A stretch of 64,000 nucleotides of DNA from Pomacea canaliculata (Eukaryota; Mollusca; Gastropoda; Architaenioglossa; Ampullariidae): assembly GCF_003073045.1 (NCBI RefSeq), contig NC_037600.1:11210758-11274757 (forward strand), written 5' to 3'. The notes below the pieces were generated by a model that was not told the origin of the DNA, did no database searches, and saw nothing but the letters and a program-made list of their open reading frames with translations. This document shows positions 1-64,000 of the stretch, piece by piece (positions within the stretch are counted from its first letter, which is position 1; each line of letters starts with the position of its first letter). The position numbers were made by a program, and so were the translations under genes.

Positions 1-182
1 TTAAATCGTTGACACAAGTTTAAGAAACGTATATTTACAACGGATTGAGTAGTCTCGATACATAGTATCTCTCTGTGGCCACACTTTTCGCTTTACTGAG
101 AGATTGGCATCCTGTAATCCCCGTAGTAAGCCTAATCAACTGTCAAAGTTTGGTATGTCATGACACTATGATGTTGACGCAG

Positions 183-1600
183 GTCAGAGTGGATGAAACC
201 TCATCTAAATACAGCGAGCTATATCTGGGAGTGACAGAACTTTCTCAGGCAAAGTTCGTTATAAAAAAGTCTGATGGAGACCTGGGAGACTCTGTTGTCG
301 TCGCTCCCAGTGAGGTCTATTTCCAGGGAAATTGTGTGAGTTTTCATGGATCCAAGTCCTACAAATGGCTTGTGGTTTGGTCTACGTGTAAGATCTGAAG
401 CAAATTATCATTCACTTCCTGTCACACTTGTATTTCAACAAAGCATTTTTAAATGATTTTTTTAAGATATCATATCCTTTACTAATCAGCTGGTAAAATT
501 CAGTGACAAATATTATTTCCCAAAATAAGATTTAAAATTTCTTTGCCCACTTTAAATAAAAGCTTACAAACATCCCATTATAAAAAAAGAGGCAAACAAG
601 AGAAACCTCAGTAACGGATGTGTAAATGTTGACGTAGACAGGGTGACAGCCAATAGGTGAGGTAGCATATGTTATTTAGGGGGCTATGAGTTTGATCTTT
701 TTCACAGTAATTTTTATAAAAGCGTACCTCAAGAATGGAAATGGGGTATTTATAGGTAGATCTGTGGAAATGTTAACATTAAGCTGAGGTACACCCAGTT
801 AGGAGAAAGAAATTCAACTAAGGCTTTAATTGACCTAAAGATATGATACCGTATTCGTAAATCAAGAGCTCGTTTTTTCTTTGCACGTGGTCATGATAAT
901 ATCAAACCATCCTTGCCCCTACCAAATAATTTTGGAAAGGCATCTAGGATTTCTTTTTCTAATAGTACACAGTTGAATAATAGTTGAGGACATTTCAAGC
1001 TACAATTATGGTAGAGGGTACGCTAGGGTGCTCACTTTCCGTTCAATATTTTATTAAAAGGTAAAAGTAACAGGTATTTGTCTTCAGGTGTCGACCACGC
1101 TCGGAGAAGGTCTCGGGAGGCTTCAAGTCGGGAGTCGAGTTGGGGTACTTGTTGACTCATCTAATTACGTTCACCTCTACATCGATGGACAGCACCAGGG
1201 CGTTGTACCAGAACCTGTCACGCAACCCTGTTTTGCTGTTTTTGATGTTTGGAATACAGTGACTAAGGTGAGAGATACACGTACACACGTTACATTGCAC
1301 AGAGGAGTTTGGGATTGCATGGGGAGACTATAACGGTTTCTTGAACTGTAATAGCACGAAAATGTCCACAAACTGCAGTTCATAAATAATAAACAAAAAT
1401 CTTTTACCTACTTCCTGGTGCTGACGTGTTTTTTCGTAAATTGGACATTTTTACAAATTTGTGTTTGTTTTGTAAGTAAATCGTTAGGTTTAGTACCTGC
1501 TGTCCTATTGTCTGTTGAACAGGTTACAGCCCTTCCTACATCTAGGATGACATCAAGAATATTAGAGAAGAAGAAGGCTGAGACAGGCTTGTTTCGTTAA
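183..1600 (+). CDS. Copy A: 3' part of a RING/B-box/NHR (TRIM-like) gene, exons E3-E5
   Basis: This is the last part of the leftmost family member; its RBCC exon and E2 lie left of the window. E3 is 183-335 (acceptor after GACGCAG, donor GTGAGT), E4 is 1088-1267 and E5 is 1523-1600. All junctions are phase 0 and splice into one open frame. E3 has the family landmarks VRVD, LGVT and DSVVV; E4 has VGSRVGVLVDSSN, HLYIDG and CFAVF, which is the second half of an NHR (Neuralized) beta-sandwich. E5 normally encodes about ten residues ending in PTSRRT, but here it runs on for 25 residues (ending ETGLFR) because the usual stop is lost. NHR domains bind protein or peptide partners; here the domain would be the C-terminal recognition module of a putative E3 ligase. 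The splice model is inferred from alignment to the complete copies. Confidence 0.8.
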
Positions 1601-2036
1601 CCTGTTCCCTAAACATAACAGGAAGAGAACAAACTGTTTCGCGTATGATATTTTTTTCTGTTGATAGACACCACCAACAACAACAACAAATTGTATGAGC
1701 TGCCCCTTCTAAATACACACACACACACAAGGAGAAGAGGGCAAGCATATTTTTAGTATTAAGAGAAGTCTGACTAAATATTATTTAAAGGTATACTCAA
1801 GGCTTGTGATAAGGCTGTGGCGACGGTCAGACGTTTCAAAAACACATTTAGTTACAATAACAGAGCACGAGAGGAATACAGGAGAAATAAATTATTCGTT
1901 TCTCACTTAATTACCACTTATTAGCACTATTTCGGTTGCCGATGTTTATAAACATTGAAAAAATCCAGTGGAATCGACCCTTGTGTCCTTCCGCCGAGTA
2001 ACCACGATAGCTTCCAGAGATGGTCAAGCAGAAGAG
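1601..2036. other. 3' flank of copy A
   Basis: Non-coding. The stretch around 1640-1750 (a TTTCGCGTATGA motif, then TGAGCTGCC and a short CA run) aligns to the 3' flanks of copies B, D and E and to 4310-4480, so it is part of the duplicated unit. No gene seen. Confidence 0.5.
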
Positions 2037-2087
2037 TCTTATTGTGACGTCAGTCTTATTGTGACGTCAGTCTTATTGTGACGTCAG
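2037..2087. repeat. Three tandem 17-bp repeats, each with a consensus CRE
   Basis: Three exact head-to-tail copies of TCTTATTGTGACGTCAG. Each contains the palindromic cAMP-response element TGACGTCA (2045-2052, 2062-2069, 2079-2086). Such sites bind CREB/ATF-family bZIP factors in animals. The 17-bp spacing is not a multiple of the helical turn. What they regulate is unknown; the nearest promoter module is that of copy B, 3.4 kb away. Confidence 0.6.
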
Positions 2088-2500
2088 TCTCTGACAGGAA
2101 GTGTCTGTATCTGTATCATTGCGAAGATTTGACGTCGTCATTTTCCCATCTTTTCGTGGGTGCAGCACATTCTCGAGGCATGGCTCGGTCTCACTATGTA
2201 AACACTCTCTATCAAACGTCATAGGGTCACGTGACGGAGAACTAGACTTCGTGGAAGCAAAAAAAGAGTCCCGTGTAATTTCTCTTATTAAACACAACAT
2301 TCTACTAAAAACCTTCAACGTTTTCCACATGAACACACATATAAATAGACGAGATTCAAATTTATCCTACTCTTTACGCGATTCTAAGCAGTTTTATTTT
2401 GCCTTTAGAATCTCTTTAAGCAATTTTAAAATATTGCATAATCACCACGAAAGAAGTATACACACTAGTGTTGCTGGAAATAAAAATTAAATACCGTAAA
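2088..2500. other. Stretch with an unrecognised open frame
   Basis: A 129-codon open frame runs 2101-2490 on the + strand but matches no family I recognise, has no neighbouring exon signals I trust, and its composition is not clearly coding. It also contains TCACGTGAC at about 2227. It is absent from the homologous spacers, so it may be an insertion. Treated as non-coding. Confidence 0.3.
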
Positions 2501-3150
2501 GTGACCATTGGCTTCTGACTGTGTTTACTCAGCGAAAAATGCTGTTCTTAACTAAATTACTGTACATCTACATGTGTTGTAGTGTACGACAGATGCTCTG
2601 TACAACAGCGGAAAAGATGGAAGAGACACACACATGCGGACTGTACTGGACTCTTTCAGGCGCAATCACGCTTTGCTTTTAGCAGTTTCGCTTTGTTTCT
2701 GCTGTCCACTAACAAAAATTATTGTTTAATTATTGTTTACTCGAGCTTTTACTGAGTTGAAAGTGATTTTGTCAGACTATGAAATCATCTTTAATTCTGC
2801 TTACTTTATATCTTTATCATTTAAAGGGAAAAAGTATCGCTTGTAGAAGATTCGCTTTAGGAACCAACGAGTATGTTCTGCTCATGCGCTTTATTACTCT
2901 TTTTGTGGGGTTACCGGTTTTTATATTGGACATATTATTTTTGTCAATATACATGGTGTGTTAATCTGTAGATAGCCTAATCAATAGCACTTAAATATTT
3001 GCAATTTTGTTGTGCTTTAGTTCAATATTGTACAGAATAAAATGTGTATATCCTACTCCGAAAGCCTACTAGAAAATGTACTTAATCAGACAGGAAATTG
3101 TTACTGTTCTTAATTGTCTCCCTAGTAACTGAGTCAGCTGTTAGTTTCAC
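2500..3150. repeat. Spacer segment, first copy (duplicated intergenic DNA)
   Basis: This aligns along its length to 4510-5130 and 50850-51480. Shared landmarks in order are an ACAACAGCGGA-like motif with GGAAGAG, TGGACTC, CTTTGTTT, CTGTCCAC, an AAAGTGATTTT-like motif, GAGTATGT and a CATGCGC. It is duplicated intergenic DNA of the gene array, without a gene of its own. Confidence 0.6.
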
Positions 3151-4079
3151 ATGGGATAGTCAAGGGTTCTGTGTTCTAGTTCATGGTTTTTGATGATATT
3201 CTACAGAATAGTTTTGATGGCACTGAGGAGTCTCAAATGCCGAGAGATTGGCCTTCTCTTCATGCTTTAAAGCCTACATTTCAAAGGCATTAGGCAGAAT
3301 GGGAAATCTGCATAATTGAAAGAATTTAAAAACTAACGGTTGCACTTCAGCCCAGAGTTTTCATAATCTTAATGGTCCCATATTTTTCTCTAATCAGTTA
3401 AGTCACTTATGATATATTGACACTTAGCAAAGTTATAGAAATCCAAGCCTTGGACATTTGAATATTAAAACTACATCAAGTATATCCTCCACAAAAAATA
3501 AAATAAAATACTAAGCAAATCAATGAAGAAAGTGAAATACACCACCAGTCTCTCATTTGGCAGACTAAAGATTGGTTTAAAGCTTTTCTATAAAAAATGT
3601 CTTTATAATTTTTAATTTTCTATACTAGTCTACTCAACAACAATAAACGGAAAAAACCGATTTACTAGAATAATCATTTATACGAGAGTCACATGATCTT
3701 TTCAAGGGGACCTTCATTCAAGTGTTCGCCTGTTTTATTTCTAAGAACGGAGATCTTTGAAACAGTTACTTTGATATGAGATCATCCACCATCTTGCATC
3801 ATAATATTATAGAAAATTATTATGGCTGACAGATTTCCATCGTGTAAAATAAATACAAACGCCCCTGGATCTTTTTTGGAGAATATAACGCGTGATACCT
3901 CGGTAACATAGCATTCAATGGAGAGTTTATTACTGTATAGTTTGTTGACTTCCCTCCTTAATTAGCGGTCATGATCATAAGAAAGTGTCAACTTCGACAG
4001 TTATCTATTATAACTAGCTGCTGCCATTAAATTTGCTTTATACGTTTCTGTAAAATGAAAGCAAAGGATTATTTCGTCT
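3151..4079. other. AT-rich spacer, nothing recognised
   Basis: No open frame, RNA gene or repeat ends that I can support. The right end (about 3990-4080) begins to look like the leader intron of other copies. Confidence 0.3.
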
Positions 4080-4480
4080 TTAATCAAAATTAATAAAATC
4101 AAGAGTGTGATCAGCTGATATTCTGATATTTTCTCTAGAAAATTTTAAAAAAGCTGTTTTAACCTTCTTTAATTTATCTTCCTTTCTTTTTATTTTTCTA
4201 TTTACACAACATGTAAGCCACACAGTGCATGGCTGAGAGATAAACAAGAAATAATAATTTCGTGGACAAATTATTAAGCTACGCTTGACACTTTCAACTA
4301 ATCTTACTGTCTTAAAATGTTTCGCATATGATTACTTTTTCTATGATAGACATTAACAACTAGGGGAAAAATACATATTTTGCTTTTGTTTGAGCTAATC
4401 TCCACTCACCTGACACAAAAAGGAAAAGAGTGGGTTAGTGTTTCCAGAAATTAATTATTTTGTATTAATATCTTTAAATT
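4080..4480 (+). pseudogene. Lost gene copy: leader-intron remnant joined to 3' flank
   Basis: 4080-4260 aligns to the leader intron of copies C, D and F (ATCAGCTGATATTCTGATAT, then a CT-rich run, then a GCATGGCTGAGAG-like stretch). 4310-4480 aligns to the 3' flank of copy A (1640-1750). The roughly 5-6 kb of coding exons expected in between are missing. A spacer segment follows at once, as after other copies. The simplest reading is a family member whose whole coding part was removed by one internal deletion. Confidence 0.45.
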
Positions 4481-4509
4481 AGCATTTACATGATTGTGTT
4501 CAGTAATAA

Positions 4510-5130
4510 AATGCTGTTTATGAATAAGCAAATATTTATCTACAGTAAGAATGAAAGAAAAAGGTATAAAAATAAAACCACTCAATGTCCAGTTGTCATC
4601 ACTTGTTCACAAAGGTGTTGACGATAGTAACACCCGAAAAAGTTTTGTACAACAACGGAGAAGGTGGAAGAGCCACACACAGGCAGACTGTGATGGACTC
4701 GAGAGTCTCGCTTCCCTTTCATCCGTTTTGCTTTGTTTTTGTTGTCCACTAACTAAAATTATTAATTATTTACAATTATTACTGACTTCAAAGTGATTTT
4801 TTAAAACTATGAAATTTTCTTTGATTCTATTGACCCTTTATTTGCATCAATGAAGATGAAAGAGTGCAGCTAGTAAAATACGATTGGTCCTAACCGCCAC
4901 CGAGTATGTACTGCGCATGCGCCGAATAATTTTAAATTTGGTAAGCCTACAGGCCTTTCTAATGCGATTTAATAGTATTATAATGTGCATCTTGTGTTCA
5001 CCTGGAGATCGCAGTCAGTATAGGTAAAATATTTACAGTTCCTATTTTGTTTTAGTTCTATATTGCACAAAATAAAATTTGTAAATACTTCTGCGCTATG
5101 ATTCTCAAGAGAATGTACACATAAAATCAA
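4510..5130. repeat. Spacer segment, second copy
   Basis: Homologous to 2500-3150 and 50850-51480. It holds TGCGCATGCGC (about 4913-4925), a match to the NRF-1 palindrome core, also present at 51135 and in a mutated form at 2890. No gene. Confidence 0.6.
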
Positions 5131-5516
5131 TACTGATCAATAATGAAGCCGAAAATACACACGTACACAAACAATCACTAATGAAGATAAGACTCTTTTC
5201 TTCAGTGATGAGTACGCTACCTAGCACAGCTTTTATTCAATGCAACACATTGAGCCCTGGATCACACCATCCACAGTCTAATCATGTCTTTTCAAAAGTT
5301 GTCATTCCATCCCACTTTACACACTCCAAGATTACTTTGTGGCAGAATAACCGATCATGACATATAATGTTTTTGAACGAGGTTCAACAGAAATAAATAG
5401 AGGTCACTGTATATGTACAAAAAAATTTTAAAAAGTCATCGCTGTAAGCTAAGCCGATTTCTCTAAAATAAAAGATAAAAAGGAACGAAACGAAAAGTGC
5501 ATTGAAGTACTGTAAC
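5131..5516. other. Spacer upstream of copy B
   Basis: AT-rich DNA without a supported gene. It resembles the DNA just upstream of the other promoter modules (for example the GAACGAGGTTCAACAG-like stretch beside the TTTTTGAACAAACTTC of 44615-44635). Confidence 0.3.
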
Positions 5517-5708
5517 GGGAATTCCCACATTAGTAGATGTAATTCGTGTAAGCATCACGTGACCTGAGCCTTATTGTCACTGCTCTGCGATAGCGAGAAT
5601 ACGTTGTGAAAGAAAACGTTTTGGACATTTCAGTCTGAAATATTGAGGTATATTGTCAGGTCAGACAGAGCCAACCCTCACCTAACTTGTTCATTAGAAG
5701 GAGAGGCA
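5517..5708 (+). promoter_or_regulatory. Copy B promoter module: NF-kB-type site, CACGTG box and leader exon
   Basis: GGGAATTCCC at 5517-5526 is a perfect palindromic kB site (consensus GGGRNWYYCC). TCACGTGAC follows at 5555-5563, and the family core ending ATAGCGA lies near 5586-5592. The alignable block continues to 5708, where a GTAAGTAAA donor ends the presumed non-coding leader exon. No TATA box is evident. The equivalent blocks of C, D and F have the same order. The transcription start is not visible and is inferred to lie just after the core. Confidence 0.55.
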
Positions 5709-6202
5709 GTAAGTAAACAGTATCATAACATTGCAATACACCGCTTATCGTTAACACATTCGCCAACATCTGGGTCAGTGGATACAGCAAACCGCCATCT
5801 TTGTGAACTACAGTGTGACTCAGGTAGGTCAGTCGTTGTGTAATAACAGTCAATAGGTATTTAGTTAATTTATAGTTCGCTTAGTGGTTGGTAACTTCTA
5901 GAGAATAAATATAATCAAAAGAGAAGCTACTGACATAAGCATTACTTTACATTTCATCTATTCGGGTACTGGTCTTCGTTAAAATAAGAAAGTTAATACA
6001 ATTGTAAATGTCCGCAAAAAAAATAGGTTGTCACTGAAACAACCTTCTAAGGCTGATGACATTAAAATATTTGTGAATAATCGTGGGAAATATTTACATC
6101 ATCAATCGGAAATAATAAAAGCAGTATTATAATCGAATAACTTTCTGATATTCTCTTTAGGAGACTTTCTCATGTTTTGTTTTAGAAAGTGACAAATATT
6201 TT

Positions 6203-7488
6203 TGTCACAACCACGTCACACACTGACGTCACGCGCGTTCACACAACACAAAACACAGCGACCTGCCAATGGGCTTCTCGTGTTCTTTACTAAAAAAAAA
6301 GCCCTTACTTATCCTCTCTCTTGGGGAAAGTGGGTAAAAGGCCTTGTAGACCCCAAAACAAATTAAATAAATCCACCAGGCATAAACACACACTAGCTAA
6401 TACACATATCTAACATACAAGAAATTCGACATACTCTCCTCGCTCAACGATAGCATCACACAATACCTATTCACTTCCCGCAGTGTTACATCAATACGTA
6501 GTGTCACTCTGGTAGTAAGTCTTGGGTGCCAAGAGTATCTCAGATATTGTGTAAAGATTAATCACTTACTGTTACTTGTTACTCGTGTCCCTTCAGTGAC
6601 ATAAAAAGAAGTCCGGTCGCTGGGGCACGAACGCTCCCTCGCAGTCTACAGCGAGCGTACAGATTCACTTACACATAAAAGCACGTATTCCAATAGAATC
6701 TCGGTAGCCAGCTCACACGAGGCTATCCACTTGGGAAGACATACCCACGACGCTGGGGGTCGCGGTCAGCTACCACTTGTACATGAAAACCCTCCCGTCT
6801 CGGCGGCTATCTTTGGGCCAACACACTCCCAATGGATCTTTACCAGCGCACACTGCCAGTGGATCCCTTCTAGGTTCTCTCAGGAGTTTCTCCGAAGCTC
6901 TCTCTCAGGAGTTCCTCGACTAGGCAAGCACTCTCTCCATAAGTTCCTCACCATAAGTTCTCTGAAGCCCTCTCAGAAGTTCTTGACTAGGCAAGCACTT
7001 CGCTCCATAAGTTCCAGGTCACCATAAGTTCCCTCACCATCAGTTCCTGTAACTCGGTGATTAATTAATTAACTGAATTTACAACTTACACTTCTTTATA
7101 CAGTTTCACAACGTCAAGTGATAATATATATTACTTCTAGAAAATCAAGTCTCATTTATAGACAGATTAAAACACGTCTCTTTACACCATCAATCAAAAT
7201 TCACACTTCAGCTAAACTTAATCTGGTACCTTGACTGGGCAAGGAACTTAAGACTCTGATTCCTGGTCCCTGTAGCCACACGTACAATACGACCTACCGA
7301 CTCGGCGGTTTCGTTGGGAATGCTCCTACACTGTTCTCGAAGCCTAAGCTTGGGGTGAACTTTACTCACTGGTTTGCATTTTAACACGGGCACGGTCACC
7401 TCTCTCAGACTCACTCGCTATCCCCCTGACCAAGGGAAACAACTCTCGTCCCTGACACAATACACGTACACGACACACGTCCCTGACA
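6203..7488. mobile_element. Solo LTR, 1,286 bp, with 5-bp target duplication
   Basis: The element starts TGTCAC and ends CTGACA, giving TG...CA ends with a 5-bp inverted repeat, and it is flanked by a perfect ATTTT duplication (6198-6202 and 7489-7493). It lies inside the leader intron of copy B and is absent from the other copies. It has no coding region of its own. 6860-7050 carries a degenerate internal repeat built on GACTAGGCAAGCAC and CATAAGTTCC. A 5-bp duplication fits Gypsy, BEL/Pao or Copia; the family is not determined. It is younger than the B duplication. Confidence 0.7.
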
Positions 7489-7743
7489 ATTTTATCTTTT
7501 CACGATTCCGCTACTCCTTTGCTTTGCTTTTCTAGTCTCTCCTTCCTTTGCTCTTTTTCTTCTAATCACAACACACATACATGTCACGGAGCACGGTTAA
7601 AAAACATAGCAACTATAGAAATGTCTGAAAAAAATCCTGCAACAATACTTCACAATTTACATTAATTTTCTTGCATTAAATTTGTGTTATTGTCCCTCTA
7701 ACGTGTCTGTATGTTTCCTATAATCAGTAACTTAGAATCCAGG

Positions 7744-9569
7744 ATGGCTGAGCCACACGAAAGAGAGTGTGCCGTGTGCACGAATGACTTCACGACACCA
7801 AAGATTCTACCCTGTGGTCATCTCCTGTGTCGAGAATGTGTCATTTCCTGGATGGATTCCAAACCTGATGCTGGGTGTCCGCTGTGTAGATGTCCTATAG
7901 TAAAGCAGTCAGATGGAAGTTCGTCCGACACTGTTGACGCCCTGCCGACAGACTTTGTGATGGAAGCGCTGGTGGAGAGCGCTCGTGTGGTGAGTAAAGA
8001 TCACCTTTGTTGTGTGTGTGAGGACGTCAGGGCGGACTTCATCTGTATGCAGTGTCAGGACATGTTGTGTACAGCGTGTACAAAGGCTCATAGAAAGTTT
8101 TCAGGAACCCGTAGTCACGATGTGGAGAGTGTCAGCACTGTGACACCTGAACGTCTGGCTGCCAGCCGCCCTGCACTGTGTGCTGACCACGGCGACAAAC
8201 AGGCGGAGTACTTCTGCCGCGAGCACCGCCTCGCTGTCTGCTCAGCCTGTAAGGCTAACAAACACAAAGTATGTCTAGAAACAAACTATCTTGACGATGA
8301 AATTAAGTCAGTTGAAAGTTCACTTACCGACCTAACGAAGATTTTGGTAGAAGCGGAGCAGAAGTTAGAGCAGGCTATAGGTCAGGTGACGTCACGTCTA
8401 CATGAAGTTGATGTCAGCGAACAAGAAGACATGGCGCAGGTGGACAAGACATGTGACCGTCTTCACAAGCTGGTGGAAGATGTTTGTAACACGTTGAAGG
8501 ACAAGTGTCGCAAGCAACATCTCAAAATAAGGAAGTCGCTATGTGACGTCAAGACTGCCCTTAGCAACTGTTTCGGGAAGGTGACGTCACACAAACACAT
8601 TGTGACGCGAGCGGTGGCAGTGTCACCACGTCCTGCACTGATACACATGACACAGGCTCTGACAGACAGGGTCAACAGCCTTGACCTTAGCACTGACCTG
8701 CAAGGAGAGGTGTGGGTGAAGCCCTTGTCAAGTGTAGAGTGCTGTCAAGAAGTTGTGAGAGTGATACAAGACGAGCTTCTGATGTTGACGCAGGAGAAGA
8801 CAGAGTCAAAGGTAAAATTTTATCCTTTTTAATCATTTATAAATTTTAGTTTTTTTTGTTTTTTTGTTTTTTTGTAACATTTAAACAATATTTTTGTTTG
8901 CTAGTCATTTTCCTTTTCTTTAGAAACCTTTCTTTTCCCTCTCTTGCATCAGCAGCTAGTGACAAAGCGAAAAATATGTAATGTGTGTACATATCTGATT
9001 CAAAACAGAGAGAGAGCACGTTTGCCGTATATCTGTGTTATCTGTGCCCGCTAAATTCTTACAACATCGGGGTCCATAAGTTTTAACAAGCAGGTCGTCA
9101 TAATTTTTAAACCAAATAAAATATATTATGAAAACCGTCCGGTCATGTGACATGTATTCAGGAAATGTATTATTTTAGGAAGCATTGTAAAAGATTCCAA
9201 GCATACTTTCTTTTTGTATTTTTGCGTGTGATGCCTAACACCGATACACCCACCCAGTACATTTGAACTTAAATGGATACAACCGAACGCGCGCTCAAAC
9301 ACACGATGTAACGATAAGCAAGTTCTATGATAAGGCTCTTGTAAAAAAGTTTAAGAGGACGCAAAGTATCTACACATCATCACTTAATAATTGTTCATTA
9401 CTAAATTCTACAGCTTCGAAAGTAAACAAAGAAAATTTAACTGATATATATGTATCAAGATCTTGTTGTGACTGTAGTTTAGAGCTGAAATAAATGTCCG
9501 GACTAACTGTAACTAGCAAAACTCTGATCACAAAGGTGCATATCCCATTTCCTTACATAAAAACTTAAA

Positions 9570-9607
<38 letters not shown>

Positions 9608-12600
9608 CTGTTGTAGTTTCGTTAAATTTATTTCAGAATGCATGTTTTATTCAGACATCGCCTGTAAATTCTTGAAACGAATGTAAAGGTTAATGTGTGA
9701 TATGATTCAATGTATGGGAAGAGGACTCTTACAGACACAAGACTTTCCGAAGAGTATGATTGCAGATGTCAGCAGAAAAAAAATTATCAAATACAACTTA
9801 TAACACTAATACCAAAACATTTTTACTTAATAAACACAGTATACTATAGATCTGTTTATAATTTTCATGGACAAGAGAATATTATTTACAGTTGGACCCA
9901 CAGCTACCAGTCTTTGTGTTCCAAGACAACTGCGGAAACAACATTCGTCTGACGAACGATAACAGGACCGCGGAGAGGATAGAGCCGAGTACCATCGGTG
10001 AAGGGATGGTCGTGTCACGTGACCCTATGGTAGCGAATGTCGTGTATGAAGTAAGATATTTGACTAAAACTATGAAGATGACAACAATTATCATTAAAAT
10101 GATGATTAGTACTGTTAGTAATAAATCGGGCTTCAGAATAAAAATCACTTTTATTTACTTTTCTTTCTTTTACAAGGTAGAGACACAAATAAAAAATCAT
10201 TTTGATTTAATTTGTTTCCATTTTCTAAAGATCTTTAATACAAGTTGATGACAGCTTATTGAGGACGGATTTAGTAGTCTCAATACATTCTTTCTCTTTT
10301 CACGCTTGTGGCTTTACTGAGAGATTGACATCCTTTAGGGCAGTGATGCCCAACCTTTTTCGGCCTGCGGGCCATATCCATTTCGGACAACCGTGTCGCG
10401 GGCCACTTCACCGCAAAAATACAAAAAGGAGAAAAAAAATAGAGCAGATACCATTTTTATTAGAAACAAGTTGTACTTACCATTAATTATGTACTAATTA
10501 GTGGGATATTTGAAGTTGTTTTCCCGAAACCAACTTCTGAATGTCCGGCCTCATCGTAGAGACACCAAGTCGGAGCACTGAATCGAAATGTTCGTCCATC
10601 CAAAAAAAAGATTGGGAAACGCCCCTACGTGGGGATAAATACTTCTTCCTTTTTTTCGCTTTTTTAAGGTCTTTTTTTATTACTAACATGCCGATTTCCT
10701 GCACTGTGGGCAGAAGTTTCGCGGGCCGGATGGCACCGGGTCGCGGGCCGGATATGGCCCGCGGGCCGTAGGTTGTGCATCCCTGCTTTAGTGCAAGTAG
10801 TCATCCTAATCAGCTGTCACAGCTTGACATGTCATGACACTGGGATGTTGACGCAGGTCAGAGTGGACACAGTAACAGGTGGGTTCGTCGAGCTAGCGCT
10901 GGGTGTGACAAAAATTTCTCCTGCAGGCCTCCCTGTGACACAGAGGTCTAGAGACCTGCAAGACTCCACTATCATGTGGCCCGGTTTGGTCCTCCGCCAT
11001 CGAGAACGTGTAAGTCTTCATGTCTCTTTAGTGAGGATGGCTTGTGGTTTGGTCTTCGTGTAAGAGATGAATTTGAGTATCATTCACTTATTTTAACTTG
11101 TTTATTACATAAAGCATGCTTGAAGGTTTTGATGGATTTTCTTTTCTTTTCCAATGAGGTAGTAAAACTAAGGAACAAATGTTATTCCCAAATTAAAATT
11201 AATTCTTTACCTACTGTATGTAAAGTTTTTGAGAAAAGTGTTTAAATGTGTCTGCGAGCGCGTGTAAACATCTGCATGTAAACCACGCTCGCTGCACTCT
11301 TCCAACTTTTTCAGCAAAAATTCAGGCCAACGATTAACACATTTAATGTTTAGTAAATTAAATAGTGATGAAATGAGGATGAAACAAAGTAAAATAACAT
11401 TACTCCCTCACCGCCCAACACTCTCTTATGGTTGTCTGACGTGCTGGCGAGATGACCGACTGGACCAGCAGATTAAATCCAACGAATTATATCACGAAGT
11501 TCGTGAGTCTAAGGTGATTAATGTCACATCACTTGTATCGGCGAAGCTGATATATTCCAATGGAACCAATACCTACACCACACCATAGAATACTAAGTGA
11601 TGTCTGGGCTACACCTTATACCGTTGAACTTTGCAGATCAACACCGATGATCGTTAACGAATCTATAATCCTTCAGGAAAAATCCACGGTGGCCAATGCC
11701 ATATCACTTGTATGGGTGAAGTCGATACACTCCCATCGAATCCAAACACCTCAGAATACAAGTGATAACCTCCCACAGAAGAACGTTGTATATAACGTTG
11801 AAGGCCGTTAACGCAATGTTAACTCTCATGAGAGCTCTTGACTCAATCACTGCTGGGTCTCGACTGTCCGGAGAAACGTCCGATCCACTAAGTTAACTGG
11901 TTCCTTTCCTCCTCCTGACCAATCAGGTCCTTCGCGACCAGGTAACTAGGACGACCTCCTCACAGCCTTTCTTGCAGACTGTTCCGACCAATCATCAGTA
12001 CAATGTTACAGGGTCGGCATGGCTTCTCCCTCCATTGACTACCGTCGCCCTACTTACGCTGTGCCAAGCTTACTTACGTCAACTTCATACGTGACATAAA
12101 AGACCGCGCGCGCGACTGGCCTCCCCTGGCATCAAAAGGGAATTAAAAACAATAAGAATCTAATTAGATTTGCCTGACTCACGAATCGTTACACGGTAAA
12201 TAAAAACCTACAGACATCAAAATATGTAGAATGAGGCCGATAAGAGAGACCATAGACGGATGGGTATATGTTGACTTAGGTGAGATAGGATAAATTATTT
12301 AGGCGGTTTGATATTTTTGGACAGTAAGTTTTATAAAATTGTGGATAAAACAATGGAAGTGTGTTATAAGGCCTGATTTGTAAAAATGTTTTCTGAAGCC
12401 GAGGAAAACCCGTTTGGAGAAATTGAACTAAATCTTTTACTGACCTAAATAAATCAGAACCTAGTGTTTAAACAAAATCTTTTGTTGTACATCAAGTCAC
12501 GGTAAACCCTGCTCATACCTAACATTTTTCAGAAAGTTTCAAGCATTTTTTCTTGTACTCAGTTACAAAAAAATAGTTGTCGAAAAGTGCGTGTTAGAAT

Positions 12601-13952
12601 TTAAGGCGGAGGTCAAGGTGGAGGGCTCACTCCACGCCCAATATTTTACTAATAAGATAAAAATATCAGGTATTTATATGTAGGTGCTGATACTGCTCGC
12701 AAAGGAACTCATTAGCCTTGAAGTCGGTAGTCGAGTCGGGGTACTGGTGACCTCATCCAACAACCTTCACCTCTACATCAACGGACAGGACCAGGGCGTT
12801 ACAGCAGAAAATGTTACACAACCTTGGTTTGCTGTCTTTAGTATTTGCAGTTCAGTGAGTAAGGTAAGAGTTAATGTTAATACAAACACCACAGGCAGAC
12901 ACTGACACTGACAGAAGAAAACAAACATAGATCGGTGGGTGTCTCAGTGCCCAGTGAAATTTTTTTTTACTCCATTTGTTGTTGTAATAGTTATTTTCTT
13001 TTAACTTCTTTTTCTTTTTTCTATGCACGATCCTTAATGTATATATGTTTTCAACCAAACACTGTATCTTAAAGATTACTTTTACTAAAGAACGTCATGC
13101 AGGGTTGAAAACACAAAACATAAATACATAAACACATGAATCACTCTGTATCTATTTATATATTCTACACTATCGCACAGTTTTCTTAATTAACTAGGAC
13201 ACCTTAGGTAACAGTCTCAAAAGCTTGGGTTTTTTTTTTCAAAACCAAAAAATTCCAATGTCCGATAATGGATATCGATCCGCTAATTAGCTTTCACAAA
13301 CTATAAACTACTTTCACTCAAGATGTCCGCCACGTGTAAAATCTCAATATTCCTTGAAACAAATGAGCCTCGGTCTGCAGCTCCAGTAGTTTCACCTGTT
13401 ACAACTAAGAGGGAGGTGGAACCTTTGTAATATTTGTAATATTTCGGTGCGGTTCTTTTGTCAACTTTGGAAGTTGGGCATGTAGTTCCTTTATTTCCCC
13501 CATTGGCTGAACAAGAAACTACATTCTTCCCGACTCTTTCCTTCACAAATTTCACACACTCTTTCTAACCTAAAGGCCTATTATTAAATGCCTTAAATGA
13601 GTTTACAGTGAATACTAGTCTCCATACTAAACAATGGTTAGTTACCTGGTCTTACAGTCACAACAACACACTACACAATCGTAACCAGTCGAGTTCCTGA
13701 CACAAACACACTTTATATCACACAGAGGAGTTTGGGATTGCCTGGTGATACCATGAAGGTGTCTAGAAAACTGCAGTTAATGAGTAATAAAGAGAATACA
13801 CTTGTCTTACCTATTGCCTGGAGTTTATTTTAGTAAAGTTGACATTTGTACAAGCGTTTGTTTGTTTGATAAGTAAAGCACTAAGCTTTGTACCTGCTGC
13901 TCTGTTGTCTGTTTTACAGGTGACAGCCCTTCCTACATCTCGGAGAACATAA
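7744..13952 (+). CDS. Copy B: RING/B-box/coiled-coil/NHR protein, intact, 530 aa
   Basis: Putative cytoplasmic E3 ubiquitin ligase of TRIM-like build. Exons: E1 7744-8811, E2 9892-10050, E3 10857-11009, E4 12684-12863, E5 13920-13952; all joins are phase 0. RING residues 9-48 are C3HC4 (C9, C12, C24, H26, C29, C32, C45, C48) with the E2-contact Trp at 36. B-box 1 is residues 89-125 (C89, C92, C101, C104, C109, C112, H116, H125). B-box 2 is 146-177 (C146, H149, C158, H161, C166, C169, H174, C177). A coiled coil spans about 190-290, and the NHR covers residues 357-525. The start is the ATG of MAEPHERE, shared by all copies; an upstream in-frame ATG at 7711 is not conserved. AATAAA lies at 13982. 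The introns hold a hAT MITE and an LTR-like insertion. Substrate unknown. Confidence 0.88.
9571..9605. repeat. (AC)n microsatellite in intron 1 of copy B
   Basis: About 17 uninterrupted AC units. Confidence 0.9.
10342..10785. mobile_element. hAT-type MITE, 444 bp, in intron 2 of copy B
   Basis: The ends are CAGTGATGCCCAACC and, inverted, CAGGGATGCACAACC. The 8-bp target duplication is CTTTAGGG (10334-10341) and CTTTAGTG (10786-10793). The empty site is seen in copies D and E (CTTTAGTG followed by CAAATAG). The body is GC-rich near the ends (GCGGGCC repeats). No transposase; an open frame across it is not a gene. Superfamily assigned from the CAG start and 8-bp duplication. Confidence 0.85.
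11219..12193. mobile_element. LTR-like insertion (probable solo LTR), 975 bp, in intron 3 of copy B
   Basis: Alignment to intron 3 of copies D and E shows extra DNA here only. It starts TGTAA and ends TTACA (TG...CA, 5-bp inverted ends), with an imperfect 5-bp duplication CTGTA/CGGTA. Inside, two roughly 180-bp-spaced similar segments begin TCACTTGTAT (about 11530 and 11707). No coding capacity is recognised. The LTR identity rests on the ends and duplication only. Confidence 0.5.
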
Positions 13953-14668
13953 AGAATATCAGAGAACAAGAAGGCTGAGAGAATAAAACTAGAATATTTT
14001 TGTGATTTAGGATGACACCAACCTGGACGTTGATATTACCAATGAGAGCTCCAGTGAATTGTTTTCATCAATGTGATTGCTATCCAAAACAAGAATGGTT
14101 CACATTGCATGTGTATATGACTATTTCCAGTTGAAAGACATTAAGAAATAAGAAAAAGTGGATGAGCTACCTCCCCCTCCTACACAAACACATAAAAAAA
14201 GGGAAAACTTTTTAGCATGAACAGGAGTGAGATGATATATTAATTTAGCAAATATAATTTATTGTGTCAGCACTACGAAAGTATACTCATACTTGCTGCT
14301 GTCAATTAGTTACTTGTTAAATAACTTAAATCGACCTTTGGCTTCTGGTTGTGTTCATTAATTTTGAAAAAAAGGCTGTTCAAAAGTTACTGTTCATCAA
14401 CAATTAAAATAATCATCCGTTGTGATTTGCTCCTGCTACCCAATAAGTAAAATTCTTACTTACAGTGTCTGTGTCTCTGCGTGAAGAAAATGTCTCTATT
14501 CATTTTATTAAAAAAACTTTCCATACTGAGTAGGTATATTAAACACTTTCAGGAGGCAATGAGTCATAGCTCGCATCTTAATGTTTTGCTTTAGTTTAAC
14601 GCAATGTTGTAAAAAAAAAAAATGAGTGAAATGCACAGGAGACAGTACAGTAGTTGTAAATGTACTGT
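13953..14668. other. 3' UTR and 3' flank of copy B
   Basis: Aligns to the 3' flanks of copies D (31638-32070) and E (43608-44130). Landmarks are ATATCAGAGAACAAGAAGGC and AATAAA (13982), then AGTTGAAAGACATTA, then GGCTTCTGGTTGTGTTCA. No gene. Confidence 0.6.
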
Positions 14669-15720
14669 ACGGTGACTTGCAATCACTTCTGTGGAAAGCT
14701 GCTGAACTGTGTTGTATAGTGGCGGTAGTACGACTGTGTTTATTGTGTGTCTTCTTCTGGTTCAAGAAAAGATAAAATGTCCTCTAATAGGCGACCAAAG
14801 GAAATAAAAAGAGCAGACGGAACTGGTAATAACGATATTATGTTGAGAAGTGCTGCTCAAACACTACAAAGTTCAAAGGATGACATCAAATTTAACCGTC
14901 TGTTAGTCTCAGAATAAACTCGTTAATAGGAAATAGACTTTAGAAATTCCTTCAAGATAATAATGTGCATCTATCTAGGTTTGTTTTCTTAAGCGCGGCG
15001 TCACAGAGACTTGTGTTATTGAGATACTCAGGTGTGATTCTAACAAGACAACAAAGCGACTCACATTTCAGTTATCTGACACATCGATGAGCTAAGATGT
15101 TTAACTGATTTCTTGGCGATTTTGTCAAAACATTGTTTTCAGTTTGCACTTACTAAAGATGTGTTTTCCTGTTTATTTGGTTTTAATATGTCGGCTGAAA
15201 ACTATGGTTAATGTGTGAAGCCTATTCTTTGTCTTAGAAACACAGTCCGATAATACCACGGACGTGTATAGGTGGACTGCTGTCTGTCTGCCGGGACCAA
15301 GGCTAACACTCTTGTAAAGCTGTCCACTGTTAGTCTCGACGAACCGTAACAATGAATATTACTTAACCGGAAGTTTTGTATACAGCAGCCTCGTTGTAGT
15401 AGTTAACTAGAAAAAAACGTCACATGGCTAATGAATCAACAATGCTTACTCATATAGTTTCAAATGCTTGTAAGCCACCATCATTGTTAGTAGATGTCGA
15501 TCCTTTTCCTTCTGTAGCCAAAGTCACGTGGTAGTTGTAAGGTATCCCCACGATTCTGAGATAAGATAAACACACTGAGTAACCTGGGTGCTTTGTACTG
15601 TACTGTGCCAACCTCTGTGTTACTGATGTCATCACGTGACTTTTTAAATAGACACTAGAACTCCATGTGTGATGGAATGAATATAGCGACTCCACATTCT
15701 GAGACATCCTAAAGCAACAA
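14669..15720. repeat. Conserved spacer block (paralogous to 57960-58830)
   Basis: The two blocks share long near-identical stretches, for example GGTGACTTG, AGCTGCTGAACTGTGT, GATGAGCTAAGATGTTTAAC and GTAGATGTCGATCC. On the minus strand 15450-15560 contains a possible exon (see findings). There is no + strand gene. Confidence 0.6.
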
Positions 15721-16400
15721 TGTTTAGTTGGTTTCTTACTTACTTTGTAAAATTATCGCTTTTTGTGATTGTGTATGCTACAGATGTCTACTCCTGCTTT
15801 GTTTTAATATGTGGGCTGAACATAGGTTATATATTATAGATTAACGCCATCTGTTGGCTTTTGACCCTGTAATCGATTTTGTGTTTTAATATTTAGTAAA
15901 ACTTCAAGAGACTAGCGTGTATGTTAAAGAAACTCGTTATAAATAAAATCTAATAATATTTAAATTTCTATATCGTTTACTTGTATTTTCTTCTTACACT
16001 TGTATTCTTTACTACAGGACGGATTGACAGCACAAACAGACACGTGGCCTGCCTTTAAAAATGTTTATAAAAATTGATTTTTTGAATCACTCTTTTCTGA
16101 GATTTTCATCAACTGTAAACAGAAGCGTAGAAGTTGTTAGATCCGTATATATCAACCGAAACTTAGATGTAGAAATAACGATACACAGGCAACGACATGC
16201 GCAGACTAAATGATATTTCCGCTTGTATTTTCAAGTATATATATATAGCTATTGTCTCACATAGTGACATAAAGAATGTACCTTTCTTAATTTTTTTATA
16301 CATTCTTACATATTTTAATTTTTATATTCTTTGGGTTTCTTCAATTGTAGGCATAAATTAAAAAAAAATATTCTTCAAAAGAACTAAAATGTAATCACCT
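15721..16400. repeat. Spacer block shared with 24000-24480
   Basis: From about 15915, AACTCGTTATAAATAAAATC and the following roughly 450 bp align to 24020-24480. AT-rich, no gene. Confidence 0.55.
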
Positions 16401-17430
16401 GTGCGTTTGATGTTAACCGCCAGGCAATACAGAGAGTCTAATATTTCATGAAATTGTTACTGTCCTTAAGTTCCTGTCTGTTGTATAGCCGACTACAACT
16501 CAAATGTTAGACTTTAGTAAAAAGAAAAGGCTTATATGTTGTTAGGAACAGGGGGTTGTTGCCCCTGTCTGTTGTTAGGGATTATTGCCCTTACCAGTAT
16601 GAAAGTGTGTTTGCTGCGTCGTAGTATCGCGTCAGAACCCGACGTCATTTTATGACGTAATTTTAGATGGACGTAGCGTGAAAATTATTTGGAAGAGAGC
16701 AGACGGCTGTGAGAAGTGAAGAGAGGCGGACTGAAAGTGTGGAGTGTCCGCTTTGGATCGTGTGTGTTGATCCTAGAGAATTTATTCGTGGTGTTCGCTT
16801 TGGATCTGGTGTGTCGATCCCAGAAAATATATTCTTAGTCGTCGACTAGGTGTCTGCCAAGTCAGCACTTACTATTATTAAGTATCGGAACGTGTATGTG
16901 GTTTCCTCTAAAAGTTTTGTCTGTGGATATCAGCCAAGTGTTGTCAAGACTGCACAACTTCTGGACCAGGGAAAGGGAGGAGTTTACCAGGACGTTTTAT
17001 TTTTGGTTGCACAGACGTTCTCTTCAGGCAGTGCGGTGAGTAACTAAGACTTTAACGAAATATTCAAAACATGTCAACTTTTATTTACAGGCCGCGGCGT
17101 GGAAGACCTACAGACTTTATTTATATATATAGTTCATAGTATTGTGTGTGTGTGTGTGTTTAATGTTGATTGATATAAAAGTTTTGTTGCCCACGACAAA
17201 TCTCTGTGATTTGTGAATGAAAGAACACGTAAGGAGACGTGTGCGTACAGTGAGTGCGAGTGGTGTGAAAGTGTGAATTAAACGCGTCCCTGACACAAAG
17301 GTGAAATACTCTTTCCAGAGAGTGAATTTTTTCTATTTGTTCCTCTATTTTCATTTTCACATTGCACTTTTTGAGGTACTGTAGTAACCTAAAAGCAAAG
17401 ATTAAAATGTTTCATTGAGTGATAGATTAA
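16401..17430. other. About 1 kb present between B and C but missing between C and D
   Basis: The flanking DNA is continuous in the C-D spacer, so this is an insertion here or a deletion there. It holds two CRE-like sites (CCGACGTCATTT and ATGACGTAAT near 16640-16660), a direct repeat (CCGCTTTGGATC and TCGCTTTGGATC), a TG run at 17143-17159, and a GTCCCTGACA end-like motif at 17286-17295. An LTR was considered, but no target duplication could be found. No coding gene. Confidence 0.35.
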
Positions 17431-18036
17431 ACAAGTCATCGATTCACTTGTTTTACTCCTTGAAATATTTTTTTGTACAAAAGTGGTTCTTTCTACTCTG
17501 ACATAATTTACTTAACAAAAGAAGTCTTCCTTCATATTTTAAATCAGCGAATAAGATATGTGTAGTGTTTCATGCTACTTAAAATCATTAATGGTGACAT
17601 TTTGTGAATGGAAAGAAGACTGTCAAGGGATGGTGCTGTAGGATAAACACTTTTTTTTAAATTCGTGAATTATGCTCTTTGTCTTTGGAAAGGGTTAGTG
17701 TCGTCTGCTACAAGGAGACTACAGTCAGAGAGCTTCATAAGCCCCGACCTTCGTAGATCACGTGTTTCTAACATCTTCTATTCTTATTTGCCAGGCTACA
17801 TCGCAACTTACCCACTATTATTCTCATTATGTGCAACAACATTACAGGTCGTGATAGATAATGTTTTCTGAACAAACCTCTAAATAAATAAATATAGGTC
17901 ACTGTATTTGAAGACAGATATTTTGTATGCATTATTGTTAGGTTTAAACTGTGTAGAGCGATTTCCTTACAATTCACAAAAAAAAAACCCAAGCAACAAA
18001 TAAGCAAAATCTAATTGTGTGCAAAATTATTTTAAC

Positions 18037-18221
18037 GGGAATTTCCAAATTAGTTGCTGTTTTTATAAATGTCACGTGACGTGCACAGACACGACCGGTC
18101 GTCGTAGCGAGAAACACTGAGTGAAAAAGTTCTCACTCTTGAGACTCAAGTACTCAGGTAGACCGTCGTCAGGCAGATTAAAGCCTCTACAAATTAAGCA
18201 ATTGTTTATCTAAAGGAGCAG
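18037..18221 (+). promoter_or_regulatory. Copy C promoter module: NF-kB-type site, CLEAR-type box and leader exon
   Basis: GGGAATTTCC (18037-18046) is a perfect kB decamer. GTCACGTGAC (18071-18080) is the full CLEAR/E-box palindrome. The core ACGACCGGTCGTCGTAGCGA follows at 18091-18110. The aligned block ends at GGAGCAG|GTGAGT, the presumed leader-exon donor (exon end 18221). The leader intron then runs about 1.1 kb to just before the ATG at 19329. Confidence 0.6.
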
Positions 18222-18937
18222 GTGAGTAAACTACCTGCTTACACTACTAAATGTCAGAAAATTGAGAAACATATCAGTCAGTGTGTCACCTACCCGACAT
18301 ATCTTGGAGAGTAGACGGTGACTTATGTAGGGTAGCCAGTGAGTAGTGACATTTATTGCTCCAGATGTTGAGTTAAGTTCTCACTTTGCTTTAGCAGGTA
18401 GTGACTTTTACAGAATAATAATAACAAGTAATCGAGCCCAGGTGCGGGATCATAAGTGTAGTGTAAGTTATCTTCCATTGCAGTTCGGTAACTGGTCTTG
18501 TATCTAAACCTCTCTGCTGCCACTAATCATTGTGTTCCAATTACCTCATTAAAAATATAATAAAAGAATTCCTGTAATCAGCTGAAATTCTGATATTGTC
18601 TTTAATGTCAAGAGACAGTCGTTTTATTTATCGTTCTATTCGTGATTCATTTCTTTTTCTTCTTCTTCTTTTCTTTCTACATCCAGAACATTTATTATGC
18701 AAGGCGCATGACTAAGAGAAAAACAATCAGCAATCGAATTAAAAAACCAACAAAAACAAAACTGCAGCAACAATCAACGATGTCTACTAAGCTCACATTA
18801 TTTTCTTCTTCCTTTCCTCTATTTCACATCTCATTAATCTTCATCTACGAAATTCAATATAGAGTTTATCCCGTCAAGTAAGAAAATAAAAAAGTTGTAT
18901 CACGTTTCAGTTTCATATTATCAGTAACATAGACTTA

Positions 18938-19135
18938 ATGGTGGCTCAGCCATACGAAAGACAACGTGCAGTGATCAACAATAAATCATCACTCTGCAGA
19001 TTTAACTATCTTGTCATCTCCTGTCTCGAGAATGTGTCATTTTTCCGACGTTAAGCTGTGTAGGTGTCCTATCATTAAACAGTGAAATCGAGGTACGTCC
19101 TGTACTCTTGACGCCCAGCCGACAAATTTCCTTTT
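18938..19135 (+). pseudogene. Decayed RING exon upstream of copy C
   Basis: Sits in the leader intron. It begins with an ATG (MVAQPYERQ) and aligns to the first 200 nt of E1, including the stretch around CATCTCCTGTCTCGAGAATG and the end near GACGCC. It is frame-broken and lacks the central RING cysteines and histidine. The same relic stands at the same place in D and F, so it predates those duplications. Confidence 0.65.
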
Positions 19136-19328
19136 AAATAAAATATTTATCTTTCTTCGATTGTACGCCTTTTCTTGTTTTTTGTTCCACTCGAGAGTAC
19201 CTCTTCAAAAACAGCGATGTGATTTTCCTAAATTTTTAACATTAAATTTTATTTTCCTGAGATAAACAGTAACCCAACACTACAAACTGTGTATTATGTT
19301 TAAATGTTTTATATCTTCATACTTCAAG

Positions 19329-22300
19329 ATGGCTCAGCCACACGAACGAGAGTGTGCCGTGTGCACGAATGACTTCACCACACCAAAGATTCTACCCTGT
19401 GGTCATCTCCTGTGTCGAGAATGTGTCATTTCCTGGATGGATTCCAAACCTGATGCCGGGTGTCCGCTGTGTAGATGTCCTATAGTAGAGCAGTCAGATG
19501 GAAGTTCGTCCGACACTGTTGACGCCCTGCCGACAGACTTTGTGATGGAAGCGCTGGTGGAGAGCGCTCGTGTGCTGAGTAAAGATCACCTTTGTTGTGT
19601 GTGTGAGGACGTCAGGGCGGACTTCATCTGTATGCAGTGTCAGGACATGTTGTGTTCAGCGTGTACAAAGGTTCACAGAAAACTTTCTGCAACCCGCAGT
19701 CACGATGTGGAGAGTGTCAGCACTGTGACACCTGAACGTCTGGCTGCCAGCCGCCCGGCACTGTGTGCTGACCACGGCGACAAACAGGCGGAGTTCTTCT
19801 GCCGCGAGCACCGCCTCGCTGTCTGCTCAGCTTGTAAGGCTAACAAACACACAGTATGCAGAAAAACAAACTATCTCGACAATGAAAAAAAGTCAGTTCA
19901 ACTTTCCCTTAACGACCTAACAAAGATTCTGGTAGAAGCGGAGCAGAAGCTAGAGCAGGCTATAGGTCAGGTGACGTCACGTCTACAGGAAGTTGAAGTC
20001 AGCGAAAAAGAAGACATGGCGCAGGTAGACAAGACATATGACAGTCTTCAAAAGTTGGTGGGAGATGTTTGTAACAAGTTGAAGGAAAACACTCGCAAGT
20101 CACATCTCCAAATGAGGAATTCATTACGTCACGTGAAGACTGGCCTTAGCAACCGTCTAGGGAAAGTGACGTCACACAAACACATTGTAACCCGAGTCAC
20201 GGCAGTGTCAACAAGTCCTGCACTGATACACATGACACAGGCTCTGACAGACAGGGTCAACAGCCTTGACCTCAGCGCCGACTTACAAGGAGAGGTGTGG
20301 GTGAAGCCCTTGTCTAGTGTAGAGTGCTGTCAAGAAGTTGTGAGACGGGTAGAAGGTGATCTCCTGATGTTAAAGCAGCAAAAGACAGACTCAGAGGTAA
20401 AAGTTTTTCATTTTTGTTATCTATTATTTTGTTTTTGTTTTTGTAACATTAAAACAGGTTTCTTGTTTCCTATTCATCTTTGTCTTCTTAAGAAACCTTT
20501 CTTTTCCCTTCCTTGTATTAGCAGCTAGTGAGAAAGAGAAAATAAGAGAAGGCTCTTATTAAATTGTTTCAGAGGACGCAAAGTATCTACACAGCAGCAC
20601 TAAATAATTGTCTATTACCTGTTCCTACAGCGGTCTAAGCAAACAGAGGAAATGTGACTGTTATATATCAAGATCCTGTTGTGACTGTTGTTTACAACTA
20701 AAAAAAAATGTCAGGACTAATATTGTAACTAGTAAAACCTCTGATCACAATGGTGCATATCCCATTTCCTTATAAAAACTTTAAAACAAAAAGATAAAAC
20801 ACACACACACAGAGTCTCTTGTATTTTTGTTAAATTTATTTCAGAATGCATGTTTTATTCAGTCATTAAGTTTAGAAATTTGTAGTAAAGTCATCTACTA
20901 ACCTTAAAATGTATTTCCTATGATAACACCGCCAGTAAATTCTTCAAATGAATGGAAAGGTTTATGTGTGGTATGTTGTGATTTAATGAATGGGAAGTGG
21001 ACTCTTGCGGACAAACTGTTTCCTAACAGTATGATTGCAAATCTCAACAGAAAAGAACTTATCAAATACAACTCATACCACTGATATTAAAACATTTCAG
21101 TTATTAAATACAGAATAATAATAATTGATAAGTTTATTTACTTATTTACTATTATTTATGATTTGCAATAAAACTTAATAGATGTTTACTATAGATCTGT
21201 TAATAATTTTTATGTACAAAAGAATATTATTTACAGTTGGTTGCACAGCCACCAGTCCTTGTGTTCCACGACAACTGCGGAATAAACATTCGTCTGACGA
21301 ACGGTAACAGGACCGCGGAGAAGATAAAACTGAGTACCATCCTTGACGGGGTGGTTGTGTCACGTGACCCTATGTTAGCGAACGTCTTGTATGAAGTAAG
21401 ATATTTGTCTAAAACTATGATGATGGCAACGATGATAATAATAATGACGATTAGTACTGCTTTAGTAAATCGGGCTTCAGAATAAAAATTAGTCTTATTC
21501 ACGTTTCTTTCTTTTACAGGGTACAGACATAAACAAAAATCATTCTGATTTAGTTTGTTTCCTTTTTTTCAAGATCGTTGATACCATTTGGATGAAAGCT
21601 TACTGAGGACGGATTGAGTAGTCTCAATACATACTTTCTCTGGTCACGCTTGTAGCTTTACTGAATGATTGACATTCTCTAGTGCACGTAGTCATTGTAA
21701 TAAGCTGTCACAGCTTGACATGTCATGACACTGGTATGTTGACGCAGGTCAGAGTGGACACAGTAACAGGTAGATACAACGCGCTATTTCTGGGTTTGAC
21801 AAGAATTTCTCCTGCATGCTTCACTGTGACACAGTGGCCTATAGTCGTGGATGACTCCGTTATCATCGGGCCCAGTTTGGTCAGCTACCAGCAGAAATTT
21901 GTGAGTCTTCATGTCTCTGAAAGCAGATGGCTTGTAGTTTTGTCTCCGTTGAAGAGATAAAGCTAGTGACATTCACTTATTTTCACTCTTTTATTACACA
22001 AAGAATGATTGAAGGTTTAGTGGGATTTTCTTTACCTTTCTAATGAGCCGGTAAAACTTAGCGACAACAATTAATTCCCAAATTTAAATTAAAATCTTTG
22101 CCTACTGTAAATGAAAAAAACTACATACATCCAGATATATAGAATGAGGCCAATAACAGAGACCTTAGACTAATGTGTATATGTTGACTTAGGTGAGACA
22201 TGATAAGTTATTTACGCGGTTTGATTTGTTTGACAGTAAATTTTATAAAAATTGTGGATAAAAGAATGCAAGTGTGGTAATAGCCTAGATTTGTAGACAT

Positions 22301-23911
22301 GCTATCTGAAGCCGAGAAATACCCCGTTTAGAGTAAGTACACTAAGGATTTTACTGACCTAAATGAATCAGGCCTTAGTCGTAAATCAAACATTTTTTAT
22401 ACATAATAAAATGAAATCATCCAGCTCATACCTAACATTTGTTGAAAGGTTTAAGCATTTATTATTGTACACAGTTACCAAAAAAATATTTGTGGAAATG
22501 TGCGTGCTAAAGTAAAGACAGGGGTCGAAGCGGGGTGGTATCTCCACGCCAAATATTTATCTAGAAGGTAAAAGTATCAGGTATTTTAATGTAGGTGCCG
22601 ACATCGCTCGAGAAGGTCTCAAGAAACTTCAAGTCGGGAGTCGAGTCGGGGTACTGGTGACATCGTCAACGACCTTCAATCTACGTCAACGGACAGGACC
22701 AGGGCATTGTAAGCAATGAATGTTACACAACCCTGGTTTGCTGTCTTTGCTATTGGCAGCTCATATAGCTAGTAAGGTAAGAGATACTGTTTATGACAAA
22801 CACCAAGTATTTAGGGTTAGACTGGTTAGCAACACACGAAGAAACCTGTCGTTCAATGGACCCTCAACGTAATGGTCTGGGAAGCGAAGTTACTCTTCTT
22901 TCCTACCGGAAATCTCAGAAATTCTCTGCAATAAATGAGCCTCGCTGACAGCTGGAGTAGTTGCACTGCTGAAAATGGGAGGTGGTAGAACCTTTGTAAT
23001 ATTTCGGTACGGTTCTTCTGTCGACTGAAACGTAGATAGCAGAATAATTCGTCTTCTTTCTTCAAGCGTGTCAGGGCATGTCGTTCCTCCGTTCTTCCTT
23101 CCTTGGCTGGGAAGGAATTACATTTTTCCCGACTTTTTTCTTTACAACCTTCACACACGTCTTTTAGGGAATGACTCAATTGAGTTTACAGTGAATACCA
23201 GCCTCCCTACTAAACAATGCTTATTTCCCTTGTCTTGCAGTCACGACAACACACTAGACCAGTGGTTCTCAAAGTGTAGTCCGCGGACCACTAGTGGTCC
23301 ATGGGCATAGGTCAGGTGGTCCGCTGCTGACAGTCGTCATATGGCAGCAAAGTGATATTTAAAGTGATTCATTATTCAAAGAACGTGGTAGGTAGTTTTA
23401 TGTCAACTTAATTATTACTTTACTACTATCACAGAAGAATAATTTAGTTTTGAATTGTAATGAAACGAATGCGGCAATTTAAATGTCAAATTCATAGTAC
23501 AGAGTGATTTTTAGGCCTTTGTGGTCCGCCATATTTTTTACTTAAGTACAATGGTCCGCGGTCCGAAATACTTTGGGAACCACTGCCCTACATAATCGTA
23601 ACCAGTCAGGGATGATTACTCTGGTTCCTAACATAAATGTACTTTATATGGCACAGAGGAGTTTAAGATCACCTGGGAGACTTTAACGGTGATAACGTCA
23701 AGGTGTCCAAAAAAATTGCATTTAATGAGTAATAAAGAGAAAACATTTGTCTTACCTATTTCCTGAAGTTGGCGTACAGAGGCTTATTAGCAATGTTAAC
23801 ACTTGTACAAATGATTGTTTGTTCTATAAGTAAAGCATTAGGTTCTGTACCTCCATATTGGACATATTGTCTTTTTTACAGGTGAAGCCCTTTACATCTA
23901 GAATGACATAG
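19329..23911 (+). CDS. Copy C: RING/B-box/coiled-coil protein with NHR truncated by frame-broken E4
   Basis: E1 19329-20396 (356 codons, intact RING, B-boxes 1 and 2, coiled coil), E2 21237-21395, E3 21748-21900, E4 22595-22776, E5 23882-23911; the splice sites are conserved. E1-E3 are open. E4 is 182 nt instead of 180 and carries several small indels relative to D (about -1, -2, +1 and +4). The frame is lost at once and a stop follows 21 codons in, at 22658-22660, giving about 481 aa with half an NHR. Skipping E4 would keep the frame (E3 to E5), but the domain would still be incomplete. The start MAQPHERE matches the other copies. Either a recent pseudogene or a product lacking a folded NHR; the intact RBCC exon leaves both open. 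Confidence 0.75.
23260..23585. mobile_element. hAT-type MITE, 326 bp, in intron 4 of copy C
   Basis: Ends CAGTGGTTCTCAAAGTG and, inverted, CAGTGGTTCCCAAAGTA. The flanks CACTAGAC and CCCTACAT are degraded copies of the CACTACAC found uninterrupted at the same place in copies B and D, consistent with an 8-bp duplication. No coding capacity. Confidence 0.8.
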
Positions 23912-25723
23912 AATATCAGAAGAACAAAAGAGGCTGAGACAGCCAAACTCACGATGGCATCAACCTGACGTTGATATTACCAATAAGAAGCTCGAGTGAA
24001 TTTGCTTAGCAAGTATGTTAAAAAAACTCGTTATAAATAAAATCTAATGATATTAAAATTTCTATATCGAGTATACTTGTTGTATTTTCTTCTTACGCTT
24101 GTATTCTTTAAGTACAGGACATACGGACAGCATGTACAGACATATGGCCTAACCTTAAAAATGTTTTATAAAAGTTGAAATTTTTGAATTACTCTTTCTG
24201 GATTTTTCATCAACTGCTATACAGAAGCGGATAAGTTAATACATACTTATATGACAACCAAAACTCAGATGTACAAATAACGATACACAGACAATGACAT
24301 GATCTGTCTAATGTGTCTTTTCCGCTTGTATTTTCAATTACGTATAAGCTATTGTCTCACATAGAGAGATAAACAATGAACATTTTTTAATTTTCTTATA
24401 ATTTACACAATTAAACTTTTTTTAATTCTTTGCTTTCCTTTAATGGTAAACAGAAATTTAAATATATATATATAAAGGAACTAAAAGGTAATCGATACAT
24501 AAGTTTTACTCTTTGATACATTTTTGTACAGAGTGGTTGTGACAATTATTTATGAACACAATAACTCTGACTTCATATTTTAAATATGTGAATAAGATTT
24601 GTGTAGTGTTCCACGCTACTCCAAAACATTAATTTATTAACTTTATGTGCTGTAGTGGTGACATCTTGTGAATGGACAGAAGGGACGGTGCTGTATGATA
24701 AACACATCTTTTTGATTTCTTAATTATACTCTTTGTTGTTAACCATTCAAAAAAATGTGTGTAACACGTTCAAAAGAAAAGAAAACAATATTACCGACAC
24801 ACCACTTACTTTTGGCTGAAAACAACTCAGACAGAAGATTTTTACTTCTGAATTTAAAGCTGTTTCTGTTTGTAGATTTATAACCATGTACATTAGCCTG
24901 TCTATGCATTTGCATGAAGCTATAATTAAGTATTCAGATAACAATAAGAATTAAAATTACTAAGGTGACTTGTAAGCTGAATGATCGTCCAGCTCACGGT
25001 TTCCTACCTACAACCACAAGTTCACGTGACTGCCTGTTCCTTTCACTACACGTTTAAAGTCGTAAACTGAATTGCTGCGTGCACAGAAAGACTTCACAAA
25101 TAATCTTGCAGCAAATATGTATGTTTGTGTATATGTAAGAATATATGTATGGCTGCTTGTTTTTGTGTGTGTGTGTGTTAGTGTGTCGGTGTGTGACAGT
25201 GAAGCATACAAGAGAAGCGGGGTGTGAGACCCGCGTTCAAATAAGCAAAATCTTACAAAGACCTAACTTATGTAAAACAATGAGGATGTAGTGACAACAA
25301 TACTCACACAGTGTCGTCTGTCTTCTGCTGGAGGGAGACCTCAGTCAGTGGGACTGTGTGGCTCCCTGCTTCACAGTCAGGGAGCTTTATAAACCCACAG
25401 CTTCGTAGTTCCTTCAAATAACATGGTCCCCCACGTTTTACTAGAAACTTTACCATGTAGCCAGGAAATAAAAATAGAAGGTACTAGAATTTTTATTTCA
25501 CGGCTACAAAGTAACTTACCTACAATTATTCTCATTATGTGCAACAAAATTACAGGTCACGATAGATAATGCTTTTGAATAAACTTCGACATGAATAAAT
25601 GTCGGTAACTGAACTTGAAGAAAGTTATTTGTAATATATTATTGTTAAGTTTAAGCTGTCTAGAGCCACTTCCTCACACGGCACAAAAAAGAAAAAAATT
25701 GATTGTATAGTAATTTATTTTAC
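23912..25723. other. Spacer between copies C and D
   Basis: 24000-24480 aligns to 15915-16400. 25310-25560 (CTGCTGGAGGGAGACC, then TTCACAGTCAGGGAGC) aligns to 44390-44600 and partly to 17700-17840. Around 25160-25200 there is a GT-rich run. No gene seen. Confidence 0.5.
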
Positions 25724-25916
25724 GGGAATTTCCAAATTAGTTTGTTTTTATTATATAACTGTCACGTGACGTGCACAGACACGACCTGTCGTCGTGGCGA
25801 GAAAACACTCTGAGTGAAAAAGTTCTCGCTCTTTAGCCTCAAGTACTCAGGTAAACTGTCAAGTGAGGCAGAAAGAAAACTCTCCACACCTAGCAATTGC
25901 TTATCTAAAGGAGCAG
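25724..25916 (+). promoter_or_regulatory. Copy D promoter module: NF-kB-type site, CLEAR-type box and leader exon
   Basis: GGGAATTTCC at 25724-25733, GTCACGTGAC at 25761-25770, core ACGACCTGTCGTCGTGGCGA at 25781-25800, and leader-exon donor GGAGCAG|GTGAGT after 25916. Order and spacing are as in copy C. Confidence 0.6.
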
Positions 25917-26616
25917 GTGAGTACACTAACTACTTACACTACTTAATGTCGACACATTGAGTAAGTTCCTGGTGTGTGTGTGACCTACCCGCCATGTATT
26001 GTGAGTAGAGGGTGAGTCAAGTAGGTCAGCCGTTGTGTAGTGACATTTATTGCTTCGTGTGTTCAGTTATGTTCACAGCTTGGTTTAGAAGCTTGTGACT
26101 TTTACAGAATAATAATACAAGTTTTAGAGTTCAGGTGCAGGATCATAAGTTCTTCACGTTATTTTCTATTTCAGTTTGTAACTGGTCTTGTATCTAAACC
26201 TCGCTGTTACCGCTAATAATTCTGTTCTAATTAACTCATCAAATATATATAAAAAAGAATTCCTGTAATCAGCTAAAATTCTGCTATTGCATTTAATGTC
26301 AAGAGACAGTCGTTTTATTTCTTCTTCTATTTCATGCTTCATTTCTTCTTCTTTTCTTTTCGTTCTGTATACAAAACATTTACCCTGCAAGGTGCATGAC
26401 TAAGAGAAAAACAATCAGCAATACGAAAAAATTGGAGCAACACTCACCAATGTCTACTAAACTCACATTGTTTCATTGTTCCTTTCCTCAATTTTAAACC
26501 TCATTAATGTTCATCTACGAAATTTGTATTTTAAATGTAGAGCTTATCCCGTCGAGTTAGAAAAGAAAAAAATAGTTACTTTTCTGTTTTGTAGCATCAG
26601 TAACATAGACTCAAAG

Positions 26617-26830
26617 ATGGCTCAGCCATACGAAAGACAACCTCCACTGACCAACAATAAATCATTGCTCTTAAGATTTAACACTCTTGTTATCTCCTGT
26701 GTCGACAATGTGTCATTTCTCGGACGGTTTCATAATGTAAAGCTGCTCTCCGCCGTGTAGGTGTTCTTTCACAAAGCAGTTAGATCAAGGTTCGTCCTAC
26801 ACTCTTGACAACCTGCCGATAAAATTTCTT
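26617..26830 (+). pseudogene. Decayed RING exon upstream of copy D
   Basis: Follows an acceptor-like ATCAG and starts MAQPYERQ. Its frame stays open for about 48 codons but has lost nearly all zinc ligands. It then aligns out of frame to the rest of the RING exon down to GACAACCTGCCG. Homologous to 18938-19135 and 45636-45835. If ever included in the mRNA it would act as an upstream ORF. Confidence 0.65.
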
Positions 26831-27051
26831 TTTAATAAAATCTTTATCTTTCTTCGATTGCACTCCTCTTTTTCTTGTTTCTGTTCCACTCCAGAGTACC
26901 TCTCCAAAAACACAGCAATAGAATATATGTACCTAAATGTCTTAAAAAAGGTCTAAATGTCTGAAAAGTTTATCCTACAGAGGTAACCACTATCCTAACA
27001 CTATAAAATGTGCATTATGTTTGAATGTTTTGTATCTTCAGACTATTCAAG

Positions 27052-30000
27052 ATGGCTGAGCCACACGAAAGAGAGTGTGCCGTGTGCACGAATGACTTCA
27101 CCAAACCAAAGATTCTACCCTGTGGTCATCTATTGTGTCGACAATGTGTCATTTCCTGGATGGATTCCAAACCTGATGCCGGGTGTCCGCTGTGTAGATG
27201 TCCTATAGTAGAGCAGTCAGATGGAAGTTCGTCCGCCACTGTTGACGCCCTGCCGACAGACTTTGTGATGGAAGCGCTGGTGGAGAGCGCTCGTGTGCTG
27301 AGTAAAGATCACCTTTGTTGTGTGTGTGAGGACGTCAGGGCGGACTTCATCTGTATGCAGTGTCAGGACATGTTGTGTACAGCGTGTGCCAATGTTCATA
27401 AAAAGCAATCTGCGACCCGCAGTCACGATGTGGAGAGTATCAGCACTGTGACACCTGAACGTCTGGCTGCCAGCCGCCCTGCACTGTGTGCTGACCACGG
27501 CGACAAACACGCGGAGTTCTTCTGCCGCGAGCACCGCCTCGCTGTCTGCTCAGCCTGTAAGGCTAACAAACACAAAGTATGCCTGGAAACAAACTATCTT
27601 AACGATGAAATAAAGTCAGTTCAAAACTCACTTACCGACCTAACAAAAAATCTGGTAGAAGCGGAGCAGAAGCTAGAGCAGGCTATAGGTCAGGTGACGT
27701 CACATCTACAGGAAGTGGATGTCAGCGAACAAGAAGACATGGAGCAGGTCGACAAGGTGTGTAACCGTCTTCACAAGTTGGTGGAAGATTTTTGTAACAA
27801 GTTGAAGGACAAGTGTCGCAAGCAACATCTCAAAATCAGGAAGTCGCTATGTGACGTCAAGACTGGCCTTAGCAACCGTCTAGGGAAGGTGACGTCACAC
27901 AAACACATTGTGACGCGAGCGGTGGCCGTGTCACCACGTCCTGCACTGATACACATGACACAGGCTCTGACAGACAGGGTCAACAGCCTTGACCTGAGCA
28001 CTGACCTGCAAGGAGACGTGTGGGAGAAGCCCTTGTCAAGTGTAGAGTGCTGTCAAGAAGTTGTGAGACGGATACAAGAAGAGCTCCTGATGTTGAAGCA
28101 GATGACAGAGTCAGAGGTAAAATATTATCCTTTTTAATCCTTTATAAATTTTTAGGGGGTTTTGTAACATTTAAACAATATTTTTCTTTGCTAGTCATTT
28201 TCCATTTCTTAAGAAACCTTTTTTCCCTCCCTTGTATCAGCAACTAGTGACAAAACGAAAATGGAGTTATATGTAGTGTGTGTATATGTGTGATTCAAAA
28301 CAGACAGAGAGAAATCACGTTTGCCAGATATCTGTGTTATCTGTGCCCGATGAATTCTTACCACAGTCTGTTGTAGTTTCGTTAAATTTATTTCAGAATA
28401 CATGTTTTATTTAGTCATCACACTGTAAATCTCGTCAAACGAATGTAAAGGTTAATGTGTGATATGTTTTTATTTAATGTATGGGAAGTGGACAGACACA
28501 AGACTTCCTAAAAGTATGATTGTAGATTCTCACCAGAGAAAATAAATTATCAAATACAACTCATAACACTAATACCAGAATCAGGGCTTCTGCTAAGGCT
28601 AAATTCTTTCGTGGTCCCAGGACCCCTTCTGCAGATTTTTAAGGGGTCCTGTTCTCGCCCAAATTTGAAGGGACCCCCATTGACGATAATTGAAGGGGTC
28701 CTCTGAACTTTTTAATGCGTACTGTACGCACTTTTTTGCGTAAGCAGAAGCCCTGCAGAACATTTTTAGCTAATAAACACAGTATGCTATAGATCTGTTA
28801 ATAATTTTCATGGACAAGAGAATATTATTTACATTTGGACGCACAGCCACCAGTCTTTGTGTTCCACGGAAACTGCGGAAAAAACATTTGTCTGACGAAC
28901 GGTAACAGGACCGCGGAGAAGATAAAGCTGAATATCTCCGGTAACGGGGTGGTCGTGTCACGTGACCCTATGTTAGCGAACGTCTTGTATGAAGTAAGAT
29001 ATTTGACTAAAACTATGATGATGAAAACAATTATCATTATAATGATGATTAGTACTGTTATTAATAAATCGGGCTTCAAAATAAAAATTACTTTTATTTA
29101 CTTTCCTTTGTTTTACAGGGTACAGACGCAAACAAAAAATCATTTTGAATTATTTTGTTTCCATTTTCTAAAGATCCTTAATGCAAATTGATGACAGCTT
29201 ACTGAGGACGGATTAAGTAGTCTCAATACATTCTTTCTCTTTTCACGCTTGTGACTTTACTGAGAGATTGACATCCTTTAGTGCAAATAGTCATCCTAGT
29301 GAACTGTAACAGTTTGACATGTCATGACACTGGGATGTTGACGCAGGTCAGAGTGGACTCAGTAACAGGTGGGAACAACGAGCTATTATTGGGTGTGACA
29401 AGAATTTCTCCTGCAGGCCTTACTGTCACAAAGTGGTCTGAAGACCTGAAAGACTCCGTTATCATCGCGCCCGATTGGGTCTTCCACCATCGACAACGTG
29501 TAAGTCTTCATGTCTGAGTGAGGATGACTTGTGGTTTGCTCTTCGTGTAAGAGATGAAGCTAAGTGACATTCACTTATTATCACTTTTATATTACACAAA
29601 GCACGATTGAAGGCTTAGCTTAAGTTTTCTTTTAATTTCTATTAAGCAGGTAAAACATCGGCAAAAAAATGTATTCCCAAATTTAAATTAAAATCTTTTC
29701 CTACTGTAAATAAAAACTTACAGATATCTAAATATGTAGAATGAGGCCAATAAGAGAGACCTTAGACGGATGAGTATATGTTGACTTAGGTGAGAGTAGG
29801 ATAAGTTATTTAGGGGTTTGATATTTTATGGACAGTAAACTTTATTAAATTGTGGAAAAACAATGGAAGTGTGTTCTAAGACTTGATTTTGTAAAAAATG
29901 TTTCCCCGAAGCCGAGCGAATACCCGTTTGGAGAAATTGAACTAAAGCTTTTACTGACCTGACATAAATCAGACCCTAGTGCTTAAACAAAATCTTTTTT

Positions 30001-31637
30001 TGTACATCAAGTAAATGAAATCACCCTGCTCATACCTAACATTCAGAAATACCAAGCATTTTCTCTCGTACTCAGTTACAAAAAAATAATTGTCGAAAAG
30101 TGCGTGTTTGAGTTAAAGACGGAGGTCAAGGTGGGGGGCTCACTCCACGCCCAATATTTTATTAATAAGATAAAAGTATCAGGTATTTATATGTAGGTGC
30201 CGATACCGTTCGCAAAAGAACTCGAGAGACTTAAAGTCGGGAGTCGAGTCGGGGTACTGGTGACCTCATCCAACGACCTTCACCTCTACATCAACGGACG
30301 GGACCAGGGCGTTGTAGCAAAAAATGTTAGACAACCCTGGTTTGCTGTCTTTAATATTGGCAGTTCAGTTAGTAAGGTAAGAGATAAGGTTATCACAAAC
30401 ACCACAGTTAGTCATACAGGCAGACACTGACACTGACAGAAGAAAACAAACATAGATCAGTGGGTGTCTCAGTGCCCAGTGGAATTTATTTTTACTTGAT
30501 TAGCTTCATTTGTTGTTGTAATAGTTATTTTCTTTTAAATTCTTTTTTCTTTTTTCTAAGCATGATCGTTAATGTATTTATGTTTACATCCAAACACTGT
30601 ATCCTAAAGTTTAATTTTAATAAAGAACGTCATGCAGGGTTGAAAAAACAAAAAATAAATACATAAACACATGAATCACTCTATATCTATTTATATATTC
30701 CACACTATCGCACAGTTTTCTTAATTAACTAGGACCTCTTGGGTCGCAGTCTCTAAAGATTTTTTTTCAAAACCAAGAAATTCCAATGTCCGATGATGGA
30801 AATGGTTCCAGTAATTGGCTTTCACAAACTATAAACTACTTTCACTCAAGATGTCCGCCACGCGGCCTTTCGAAAAGCAAAGGTAGCATCTGTGGGTCAC
30901 TAGGTTGTTAGACTAATCACAACACAGGAAGAAAATTATCCGTCAGTGGATCCTCTCCTTAGTCTGGAAGTAGCGACGGTTATCCCCGCCTCCGAGTAAA
31001 ATCTCAATATTCTTTGAAACAAATGAGCCTCGGTTGGCAGCTCCAGTAGTTCCACCTGTTACAACTATGAGGGAGGTAGAACCTTTGTAATATTTGTAAT
31101 ATTTGTAATATGTTAGTGCGGTTCTTCTGTCAACTTTGGGACTTGTCCGGGCATGTCGTTCCTTTATTTTCCCCCATTGGCTGAGCAACAAACTACATTC
31201 TTCCCGACTCTTTCCTTCACAAACTTCACACACTCTTTCTGCCACACAGGCCTATTAGGGAATGCCTCAAATGAGTTTACAGTGAATACTAGTCTCCATA
31301 CTAAACAATGGTTAGTTACCCGCAGTCTCAACAACACACTACACAATCGTAACCAGTCGAGTTCCTAACACAAACACACTTTATATCACACAGAGGAGTT
31401 TGGGATTGCCTGGGGAGACTATAACGGTCTCTTGAGAGGTGATGACATGAAGGTGTCTAGAAAACTGCAGTTAATGAGCAATAAAGAGAAAGAGAAGACA
31501 CTTGTCTTACCTATTGCATGGAGTTGGGGTACAAACTTTTTTTATTTATTAAAGTTTACATTTGTACAATGTTTGTACCTGCTGCTCTGTTGTCTGTTTT
31601 ACAGGTGACAGCCCTTCCTACATCTGGCAGAACATAA
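27052..31637 (+). CDS. Copy D: RING/B-box/coiled-coil/NHR protein, intact, 525 aa
   Basis: E1 27052-28116 (355 codons), E2 28847-28993, E3 29347-29499, E4 30197-30376, E5 31605-31637, all phase 0. The C3HC4 RING, both B-boxes and the coiled coil are complete. The usual E2 acceptor (TTTACAG before TTGGAC) is changed to TTTACAT here, so the next AG, 12 nt downstream (GCACAG), must be used; this drops four codons (LDAQ) and keeps the frame. AATAAA lies at 31667-31672. Copy E is the closest relative, sharing the acceptor change and the intron-1 MITE. Role as for B: a putative ubiquitin ligase with an NHR recognition domain, substrate unknown. Confidence 0.87.
28582..28755. mobile_element. MITE, 174 bp, in intron 1 of copy D (hAT-like ends)
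   Basis: Ends CAGGGCTTCTGCT and, inverted, CAGGGCTTCTGCTT. The flanks CAGAAT and CAGAAC are direct repeats; copy G at the same place has CCAGAACG without insertion. The same element sits at the same site in copy E (40539-40714), so it was inherited through the D/E duplication. Confidence 0.8.
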
Positions 31638-32080
31638 AGAATATCAGAGAACAAGAAGGCTGAGACAATAAAACAAGAATATTTTTGTGATCGAGGATGA
31701 CAGTAACCTGGGCGTTGACATTACCAATGAGAGTTCCAGTGAATTTGTTTTGTTAACCTGATTGGTATCCAAAACAAGACGAGTACACATTGTATCTGTG
31801 TAGGATTTTTTCCAGTTGAAAGACATTAGCAAATAAAAAAAGAGCTGGATGAGCTGCCTTCTCCCCACCCACACACACACATAAAGAAAAGAGAGAAAAC
31901 AACTTCTTAGCATGAAGAGAAGTTGGATCATATATTATTTAAGCAAATATAATATATTGTGCAAACACTACGACAGTATATACATAAGTGCTGCTGTCAA
32001 TTAGTTACTTGTTAAATACCTGGAATATACCTTTGGTTTTTTGGTTTGTTCAATAATTTTAAAAAGGCTGTTCATAAATT
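31638..32080. other. 3' UTR and 3' flank of copy D
   Basis: Aligns to 13953-14400 and 43608-44060; homology stops abruptly near 32080, where unrelated DNA begins. Confidence 0.55.
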
Positions 32081-33174
32081 TTCTCTGTTTCATCGCTCGC
32101 ATCACTGTAATTCTGCATCATTTGACAATGAAGTGGATATTGAGATTGCTGTACGTTCAGACCTGTACGAACATCGAGAATCTGAAGATTAGACTGTGTC
32201 AGTGTCACAAACCTGCTGCGATGTATTTTTTTAAATGTTTTCTTTTAAATTAGTAATTGTCTGGGTGAGGTGGTAAAGACAGCTATCACTGGGGCTGTTA
32301 GTGTCAACAGTCTGAGGCGTGCCGCGCTATACAGGGATGGCCGGCTGATCTGTGTTTAATTAAGTTTGTGTTGATAGGTTGTTTGTTGGAAGAACAATGG
32401 AAAGAGTGTAGTATTGTTTGGGATTTGTGTGGTGTGACTGGGTTTTTTCCTTTACGGGAGCGGGGAGAAGTACAGTGTCCTTTGTCAGTGCGTCCAGAGC
32501 GGACGGTTTTTCTATTGTCAACAAGTCTTGAACGACTTGTGGTGTAGTCCTGACTGGACTGAACGAATCCCGACAAGATTTGTATCTTTAAATCCTTATT
32601 AACATTGAACCTGTTGAGGTTTTCTTTTGGATTTTTTCTTTTGGATTTCTATTTTGTTTTGTGTTTTTCTCTTCTGTTTGTGCCTATTCTTCGTATCCAC
32701 CTGGGGTTCACCGACCTACACTGAGTTGGATATAACTTCAAGAAGTGAAAACTTTGTGTACTTTTCACGTGGATATATTGTGTATGTTAGAAGTGAAAAC
32801 ATTGAGCTGTTTCAAGTGAGACTTTGTGAGGAACTGTACTGTCGGCAAGAAGATTGAATATTTTTGAGACATTGGAAGCAACGTGTGTTCGAACTGTCTG
32901 TTGGAAAATTTGGACTGGTTTTGTTTCTGTATTTTAAATTATATTATTTTTAAAATTTTAATTGCTGTCTGTGTTTTAATTTATTTATGTTCCTCGTCTG
33001 AAAGGCACTGTAGAGTGCAGGCGACAGTCAGTTTTTTGAAGGCTGTTACTACAATTTTGTAATACATGTGACTTAACAATCGTAAATGGCAGCTGCGCTG
33101 GAGATTAAAAGGGCCGATATACTTACATAAACACTATGGGCAGTAGCACAATTCATTATTTCCTTTGCTCTAGA
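32081..33174. other. Inserted DNA of unknown kind between D and relic X
   Basis: Not alignable to the other spacers. It leads directly into a LINE fragment and could be that element's 5' region, or a separate insertion. It is moderately T-rich, with no open frame that I recognise and no clear ends. Confidence 0.3.
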
Positions 33175-33795
33175 GAAATGAGGCATGGCCAGTATAGTCT
33201 AGAGATAGCGGAGCGATTCGAATCGAAGCATCTGCCCCTTTCAGTTGACCTCAAATCGGGACATAGTGATATCAGAGACAGAACCAGTAACTATAGAGTA
33301 AATTATCTTGGATAACAATAAATGCCAGTCTGTCATGTCCAACATAAAAAACGAAAAAGCAGGCAAGAAATTAAGTGATGCTTTCAACATGCTAGACGTC
33401 TCTGTAGAACAGTCAATAGAACTTTTTAACTCTGGCCTTCTAAACGCGGACCAATGTATGATGCGGAAAATGTGGACAGGGTGCAGAAAGAGTAGGTGGT
33501 TTGATTTAGTGTATACAAGCCAAACGTTAAACGAGAAGGTGTCACAGGAAATTTCGACGCACGGCTAAAACTATCAACAGACAAAAATATGTAGAAACGA
33601 GTCGTAGGTATCGAAACCTAATGCAAAGCAAACAAAAGCAGTTTAAAAAGGATCTGTTGGAAAAGCTGTCCACTGACACAGAAAATTCACAAGCATTTTG
33701 GAAAGAAGCTAAAGCAATCTGCAGACAATCTAACCCTGTACTATAGACAAGAGAACATGGTATGAACACTTTAAAAATGTTTTTCAAGGTGACAT
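33175..33795 (+). mobile_element. LINE fragment: endonuclease end and linker before the reverse transcriptase
   Basis: Translation in two frames gives ESKHLPLSVDLK (the end of an endonuclease domain), then DNNKCQSV, a KSRWFDLVYTS motif and QAFWKEAKAI, with TWYEHFKNVFQ-like residues at the end. These are landmarks of the segment between the endonuclease and reverse transcriptase of CR1/Jockey-type LINEs. Both ends are truncated and frames are broken. Clade assigned from memory of motifs. Confidence 0.6.
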
Positions 33796-33885
33796 AGTAG
33801 ATTTTAGTCATCTCATGTGTCGAGAATGTGTTATTTATTTTTTGACTATAGACTTTCATGCTGAATGTCTTCTGTGTAGATGTGC
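33796..33885 (+). pseudogene. RING-exon scrap
   Basis: A 90-bp match to the middle of E1 (TCATCTCATGTGTCGAGAAT ... CTGTGTAGATGTGCTAT). It shares derived features with the RING scrap of relic X at 35480-35560 (ACTTTCATGCTGAATGTC), so the two are copies of one another. Confidence 0.6.
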
Positions 33886-34900
33886 TATCTATCTATCTAT
33901 TCCTTTTCGTGCATTAGGTTGCACATAAGCCATCAACCAGAGTCCGCCCTCGATTTCGATCGGCTGAAACCCGCTCTAGGTGACCCCATGTCCAGCCCTT
34001 TCCTTTCATCTCCCTTTCCACTGTTCTTCTCCAAGTTTCCTTTGGGCGGCCTCGTTTTCTTCGGCCGTCTGGAGTCCATCGTAGGGCGACTGTGGAGAGG
34101 TCTGCTGTCTGCTGGCTGAGCATATGTCCAATCCATCGCCAATGCCTTCGTTGAACCTGCGTGGTGATGGACTCGGTTTCAGCTCTTCGGTGGAGTTTTT
34201 CGTTGGTGATGGTGTTTGGCCAAAAGATGTTAAGTAGGCGCCTGAGGCATCTGTTTTGGAAGATGTCAAGCTTGTTACTGATGGCTTTGGTTTGACAGAC
34301 TTTCTCTCGTCTATCGTCTTCCATGTCTCTTCTCTGATCCACTGTTTTTTCTTCTTCCGTTAGAAGCCCAGTGTTTTCTGTCCTGTTTCCTGTAAGACTC
34401 GATTGAAGTCGTCTAAGGTCATCTCTTGTTGGCCTCCTAGAGCCTGGGATCTGTTCTTTACTTCCATAACAAAGGCTCGTTTGGTGGCTGGATCTTTCAG
34501 TTTGCCGGAGTCCACTCTCTGCTCACCTGCCTGTTTTTCTCGCGATCGAAGTAGCTTCAGAGAAACTGTGGCTATCACAAGTGTGTGGTCACTGGCAATG
34601 TCTGCTCCTCTGTAGGCTCTAACATCTTGAAGTGAGCTCCTCCATCTTCGGTTGATGATGACATAGTCTATCTGGTTCTTTGTGATCCCATCTGGTGATG
34701 TCCACGTTGCCTTGTGGATGTCTTTGTGTTGGAAGAGTGTGCCTCCAATCAGTAGGTTGTTTTCTTCACAAAAGTCTGCCAGTCTCTCTCCGTTGTCATT
34801 GATGGTTCCAATTCCATGCTTGCCCATGACATGCTCCCTGTAGGTATTGTCACTTCCCATCTTGGCATTGAGATCGACGATGATGAGAAACATATCGTAG
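33886..34900 (-). mobile_element. RTE/CR1-like LINE, truncated and internally deleted
   Basis: Read on the minus strand: an endonuclease part (DLNAKMGSDN, NQIDYVIINRRWRSSLQD, ASDHTLVIA) at about 34890-34360 runs into WIREETWK, then jumps straight to the C-terminal region (NRCLRRLLNIFWP, RRHWRWIGHML, RKRGRPKETWRRTVEREMK, ending VDGLCAT near 33917). The whole reverse-transcriptase domain is missing. The 3' end is a short (TAGA)n tail, seen as TATC units at 33886-33901. Non-autonomous. Confidence 0.75.
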
Positions 34901-35404
34901 GCTCGAATGGTACAGGATGCTCCACAAAAGCCAACAATGTCAAAACAGTTGAACATGTCAGTAAAATAAGCGCAGAATCCTATATATTAAAAACTTGCGC
35001 ATCAAGATTACCAATGAAATGAGGCAACAACAAACAGTGAATAACAATCCATAAGAAAGGCGAACGGCACAACAAGCATCACAGATGAGTAGGAGAAACT
35101 AAAACTCGACATACGTCCATAGATGAGACAAAACGACAGAGAGCTGGTCCCCTCCAGCCACGCACACACACAAACTATCACAACATGACAATAGTGTAGG
35201 AAATCCAAATAAAAATATCAAAGGGCCTTCTATCGTCTCTGAACTGTCTGGTTACGAGCAGCTTTTCCTTGTCTACCCTACACCCATAACTAACAATTAT
35301 CGTAATTATAAAAAAATGAGTTTGATACAATTGTTTCCAGTATGGCATTCACTTAGTACCTTAAATTACATCGCATATTTATATATATATATATTTTTAT
35401 AATC
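34901..35404. other. Unassigned DNA between LINE and relic X
   Basis: No gene recognised. A short AT repeat lies at 35380-35393. Confidence 0.3.
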
Positions 35405-35849
35405 AAAGATGGCGACAGCATGAGTTCAGCCCAACTAAAAAGTGTACCATTTGCATGAATTACTTCACATCAAAGATTTTACTCATCTCCTGTCAAGAAT
35501 GTGTTATTTGCTTGTTGACAATGGACTTTCATGCTGAATGTCTACTGTGTAGATGTGCAATAGATATGTACAATGTACTATACTTCTAACAGGATGTATG
35601 GATTTGTTTGTGAACCTGCAGCCAGCACAAGCTGCCGACCACCTGCCCACAGATTGTTTTGATGGAATCGCTGGTGCAAAACGTTGGTATACTGACTGTA
35701 CACACGTGTGTTGTTGACAAAGTCCGCAAGTGGGGCTGCGATGCCGACCAGAAGTAAGACAGAGACGGGAAAAGGATATGAACTCTACATTTCTCAGCTT
35801 GGTGAAGTCACATCCTGTGAACCGCTGGAGCAGAATGTCTTATATCAGG

Positions 35850-35902
<53 letters not shown>

Positions 35903-37253
35903 GGGTTAGATTAGGAAGAGAAGGATTTTAGTGACAATTCTGAATGACTTTTACCTCTTGATATGAAAATATACTTGTATGAAAAAGAGTAGATATGGAT
36001 GAACCTAGAATGGCACGCCATTTTGCACAGACGAGTTTAGCTAGGTCACTAATTAAGACAACATAAATCACTGATGGCAAAGTTCATTCGTCCATGAGCT
36101 ACTTATCTTCGATCTTACTTTTACAGCCACAGGGTGTGCCATTAAACATAATCAGTGTTTGTGCGTGTGTGTCTATCTATTTAGCTGCGGATGGACCAAA
36201 GTAAATGGAAATCCAGACAAGCAGGAAGTGTGCAGTACGGAGTGTCAGAAGAGCGCCCAAAGGGATGTAACTTGCAAACGGTAAACGTATTTCATCACGT
36301 GACATAAACGTGAAGTTAAATAACAATTTGTATATTCTGGTCTGTCTGCTTCCACTCTTGAGATGACTTATATTTAGCAGCTGACAACTATGTATGAAAC
36401 TGTCTATGTTTGTCATTTTTCAAATGTAAATTCTAACAACTGTCACAACTGTGAAAAGAAAAATAAAAGTTTGACTTGAAAAAATACTGTGATGGGATTT
36501 GAATGTGTTTTATTTCAATCCACTAATGAAGAATGATATCATAATAAATATATTTACCAGCTTTGCATAAATTTTTTACAGGAACTCAGCCATTCCAGAT
36601 GGAAAGAGATAAATTATGGATCGGCTGGATTAATGATCGACTCCTATAATTACCTTCACTTTTACCTCGATGGCAGTCTGATAGACACAGAGAAAATACC
36701 AGTTTCAAGACCGTGTTACGACCTGTTTAAACTCAACACTCGCATGAAGGTAGACAATAGAAGTATTAATCTATTTTCTGTCAATATGTAAATTTAGTAT
36801 GCGTAACTAATTTCACAAGAAATGTTAAATATTGTTTACGTGTGGTAATTGTTGACAGGTAAGACTTGTTTCTTCTAAACTAACTCCTAAGTCCTAGCAA
36901 GTTTAAAATTATAAATACCCGACAAAGAACTATCAACTGAAAAAAATTCATGTTCCAAGTGTTCCCAGGGTAAACAAATAATTAAAAGATGTAATTGTTT
37001 TCGTTACTGTCAATAAGTTTATACAGAGTTTTTGTTTCACAAGTATTTCTTCATAGCTATGTCACTAACATTGTTACAATACATTTACCACCAATAACCT
37101 TTCATTAGGTGGGTAATTAAAAGCTCTTTCTTTCAATAAAGATTTACTGAGCTATTGATAGCAGTTATTTAAACTGCAGATTTCCCACTGTTTCTATTGG
37201 CTATTTTCACTCTGCAGGTCACGTTGCTGCACCCGATACTAAAGATCATCTAA
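35405..37253 (+). pseudogene. Relic X: divergent family member with broken RING but recognisable NHR exons
   Basis: 35410-35590 aligns to E1 (KCTICMNYFTSKIL, ECVIC, ECLLCRCAI), but the start frame is closed by a stop and the CGH of the RING is deleted. 35640-35720 retains a scrap of the linker to B-box 1. E2-like residues (LGEV, LEQNVLYQ) end at 35848. E3-like 36185-36280 reads LRMDQ ... VQYGVSEERP and is 32 codons instead of 51. E4-like 36582-36749 is fully open (GLMIDSYNYLHFYLDGS ... PCYDLFKLNTRMK). E5-like 37218-37253 reads VTLLHPILKII then stop. The acceptors, donors and phase-0 joins of E3-E5 are kept. B-boxes and coiled coil are absent. Not capable of a full product; an NHR-only transcript cannot be excluded. 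Confidence 0.65.
35850..35902. repeat. (GAT)n microsatellite after the E2 donor of relic X
   Basis: About 17 GAT units. The same intron position in copies D, E and G has short ATGATGATG runs, so this is an expansion of a family-wide seed. Confidence 0.9.
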
Positions 37254-38638
37254 AGCTGAAGGAAGACAAACTGAGCGAGAACAAGACTATACAAAAAAAG
37301 TTCATTTGCTTAGTTTGTAACTCCATAAATTACAAACCCTGAGAAATCATTTCATCTCAAAAGTCATATTATCACCGAAGTGTTTCTAGCACCTTGTAAT
37401 TTCTTACAGACTTACATGTCTGGCAACCTGACAACTTACCTACATTTACTCTCATGTTGTGTAACAGACAGATCAAGTTACGAACTGTTTTATATAACGA
37501 TAAAAATATACATCAGTGTCTTTGTAGATAAAAACATCGACTTGAGTTATTGAAACCTCTTTCTTTTAAATGCTGCGGGTATCCAGTTGAGCTCACAGTT
37601 CGCTTGACGGTCCAAACCTCGTAGTATTATTAGTAACATACATTTCAAGATGGTACACAAAATAGGTTTTGAAGTGTGCTTCTATCATGGTGTTTGCCAA
37701 TCGCCAGTCATACACAAACATCACGTATCAAAAGACTGTAAGTATGCAAGCCCGTTATTGTAACCAAGGGCTATGAATACTGTTTACTTTCCCTCTGTGC
37801 CCTCCACTCCTACCCAACACGTAGTCTCGCCATGAATACCCTTTCATGAAAAGAACGTGTAAATGGTATCGGCTGAGCACAGAAGTGTTCACGGCAAAAA
37901 CCGTTCACATTCCCTTTGTGTCCACACTCCTTTGTGCAATAATGGGGTCACCCCCGCCATTGTGCTGCTTTTTTCAAGATGTCTGAGAGATTCTCTACCC
38001 TCAAACCGTAACCGTCATACCTGCCATAACCTAGGTGACCTCGTTTTAGTGGTTAATGGCAGACTGTCATCAGAAATTCCAGCAGACGACTGAAAGGTCC
38101 CTATAACTGCGGTCTACCAAGGCAGCTGTAGATCATCTCTTTGTATAGCAACATATATAATATATAGTTTGGTATTGGCTGTTGATACGCGCATAGCTCT
38201 TCAACCATCTCTGATGTTACAATAATAATAAAATTATTATCGACGTTGTTGTATACAGTTTGAGCCTACAGAGTCCAGCATTGTCTTTTCGTGGATTTCC
38301 AAGTAATAAGCAAATGAAAAAGAAACCTTTAACTGTAATAGTTTACTTAGGCTTTTGACTTATTTTTGTATGTGTAAACATCTTTAAATTTCAGCTCTTC
38401 TGTTATCTAGCATTTAATGTATTAAACATTTATTCATAAATCATTTTATAGTGATTTGCAGTATATTGCATGCATGTTTCGAAACGCAACGACATAATTA
38501 TTTGAGACGATCTTAGGTATTAATAAATAAGAGCCATTGTTTATGAAGAAAACATATTTTTCATATCTTCGGCTTAAAATATGTAAGCCATTTTCTAAAA
38601 ATTAAGAAAACACTAGAACAAAACTCAAAAATATCACC
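37254..38638. other. Spacer between relic X and copy E
   Basis: No gene recognised. Around 37630 TTAGTAACATACATTTCAAG is followed by ATGG, reminiscent of the start of E1, but the match ends there. 37800-38100 is GC-richer than its surroundings and unassigned. Confidence 0.3.
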
Positions 38639-38770
38639 GGGAATTCCCAAACAGTTGTAACGGAACGTATGTTTATTTATAGCACGGCCTGTCCCCATAG
38701 CGACAAAGCACTCACAACGCAAACAGTTTTAGACAAGTTAAGTCTGGAAGATTCAGGGACACTAGCAAGC
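38639..38770 (+). promoter_or_regulatory. Copy E promoter module with NF-kB-type palindrome
   Basis: GGGAATTCCC at 38639-38648 is a perfect kB palindrome. The core ACGGCCTGTC ... ATAGCGA follows at 38684-38703. No CACGTG is present. The distance to the ATG is only about 300 bp; there is no RING relic and no obvious leader donor, unlike C, D and F. Confidence 0.5.
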
Positions 38771-38998
38771 CTAGTAGCTTAAAACTTCATCTAACTTATT
38801 CGTCTCGAAAAGTAAAGGTGACCAATCAATCTGTATTTATACTGATAAACGTCAGCAAGGATATCGAAGTGTGTAGAGCAAAGAACCGTTTCACGGAAAC
38901 TGCAGTGTGACACAAGTAGGTCAGTCATTGTAAAACACAAAATTCATTGCTGCAAGAATTCAGTTTGATTTACAGTTTCCATTAGTGGTCGGAAAAGG

Positions 38999-41900
38999 AT
39001 GGCTCAGTCCCACGAAAGAGAGTGTGCCGTGTGCACAGAAGACTTCACGACACCAAAGATTCTACCCTGTGGTCATCTCCTGTGTCGAGAATGTGTCATT
39101 TCCTGGATGGATTCCAAACCTGATGCTGGTTGTCCACTGTGTAGATGTCCTATAGTAAAGCAGTCAGATGGAAGTTCGTCCGCCACTGTTGACGCCCTGC
39201 CGACAGACTTTGTGATGGAAGCGCTGGTGGAGAGCGCTCGTGTGCTGAGTAAAGATCACCTTTGTTGTGTGTGTGAGGACGTCAGGGCGGACTTCATCTG
39301 TATGCAGTGTCAGGACATGTTGTGTTCAGCCTGTACGAAAGTACACAAGAAGATGTCAGTAAGCCGCAGTCACGATGTGGAGAGTGTCAGCACTGTGACA
39401 CCTGAACGTCTGGCTGCCAGCCGCCCTGCACTGTGTGCTGACCACGGCGACAAACACGCGAAGTACTTCTGCCGCGAGCACCGCCTCCCTGTCTGCTCAG
39501 CCTGTAAGTCTCACAAACACAAAGTATGTCGAGAAACAAACTATCTTGACGATGAAATAAAGTCAGTTCAAAACTCACTTACCGACCTAACAAAAAATCT
39601 GGTAGAAGCGGAGCAGAAGCTAGAGCAGGCTATAGGTCAGGTGACGTCAAGTCTACAGGAAGTTGATGTCAGCGAACAAGAAGACATGGCGCAGGTGGAC
39701 AAGGTGTGTGACCGTCTTCACAAGCTGGTGGAAGATGTTTTTAACAAGTTGAAGGACAAGTGTCGCAAGAAACATCTCAAAATCAGGAAGTCGCTATGTG
39801 ACGTCAAGACTGGCCTTAGCAACCGTCTAGGGAAGGTGACGTCACACAAACACATTGTGACGAGAGCGGTGGCAGTGTCACCACGTCCTGCACTGATACA
39901 CGTGACACAGGCTCTGACAGACAGGGTCAACAGCCTTGACCTGAGCACTGACCTGCAAGGTGAGGTGTGGGCGAAGCCCTTGTCAAGTGTAGAGTGCTGT
40001 CAAGAAGTTGTGAGACGGATACAAGACGAGCTTCTGATGTTGAAGCAGATGACAGAGTCAGAGGTAAAATTTTATCCTTTTTAATCCTTTATAAATTTTT
40101 AGGGGGTTTTGTAACATTTAAAAAATATTTTTCTTTGCTAGTCATTTTCCATTTCTTAAGAAACTTTTTTTCCCTCCCTTGTATCAGCAGCTAGTGACAA
40201 AGCGAAAATGGAGTTAAATGTAGTGTGTGTGTGTGTATGTGTGATTCAAAACAGACAGAGAGAAATCACGTTTGCCATATATGTCTGTGTTATCTGTGCC
40301 CTGATGAATTCTTACCACAGTCTGTTGTAGTTTCGTTAAATTTATTTCAGAATACATGTTTTATTTAGTCATCACCTGTAAATTCTTCAAACGAATGTAA
40401 AGGTTAATGTGTGATATGTTGTGATTTAATGTATGGGAAGTGGACTCTTACAGACACAAGACTTTCCTAAGAGTATGATTGTAGATCTCACCAGAGAAAA
40501 TAATTATCAAATACAACTGATAACACTAATACCAGAATCAGGGCTTCTGCTAAGGCTAAATTCTTTGGGGTCCCAGGGACCCCTTCTGCAGATTTTTAAG
40601 GGGTCCCTGTTCTTCGCCCAAATTTGAAGGGGACCCCATTGACGAAAATTGAAGGCTTCCTCTGAACTTTTTAATGCGTACTGTACGCACTTTTTTGCGT
40701 AAGCAGAAGCCCTGCAGAACATTTTTAGCTAAGAAACACAGTATGCTATAGATTTGTTAATAATTTTCATGGACAAGAGAATATTATTTACATTTGGACC
40801 CACAGCCATCAGTCCTTGTGTTCCACGAAAACTGTGGAAAAAACATTCGTCTGACGAACGGTAACAGGACCGCGGAGAAGATAGAGCTGAATACCTTCGG
40901 TAACGGGGTGGTTGTGTCACGTGACCCTATGTTAGCGAACGTCTTGTATGAAGTAAGATATTTGACTAAAACTATGATGATGACAAAGATTATCATTATA
41001 ATCATGATTAGTACTGTTAGTAATAAATCGGGCTTCAAAATAAAAATTACTTTTATTTACTTTCCTTTGTTTTACAGGGTACAGACAGAAACAAAAAATC
41101 ATTTTGAATTATTTTGTTTCCATTTTCTAAAGATCCTTAATGCAAATTGATGACAGCTTACTGAGGACGCATTATAAGTAGTCTCAATACATTTTTTCTC
41201 TTTTCACGCTTGTGACTTTACTGAGAGATTGACATCCTTTAGTGCAAATAGTCATCCTAGTGAACTGTCACAGTTTGACATGTCATGACACTGGGATGTT
41301 GACGCAGGTCAGAGTGGACGCAGGAACAGGTGTGTACAACAATCTATCACTGGGTGTGACACGAATTTCTCCTGCACGCCTCACTGTGACACTGTGGTCT
41401 AGAGACCTGCAAGACTCCGTTATCATCATGCCCGCTCTGGTCTTCCATCAGGGAGAAAGTGTAAGTCTTCATGTCTGTGAGTGCACATGACTTGTGGTTT
41501 GGTCTTCGTGTAAGAGATGAATCTTAGTATCATTCACTTATTTTCACTTTTTTATTACACAAAGCATGGTTGAAGGTTTTCATGGATTTTCTTTTCTTTT
41601 CCCATGAGCTGGTAAAACTTAGGGACAAATGTTATTCCCAAATTAAAATCAAAATCTTTACTTGCTGTAAATAAAAACCTACAGACATCTAAATATGTAG
41701 AATGAGTCCAATAAGAGAGACCTTAGACGGATGTGCATATGTTGACTTAGGTGAGACAGGATAAGTTATTTAGGCAGTTTGATTTGTTGGACAGTAACTT
41801 TTATAAAATTTTGGATAAAACAATGGAAGTGTGTTCTAAGACTTGATTTGTAAAAATGTTTTCTGAAGCCGAGGAAAACCCGTTTGGAGAAACTGAACTA

Positions 41901-43607
41901 AAGTTTTTACTGACCCAAATAAAGCAGACCCTAGTCGTTAAACAAAATCTTTTTTTGTTGTACATCAAGTCATGGTAAAATGAAATCACACTGCTCATAC
42001 CTAACATTCTTCGGAAATACCAAGCAATTCTTCTCGTACTCAGTTACAAAAAGATAATTGTCGAAAAGTGCGTGTTAGAGTTAAAGAAGGAGGTCAAGGT
42101 GGGGGGCTCACTCTACGCCCAATATTTTATTAATAAAATAAAAATATCAGGTATTTATATGTAGGCGCTGTTACCGCTCGCAAAAGAACTCTGGAGTCTT
42201 GAAGTCGGGAGTCGAGTCGGGGTACTGGTGACCTCATCCAACGACCTTCACCTCTACATCAACGGACAGGACCAGGGCGTTGCAGCAAAAAATGTCACAC
42301 AACCCTGTTTTGCTGTCTTTAGTATTAGCAGATCAGTTAGTAAGGTAAGAGATAAGGTTATCACAAACACTACAGTGAGTCATACAGGCAGACACTGACA
42401 CTGACAGAAGAAAACATAGATCGGTGGGTGTCTCAGTGCCCAGTGGAATTTATTTTTAACTTGATTAGCTTCATTTGTTGTTGTCATAGTTATTTTCTTT
42501 TAAATTCATTTTCTCTTTTCTGAGCATGATTCTTAATGTATATATGATTACAACCAAACACTGTATCTTAAAGATTAATTTTGCTAAAGAACGTTATGCA
42601 GGGTTGAAAACACAAAAAATAAATACATAAACACATGAATTACTTGATATCTATTTATATATTCTAGACTATGGCTGAGTTTTCTTAATTAACTAGGACC
42701 TGTTGGGTCACAGTCTCTAAAGCTTGTTTTTTTTTCAAAACCAAGAAATTTCAATGTCCGATAATGGATATGGATCCAATTGGCTTTCACAAACTATAAA
42801 CTACTTTCACTGAAGATGTCGGGCAAGGTAGCATCTGTGGGTCACTAGGTTGTTAAACTAATGACAACACAGGAAGAAAATTATCCGTCAGTGGATCCCC
42901 TCTGTTAGTCTGGGAGTAGCGACAGTTATCCCTTACCTCCGAAATAAAATCTCAATATTCTTTGAAACAAATGAGCCTCGGTTGGCAGCTCCAGTAGTTC
43001 CACCTGTTACAACTATGAGGGAGGTAGGACCTTTGTAATATATGTAATATTTGTAATATCTCGGTGCGATTCTTCTGTCAACTTTGGGACTTGTCCGGGC
43101 ATGTCTTTCCTTTGTTTCCCCCACTGGCTAGGAAAGGAACTACATTCTTCCCGACTCTTTCCTTCACAAACTTCACACACTCTTTCTGCCCCACAGGCCT
43201 ATTAAGGAATGCCTCAAATGAGTTTACAGTGAATACAAGTATCCATACTAAACAATGGTTAGTTATCCACAGTCACAACAACACACTACACAATCGTAAC
43301 CAGTCGAGTTCCTGACACAAACACACTTTATATCACACAGAGGAGTTTGGGATTGCCTGGGGAGACTATAACGGTCTCTTGAGAGGTGATAACATGAAGG
43401 TGTCTAGAAAACTGCAGGTAAAGATAAATAAAGAGAAGTCAGTATCTTACCTATTTCCTGGAGTTGGCGTACATACTTTTTTTGTTAGTAAAGTTGATAT
43501 TTGTACAAATGTTTGTTTGTTTGATAAGTAAAGCACTAAGCTTTGTACCTGTTGCTCTGTTGTCTGTTTTACAGGTGACAGCCCTCCCTACATCTCGGAG
43601 AACATAA
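38999..43607 (+). CDS. Copy E: RING/B-box/coiled-coil/NHR protein, intact, 525 aa
   Basis: E1 38999-40063 (355 codons), E2 40806-40952, E3 41308-41460, E4 42165-42344, E5 43575-43607, all phase 0. The start is the only in-frame ATG (MAQSHERE), which supports the start chosen in the other copies. RING, B-box 1, B-box 2 and coiled coil are complete. As in D, the upstream E2 acceptor is TTTACAT, so E2 begins after CCACAG, four codons shorter. NHR landmarks are VVVSRDPMLANVLYE, LGVT, DSVII, VGSRVGVLV, HLYING and CFAVF. AATAAA at 43637-43642. The D/E pair gives the clearest view of excess replacement changes in E3 and E4. Confidence 0.88.
40539..40714. mobile_element. MITE, 176 bp, in intron 1 of copy E (orthologous insertion to 28582-28755)
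   Basis: Same ends (CAGGGCTTCTGCT / AGCAGAAGCCCTG), same insertion site and same flanks as in copy D. Confidence 0.8.
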
Positions 43608-44776
43608 AGAATATCACAGAACAAGAAGGCTGAGAGAATAAAACTAGAATATTTTTTTGATTTAGGATGACACCAACCTGAGTGTTGACATTACCAATGA
43701 GAGCTCTAGTGAGTTTGTTTTCTCAGTCTGATTGCTATCCAAAACAAGACGAGTACACATTGCATCTGATTATGATTTTTTTTCCAGTTGAAAGACATTA
43801 ACAAATAAGAAAACTGGATGAGCTGCCTCCCTCTCCCATACACACATAAAGAAACGAGTGAAACAACTTCTTAGCATGAAGAGAAGTGAATGATATATTA
43901 TTTCAGCAAATAAAATATATTGTGTAAACACTACGAAACTATACACATAAGGGCTGCTATAAATTTAGTAAATACCTTGCATTGACCTTTGGTTTCTTGT
44001 TGTGTTCACTAATTTTAAAAAGGCTGTTCATAAGTTACTGTTCATCGACAATGAAAATAATTATCCGTTGTGATTTGCTTCTGCTACCCAATAAATAAAA
44101 TTATTACTTACAGTTTCTGTGCCTCTGCATAAAGAGACTTTCCGGACTGTGTGGGTGGATTAAACACTTTCCTGTTTCATAGTTCTCATCACAAATAATT
44201 TGGTTTTAAGAAATCCTACTACAGAATATGTGTGCTTGTGTATATGTAAGGATATATGAGTGGCTGCTTGTTTGTGTGTGTGTGTGTTTGTGAGTGTGTG
44301 AGAGTGAACCGGGGTGTCTGACAGGCGTTCAAAAAAGGAAAAAGTTACAATGACGTCACGTATGTAAAAGACAACAATACTCACAGTCTCGTCTGCTGGA
44401 GGGAGACCCCAGTCAGTGGGACTGTGTGGCTCCCTACTTCACAGTCAGGGAGCCTTCATAAACCCCGAGGTCCTTACTTTCCATATTCATAGCTCCTTCA
44501 AGTAACATGGTCGCCCACGTGTTTGTATTACCTTCTATTCTTATCTGGTTACGTGGCAGCTTACCAACAATTATTCTCATTGTGTACAATAAAATTACAG
44601 GACATGATAGATAAGGTTTTTGAACAAACTTCGACACTATCGGTCACTGTACTTGAAGACAGTTATTTCTAATATATTATTTTCAGTTTAAGACGTCTAG
44701 AGCAATTTTCTTTACATTCCCCCCCCCCCTCAAAAAAAAAGAAGTAAAATCTGATTGTATAGTAATTTATTTTAAC
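43608..44776. other. 3' flank of E and spacer to F
   Basis: 43608-44130 aligns to the 3' flanks of B and D. 44270-44300 is a TG run. 44385-44600 aligns to 25310-25560. No gene. Confidence 0.5.
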
Positions 44777-44968
44777 AGGAATTTCAAAATTAGTTGCTGG
44801 TTTTTTTTTAAATGTCACGTGACGTGCACAGACACGACCTGTCGTCGTAGCGACAAACACTCTTAGTGAAAACGTTTTGACTCTTTGGTCTGAAACACTC
44901 AGGTAGACTGTCAAGTCAGGCAGATTAAACCCTCTCTACACTTTGCAATTCCTTATCTAAAGGAGCAG
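44777..44968 (+). promoter_or_regulatory. Copy F promoter module: decayed kB site, CLEAR-type box and leader exon
   Basis: The kB position reads AGGAATTTCA (44777-44786), two bases off the C/D form. GTCACGTGAC is intact at 44814-44823, the core ACGACCTGTCGTCGTAGCGA follows at 44834-44853, and the donor is AGGAGCAG|GTGAGT (exon end 44968). Confidence 0.55.
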
Positions 44969-45635
44969 GTGAGTCCACTACCTGCTTACACTACGGACGT
45001 CGACACATTGAGTAACATCCTGGTCTGTGTGTCACCTAACCGCCATATCTTGGAGAGAAGACGGTGACTCAGGTAGGTCAGCCATTGTGCATTTATTCCT
45101 CAAGGTGTTCAGTTAAAATCACAGTTTGCTTTAGCAACCTGAAACTTCTACAGAATAAGAATAACAAGTATAAGAGCCCAGGTGCTGGCTTATATTTCAT
45201 GTTATTTTACATTTACTCAGGTAATAACTGATCATGTATCTACAACTCGCTGCTTCTAATCATTGTGTTCAAATTATCTCATTCGATATTAATAATAAAA
45301 GAATTCATGTAATCAGCTGAAATTCTGATATTTTCTTTAATGTCACGGGGCGGACGTTTTATTTCTTTTTCTTTTTCGTTTCTTTTATTCTACATCCAGA
45401 ACATTTAACCTGCAAGATCAATGACTTAGAGAAAAACAATCAGCAATAGAGAAAACAGCACTCAAAGATGTCTACTCAACTCACATTGTTTTCATTCTTC
45501 CTTTCCTCCATTTCACGTCATTAGTCTTCATCTACGAAATTTACATTTTCAATATAGAGTTTATCCCGTCGCGTAAGTAATTTAGAAAAAATGGAAACGT
45601 TTCTGTTTCGTAACATCAGTAACATAGACTCAAAG

Positions 45636-45835
45636 ATGGCTCAGAAATACGAAAGACAACGTTTAGGGATCGACAATAAATGATTACTCTAAAGATTTAA
45701 CCTGTCGACAATGTGTCACTTCCTAGACGGATTCCAAACGTGAAGCTGGTTGTCCGCTGTGTAGGTGTCTTATCCTAGAGCAGTCAGATCGAGGTTCGTC
45801 CTCTACTCTTGACAACCTGCCGAGAGATTTTCTTT
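45636..45835 (+). pseudogene. Decayed RING exon upstream of copy F
   Basis: Starts MAQKYERQ and is soon closed by a stop. It aligns to E1 through GGATTCCAAACGTGAAGC and CCGCTGTGTAGGTGTC. Homologous to the relics of C and D. Confidence 0.65.
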
Positions 45836-46052
45836 TTAATAAAACCTTTATCCTTCTTCGATTGTACTCCTCTTTTTGTATTTTTGGTTTCACTCGAAAA
45901 TACCTCTTCAAAGACACAGAAATGCAATTTACCTTTATGTCTTGTTACCTTACATGTCTTCACATTAAATTATATTCTACAGAGATAATCACTAACCTAA
46001 CACTACAAACTGTGAATTATCTTTAAATGATTGTAGCTTCAGGTTATTCGAT

Positions 46053-49000
46053 ATGGCTGAGCCACACGAAAGAGAGTGTGCCGTGTGCACCAATGACTTC
46101 ACCACACCAAAGATTCTACCCTGTGGTCATCTCCTGTGTCGACAATGTGTCATTTCCTGGATGGATTCCAAACGTGATTGCGGGTGTCCGCTGTGTAGAT
46201 GTCCTATAGTAGAGCAGTCAGATGGAAGTTCGTCCGCCACTGTTGACGCCCTGCCGACAGACTTTGTGATGGAAGCGCTGGTGGAGAGCGCTCGTGTGCT
46301 GAGTAAAGATCACCTTTGTTGTGTGTGTGAGGACGTCAGGGCGGACTTCATCTGTATGCAGTGTCAGGAAATGCTGTGCTCATCGTGTACAAAGGCTCAT
46401 AAAAAACTTCCTGCAACCCGCAGTCACGATGTGGAGAGTGTCAGCACTGTGACACCTGAACGTCTGGCTGCCAGCCGCCCTGCACTGTGTGCTGACCACG
46501 GCGACAAACACGCGGAGTTCTTCTGCCGCGAGCACCGCCTCGCTGTCTGCTCAGCCTGTAAGGCTAACAAACACAAAGTATGTCGAGGAACAAACTATCT
46601 TGACGATGAAATAAAGTCAATTCAAAGTTCATTTACCCAACTAACGAAGATTCTGGTAGAAGCGGAGCAGAAGCTAGAGCAGGCTATAGGTCAGGTGACG
46701 TCACGTCTACAGGAAGTTGATGTCAGTGAACAAGAAGACATGGCGCAGGTGGACAAGACATGTGACCGACTTCAAAAGCTGGTGGAAGATTTTCGTAAAA
46801 AGTTAAAGGAAAAGACTGGCACGTCACATCTCAAAATCAGGAATTCATTACGTGACGTCAAGACTGACCTTAACAACCGTCTAGGAAAGGTGACGTCACA
46901 CAAACACATTGTGACGCGAACGGCGGCAGTGTCACCACGTCCTGTACTGATATACATGACACAGGCTCTGAAAGACAGGGTCAACAGCCTTGACCTTAGA
47001 GCTGACCTGCAAAGAGATGTGTGGGTGAAGCCCTTGTCAAGTGTAGAGTGCTGTGAAGAAGTTGTGGGAAGGATAGAACAAGAGCTACTGACGTGTGGGC
47101 AGCAGAAAAAGGAGATAAAGGTAAACGCTTATCGTATTTTTTTTTTAGTTGTTATTGTAACAGAAAACAAGTGGTTTTTCTGTTTCTAGTCATCCTTCTC
47201 TTTGGGGGACCGTTTCATCCACCCACATATTAATATTTCGAGTACAAGCGACTTTCTTAAAATGAGAGTGAAAGAATGTATGTTTGCATGAAATCGCTTT
47301 TGATATTATTTTATGGAGGCTGTACTGAGACAGAAATAGAGTGTGTATATATGTTTGTTTGCTTGTTTGTGTCTGTGGTCGACATTGATATCCACATAGC
47401 TGTGTTACCCACGGTACTTTGTCAAGAAATCTCTTAGAGTTGTTAAATATTTCTCGAAGGTCTACCATCCTGTTATATTTAGTAAAATTCAACTCTCTCT
47501 ACAAGCTTTGCCACCAATTTCTGCTTGAGAAATTATTCTTGGTATAAGTGAATAAGATTTCGACTGGAAATTTCGTTGATTTATGCTATAAATACAACAC
47601 GCTTTTTTACTATTTAAAAAATCAAGAATATCATTGTAAAAAAGGTCTGTCATTGTAACAAGCGAAGCCTCTATTCCTAAGTGTACTCCTTACAAAAAAA
47701 TACACACACACACACACATACACATCCACATACACACTTGTAAACTGTTGAAATGTTTTTTTCAGAATGCAAGCTGATAAGTTATGCCATAATTGGTAGT
47801 AAAGTTGTCCACCGAAACAAATATTTCTTGCATTTTCACGAATACCAGACTCAGTAAGCTCTTATCGTCATATCGTTCATAAAGTTTTAAAGCGTTGATT
47901 TGTTATTGTGTGTGGTTTGTTGTCATATCATATACAGTGACATGTCATACAGTCACAAGACTATGACAGCAGATTGAAATGGTTTATACACTCGACTTCT
48001 ATATATACACACAAACTTCAAAACAATAAAACCATTAAATGTTACATTAATAGTAGATCAATAATGTTGAATAATAATTTTATTACTGAATGAATATTAT
48101 TATACCTTACACAGATGTCGAGTAAAAGTTTTTATTAGATTTTATCGACTAAACTAAAGATTGAACATTATTTACAGGTGGCAGCACAGCCGCCAGTGAC
48201 ACAGTTACCAGTCTTTGTATTCCATGACATCTGTGGCACCAACATTCGTCTGAAGAACTGCAACAGGACCGCGAAGAAGAAAGATTTAAGTCGCTTCGGC
48301 ACGACAGTGGTTGTGTCACGTGACATCATGGTGACTAACATCTTGTATGAAGTAAGATAAAATTTTCAAATTGATTTGTCGTCGTCGTCGTCATCGTCCA
48401 AACGTGCTAGAGAGCAAATTTTACTTTTAGTTACTTTAATTCTGTGATAGTGCACAGACGAAAGTTAACTAAACAATCATTTAGAACGGATTGACTAGTG
48501 ATAATATGTGGTATCCATGGATCCCTAGTTGTACTGACAGCTTGATAACTAGTAGGTCACGTAGTCACCCCAATCAGCTGTCACAGCTTGACATCACGTG
48601 ACACTGTCGTGTTGACGCAGGTGAGGGTGGACGCAGCATCAGCTCCAAACAACACGCTGTCCCTGGGTGTGACAAGCATCCCTCCTGCACAACTCGAGTT
48701 GACCAATTATTCCAACTACGTGAAAGACTGCAGCATTATCGGCGATACCTGGATCGGGAAACATGGAAAGCTCGTGAGTTTCTATGGCAACAAGTGCGTG
48801 CAAATCGCTCTGTCACTTGTTCTTCGTATAAGAATTAAATTATCTTTTATTTCTTTTCAACTTTTTTTTATTGAAATCTTTATTCTTTAATGTTAAGTTA
48901 TATATTCTATTGTTTTCTAATTAGTAGGTAAAATTTAGTGAAATCTTTTTTACTCTAAAAAATCAATGAATTGCTTCTTTGTTTTCCAAACACTTACTCC

Positions 49001-49930
49001 TACAAACATCACATTGTACAGAAACACAGACCTCAGAACCGGTTGTGTACACGTTAGTTTAGTTGTAGTCAGGGTTCCAACCTATTGGTGAGATATGTTT
49101 ATTAGGTTGTAACAAGTTTCATCATTTTCAGAGTAAAATTTATAAGCCTCAAGACAGAAGGGAGTGTATTCGCCTACATTTGTGGATATCTTAAGCTACG
49201 AAATACCTAGTTAGGAGAAAAAAAATCATACAACAAAAATTTTAGTTGACTTAATCAGTCCTTAGTAAAAAACGAAAAATCAAGCGCTCCTTTTTGTGTG
49301 CAAATATTAAACTTTGCCTTATCCGATATTTTTCGTAAGTCATCATTGCTCAGTTAAAACATAATTTATGTAATATGTGCCAATAGCAAATTAGTCGGGA
49401 TTTAAATGGGGTACAGGTGAAATTAAATAGTTTATTAGGATATAAAGGTATCAGGCATTTGTCTGCAGTTCTTGAAAAGGTTAGGAGACGGTCTTCTGAA
49501 GCTTCAGGTCGGGAGTCGAGTTGGGGTCCTGGTGGACTCGTCGAGCGACCTTCACATCTACGTTAACGGACAGGACCAGGGTGTGGCAATGACACGTGTA
49601 TCACCTCCTTGTTTTGCTGTATTTGAACTTGAGCGTACAGTCATTAAGGTGAGAGACCTGGCTACAGGTTCATTATACAAAGATGCTTGCAATTGTCTTG
49701 TTAGGCTCTATGGTCTTTAGCACTGGTATATCGTTATAACGCACAAGAATCTTCAGTTAATGAATGATATAAAAAATAATTTTTTGTGCTATTTTAGGTT
49801 TTGTATTTCTTAAGTCGAGTTTTTTTCTAAAATGTTTTCTTTCTCTGTAAGTAAAACATTCATTATTGTAGCTGCTGCCTTGTTGTCTGTTGAGCAGGTG
49901 ACAGCCCTGCCTACATCTAGCAGGACATAA
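46053..49930 (+). CDS. Copy F: RING/B-box/coiled-coil/NHR protein, intact, 535 aa
   Basis: E1 46053-47120 (356 codons), E2 48178-48351 (58 codons, five more than usual, with PPVTQLPV before the NHR core), E3 48621-48773, E4 49469-49648, E5 49898-49930; phase 0 throughout, and canonical AG/GT sites. C3HC4 RING with W36, both B-boxes and coiled coil complete. The NHR is the most divergent of the intact ones in E2-E3 (NCNRTAKKKDLSRFG; ELTNYSNYVKDCSIIG), while E4 keeps VGSRVGVLVDSSSDLHIYVNG. The introns share little sequence with B-E, so F is an older branch, yet much of E1 is nearly identical to them. No AATAAA at the usual position. Confidence 0.87.
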
Positions 49931-50195
49931 AGAATATCCGAGAACAAGAAGAATGAGACAGTGAAACGTTAAAGTCTTTGTAACTGACAACATGAGCCTG
50001 GCCATAGATGATAGTAAAGAAAACTTCAAAGGATTTGTTGCAATAATCTGTTTACTAAGCAAAACAAAAACAGAAAAGAAACTGTCTTTCATGTGTTTTT
50101 TAATCACATAAAATAATTATTTTCCAGTAAGCTGAGATAGCTAGAAATTAAAGGACCTGTAGGTTCTGAAACACCAAACAAAAAGATCAATTATA
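49931..50195. other. 3' flank of copy F
   Basis: Begins with the conserved ATATCCGAGAACAAGAAG 3' UTR stretch; nothing else recognised. Confidence 0.45.
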
Positions 50196-50678
50196 CAGGT
50201 AGTCCTCGGGTTACGACGGTCTCGAGTTACGTCGTCTCGTGGTTACGACGCTCATTCCGACTTACGAGGTCAGTGCATCAAAGAAAAGGAAGGCCATCAC
50301 CATGGAGGTGAAAGTGGATATCATAAGGCAATCTGAGAAGGGGGAAACAGCAACAGAAATTAGCAGGTCTTTAGGACTTAGTCGTTCGACTGTCGCTACG
50401 ATTATCAAGGATAAAGATCGCATCCTTGAACACGTGACAGGATCTGCTCCTATGACAGCGACAGTGATGACAAAGCGTAGTGTACTGTACAATATTTTAC
50501 TGTACTTATGTTTATTGATAATTATGTATGGTACTGTGTTAGGATAGGCTAAGTGTTTGCAGTACTGTACTGTTATTATGATACAGTACTGTATGAACAT
50601 ATGATCCGACTTACGTCGAAATTCGGTTTACGACGCCGCGTTAAGAACGGATCCCCGTCGTAAGTCGAGGACTACCTG
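50196..50678 (+). mobile_element. Tigger/pogo-type DNA element, 483 bp, with transposase N-terminus remnant
   Basis: Inverted ends CAGGTAGTCCTCGGGTTACG and CAGGTAGTCCTCGACTTACG, flanked by TA (50194-50195 and 50679-50680), as in Tc1/mariner-pogo elements. The open frame 50239-50547 encodes a CENP-B/pogo-type helix-turn-helix (KRKAITMEVKVDII, KGETATEISRSLGLSRSTV, TIIKDKDRIL) and then unrelated tail residues; the DDE domain is missing. It is an internally deleted, non-autonomous copy. The two ends are nearly identical, suggesting moderate age. Confidence 0.85.
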
Positions 50679-50849
50679 TATATTTATTAAAAAATGACGT
50701 TATGACCAGTGTTTTTGACAATTTATATCTATAAACCTACAAAATATTGTAAGTTCATAAACGTTCAGTTAGCGACTTGAATACCTGAACAAGGCTTTCT
50801 CTGTTAAAACTGAGGATTAAAAGCTCTTGTCCTGTTCCCCTCTCTCTGG

Positions 50850-51480
50850 AACAAAGATGTTGACAACAGCAATGGCTGACAGATGTTTAGGACAACAGCA
50901 GAAAAGGTGGAAGAGGAGCACACAGGTAGACTGTGCTGGACTCTTTCAAGTATAAAGTGTCACTTCGCTTTTTCATCTGTTTGGCTTTGGTTTTAATTTT
51001 CCTGTTCACCGACTTATTATTATTTGTCAGACTATAAAATTCTCTTTTATTCTACTTGCTCTTTGTCTTTACCAGTAAAGGTAAGATCGTGTAGCTCGTA
51101 GAAGACGATGCACGTTAAGCACCAACGAATATGTACTGCGCATGCGCTGAATAATTTTTGTTATTGGGTTACGGGATTTATATTGTATTTATTAGTTTTT
51201 CAGTATACATTTTGTGTTAACTTGTGAATAGTCTAGTCAATATTATTAAAACATTTCAGTGTTTTTAGTGTGTTCTTTCATTATGGTGCAGAATAAAATA
51301 ATTTGTTTAGCCTTCTCCGGAATTCTACTACAGAATCTTGACATAAAATAAATACTAATCAATAATGAAATATAAAACACATACGTAAACAAACACACGC
51401 CAACATACATTTTGAAAATAAACAAATCTTAATCAGTCATGATATTGTTATTGTTCTCAACTCTGTCTGCCGTGTAAATT
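50850..51480. repeat. Spacer segment, third copy
   Basis: Homologous to 2500-3150 and 4510-5130. Contains TACTGCGCATGCGC (NRF-1-like) near 51134-51147. Confidence 0.6.
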
Positions 51481-52549
51481 AGTCAGCTGACTTTCTAAAG
51501 AACGGTTATAACGGGTGAAAGCTCTAATGAAGATAAACTTCTAATGGAGGCAACACTTAATTTTACTGTCGTCAGAAAATGTGGACATTAGTGACAAAGA
51601 AAACATTACACAAGTGGTGGATGGCAGGCATGAGGATACTCAGGTAAGATTCTTAGTAACAAACCGAATTCTACAGCTCTCTAGTCACAAAATCACTTCT
51701 ATTAATCAAGACCCGGTCTGTACAAGTGAATAGAGATAGTGACTTGGCACACAGAAAGTATTATCTCCATTGGCAGTACACGTAGATATCAAATGACAAA
51801 CATTCTAGTTGTTGTCCCAGGGTTAAGAGTTCCTTTCATTATCACTATCTCTGTGTTATTTATCACAGTCTACTGTCTCATGGACAAAGGTGAAGCCATC
51901 TTTCTAGGGGGTGGACCTCGTTAGTTTGTGTCTCTATTTTCATTTCAAACGGAGAAAACTTTGAAACCTTCCTTTTGGAGTAAACTAAAGGTAATCATTT
52001 TACACTTGTTTTTAAATTTTAAATCACAGCAATAAGTACGCATGGTTTTCTGGCATAAACCTGATGGTTTGTCAACCATCTCCTGAATCATTGTAGATCA
52101 TTTGTGTAGTGTTACCCTCTCCTCCTTATTGTCAATGTATGTTCTAGTAATCGTGGTTTTTAGTCGAAATGTGAATATTGGCCCTTGGCGACAGTTAACC
52201 TCAAGTCTCACTACCCATGTCAACATAAGTTCCAGGGGAACCATACATACAATACTCACACGTCGATCACGTGGCTCACGAGTCCAACTCCTGCTGTTCC
52301 TAGAACACAAAAAATGGCATCTGATGTAACGTTTAGCAAGATTTAGTAAACAAAATAAAATACAAATACATACAATAAAAGACTCGTCTATGGAGAGTCC
52401 CAGGGCTATCATTGCTATGCGTTTTTCCTCTATTCCAGTGCTGTTACCTCTCTCCATCTCTACCACTCACTCTCACATGCCTATCATCTTTGCTCTGATG
52501 TTACGTTTGTTCTTGTATTTGTGGGCTCATGATGGAGAGTTATAACATG
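51481..52549. other. Unassigned DNA upstream of copy G
   Basis: Not alignable to the leader regions of other copies. A 122-codon minus-strand open frame (52098-52466) matches nothing I recognise and is not annotated as a gene. Confidence 0.3.
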
Positions 52550-52888
52550 ACACTTAAAGGAGATACGAAAACTCATCAAAAAAGACTAACATGCACAAAA
52601 ATACGAATACCGTTTTAGACCAACAGTCCGCACTCCCCTAAAGGCAGGGTCCCGGCAATTACCGTGTTTCTTTGGAAAGTGAAGTACTGAAAGGCGAAAG
52701 TTAATTAGTCTTCCCAGTTTCTTTGCACTATCTAAAAAAAAATCCCCATTAGTCATACAAGAGGTGAGACTTGGCCACCCTCGCTATGCTGACTGTTTAG
52801 TCTGTTGTCCAATCTTTGTGGCGATTGGGAAACCCTACTTCACGATAACATTTGAAAAAATGAGATGCAGTCGGGCTCCTTTAAGTGT
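52550..52888. mobile_element. MITE-like element, about 339 bp, 13-bp perfect inverted ends
   Basis: ACACTTAAAGGAG at the left end and CTCCTTTAAGTGT at the right. No convincing target duplication, so the superfamily is left open. No coding capacity. Confidence 0.55.
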
Positions 52889-54784
52889 TGTATTGTTTTC
52901 TTGCTTCAATTTATCGATCTTGATATGTTAATTAATTATATTTTTTACCATACATACAAAGACAAATAGTGTATCATATTTAAATGCTTTGTATCATCAG
53001 TAACGAGGATTCCAAGATGACTGAGCCACACGATAGAGAGTGTGCTGTGTGTACGAATGACTTCACCACACCAAAGATTCTACCCTGTGGTCATCTCCTG
53101 TGTCGACAATGTGTCATTTCCTGGATGGATTCCAAACGTGATGCCGGGTGTCCGCTGTGTAGATGTCCTATAGTACATCACTCAGGTAGAAGTTCGTCCG
53201 ACACTGTTGACGCCCTGCCGACAGACTTTGTGATGGAAGCGCTGGTGGAGAGCGCTCGTGTGCTGAGTAAAGATCACCTTTGTTGTGTGTGTGAGGACGT
53301 CAGGGCGGACTTCATCTGTATGCAGTGTCAGGACATGTTGTGTACAGCCTGTACAAAGGTTCATAGCAAGCTTCCAGCGACCCGCAGTCACGATGTGGAG
53401 AGTGTCAGCACTGTGACACCTGAACGTATGGCTGCCAGCCGCCCTGCACTGTGTGCTGACCACGGCGACAAACAGGCGGAGTTCTTCTGCCGCAAGCACC
53501 GCCTCGCTGTCTGCTCAGCCTGTAAGGCTAACAAACACAAAGTATGTCCGAAAGTGAACATGACGATGAAATAAAGTCAGCTCAAACTTCACTGACCGAC
53601 TTGACAAAGATTCTTGTAGAAGCGGAGCAGAAGCTAGAGCAGGCTATAGGTCAGGTGACGTCACGTCTACAGGAAGTTGATGTCAGCGAACAAGAAGACA
53701 TGGCGCAGGTGGACAAGTCGTGTGACCGTCTTCAGAAGCTGGTGGAAGATGTTTGTAAAGAGTTGAAGGACAAGTGTCGCAAGCCACATCTGAAAATCAG
53801 GAAGTCGCTATGTGATGTCAAGACTGGCCTTTGCAACCGTCTAGTGAAAGTGACGTCACACAAACAGATTGTGACGCGAGTCACGGCATTGTCACAACGT
53901 CCTGCACTGATACACATGACACAGGCTCTGACAGACAGGGTCAACAGCCTTGACCTTAGCGCTGACCTGCATCAAGTGGTGTGGGTGAAGCCCTTGTCAA
54001 GAGTACAATGCTGTCAAGAAGTTGCGGGGCGGATAGAAGAAGTGCTCCAGATGTGGGAGCAGCAAAAGATAGTGTCAGAGGTAAAATTCGATTATTTTAT
54101 GTTTTCTGTAACACTAAAACAAGTTTCTTCCCTACTAGTCATCTTTGTCTTTTTTAAAAATCTTTTTACTTCCCTCGCATCAGCAGTTAGTGACAATGTG
54201 AAAAGTACTGTCATTGTAAAAGGCAACATTACAATACCAAGCACTGACACACCCACCCTTAACAATAAACAGATACAACCGAACGCGCGCTCGTACACAC
54301 ACCCACACACACAATTTAAACATTGGCCAGTATGGAATAGAAAGTTCTTATGAAAAGGTGTCAGAGGACACAAAGTATTAACACAGCAGCACAAAATAAT
54401 TGTGCCCATTACCTGTTTCCAAGTGTCCAAGTAAACAGAGGAAATTTGACTGTTCAAATAATTATCATCAAGATCCTGTTGTGACTGTTTAGAGCTTGAT
54501 AAAAATGCTTAGCACCAACATTGTAACCAGCAAAACCTCGATCACAGAAGTGTATATCCCAAATGTATTTCATATCGTGAGTAAACTCTTTAAGCGCATG
54601 TCAATATTTATATGGTATATGTAATTGATGTATGGAAAGTGGACTCTTACAGACACAAGACCTTACTAAGAGTATTATGTCCGATCTTAACAGAAAAAAT
54701 AACCTTCCTTATAAAATACAACTCATAAAACTAACGCCAGAACGTTTTAGTTATTAAACACTTTAGTATAATAAAAAGATGGTG

Positions 54785-54870
54785 ATGAGGAGGAGGAGGA
54801 GAAGGAGGAGGAGGAGGATAAAAAAGACGAAGACAAAGACAAAGACAAAGACGAAGAAGAAGAATAGTAG
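54785..54870. repeat. Purine-only GGA/GAC/GAA tract in intron 1 of copy G
   Basis: An almost pure purine run (GAGGAGGAG units, then AAAGAC units, then GAAGAA). Confidence 0.85.
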
Positions 54871-56507
54871 TAGTTTAGAATTTTAATTACTATTTATTAC
54901 GAAACGTTATAGATGTCTACTAAAAATGTGTTAATAATTTTCATAGACAAAACAATATTATTTACAGTTGGTCACCCATGCACCAGTCCTTGTGTTCCAC
55001 GACAACTGCGGATATAACATTCGTCTGACGAACGGTAACAGGACCGCGGAGAAAATACAGCCTCATGCCTTTAATCATGGGGTGGTCATGTCACGTGACC
55101 CTATGTTGGCCGACGTCTTGTATGAAGTAAGATATTTGACTATGATGATGACGAGGATGATGACTATGAAGATGATAGTAATGTTATTAAAAATCGGGCT
55201 TCAGAATAAAAATTACTTTTACTCATTTTTCTGTCTTTTATAGTGCACAGACGCAAACAAAAAAAAAAATGATTCTGAATTATTTTGGGTTTTTTTTTCA
55301 AAAAATCGTTGACACAAGTTGAACAAAAGTTTACTTCGGACGGATTGATTAGTCTCAATACATACTTTGTCTCTCTTTACGCTAATTTTGCTTTACTTAT
55401 ATCTTAATGCACGTAATCGCTGTAATCAGCTGTCACAGCTTGACATGTCATGACACTGGGATGTTGACGCAGGTCAGAGTGGACGCAGTAACAGGTAGGC
55501 AAAACGAGCTATCACTGGGTGTGACAAGATGTTGTCCTGCACACGTCTTTGTGACAAAATATGCTTCGGGGCTGCCAGACTCCGTTATCATCGGGGCCGG
55601 TGAGGTCTCCTACCAGCACAAATGTGTGAGTTTTCATGTCTTTGAGTAGTAATTGCATGTGGTTTAGTCTTGGTGTAAGAGATGAAGCTGATTATCATTC
55701 ACTTACTTTCCTTTTTTTATTAAACAAAGCATGCTTAAACGTTTAGTTGGATTCTCTTTTCTTTTCTAAAGAGCAGGTAAAATATAGGGACGAACATTAA
55801 TTGCCAAATTTAAATTAAAATCTTTGACTACTGTAAATAAAAACCTACAAACATTCCAATATATATATATATATAAGTCCAATAAGAGACCTTAGACGAT
55901 GTGTATATTTTTACATAGACAAGTGAGATGGGATAAGATATTTATTTAGGCCGTTGGGGTTTTTTTAATTTTATAAAATTGTGGGTAAAATAATGGAAGT
56001 GGGGTATTAGCCTTGATTTGTAAAAATGTTTTCTGAAGTCCGTTTCGAGAAATTGAACTAAGGCTTATACTGACCTAAATAAATCCGACCCTAGTCATAA
56101 ATCAAACACTCTTTTTTGTATATCAAGTCACGATAAACTGAAGACACCCTGCTCATTTTTTGGAAAGTATCAAGCATTTATTTTCAATCGTACACTGTTA
56201 GAAAAAATATTCGTTGAAAAGTGCGTGATAGAGTTAAAGAAGGTCAAGCTGGGGTACTCACTCCTCACCCAATATTTTATCAAAAAGATAAAGTATCAGG
56301 TATTTATATGTAGATGCAGATACCGCTCGGAGTAGACCTCAAGAGACTTCACGTCGGGAGTCGAGTCGGGTTGCTGGTGACTTCATCCAACGACCTTCAC
56401 CTCTACATTGACGGACAGGACCAGGGTGTTGTAGCCAAAAATGTTACACAACACTGGTTTGCTGTCTTTGATATTGGTGGTTCAGTTAGTAAGGTAAGAG
56501 ATACAGA

Positions 56508-56646
56508 CAGTTGCGGACTGGCCAGTCGGGCATTTGGGCATTGCCCGGTGTGCCTATTTTGTTTTATAGAATAATATAAACGTCGAAGCATCATGAAAAG
56601 GGCCGCTCTGTAAATAATGCCGCCTTAAAGCTCCAGTCCGCCCCTG
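56508..56646. mobile_element. hAT-type MITE, 139 bp, in intron 4 of copy G
   Basis: Ends CAGTTGCGGACTGG and, inverted, CAGGGGCGGACTGG. The target duplication is GATACAGA/AATACAGA (56500-56507 and 56647-56654). The other copies have uninterrupted GAGATAAGGTTATCACAAAC-type sequence here. Confidence 0.85.
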
Positions 56647-57967
56647 AATACAGATCATCACAAACACAACGATGAGTCTGCACAGGAAGACACTGACACC
56701 GACACTAATTCTTTCATGCAGCTGAAAACAAGCATCTGCCGTTGGGCGTCTTAGTGGCCATTGGAATCTTTTTTTTTTTTTTTTTTTTTTACTAGATTAG
56801 CGTCATTTCACTTAGTTTAGTTTTTTTTCTATAATGTTTCTTTACATTTTTCAGAGCAAGATCCCTCATGTATATATTATTACATCCAAGCACTGTAGCA
56901 TAAAGATCAATGTTAACAAACAGCGTCTTTCAGGGTTAACACCACGAAAGCATAAATATATAATCATGAATTCCTCTATATCTATTTATATATTGGACAC
57001 TATCACACAGTTTTCCATATCCACAAGGACCTCTTTGGTCACAGTCTGTAAAGCTTAGTTTCTTCAAAATCCGTAAATTCCAACGTCCGATAATTGATGT
57101 GGGTCAACTAATTTGCTTTCACAAACTATAAGCTACTTACACTCAAGATGTCCGCCTCGCAGCCTTTCGAAAAGAGACAGTAGAGTCCCTTGTCCCTTGG
57201 TTACTAGACTGTTGGAGTGGTCACAACACAGGAAGAAACTTTTTCGTCAGAGGAGCCTATTTGTTGATCTGGGAGTAGCGACAGTTACCCTGCCCCTAAT
57301 TGAATCTTAATATTTTCGAGTAATTAGGCCAGTGTAAACTGTGAGGGTGGCAGAACCTTTGTAATATTTCGGTAGGCTCTTCTGTCGACTACAACGTTGA
57401 TGAAATGATTATTCGTCTTCTTTCTTCTTTGGAGCCTATCCGGGCTCGTTGTTCCTCCGTTCTTCCCCCATTGACTGGCAGGGAATTACATTCTTCCCTA
57501 CTCTTTCCTTCACAAACGTCACACACGTCTTTCTACCACACAGGTCTATTCAGGGAATGGTCCAACTGCGTTTACAGTGAATACTAGTCTCCCTACTAAA
57601 CAATGTTTAGTTACCTGGTCTCGCAGTCACAACACAACTGTAACCTTTCAGAGGCGATACCTATTGTCCATGAAACAAATGCATGTTACATACACAGAGA
57701 AGTTTGGGATTGCCTGGTCAGACTATAACGGTGTCTTGAACGGTGATAACGTGAAGGTTTCTAAAACTCTGCAATTAGCGAGTAATAAGGAGAAAACACT
57801 TGTATTACCTACTTCCTTAGTTAATGTACAGACGTTTCTGTTTTTCGTAAAATGGACATTTGTAAAATTTTCGTTCGTTCTTTAAAGCATTAGGTTTTGT
57901 ACCTGCTGCTCTACTGTCTGTTTTACAGGTGACAGCCCTTCCTATATCTTGGGGAACAGTGTGGTGA

Positions 57968-58830
57968 CTTGTAATCCCTTCTGGGGAAAGCTGCTGAACT
58001 GTGTCGTGCACTGGCGGTGGTACAGACCTTATAGGTTAAACCAAATGTAACTGGCTGTTAGTCTGAGATTGAACTTGTTAATAGGAAACAGACTTTCAAA
58101 AATCCTATGAGATAATAATGTATATCCATCTGCACTCAGGTTTCTTTTTTAAAGTGCGGCAGCACTAAAATCTTATCACAGGCACTTTAATTTGTCACTG
58201 ATTTATGTCAAGTGTAATAGCAGTGATAGTACATGGCTGCTGTACTTATGTTAATTATATACTCAGGTGTAATTCTAACAAGACAATAAAGCGACTTAAA
58301 TTTCAGTTATCTGACATATCGATGAGCTAAGATGTTTAACTGATTTCTTGATGATTTTGTGCAGCTTGCACTTATTAAAGATGTGTTTCCTGTTTGTATG
58401 ATTTTGATATTTCGGCTGAAAATTATGGTTAATGTGTGAACCCTATTCTTTGTCTGGGAAACACAGTCCGATAATACAACGGACGTGTGTAGGTGGACTG
58501 CTGTCTGTCTGTCGAGACCAACGCTAAGACTCTTGCGAAGTTCTTACCTGTTAGTCTCGGCGAGCCTTAACAATGAATGTTACTAAACCGGAAGCTTTGT
58601 ATACAGCAGCCTCGTTCTAGTAGTTAACTGAAAAAAATCGTCACATGCCTAAAGCATCAGCAATCCTTTTCTCACATAGTTTCAAAAGCACGTTAGCCAC
58701 CATCATTGTCAGTAGATGTCGATCCTTTTCCTTCTGTAGCCAAAGTCACGTGGCAGTTGTCAGGTATCCTCACAATCCTGAAATAAGATAAACACACTGA
58801 GTAACCTAATGCTTTGTATAGGTCAGTTAC
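57968..58830. repeat. Conserved spacer block (paralogous to 14669-15720)
   Basis: Begins inside the altered E5 of copy G (GTGGTGACTTG) and aligns colinearly to 14669-15620, with a CATCATTGTCAGTAGATGTC stretch and GTCACGTGG near the end. Confidence 0.6.
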
Positions 58831-59601
58831 TGTGGTGGCACTGATCATCTACAATAAAAGAGAAAATTCCTAACAATTAACATACATTAAACACACTTAT
58901 TTAAATTCAACTTACTTTTTTATCACTTTGTTTACGCCCCAAATATTTTTTGTAAATTGTTTATAGATTAAATAGATCCATGCAAACAAGTGGATAGGCA
59001 GTCTTGTTGAGTATCATTGTGCTAGCTTACAGTTTCGCGCAACCAAATGAACCGTCGTAAGGATTACCGGTTACCACGCAGTCACTTGTGTCAGACAAAA
59101 ATGGAGTGAGGAATGAGGAACTACCAGGGTAGGGGACAAATAGTCTTGAGCTTAGAGGGAGATAACGTGCCATGTGTCAGGTGTTCCTACTTTTTTCACA
59201 TTGCCGAGATAACCCCACAGTGAACACACCCAACCACTCACAAGCCACCCACAGAAGATTTAATTTACAGGTTTTTTAAACATTCTGTTCCACAGACGAC
59301 AGTCACACGACACCTCAGCTGTCATATGTCGCAAGATTAGTAACTTGTTCATTTAATTTTAAGAGCATAATGAGATATATAAAACCGAGCTGATTCATTT
59401 TCTAAGGTTTACCTTTAGATATATATATATATGTAGAGTTTTTTGTTTGTTTCTTCCTGTCGTTCTTTCTTCCCTTCTTGCTTGTTTCTTTCATCTGTCT
59501 ATCGTTCTTTCTTTTGCTATTGTGCCTTGCGGAATTTATGGAATTCAATTATTTATTTACAGGCTTAAAAGGATCGATAAGTTACTCAGCTATCAGTGTG
59601 C

Positions 59602-59604
<3 letters not shown>
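58831..59604. other. Spacer, nothing recognised
   Basis: AT-rich, with a short AT repeat at 59420-59431 and CTTT-rich sequence before a poly-T run. No gene. Confidence 0.35.
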
Positions 59605-59638
<34 letters not shown>

Positions 59639-59927
59639 TCGTTCGCCTCTTTCACACTTGGAGACCAGCTCTTGATATGAAATTGGTGGTCTTCTGCAGA
59701 GACTCCACCGGCCCGTACAGCTTGTTGTGCAGGGTCTCCGACTGTGGCCACGTCTCTTTCCTCAGGGTACGGAGATTCCTACAGTCCTGTAGGATGTGTT
59801 CTACAGTCTGGTCTGCCTCTCCACAAGAGCATCTCGGGGACGGCACTAGGTGCAACTTCCTGTGTAGGTGGTGAAGCAGCCTATTGTGCCCAGTCCTGAG
59901 GCGGAAGTAATAGCAATCTACTAACAA
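59605..59927 (-). mobile_element. 5'-truncated LINE tail with poly-A
   Basis: On the minus strand 59927-59652 encodes the end of a non-LTR retrotransposon ORF: FRLRTGHNRLLHHLH, PRCSCGEADQTVEHILQDC (a C-C-H-C knuckle) and RKETWPQ. A poly-A tail follows, seen as about 33 T at 59605-59637. This knuckle is typical of the C-terminus of LINEs with an RNase H domain. The long, clean tail suggests a fairly recent insertion. Confidence 0.75.
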
Positions 59928-61050
59928 AAATGAAGTGTTTTTTACGAAGATCTAATCTCTTCCTCATTGTGTGGTTGTTGCACCTTCAAAACATTTTTAA
60001 GCTTTCCTTCTGATGTTACCTAAAGGTAATCGATTTACATGTTTTATTAATTATTACATTACAGAATTATTCTAAACTCAGGATTTGCTGGATAAAAAAA
60101 GGAGTCGTTTAATGTCTGATGTGATTTATTTGATGAAACTATTTTGAAGAGAGGCAGTTGTGTGGTATTCTCGCTCCTTTTAATCATCTAATCATCGATC
60201 TATTCATGTGTCGACAACACCCTTCCTGAATGAAAATAACCAACAGTATAAAGGAAATGCCTTGTTTCTTCCCAAAAGTTGAGGTTTTTTGCAGTCATAT
60301 ATCATTTTGAGAATGATACTGATACTAGTTAAGATACTAATAATTTTTGAACCCTAAATTCATGATGATATTATTTGCAAAGCTAATATTAATGAATTCA
60401 AACCGTTTCTTTCATTCCATGCTTTTTGGTGGTGAAGAAAACCATTAAAGTTAACTGCATTGGTTTTAAATAAAATTGAAGAATTAATCGTTATCCTCTC
60501 TTCTTGAAGTATTACCATACCAGAGTGTAGAATTCCACGAATAGCTCTCTGGAATAAATAGTGTTAACCAAACTTAATTTAGAAGATTATTATTTGATAT
60601 GATTTGAACTTAAAATATGTTATAAAGTCCTTGTAAGGTCATAAAGTAATGTATTTTTCACAGAAGAAAAAAGATTCATGCATTCTATAATTCCATTGTA
60701 AATCCTTCACATAATTGAGAGAAACATTATTGTATATGTCTATCATATAGACATCCTTAAACCATTATTTAAGCAGTTAGGGAAGATTTTAACATTCTCT
60801 TACTGCTCCCAAACCATTGAAAGACTGAAGCGTTTCAATAAATCTTTAACTGCAATTATAAATCTCAATGGATTCTATTAGCTTCATGAATTTTGTAGAT
60901 AAATCAATAAGCAGCACTGGAATACTTATGCGCAGTACACAATTTTACCAAAAACATTTCTCAGAAATGTTTAAGTTTGTTTGAAGAAAAACCCAACCCA
61001 AGTCCAGGTCTACATCTCTTGTCAATTTAAAGCTGTAAGTTTTTCATTAC
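59928..61050. other. AT-rich spacer upstream of copy H
   Basis: About 1.1 kb without open frames, repeats or homology to other spacers that I can see. Confidence 0.35.
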
Positions 61051-61160
61051 ACGGCCTGTCGTAGCGATCTAACAATAACTCTTGACACGTAAGTAATAAG
61101 ATATACTGTCAGGTCAGATTGAAGCCTCACTTAACTTGTTCACGTGAACACGTCACCCTG
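61051..61160 (+). promoter_or_regulatory. Copy H promoter core
   Basis: ACGGCCTGTCGTAGCGA at 61051-61067 matches the family core. The downstream block (CTGTCAGGTCAGATTGAAGC, CTTAACTTGTTCA) aligns to copy B 5650-5690. No kB site or CACGTG is seen upstream. It is a short-leader type like copy E, with the ATG about 270 bp downstream. Confidence 0.45.
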
Positions 61161-61336
61161 GGTAATAAAATGTCACTTGTAACCAAAGCGAACCGTCTTA
61201 TCTTTGTAAGCTAAAGCATCACTCGGTAGGTCAGTAGATATACAATGACATTCATTGCTGTAGGTAGTCAGTTAAGTTCACAGTTTCTTTCAACGGTTGG
61301 AACCTTCTGCGACTTATTGGTAGTTTGTATTCCAAG

Positions 61337-64000
61337 ATGGCTAAGCAACACGAAAGAGAGTGTGCTGTGTGCACAGAAGAATTCACGACACCAAAGATTC
61401 TACCCTGTGGTCATCTCCTGTGTCGCGAATGTGTCATTTCCTGTTTGGATTCCAATCGTAAAGCTGGGTGTCCGCTGTGTAAATGTGCTATAGTACAGCA
61501 CTTCTTTATAAGTTTGTCCAAGACTGTTGACGCCCTGCCGACAGACTTTGTGATGGAAGCGCTGGTGGAGAGCGCTCGTGTGCTGAGTAAAGATCACCTT
61601 TGTTGTGTGTGTGAGGACGTCAGGGCGGACTTCATCTGTATGCAGTGTCAGGTCATGTTGTGTTCAGCATGTACAAACGACCATAAAAAGCTTTCAGTAA
61701 GCAGCAGTCACGATGTGGAGAGTGTCAGCACTGTGACACCTGAACGTCTGGCTGCCAGCCGCCCTGCACTGTGTGCTGACCACGGCCACAGACTAGCTGA
61801 TACGTTTTGCTTCTATCACCGACTCGCTGTCTGCAAATCCTGTAAGTCTGAGCACAGAGAATGCCTGAAGGTGAGTGACCTTCACAATGAAATTGAGACA
61901 ACTCAAAATTCATTTACCGATCTAACAAAGATTCTTGTAGAAGCGGAGCAGAAGCTAGAGCAGGCTATAGGACAGGTTACGTCACGTCTACAGGAAGTTG
62001 ATGTCAGCGAACAAGAAGACATGGCGCAGGTGGACAAGACATGTGACCGACTTCAGAAGCTGGTGGAAGATGTTCGTAAAAAGTTAAAGGACAAGAATCA
62101 CACGTCACATCTCAAAATCAGGAATTCGTTATGTGCCGTCAAGACTGACCTTAGCAACCGTCTAGGGAAGGTGACGTCACACAAACAAATTGTGACGCGA
62201 GCAGTGGCAGTGTCACCACGTCCTGCACTGATACACATGAGACAGCCTCTGACAGACAGGGTCAACAGCCTTGAGATCAGCTCCGACGTGAACGTAGAGC
62301 TGTTAATGAAGCCCTTGTCAAGTGAAAAACATTTTGAAAAAGTTGTGGGAGGGGTAGAAAGAGAGCTACTCAAGTTGGAGCAGCAGAAAACAGAGTCAAA
62401 GGTAAACTATTTTAAAGCGAGAAATTAATTCTGAGGAAAAATGACCTTCTCTATATGTATTGTTGTGTAGATTGTCACAAATTGTTATCTGAGTGGGTGT
62501 GTTTCTGTCTCCCTAAGTCCGTGTGTATCGCTCTTTCTCTCTCAATGTGTGTAAATGAGATAGACAAAGAGCGACAGAAATTGGTGTGTGCGTGTGTGAG
62601 AGAATTCTAAAGGAGTTATGTCATCCAAAGGAATTCAGTATGTCATGCAATGAATTGTTGTTATTGTTACAATGAAACACTTGTTCATATATTTTATCCT
62701 CAAGACAATTGACATTATTTTACAGTTGACGACACCGCCATCAGTCCTTGTGTTCCATGAAAACTGCGGGACTAACATTCGACTAACAATCTGTAACACG
62801 ACCGCTAAGAAGATAAACCCAGAGCACATCGGTGATGGAGTGGTTGTGTCACGTGACGTTATGGTGGCAAACGTCTTGTATGAAGTGATGATGACACTTG
62901 ATTTTTATTATTATTTACAATAAAATAAATATTTCAAAGGAAATGTTATGTTGCTGCTATGTGCTTTTATTTTATGGCCTAGAGACGAAGAGATAACAAA
63001 TCTAACATCTGTTTCATATTTTTATTTTAAATCAGTAACAAAAGATTTAGTATTAACCCATCTTAGTATACATTGTGTCTTATCGCGCTTTTCGCGGTGT
63101 AGTTTCACTGTAATGTTGATGCAGGTGGCAGTTGACGAAGTGTTAGCAGAAGACGGCTCGTTAAGCCTGGGTGTGATAACAAACCCTCATCCAGGCCTCG
63201 TTGTGACGATGTTTATCACAGGCCTTAAAGACTCCGTCATCATCGAGCCCGACTGCGTCTTTCACCAAAAATCAAGTGTAAGTTTCCATGGCAACACGTA
63301 GGGTAAAATAGGAAAAGGGCTTGTTTGGTCTATGTGTGACAGATAAAGTTAAATATGTTTTAATATTTTTTCTTCATCAGCATTCTTAACTGTTTCATTT
63401 ATGTCACTGTTTTAGTGAGTAGGTACAACTCAGCGCCAGGTATTAATTACCCAAATTTAATATTTCATTATCTTTTGAAAATTATTGCAGAAAGAGGTCA
63501 ATAGTACTAACATTAGAGTTGTATGTGAATGTGAAGCTAATAAGTGAGCTGGGATATCTGAGGAGGTCAAGATTGTGACAGTTTCCTAGTAACGCTTATA
63601 GAGGTGTGCCTCAGGAATAGAGTGGGATACTACCCTAGATGTGTGGAAATAATATCTTAAGCTAAGGAATATCCAATAAGTAAACCGAAATCAATCACAT
63701 TAAAGCTTTAATTTTGCTGAGAAAACCAGATTTCAACTAAGTGCACTTTCCTTTGAGAATCACGAAAAAAAAAAACCCCACCAAATAACCCTTGCCCTAA
63801 ACCAATATTTTGCCAATATTTGCCCAATAGATGATTTGCCTCATAGCTCGCAGAGGGGATCATATTTGTCTGTCATTGTTCCCAGTTAAAAAAAACCCCA
63901 AAAACTAACAGGTCACAATAGAATTCTAGTCGGGAATCAACTTGGGGGACTGATGGAATCAAATAATTTCACTTCTAAACCTATAATTTATTAAAAGCAT
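61337..64000 (+). CDS. Copy H: divergent RING/B-box/coiled-coil/NHR gene, 3' end beyond window
   Basis: E1 61337-62401 (355 codons), E2 62726-62884 (donor GTGATG instead of GTAAGA), E3 63125-63277. The RING keeps all eight zinc ligands, but the conserved E2-contact Trp (residue 36 in ISWMDS) is Cys (ISCLDS). B-box 2 is strongly altered (HGHRLADTFCFYHRLAVCKSCKSEHREC) yet keeps its ligands. NHR landmarks are VVVSRDVMVANVLYE, LSLGV and DSVII. At 63920-64000 a degenerate E4-like sequence (VGNQLGGLMESNNF) loses its reading at the window edge, so the NHR may be incomplete; a later intact E4 beyond the window cannot be excluded. The most divergent member, though parts of E1 are identical to the others. 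Confidence 0.78.

What the first reader, a model, noticed from the sequence alone, without database searches (positions are those of the whole stretch)
29347..42344. Excess replacement changes in NHR exons E3 and E4 between sister copies D and E
Hand codon comparison of D and E: E3 has 17 replaced and 5 silent codons out of 51; E4 has 14 replaced and 1 silent out of 60. The 66 intron bases directly upstream of E3 (29281-29346 against 41242-41307) differ at one base. Exons that change faster than adjacent introns, mostly by replacement, point to positive selection on the recognition surface. Variable sites cluster after VRVD, between LGVT and DSVII, and at the end of E3; the E4 core VGSRVGVLVTSSNDLHLYING is unchanged.
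Basis: seen in the sequence. Interest (0 to 1): 0.87.

Follow-up and report, generated by a model that had tools for sequence, protein, structure and literature searches.

The report
Fast-evolving sensor exon in TRIM-like genes
A row of duplicated animal genes for ubiquitin-tagging proteins keeps its front half fairly constant while one exon of the presumed target-binding half has changed its protein letters faster than neighbouring non-coding DNA, the pattern expected of an immune sensor in an arms race.

Summary
But D and E are close only in intron 1, exon 2 and intron 2; from the E3 acceptor on, B, D and E are about equally distant, so the upstream intron is a poor yardstick. Intron 3 differs by 11.6%, E3 by 17.6%. 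The pair alone is weak: E3 ω 1.48, not significant; E4 replacements match introns.

For E3 the conclusion survives with all copies. Eight copies: whole-exon ω 1.95 (P 4e-4), M8a/M8 2ΔlnL 43.6. Five close copies: replacement tree length 0.92, flanking introns 0.35-0.49, silent 0.24. It holds in 15 of 15 topologies and in copies without a seen lesion. Exon 1 (RING/B-box) is constrained overall (ω 0.62). The genes are TRIM-like RING-B-box-NHR ligases. I infer a diversifying sensor, probably immune, with NHR in the role that B30.2/SPRY has in TRIM5/finTRIM.

The parts
27052..28116 (+). Copy D exon 1: RING, two B-box-like zinc fingers, putative coiled coil (355 codons)
   Evidence: tblastn layout; Pfam RING, B-box
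28847..28993 (+). Copy D exon 2, start of NHR domain
29347..29499 (+). Copy D exon 3, middle of NHR domain; main target of diversifying selection
30197..30376 (+). Copy D exon 4, end of NHR domain; conserved core, a few selected codons near its start
31605..31637 (+). Copy D exon 5, last 10 codons and stop
38999..40063 (+). Copy E exon 1 (RING, B-box)
40806..40952 (+). Copy E exon 2
41308..41460 (+). Copy E exon 3
42165..42344 (+). Copy E exon 4
43575..43607 (+). Copy E exon 5
28117..29346 (+). Intron 1, exon 2 and intron 2 of D: tract in which D and E are close (2.8-6.1%), probably homogenised by conversion or left by a younger duplication; it ends at the E3 acceptor
   Evidence: divergence; two-against-one sites DE:BD:BE 42:5:7, 15:4:5, 22:6:4, then 13:12:11 in E3
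183..335 (+). Copy A exon 3 (copy cut by window edge)
1088..1267 (+). Copy A exon 4
10857..11009 (+). Copy B exon 3 (E1 7744-8811, E2 9904-10050, E4 12684-12863)
21748..21900 (+). Copy C exon 3 (E1 19329-20396, E2 21249-21395; E4 at about 22594 is frameshifted)
48621..48773 (+). Copy F exon 3 (E1 from 46053, E2 48205-48351, E4 49469-49648)
55473..55625 (+). Copy G exon 3 (E2 54980-55126, E4 56314-56493; E1 from 53017 is frameshifted)
63125..63277 (+). Copy H exon 3 (E1 61337-62401, E2 62738-62884; copy cut by window edge)

Best explanation
The window holds a same-strand tandem array of eight copies (A-H, the outer two cut) of a TRIM-like E3 ubiquitin ligase gene. Exon 1 encodes RING and B-boxes with a probable coiled coil; exons 2-5 encode a Neuralized homology repeat (NHR). 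SHOWN: exon 1 as a whole is under constraint, while exon 3, in the middle of the NHR domain, has replaced amino acids about two to two and a half times as fast as the flanking introns diverged and about four times as fast as its own silent sites. Milder signals lie in E2 (chiefly codons 27-33) and near the start of E4. INFERRED: these codons are loops on the ligand-binding edge of a SPRY-like β-sandwich; each copy binds a different, changing target and brings it to a shared ubiquitin-transfer machine. The most likely driver is an arms race with pathogen proteins, as for the B30.2/SPRY domain of TRIM5α and finTRIMs.
For: Architecture: PF07177 Neuralized E 8e-23, RING and B-box above Pfam cut-offs; PDB sequence match to the KIAA1787 NHR structure 2e63, E 5e-13. 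Selection on E3: 8 copies ω 1.95, P(ω=1) 4e-4, M8a/M8 2ΔlnL 43.6, 54% of codons at ω 4.6; five close copies ω 3.9, 2ΔlnL 41.6. 15 of 15 five-copy topologies give ω 3.84-4.02. Neutral simulations of the five-copy set: LRT at most 6.7 in 15. Copies without a seen lesion: A, B, D, E, F ω 1.71, P 0.022, M8a/M8 P 7e-7; B, D, E ω 2.66, P 0.015, M8a/M8 P 9e-4. Tree lengths: E3 dN 0.924, dS 0.240; introns 0.354, 0.491, 0.461. E3 exceeds intron 2 and the first half of intron 3 in total divergence in 10 of 10 pairs of B, C, D, E, G. Control: E1 ω 0.62, below 1 with P 2e-4. The stated E3 frame is open in 8 of 8 copies. NHR and SPRY folds are alike (PMC2923778, passages); a SPRY match appears below cut-off in E. 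finTRIM B30.2 shows the same kind of signal with 15.6-17.6% of sites (PMC2657112, passages).
Against: The D-E pair alone does not prove it (E3 Fisher 0.33). 9 of 28 E3 pairs have ω below 1; each involves the distant copy F or H, where silent sites are near saturation. Copies C and G carry lesions and may be decaying. The E2 signal is not significant in B, D, E, F (P 0.21). Exon 1 itself shows a small selected class (M8a/M8 8.5, 6% of codons), and its codons 61-110 give ω 1.01 because silent changes are almost absent there. E3 total divergence does not exceed the second half of intron 3 in 3 of 10 pairs (BC, CD, CE). E3 silent divergence is below introns, so part of the high ω comes from a low dS. 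For B, D, E the observed ω 2.66 is only just above the largest of 30 neutral runs, 2.62. Codon models were my own code, not PAML, with NEB and not BEB site posteriors; exons are short (49-60 codons). dN and intron lengths come from different models. No expression, infection, population or structure data; the organism is unknown. No link to immunity is shown.
Confidence: 0.68

Rival explanations
1. Diversifying selection is real but not immune: after duplication each copy specialised for a different endogenous substrate, or the family works in reproductive or self-recognition conflict.
For: ω above 1 between paralogues is also expected of neofunctionalisation; nothing in the window ties the array to infection. 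Known NHR ligases act on self proteins such as Delta (PMC9098882, passages).
Against: The share of selected codons (54-63% of E3 under M8), birth and decay of copies (frameshifts in C and G) and tandem expansion look like known immune TRIM families (PMC2657112, passages); this is analogy only.
Confidence: 0.24
2. The apparent excess is produced by exchange between copies: D and E were homogenised upstream of E3, so E3 looks fast only against a young tract.
For: The D-E sister signal stops at the E3 acceptor, between 29313 and 29363; intron 2 is 2.8% and intron 3 11.6% divergent.
Against: E3 replacement sites also exceed intron 3 (22 of 112 against 80 of 688, P 0.017), and tree-wide dN exceeds introns on both sides. 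Exchange moves silent and replacement changes together, but E3 silent divergence is low. All 15 topologies agree.
Confidence: 0.04
3. Relaxed constraint or pseudogene decay.
For: C has a frameshifted E4 and G a frameshifted E1.
Against: Relaxation gives ω up to 1; E3 is 1.95-3.9 and stays above 1 without C, G and H. Reading frame and splice borders of E3 are intact in 8 of 8 copies.
Confidence: 0.02
4. Local hypermutation or biased conversion at E3.
For: E3 total divergence is higher than intron 2 and the first half of intron 3 in 10 of 10 pairs.
Against: It would raise silent change too; E3 dS tree length 0.240 is below introns 0.35-0.49.
Confidence: 0.02

Closest known systems
Teleost finTRIM genes (PMC2657112, passages seen)
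   Same: Multiplied RING-B-box-coiled-coil genes with a C-terminal β-sandwich domain under positive selection; in the front half only three sites near the RING remained significant
   Different: Their sensor domain is B30.2 (PRY/SPRY) in one exon; here it is NHR split over exons 2-5. Selected share there 15.6-17.6% of B30.2 sites, here 54-63% of E3 codons
Primate TRIM5α (through PMC2657112 passages; capsid binding recalled)
   Same: E3 ligase with fast-evolving loops on its C-terminal domain that determine virus specificity
   Different: Target and function are known there and unknown here; the domain differs
Neuralized / NEURL proteins (2e63 = KIAA1787, its name NEURL4 recalled; NEURL3, PMC12166272, title, start of abstract and one passage)
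   Same: NHR domain with a RING E3; NEURL3 is reported to promote the antiviral response through IRF7 ubiquitination
   Different: Recalled: NHR before RING, no B-boxes, NHR conserved and not tandemly expanded
Anthozoan NHR-caspases (PMC11251625, passages)
   Same: An NHR domain joined to a defence-type effector; one Nematostella member was the most upregulated at 24 h in a study of response to dsRNA
   Different: Caspase effector; no selection analysis in the passages seen

Membership tests
TRIM / RBCC family | N-terminal RING finger | tested here: met
   PF00097 E 3e-9, PF13639 E 6e-9, above cut-offs in D
TRIM / RBCC family | one or two B-boxes after the RING | tested here: met
   PF00643 best at 143-175 above cut-off, 2 stretches; ANCHR-like B-box at 88-126 just below its cut-off
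TRIM / RBCC family | coiled coil | not tested
   No coiled-coil predictor was run; only weak, sub-threshold Pfam matches within 171-280
TRIM class IV (TRIM5/finTRIM type) | C-terminal B30.2/PRYSPRY domain | tested here: not met
   C-terminal domain is PF07177 Neuralized, E 8e-23; SPRY only E 0.034 in E, below cut-off
TRIM class IV (TRIM5/finTRIM type) | positive selection concentrated in the C-terminal domain | tested here: met
NHR (Neuralized) domain proteins | Pfam PF07177 above its gathering score | tested here: met
   81.4 bits in D and 92.7 in E against 23.3; other copies not scanned
NHR (Neuralized) domain proteins | NHR fold as in solved structures | not tested
   Sequence match to 2e63 only; no model was predicted, because the spliced protein is not given letter for letter by the DNA as that tool requires
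Immune sensor family | induction by or binding to pathogens | not testable with these tools
   needs expression and binding data

The most novel reading that the evidence does not exclude
An animal lineage built its own rapidly diversifying TRIM-type restriction or sensor family with the Neuralized domain as the variable reader, beside the B30.2 reader of vertebrate TRIMs. Variability is packed into one 51-codon exon while the RING/B-box exon is kept alike among copies by constraint and exchange, so that new specificities plug into a constant ligase.
Probability: 0.45. Interest if true: 0.78.

Novelty: new variant of a known kind. Interest (0 to 1): 0.62.

Why it matters
NHR is best known (recall) as a conserved adaptor of Notch signalling. 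Here it holds the fastest part of a tandem TRIM-like array, faster than flanking introns. If it reads pathogen proteins, it is an independent counterpart of TRIM5α/finTRIM built on another domain, and E3 names the residues to test. I did not see such a case in seven full-text searches aimed at it of an open-licence library in which most subscription papers are missing; most listed papers were not opened.

Tried and rejected
Rejected: the upstream intron as a neutral yardstick; E4 as a strong D-E case (replacements equal to introns, P 0.27; ω above 1 in 3 of 15 E4 pairs); pseudogene decay, hypermutation and topology artefact. G and H lack the E2 acceptor that D and E use, but an AG 12 bases upstream is in phase in B, C, G and H (read), so I do not count it as a lesion.

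Led nowhere: own genome not held; NHR profile in the viral and prokaryote collections, 0 relatives among 59 and 43 pattern matches; Rfam, 0 matches. The host species was not identified. Two bivalve/TRIM reviews gave little: PMC8382680 lists a B-box orthogroup as expanded (passages); PMC3137616 holds neither 'NHR' nor 'neuralized'. Papers listed were not opened, among them PMC5094078, which holds 'neuralized', 'TRIM' and 'positive selection'.

Simulations were stopped by time: 6 of 60, 15, 14 and 15 of 200 each, 30 and 29 of 400 each; early stopping favours quick fits. In one search one of 29 neutral E4 runs reached the observed whole-exon ω 1.40. Dropped rows: C left out of E4 models (frameshift), G out of E1 codon models (frameshift), A has only E3-E4 in the window, H no E4; F's E1 was cut one codon short.

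Full report
What is there. The window looks like animal DNA with introns (inference; no organism is given). On the + strand it holds copies A-H of one gene, A and H cut by the window edges. Exon 1 encodes RING, two B-box-like fingers and a probable coiled coil; exons 2-5 encode a Neuralized homology repeat. In D, Pfam gives PF07177 at 81.4 bits against a cut-off of 23.3, and RING and B-box above cut-off. The closest solved structure by sequence is the KIAA1787 NHR, 2e63, E 5e-13. E3 keeps AG/GT borders and an open phase-0 frame in 8 of 8 copies.

The observation.

The weak points. Over full segments D-E divergence is: E1 5.4%, I1 4.3%, E2 6.1%, I2 2.8%, E3 17.6%, I3 11.6%, E4 8.9%, I4 7.8%. 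Sites where two of B, D and E agree against the third favour D+E in I1, E2 and I2 (42:5:7, 15:4:5, 22:6:4 for DE:BD:BE). They do not in E1 (31:25:27) or E3 (13:12:11); the first half of I3 favours B+E (22:14:34) and the rest is near even (I3b 15:14:13, E4 9:5:7, I4 23:21:14 and 22:24:14). The last D+E site before E3 is 29313 and the next informative site is 29363 (B+D), so the young tract stops at the E3 acceptor. The intron upstream is younger than E3 and cannot be its yardstick. Against intron 3 the D-E excess is modest: 22 of 112 replacement sites against 80 of 688 bases, P 0.017; against I2+I3 P 5e-4. For E4, 15 of 135 against 173 of 1879 in I3+I4, P 0.27; its high ratio comes from one silent change in 45 sites (P 0.07 for a deficit).

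All copies. Nei-Gojobori: E3 ω is above 1 in 19 of 28 pairs and in 10 of 10 among B, C, D, E and G; the 9 pairs below 1 all involve F or H. One-sided Fisher is below 0.05 in 8 of 28; pairs are not independent. B against C has 26 replaced and 0 purely silent codons. E2 has 6 of 21 pairs above 1 and E4 3 of 15. Pooled over the six pairs of B, C, D, E, E3 has pN 0.241 and pS 0.109. Codon maximum likelihood (own code): E3 with 8 copies M0 ω 1.95, P 4.1e-4 against 1; M1a/M2a 43.75, M7/M8 46.95, M8a/M8 43.6; 54% of codons at ω 4.6. E3 with 5 close copies: ω 3.91, M8a/M8 41.6, 63% of codons at ω 8.5. E2 (7 copies): whole ω 0.71, M8a/M8 14.9, NEB sites 1, 2, 4, 8, 12, 27-33 and 41. E4 (6 copies): whole ω 0.85, M8a/M8 9.9, one site (codon 10); in B, D, E, G sites 2, 10, 13.

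Controls. 15 of 15 five-copy topologies: E3 ω 3.84-4.02, M8a/M8 40.9-46.2; E2 ω 1.19-1.46, M8a/M8 10.7-18.3. Simulated neutral data: five-copy E3 LRT maximum 6.7 in 15, E2 3.5 in 14, four-copy E4 7.3 in 15; E3 of B, D, E maximum 6.0 in 30 against 11.0 observed, though the ω maximum 2.62 is close to the observed 2.66; E4 maximum 5.0 in 29 against 9.35; the eight-copy E3 set had only 6 runs, maximum 3.7. Only copies without a seen lesion: A, B, D, E, F E3 ω 1.71 (P 0.022), M8a/M8 P 7e-7; B, D, E ω 2.66 (P 0.015), P 9e-4; E2 of B, D, E, F not significant (P 0.21); E4 of A, B, D, E, F P 0.006. Exon 1 (B, C, D, E, F, H): ω 0.62, below 1 with P 2e-4, with a small selected class (M8a/M8 8.5, 6% of codons). 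By part: codons 1-60 ω 0.62 (P 0.19), 61-110 ω 1.01 (M8a/M8 11.1; almost no silent change there), 111-180 ω 0.49 (P 0.006), 181 to end ω 0.71 (P 0.046). Tree lengths over B, C, D, E, G: E3 dN 0.924 and dS 0.240; I2 0.354, I3 0.491, second half of I4 0.461; E2 dN 0.420, dS 0.322. Of the other + frames of E3 one is open, in F; on the - strand one frame is open in B and one in D; the Pfam match fixes the frame.

What it does. Conserved stretches look like β-strands (LGVT, DSVII, VGSRVGVLV, LHLYING, FAVF; my reading); most selected codons lie between them. NHR structures resemble B30.2/SPRY (PMC2923778, introduction passage), whose loops bind ligands; in finTRIM and TRIM5α those loops are positively selected (PMC2657112, passages). 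I infer that E3, with the E2 27-33 stretch and the E4 start, lines the binding face of the NHR, and that each copy brings a different target to a common RING ligase. A pathogen arms race is the likeliest driver; NEURL3, another NHR-RING ligase, is reported to have an antiviral role (PMC12166272, title, start of abstract and one passage). Specialisation on self substrates is not excluded.

Novelty. A RING-B-box-NHR array with a positively selected NHR did not appear in seven searches aimed at it; the other three searches were for structure, finTRIM and NEURL3. The Aplysia immunome paper names the NHR domain once, in a figure legend on TIR/COR proteins, and counts 22 TRIM genes (PMC9334734, passages). 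I rate it a new variant of a known kind.

Noticed in passing
27232-27381 (copy D exon 1, codons 61-110) and the same codons in B, C, E, H: No silent difference among B, C, D and E in 50 codons (pS 0 against 0.12-0.17 in the other parts of exon 1); dS to H is 0 (B) and 0.015 (D), to F 0.06; 69 bases (27299-27367) are identical in all 7 copies with exon 1. Either a conversion hot spot or a constraint on the DNA/RNA itself.
   Followed up: partly
29614-29669: A block in intron 3 where D differs from both B and E at most informative sites, with D-E divergence up to 29% in 75 bases; perhaps a patch from another copy.
   Followed up: no
22594-22773 and 53017-54076: Copy C has a frameshifted exon 4 and copy G a frameshifted exon 1, both with an open exon 3: birth and decay of copies.
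   Followed up: partly
28827-28855, 40786-40814 and the same place in B, C, G, H: B, C, G and H have an in-phase AG 12 bases upstream of the exon 2 acceptor assumed for D and E; G and H lack the downstream one. Exon 2 may start with four more codons in some copies.
   Followed up: no
33914-34956, - strand: Probable fragments of a non-LTR retroelement between D and E (34363-34956: match to an endonuclease-reverse transcriptase family, E 2e-4, below cut-off; 33917-34342: no match).
   Followed up: partly
19056-19145, 26691-26884, 33794-33889, 35437-35562, 45679-45834: RING-like remnants outside the main copies; at least one holds a stop. Probably relics of further copies.
   Followed up: no
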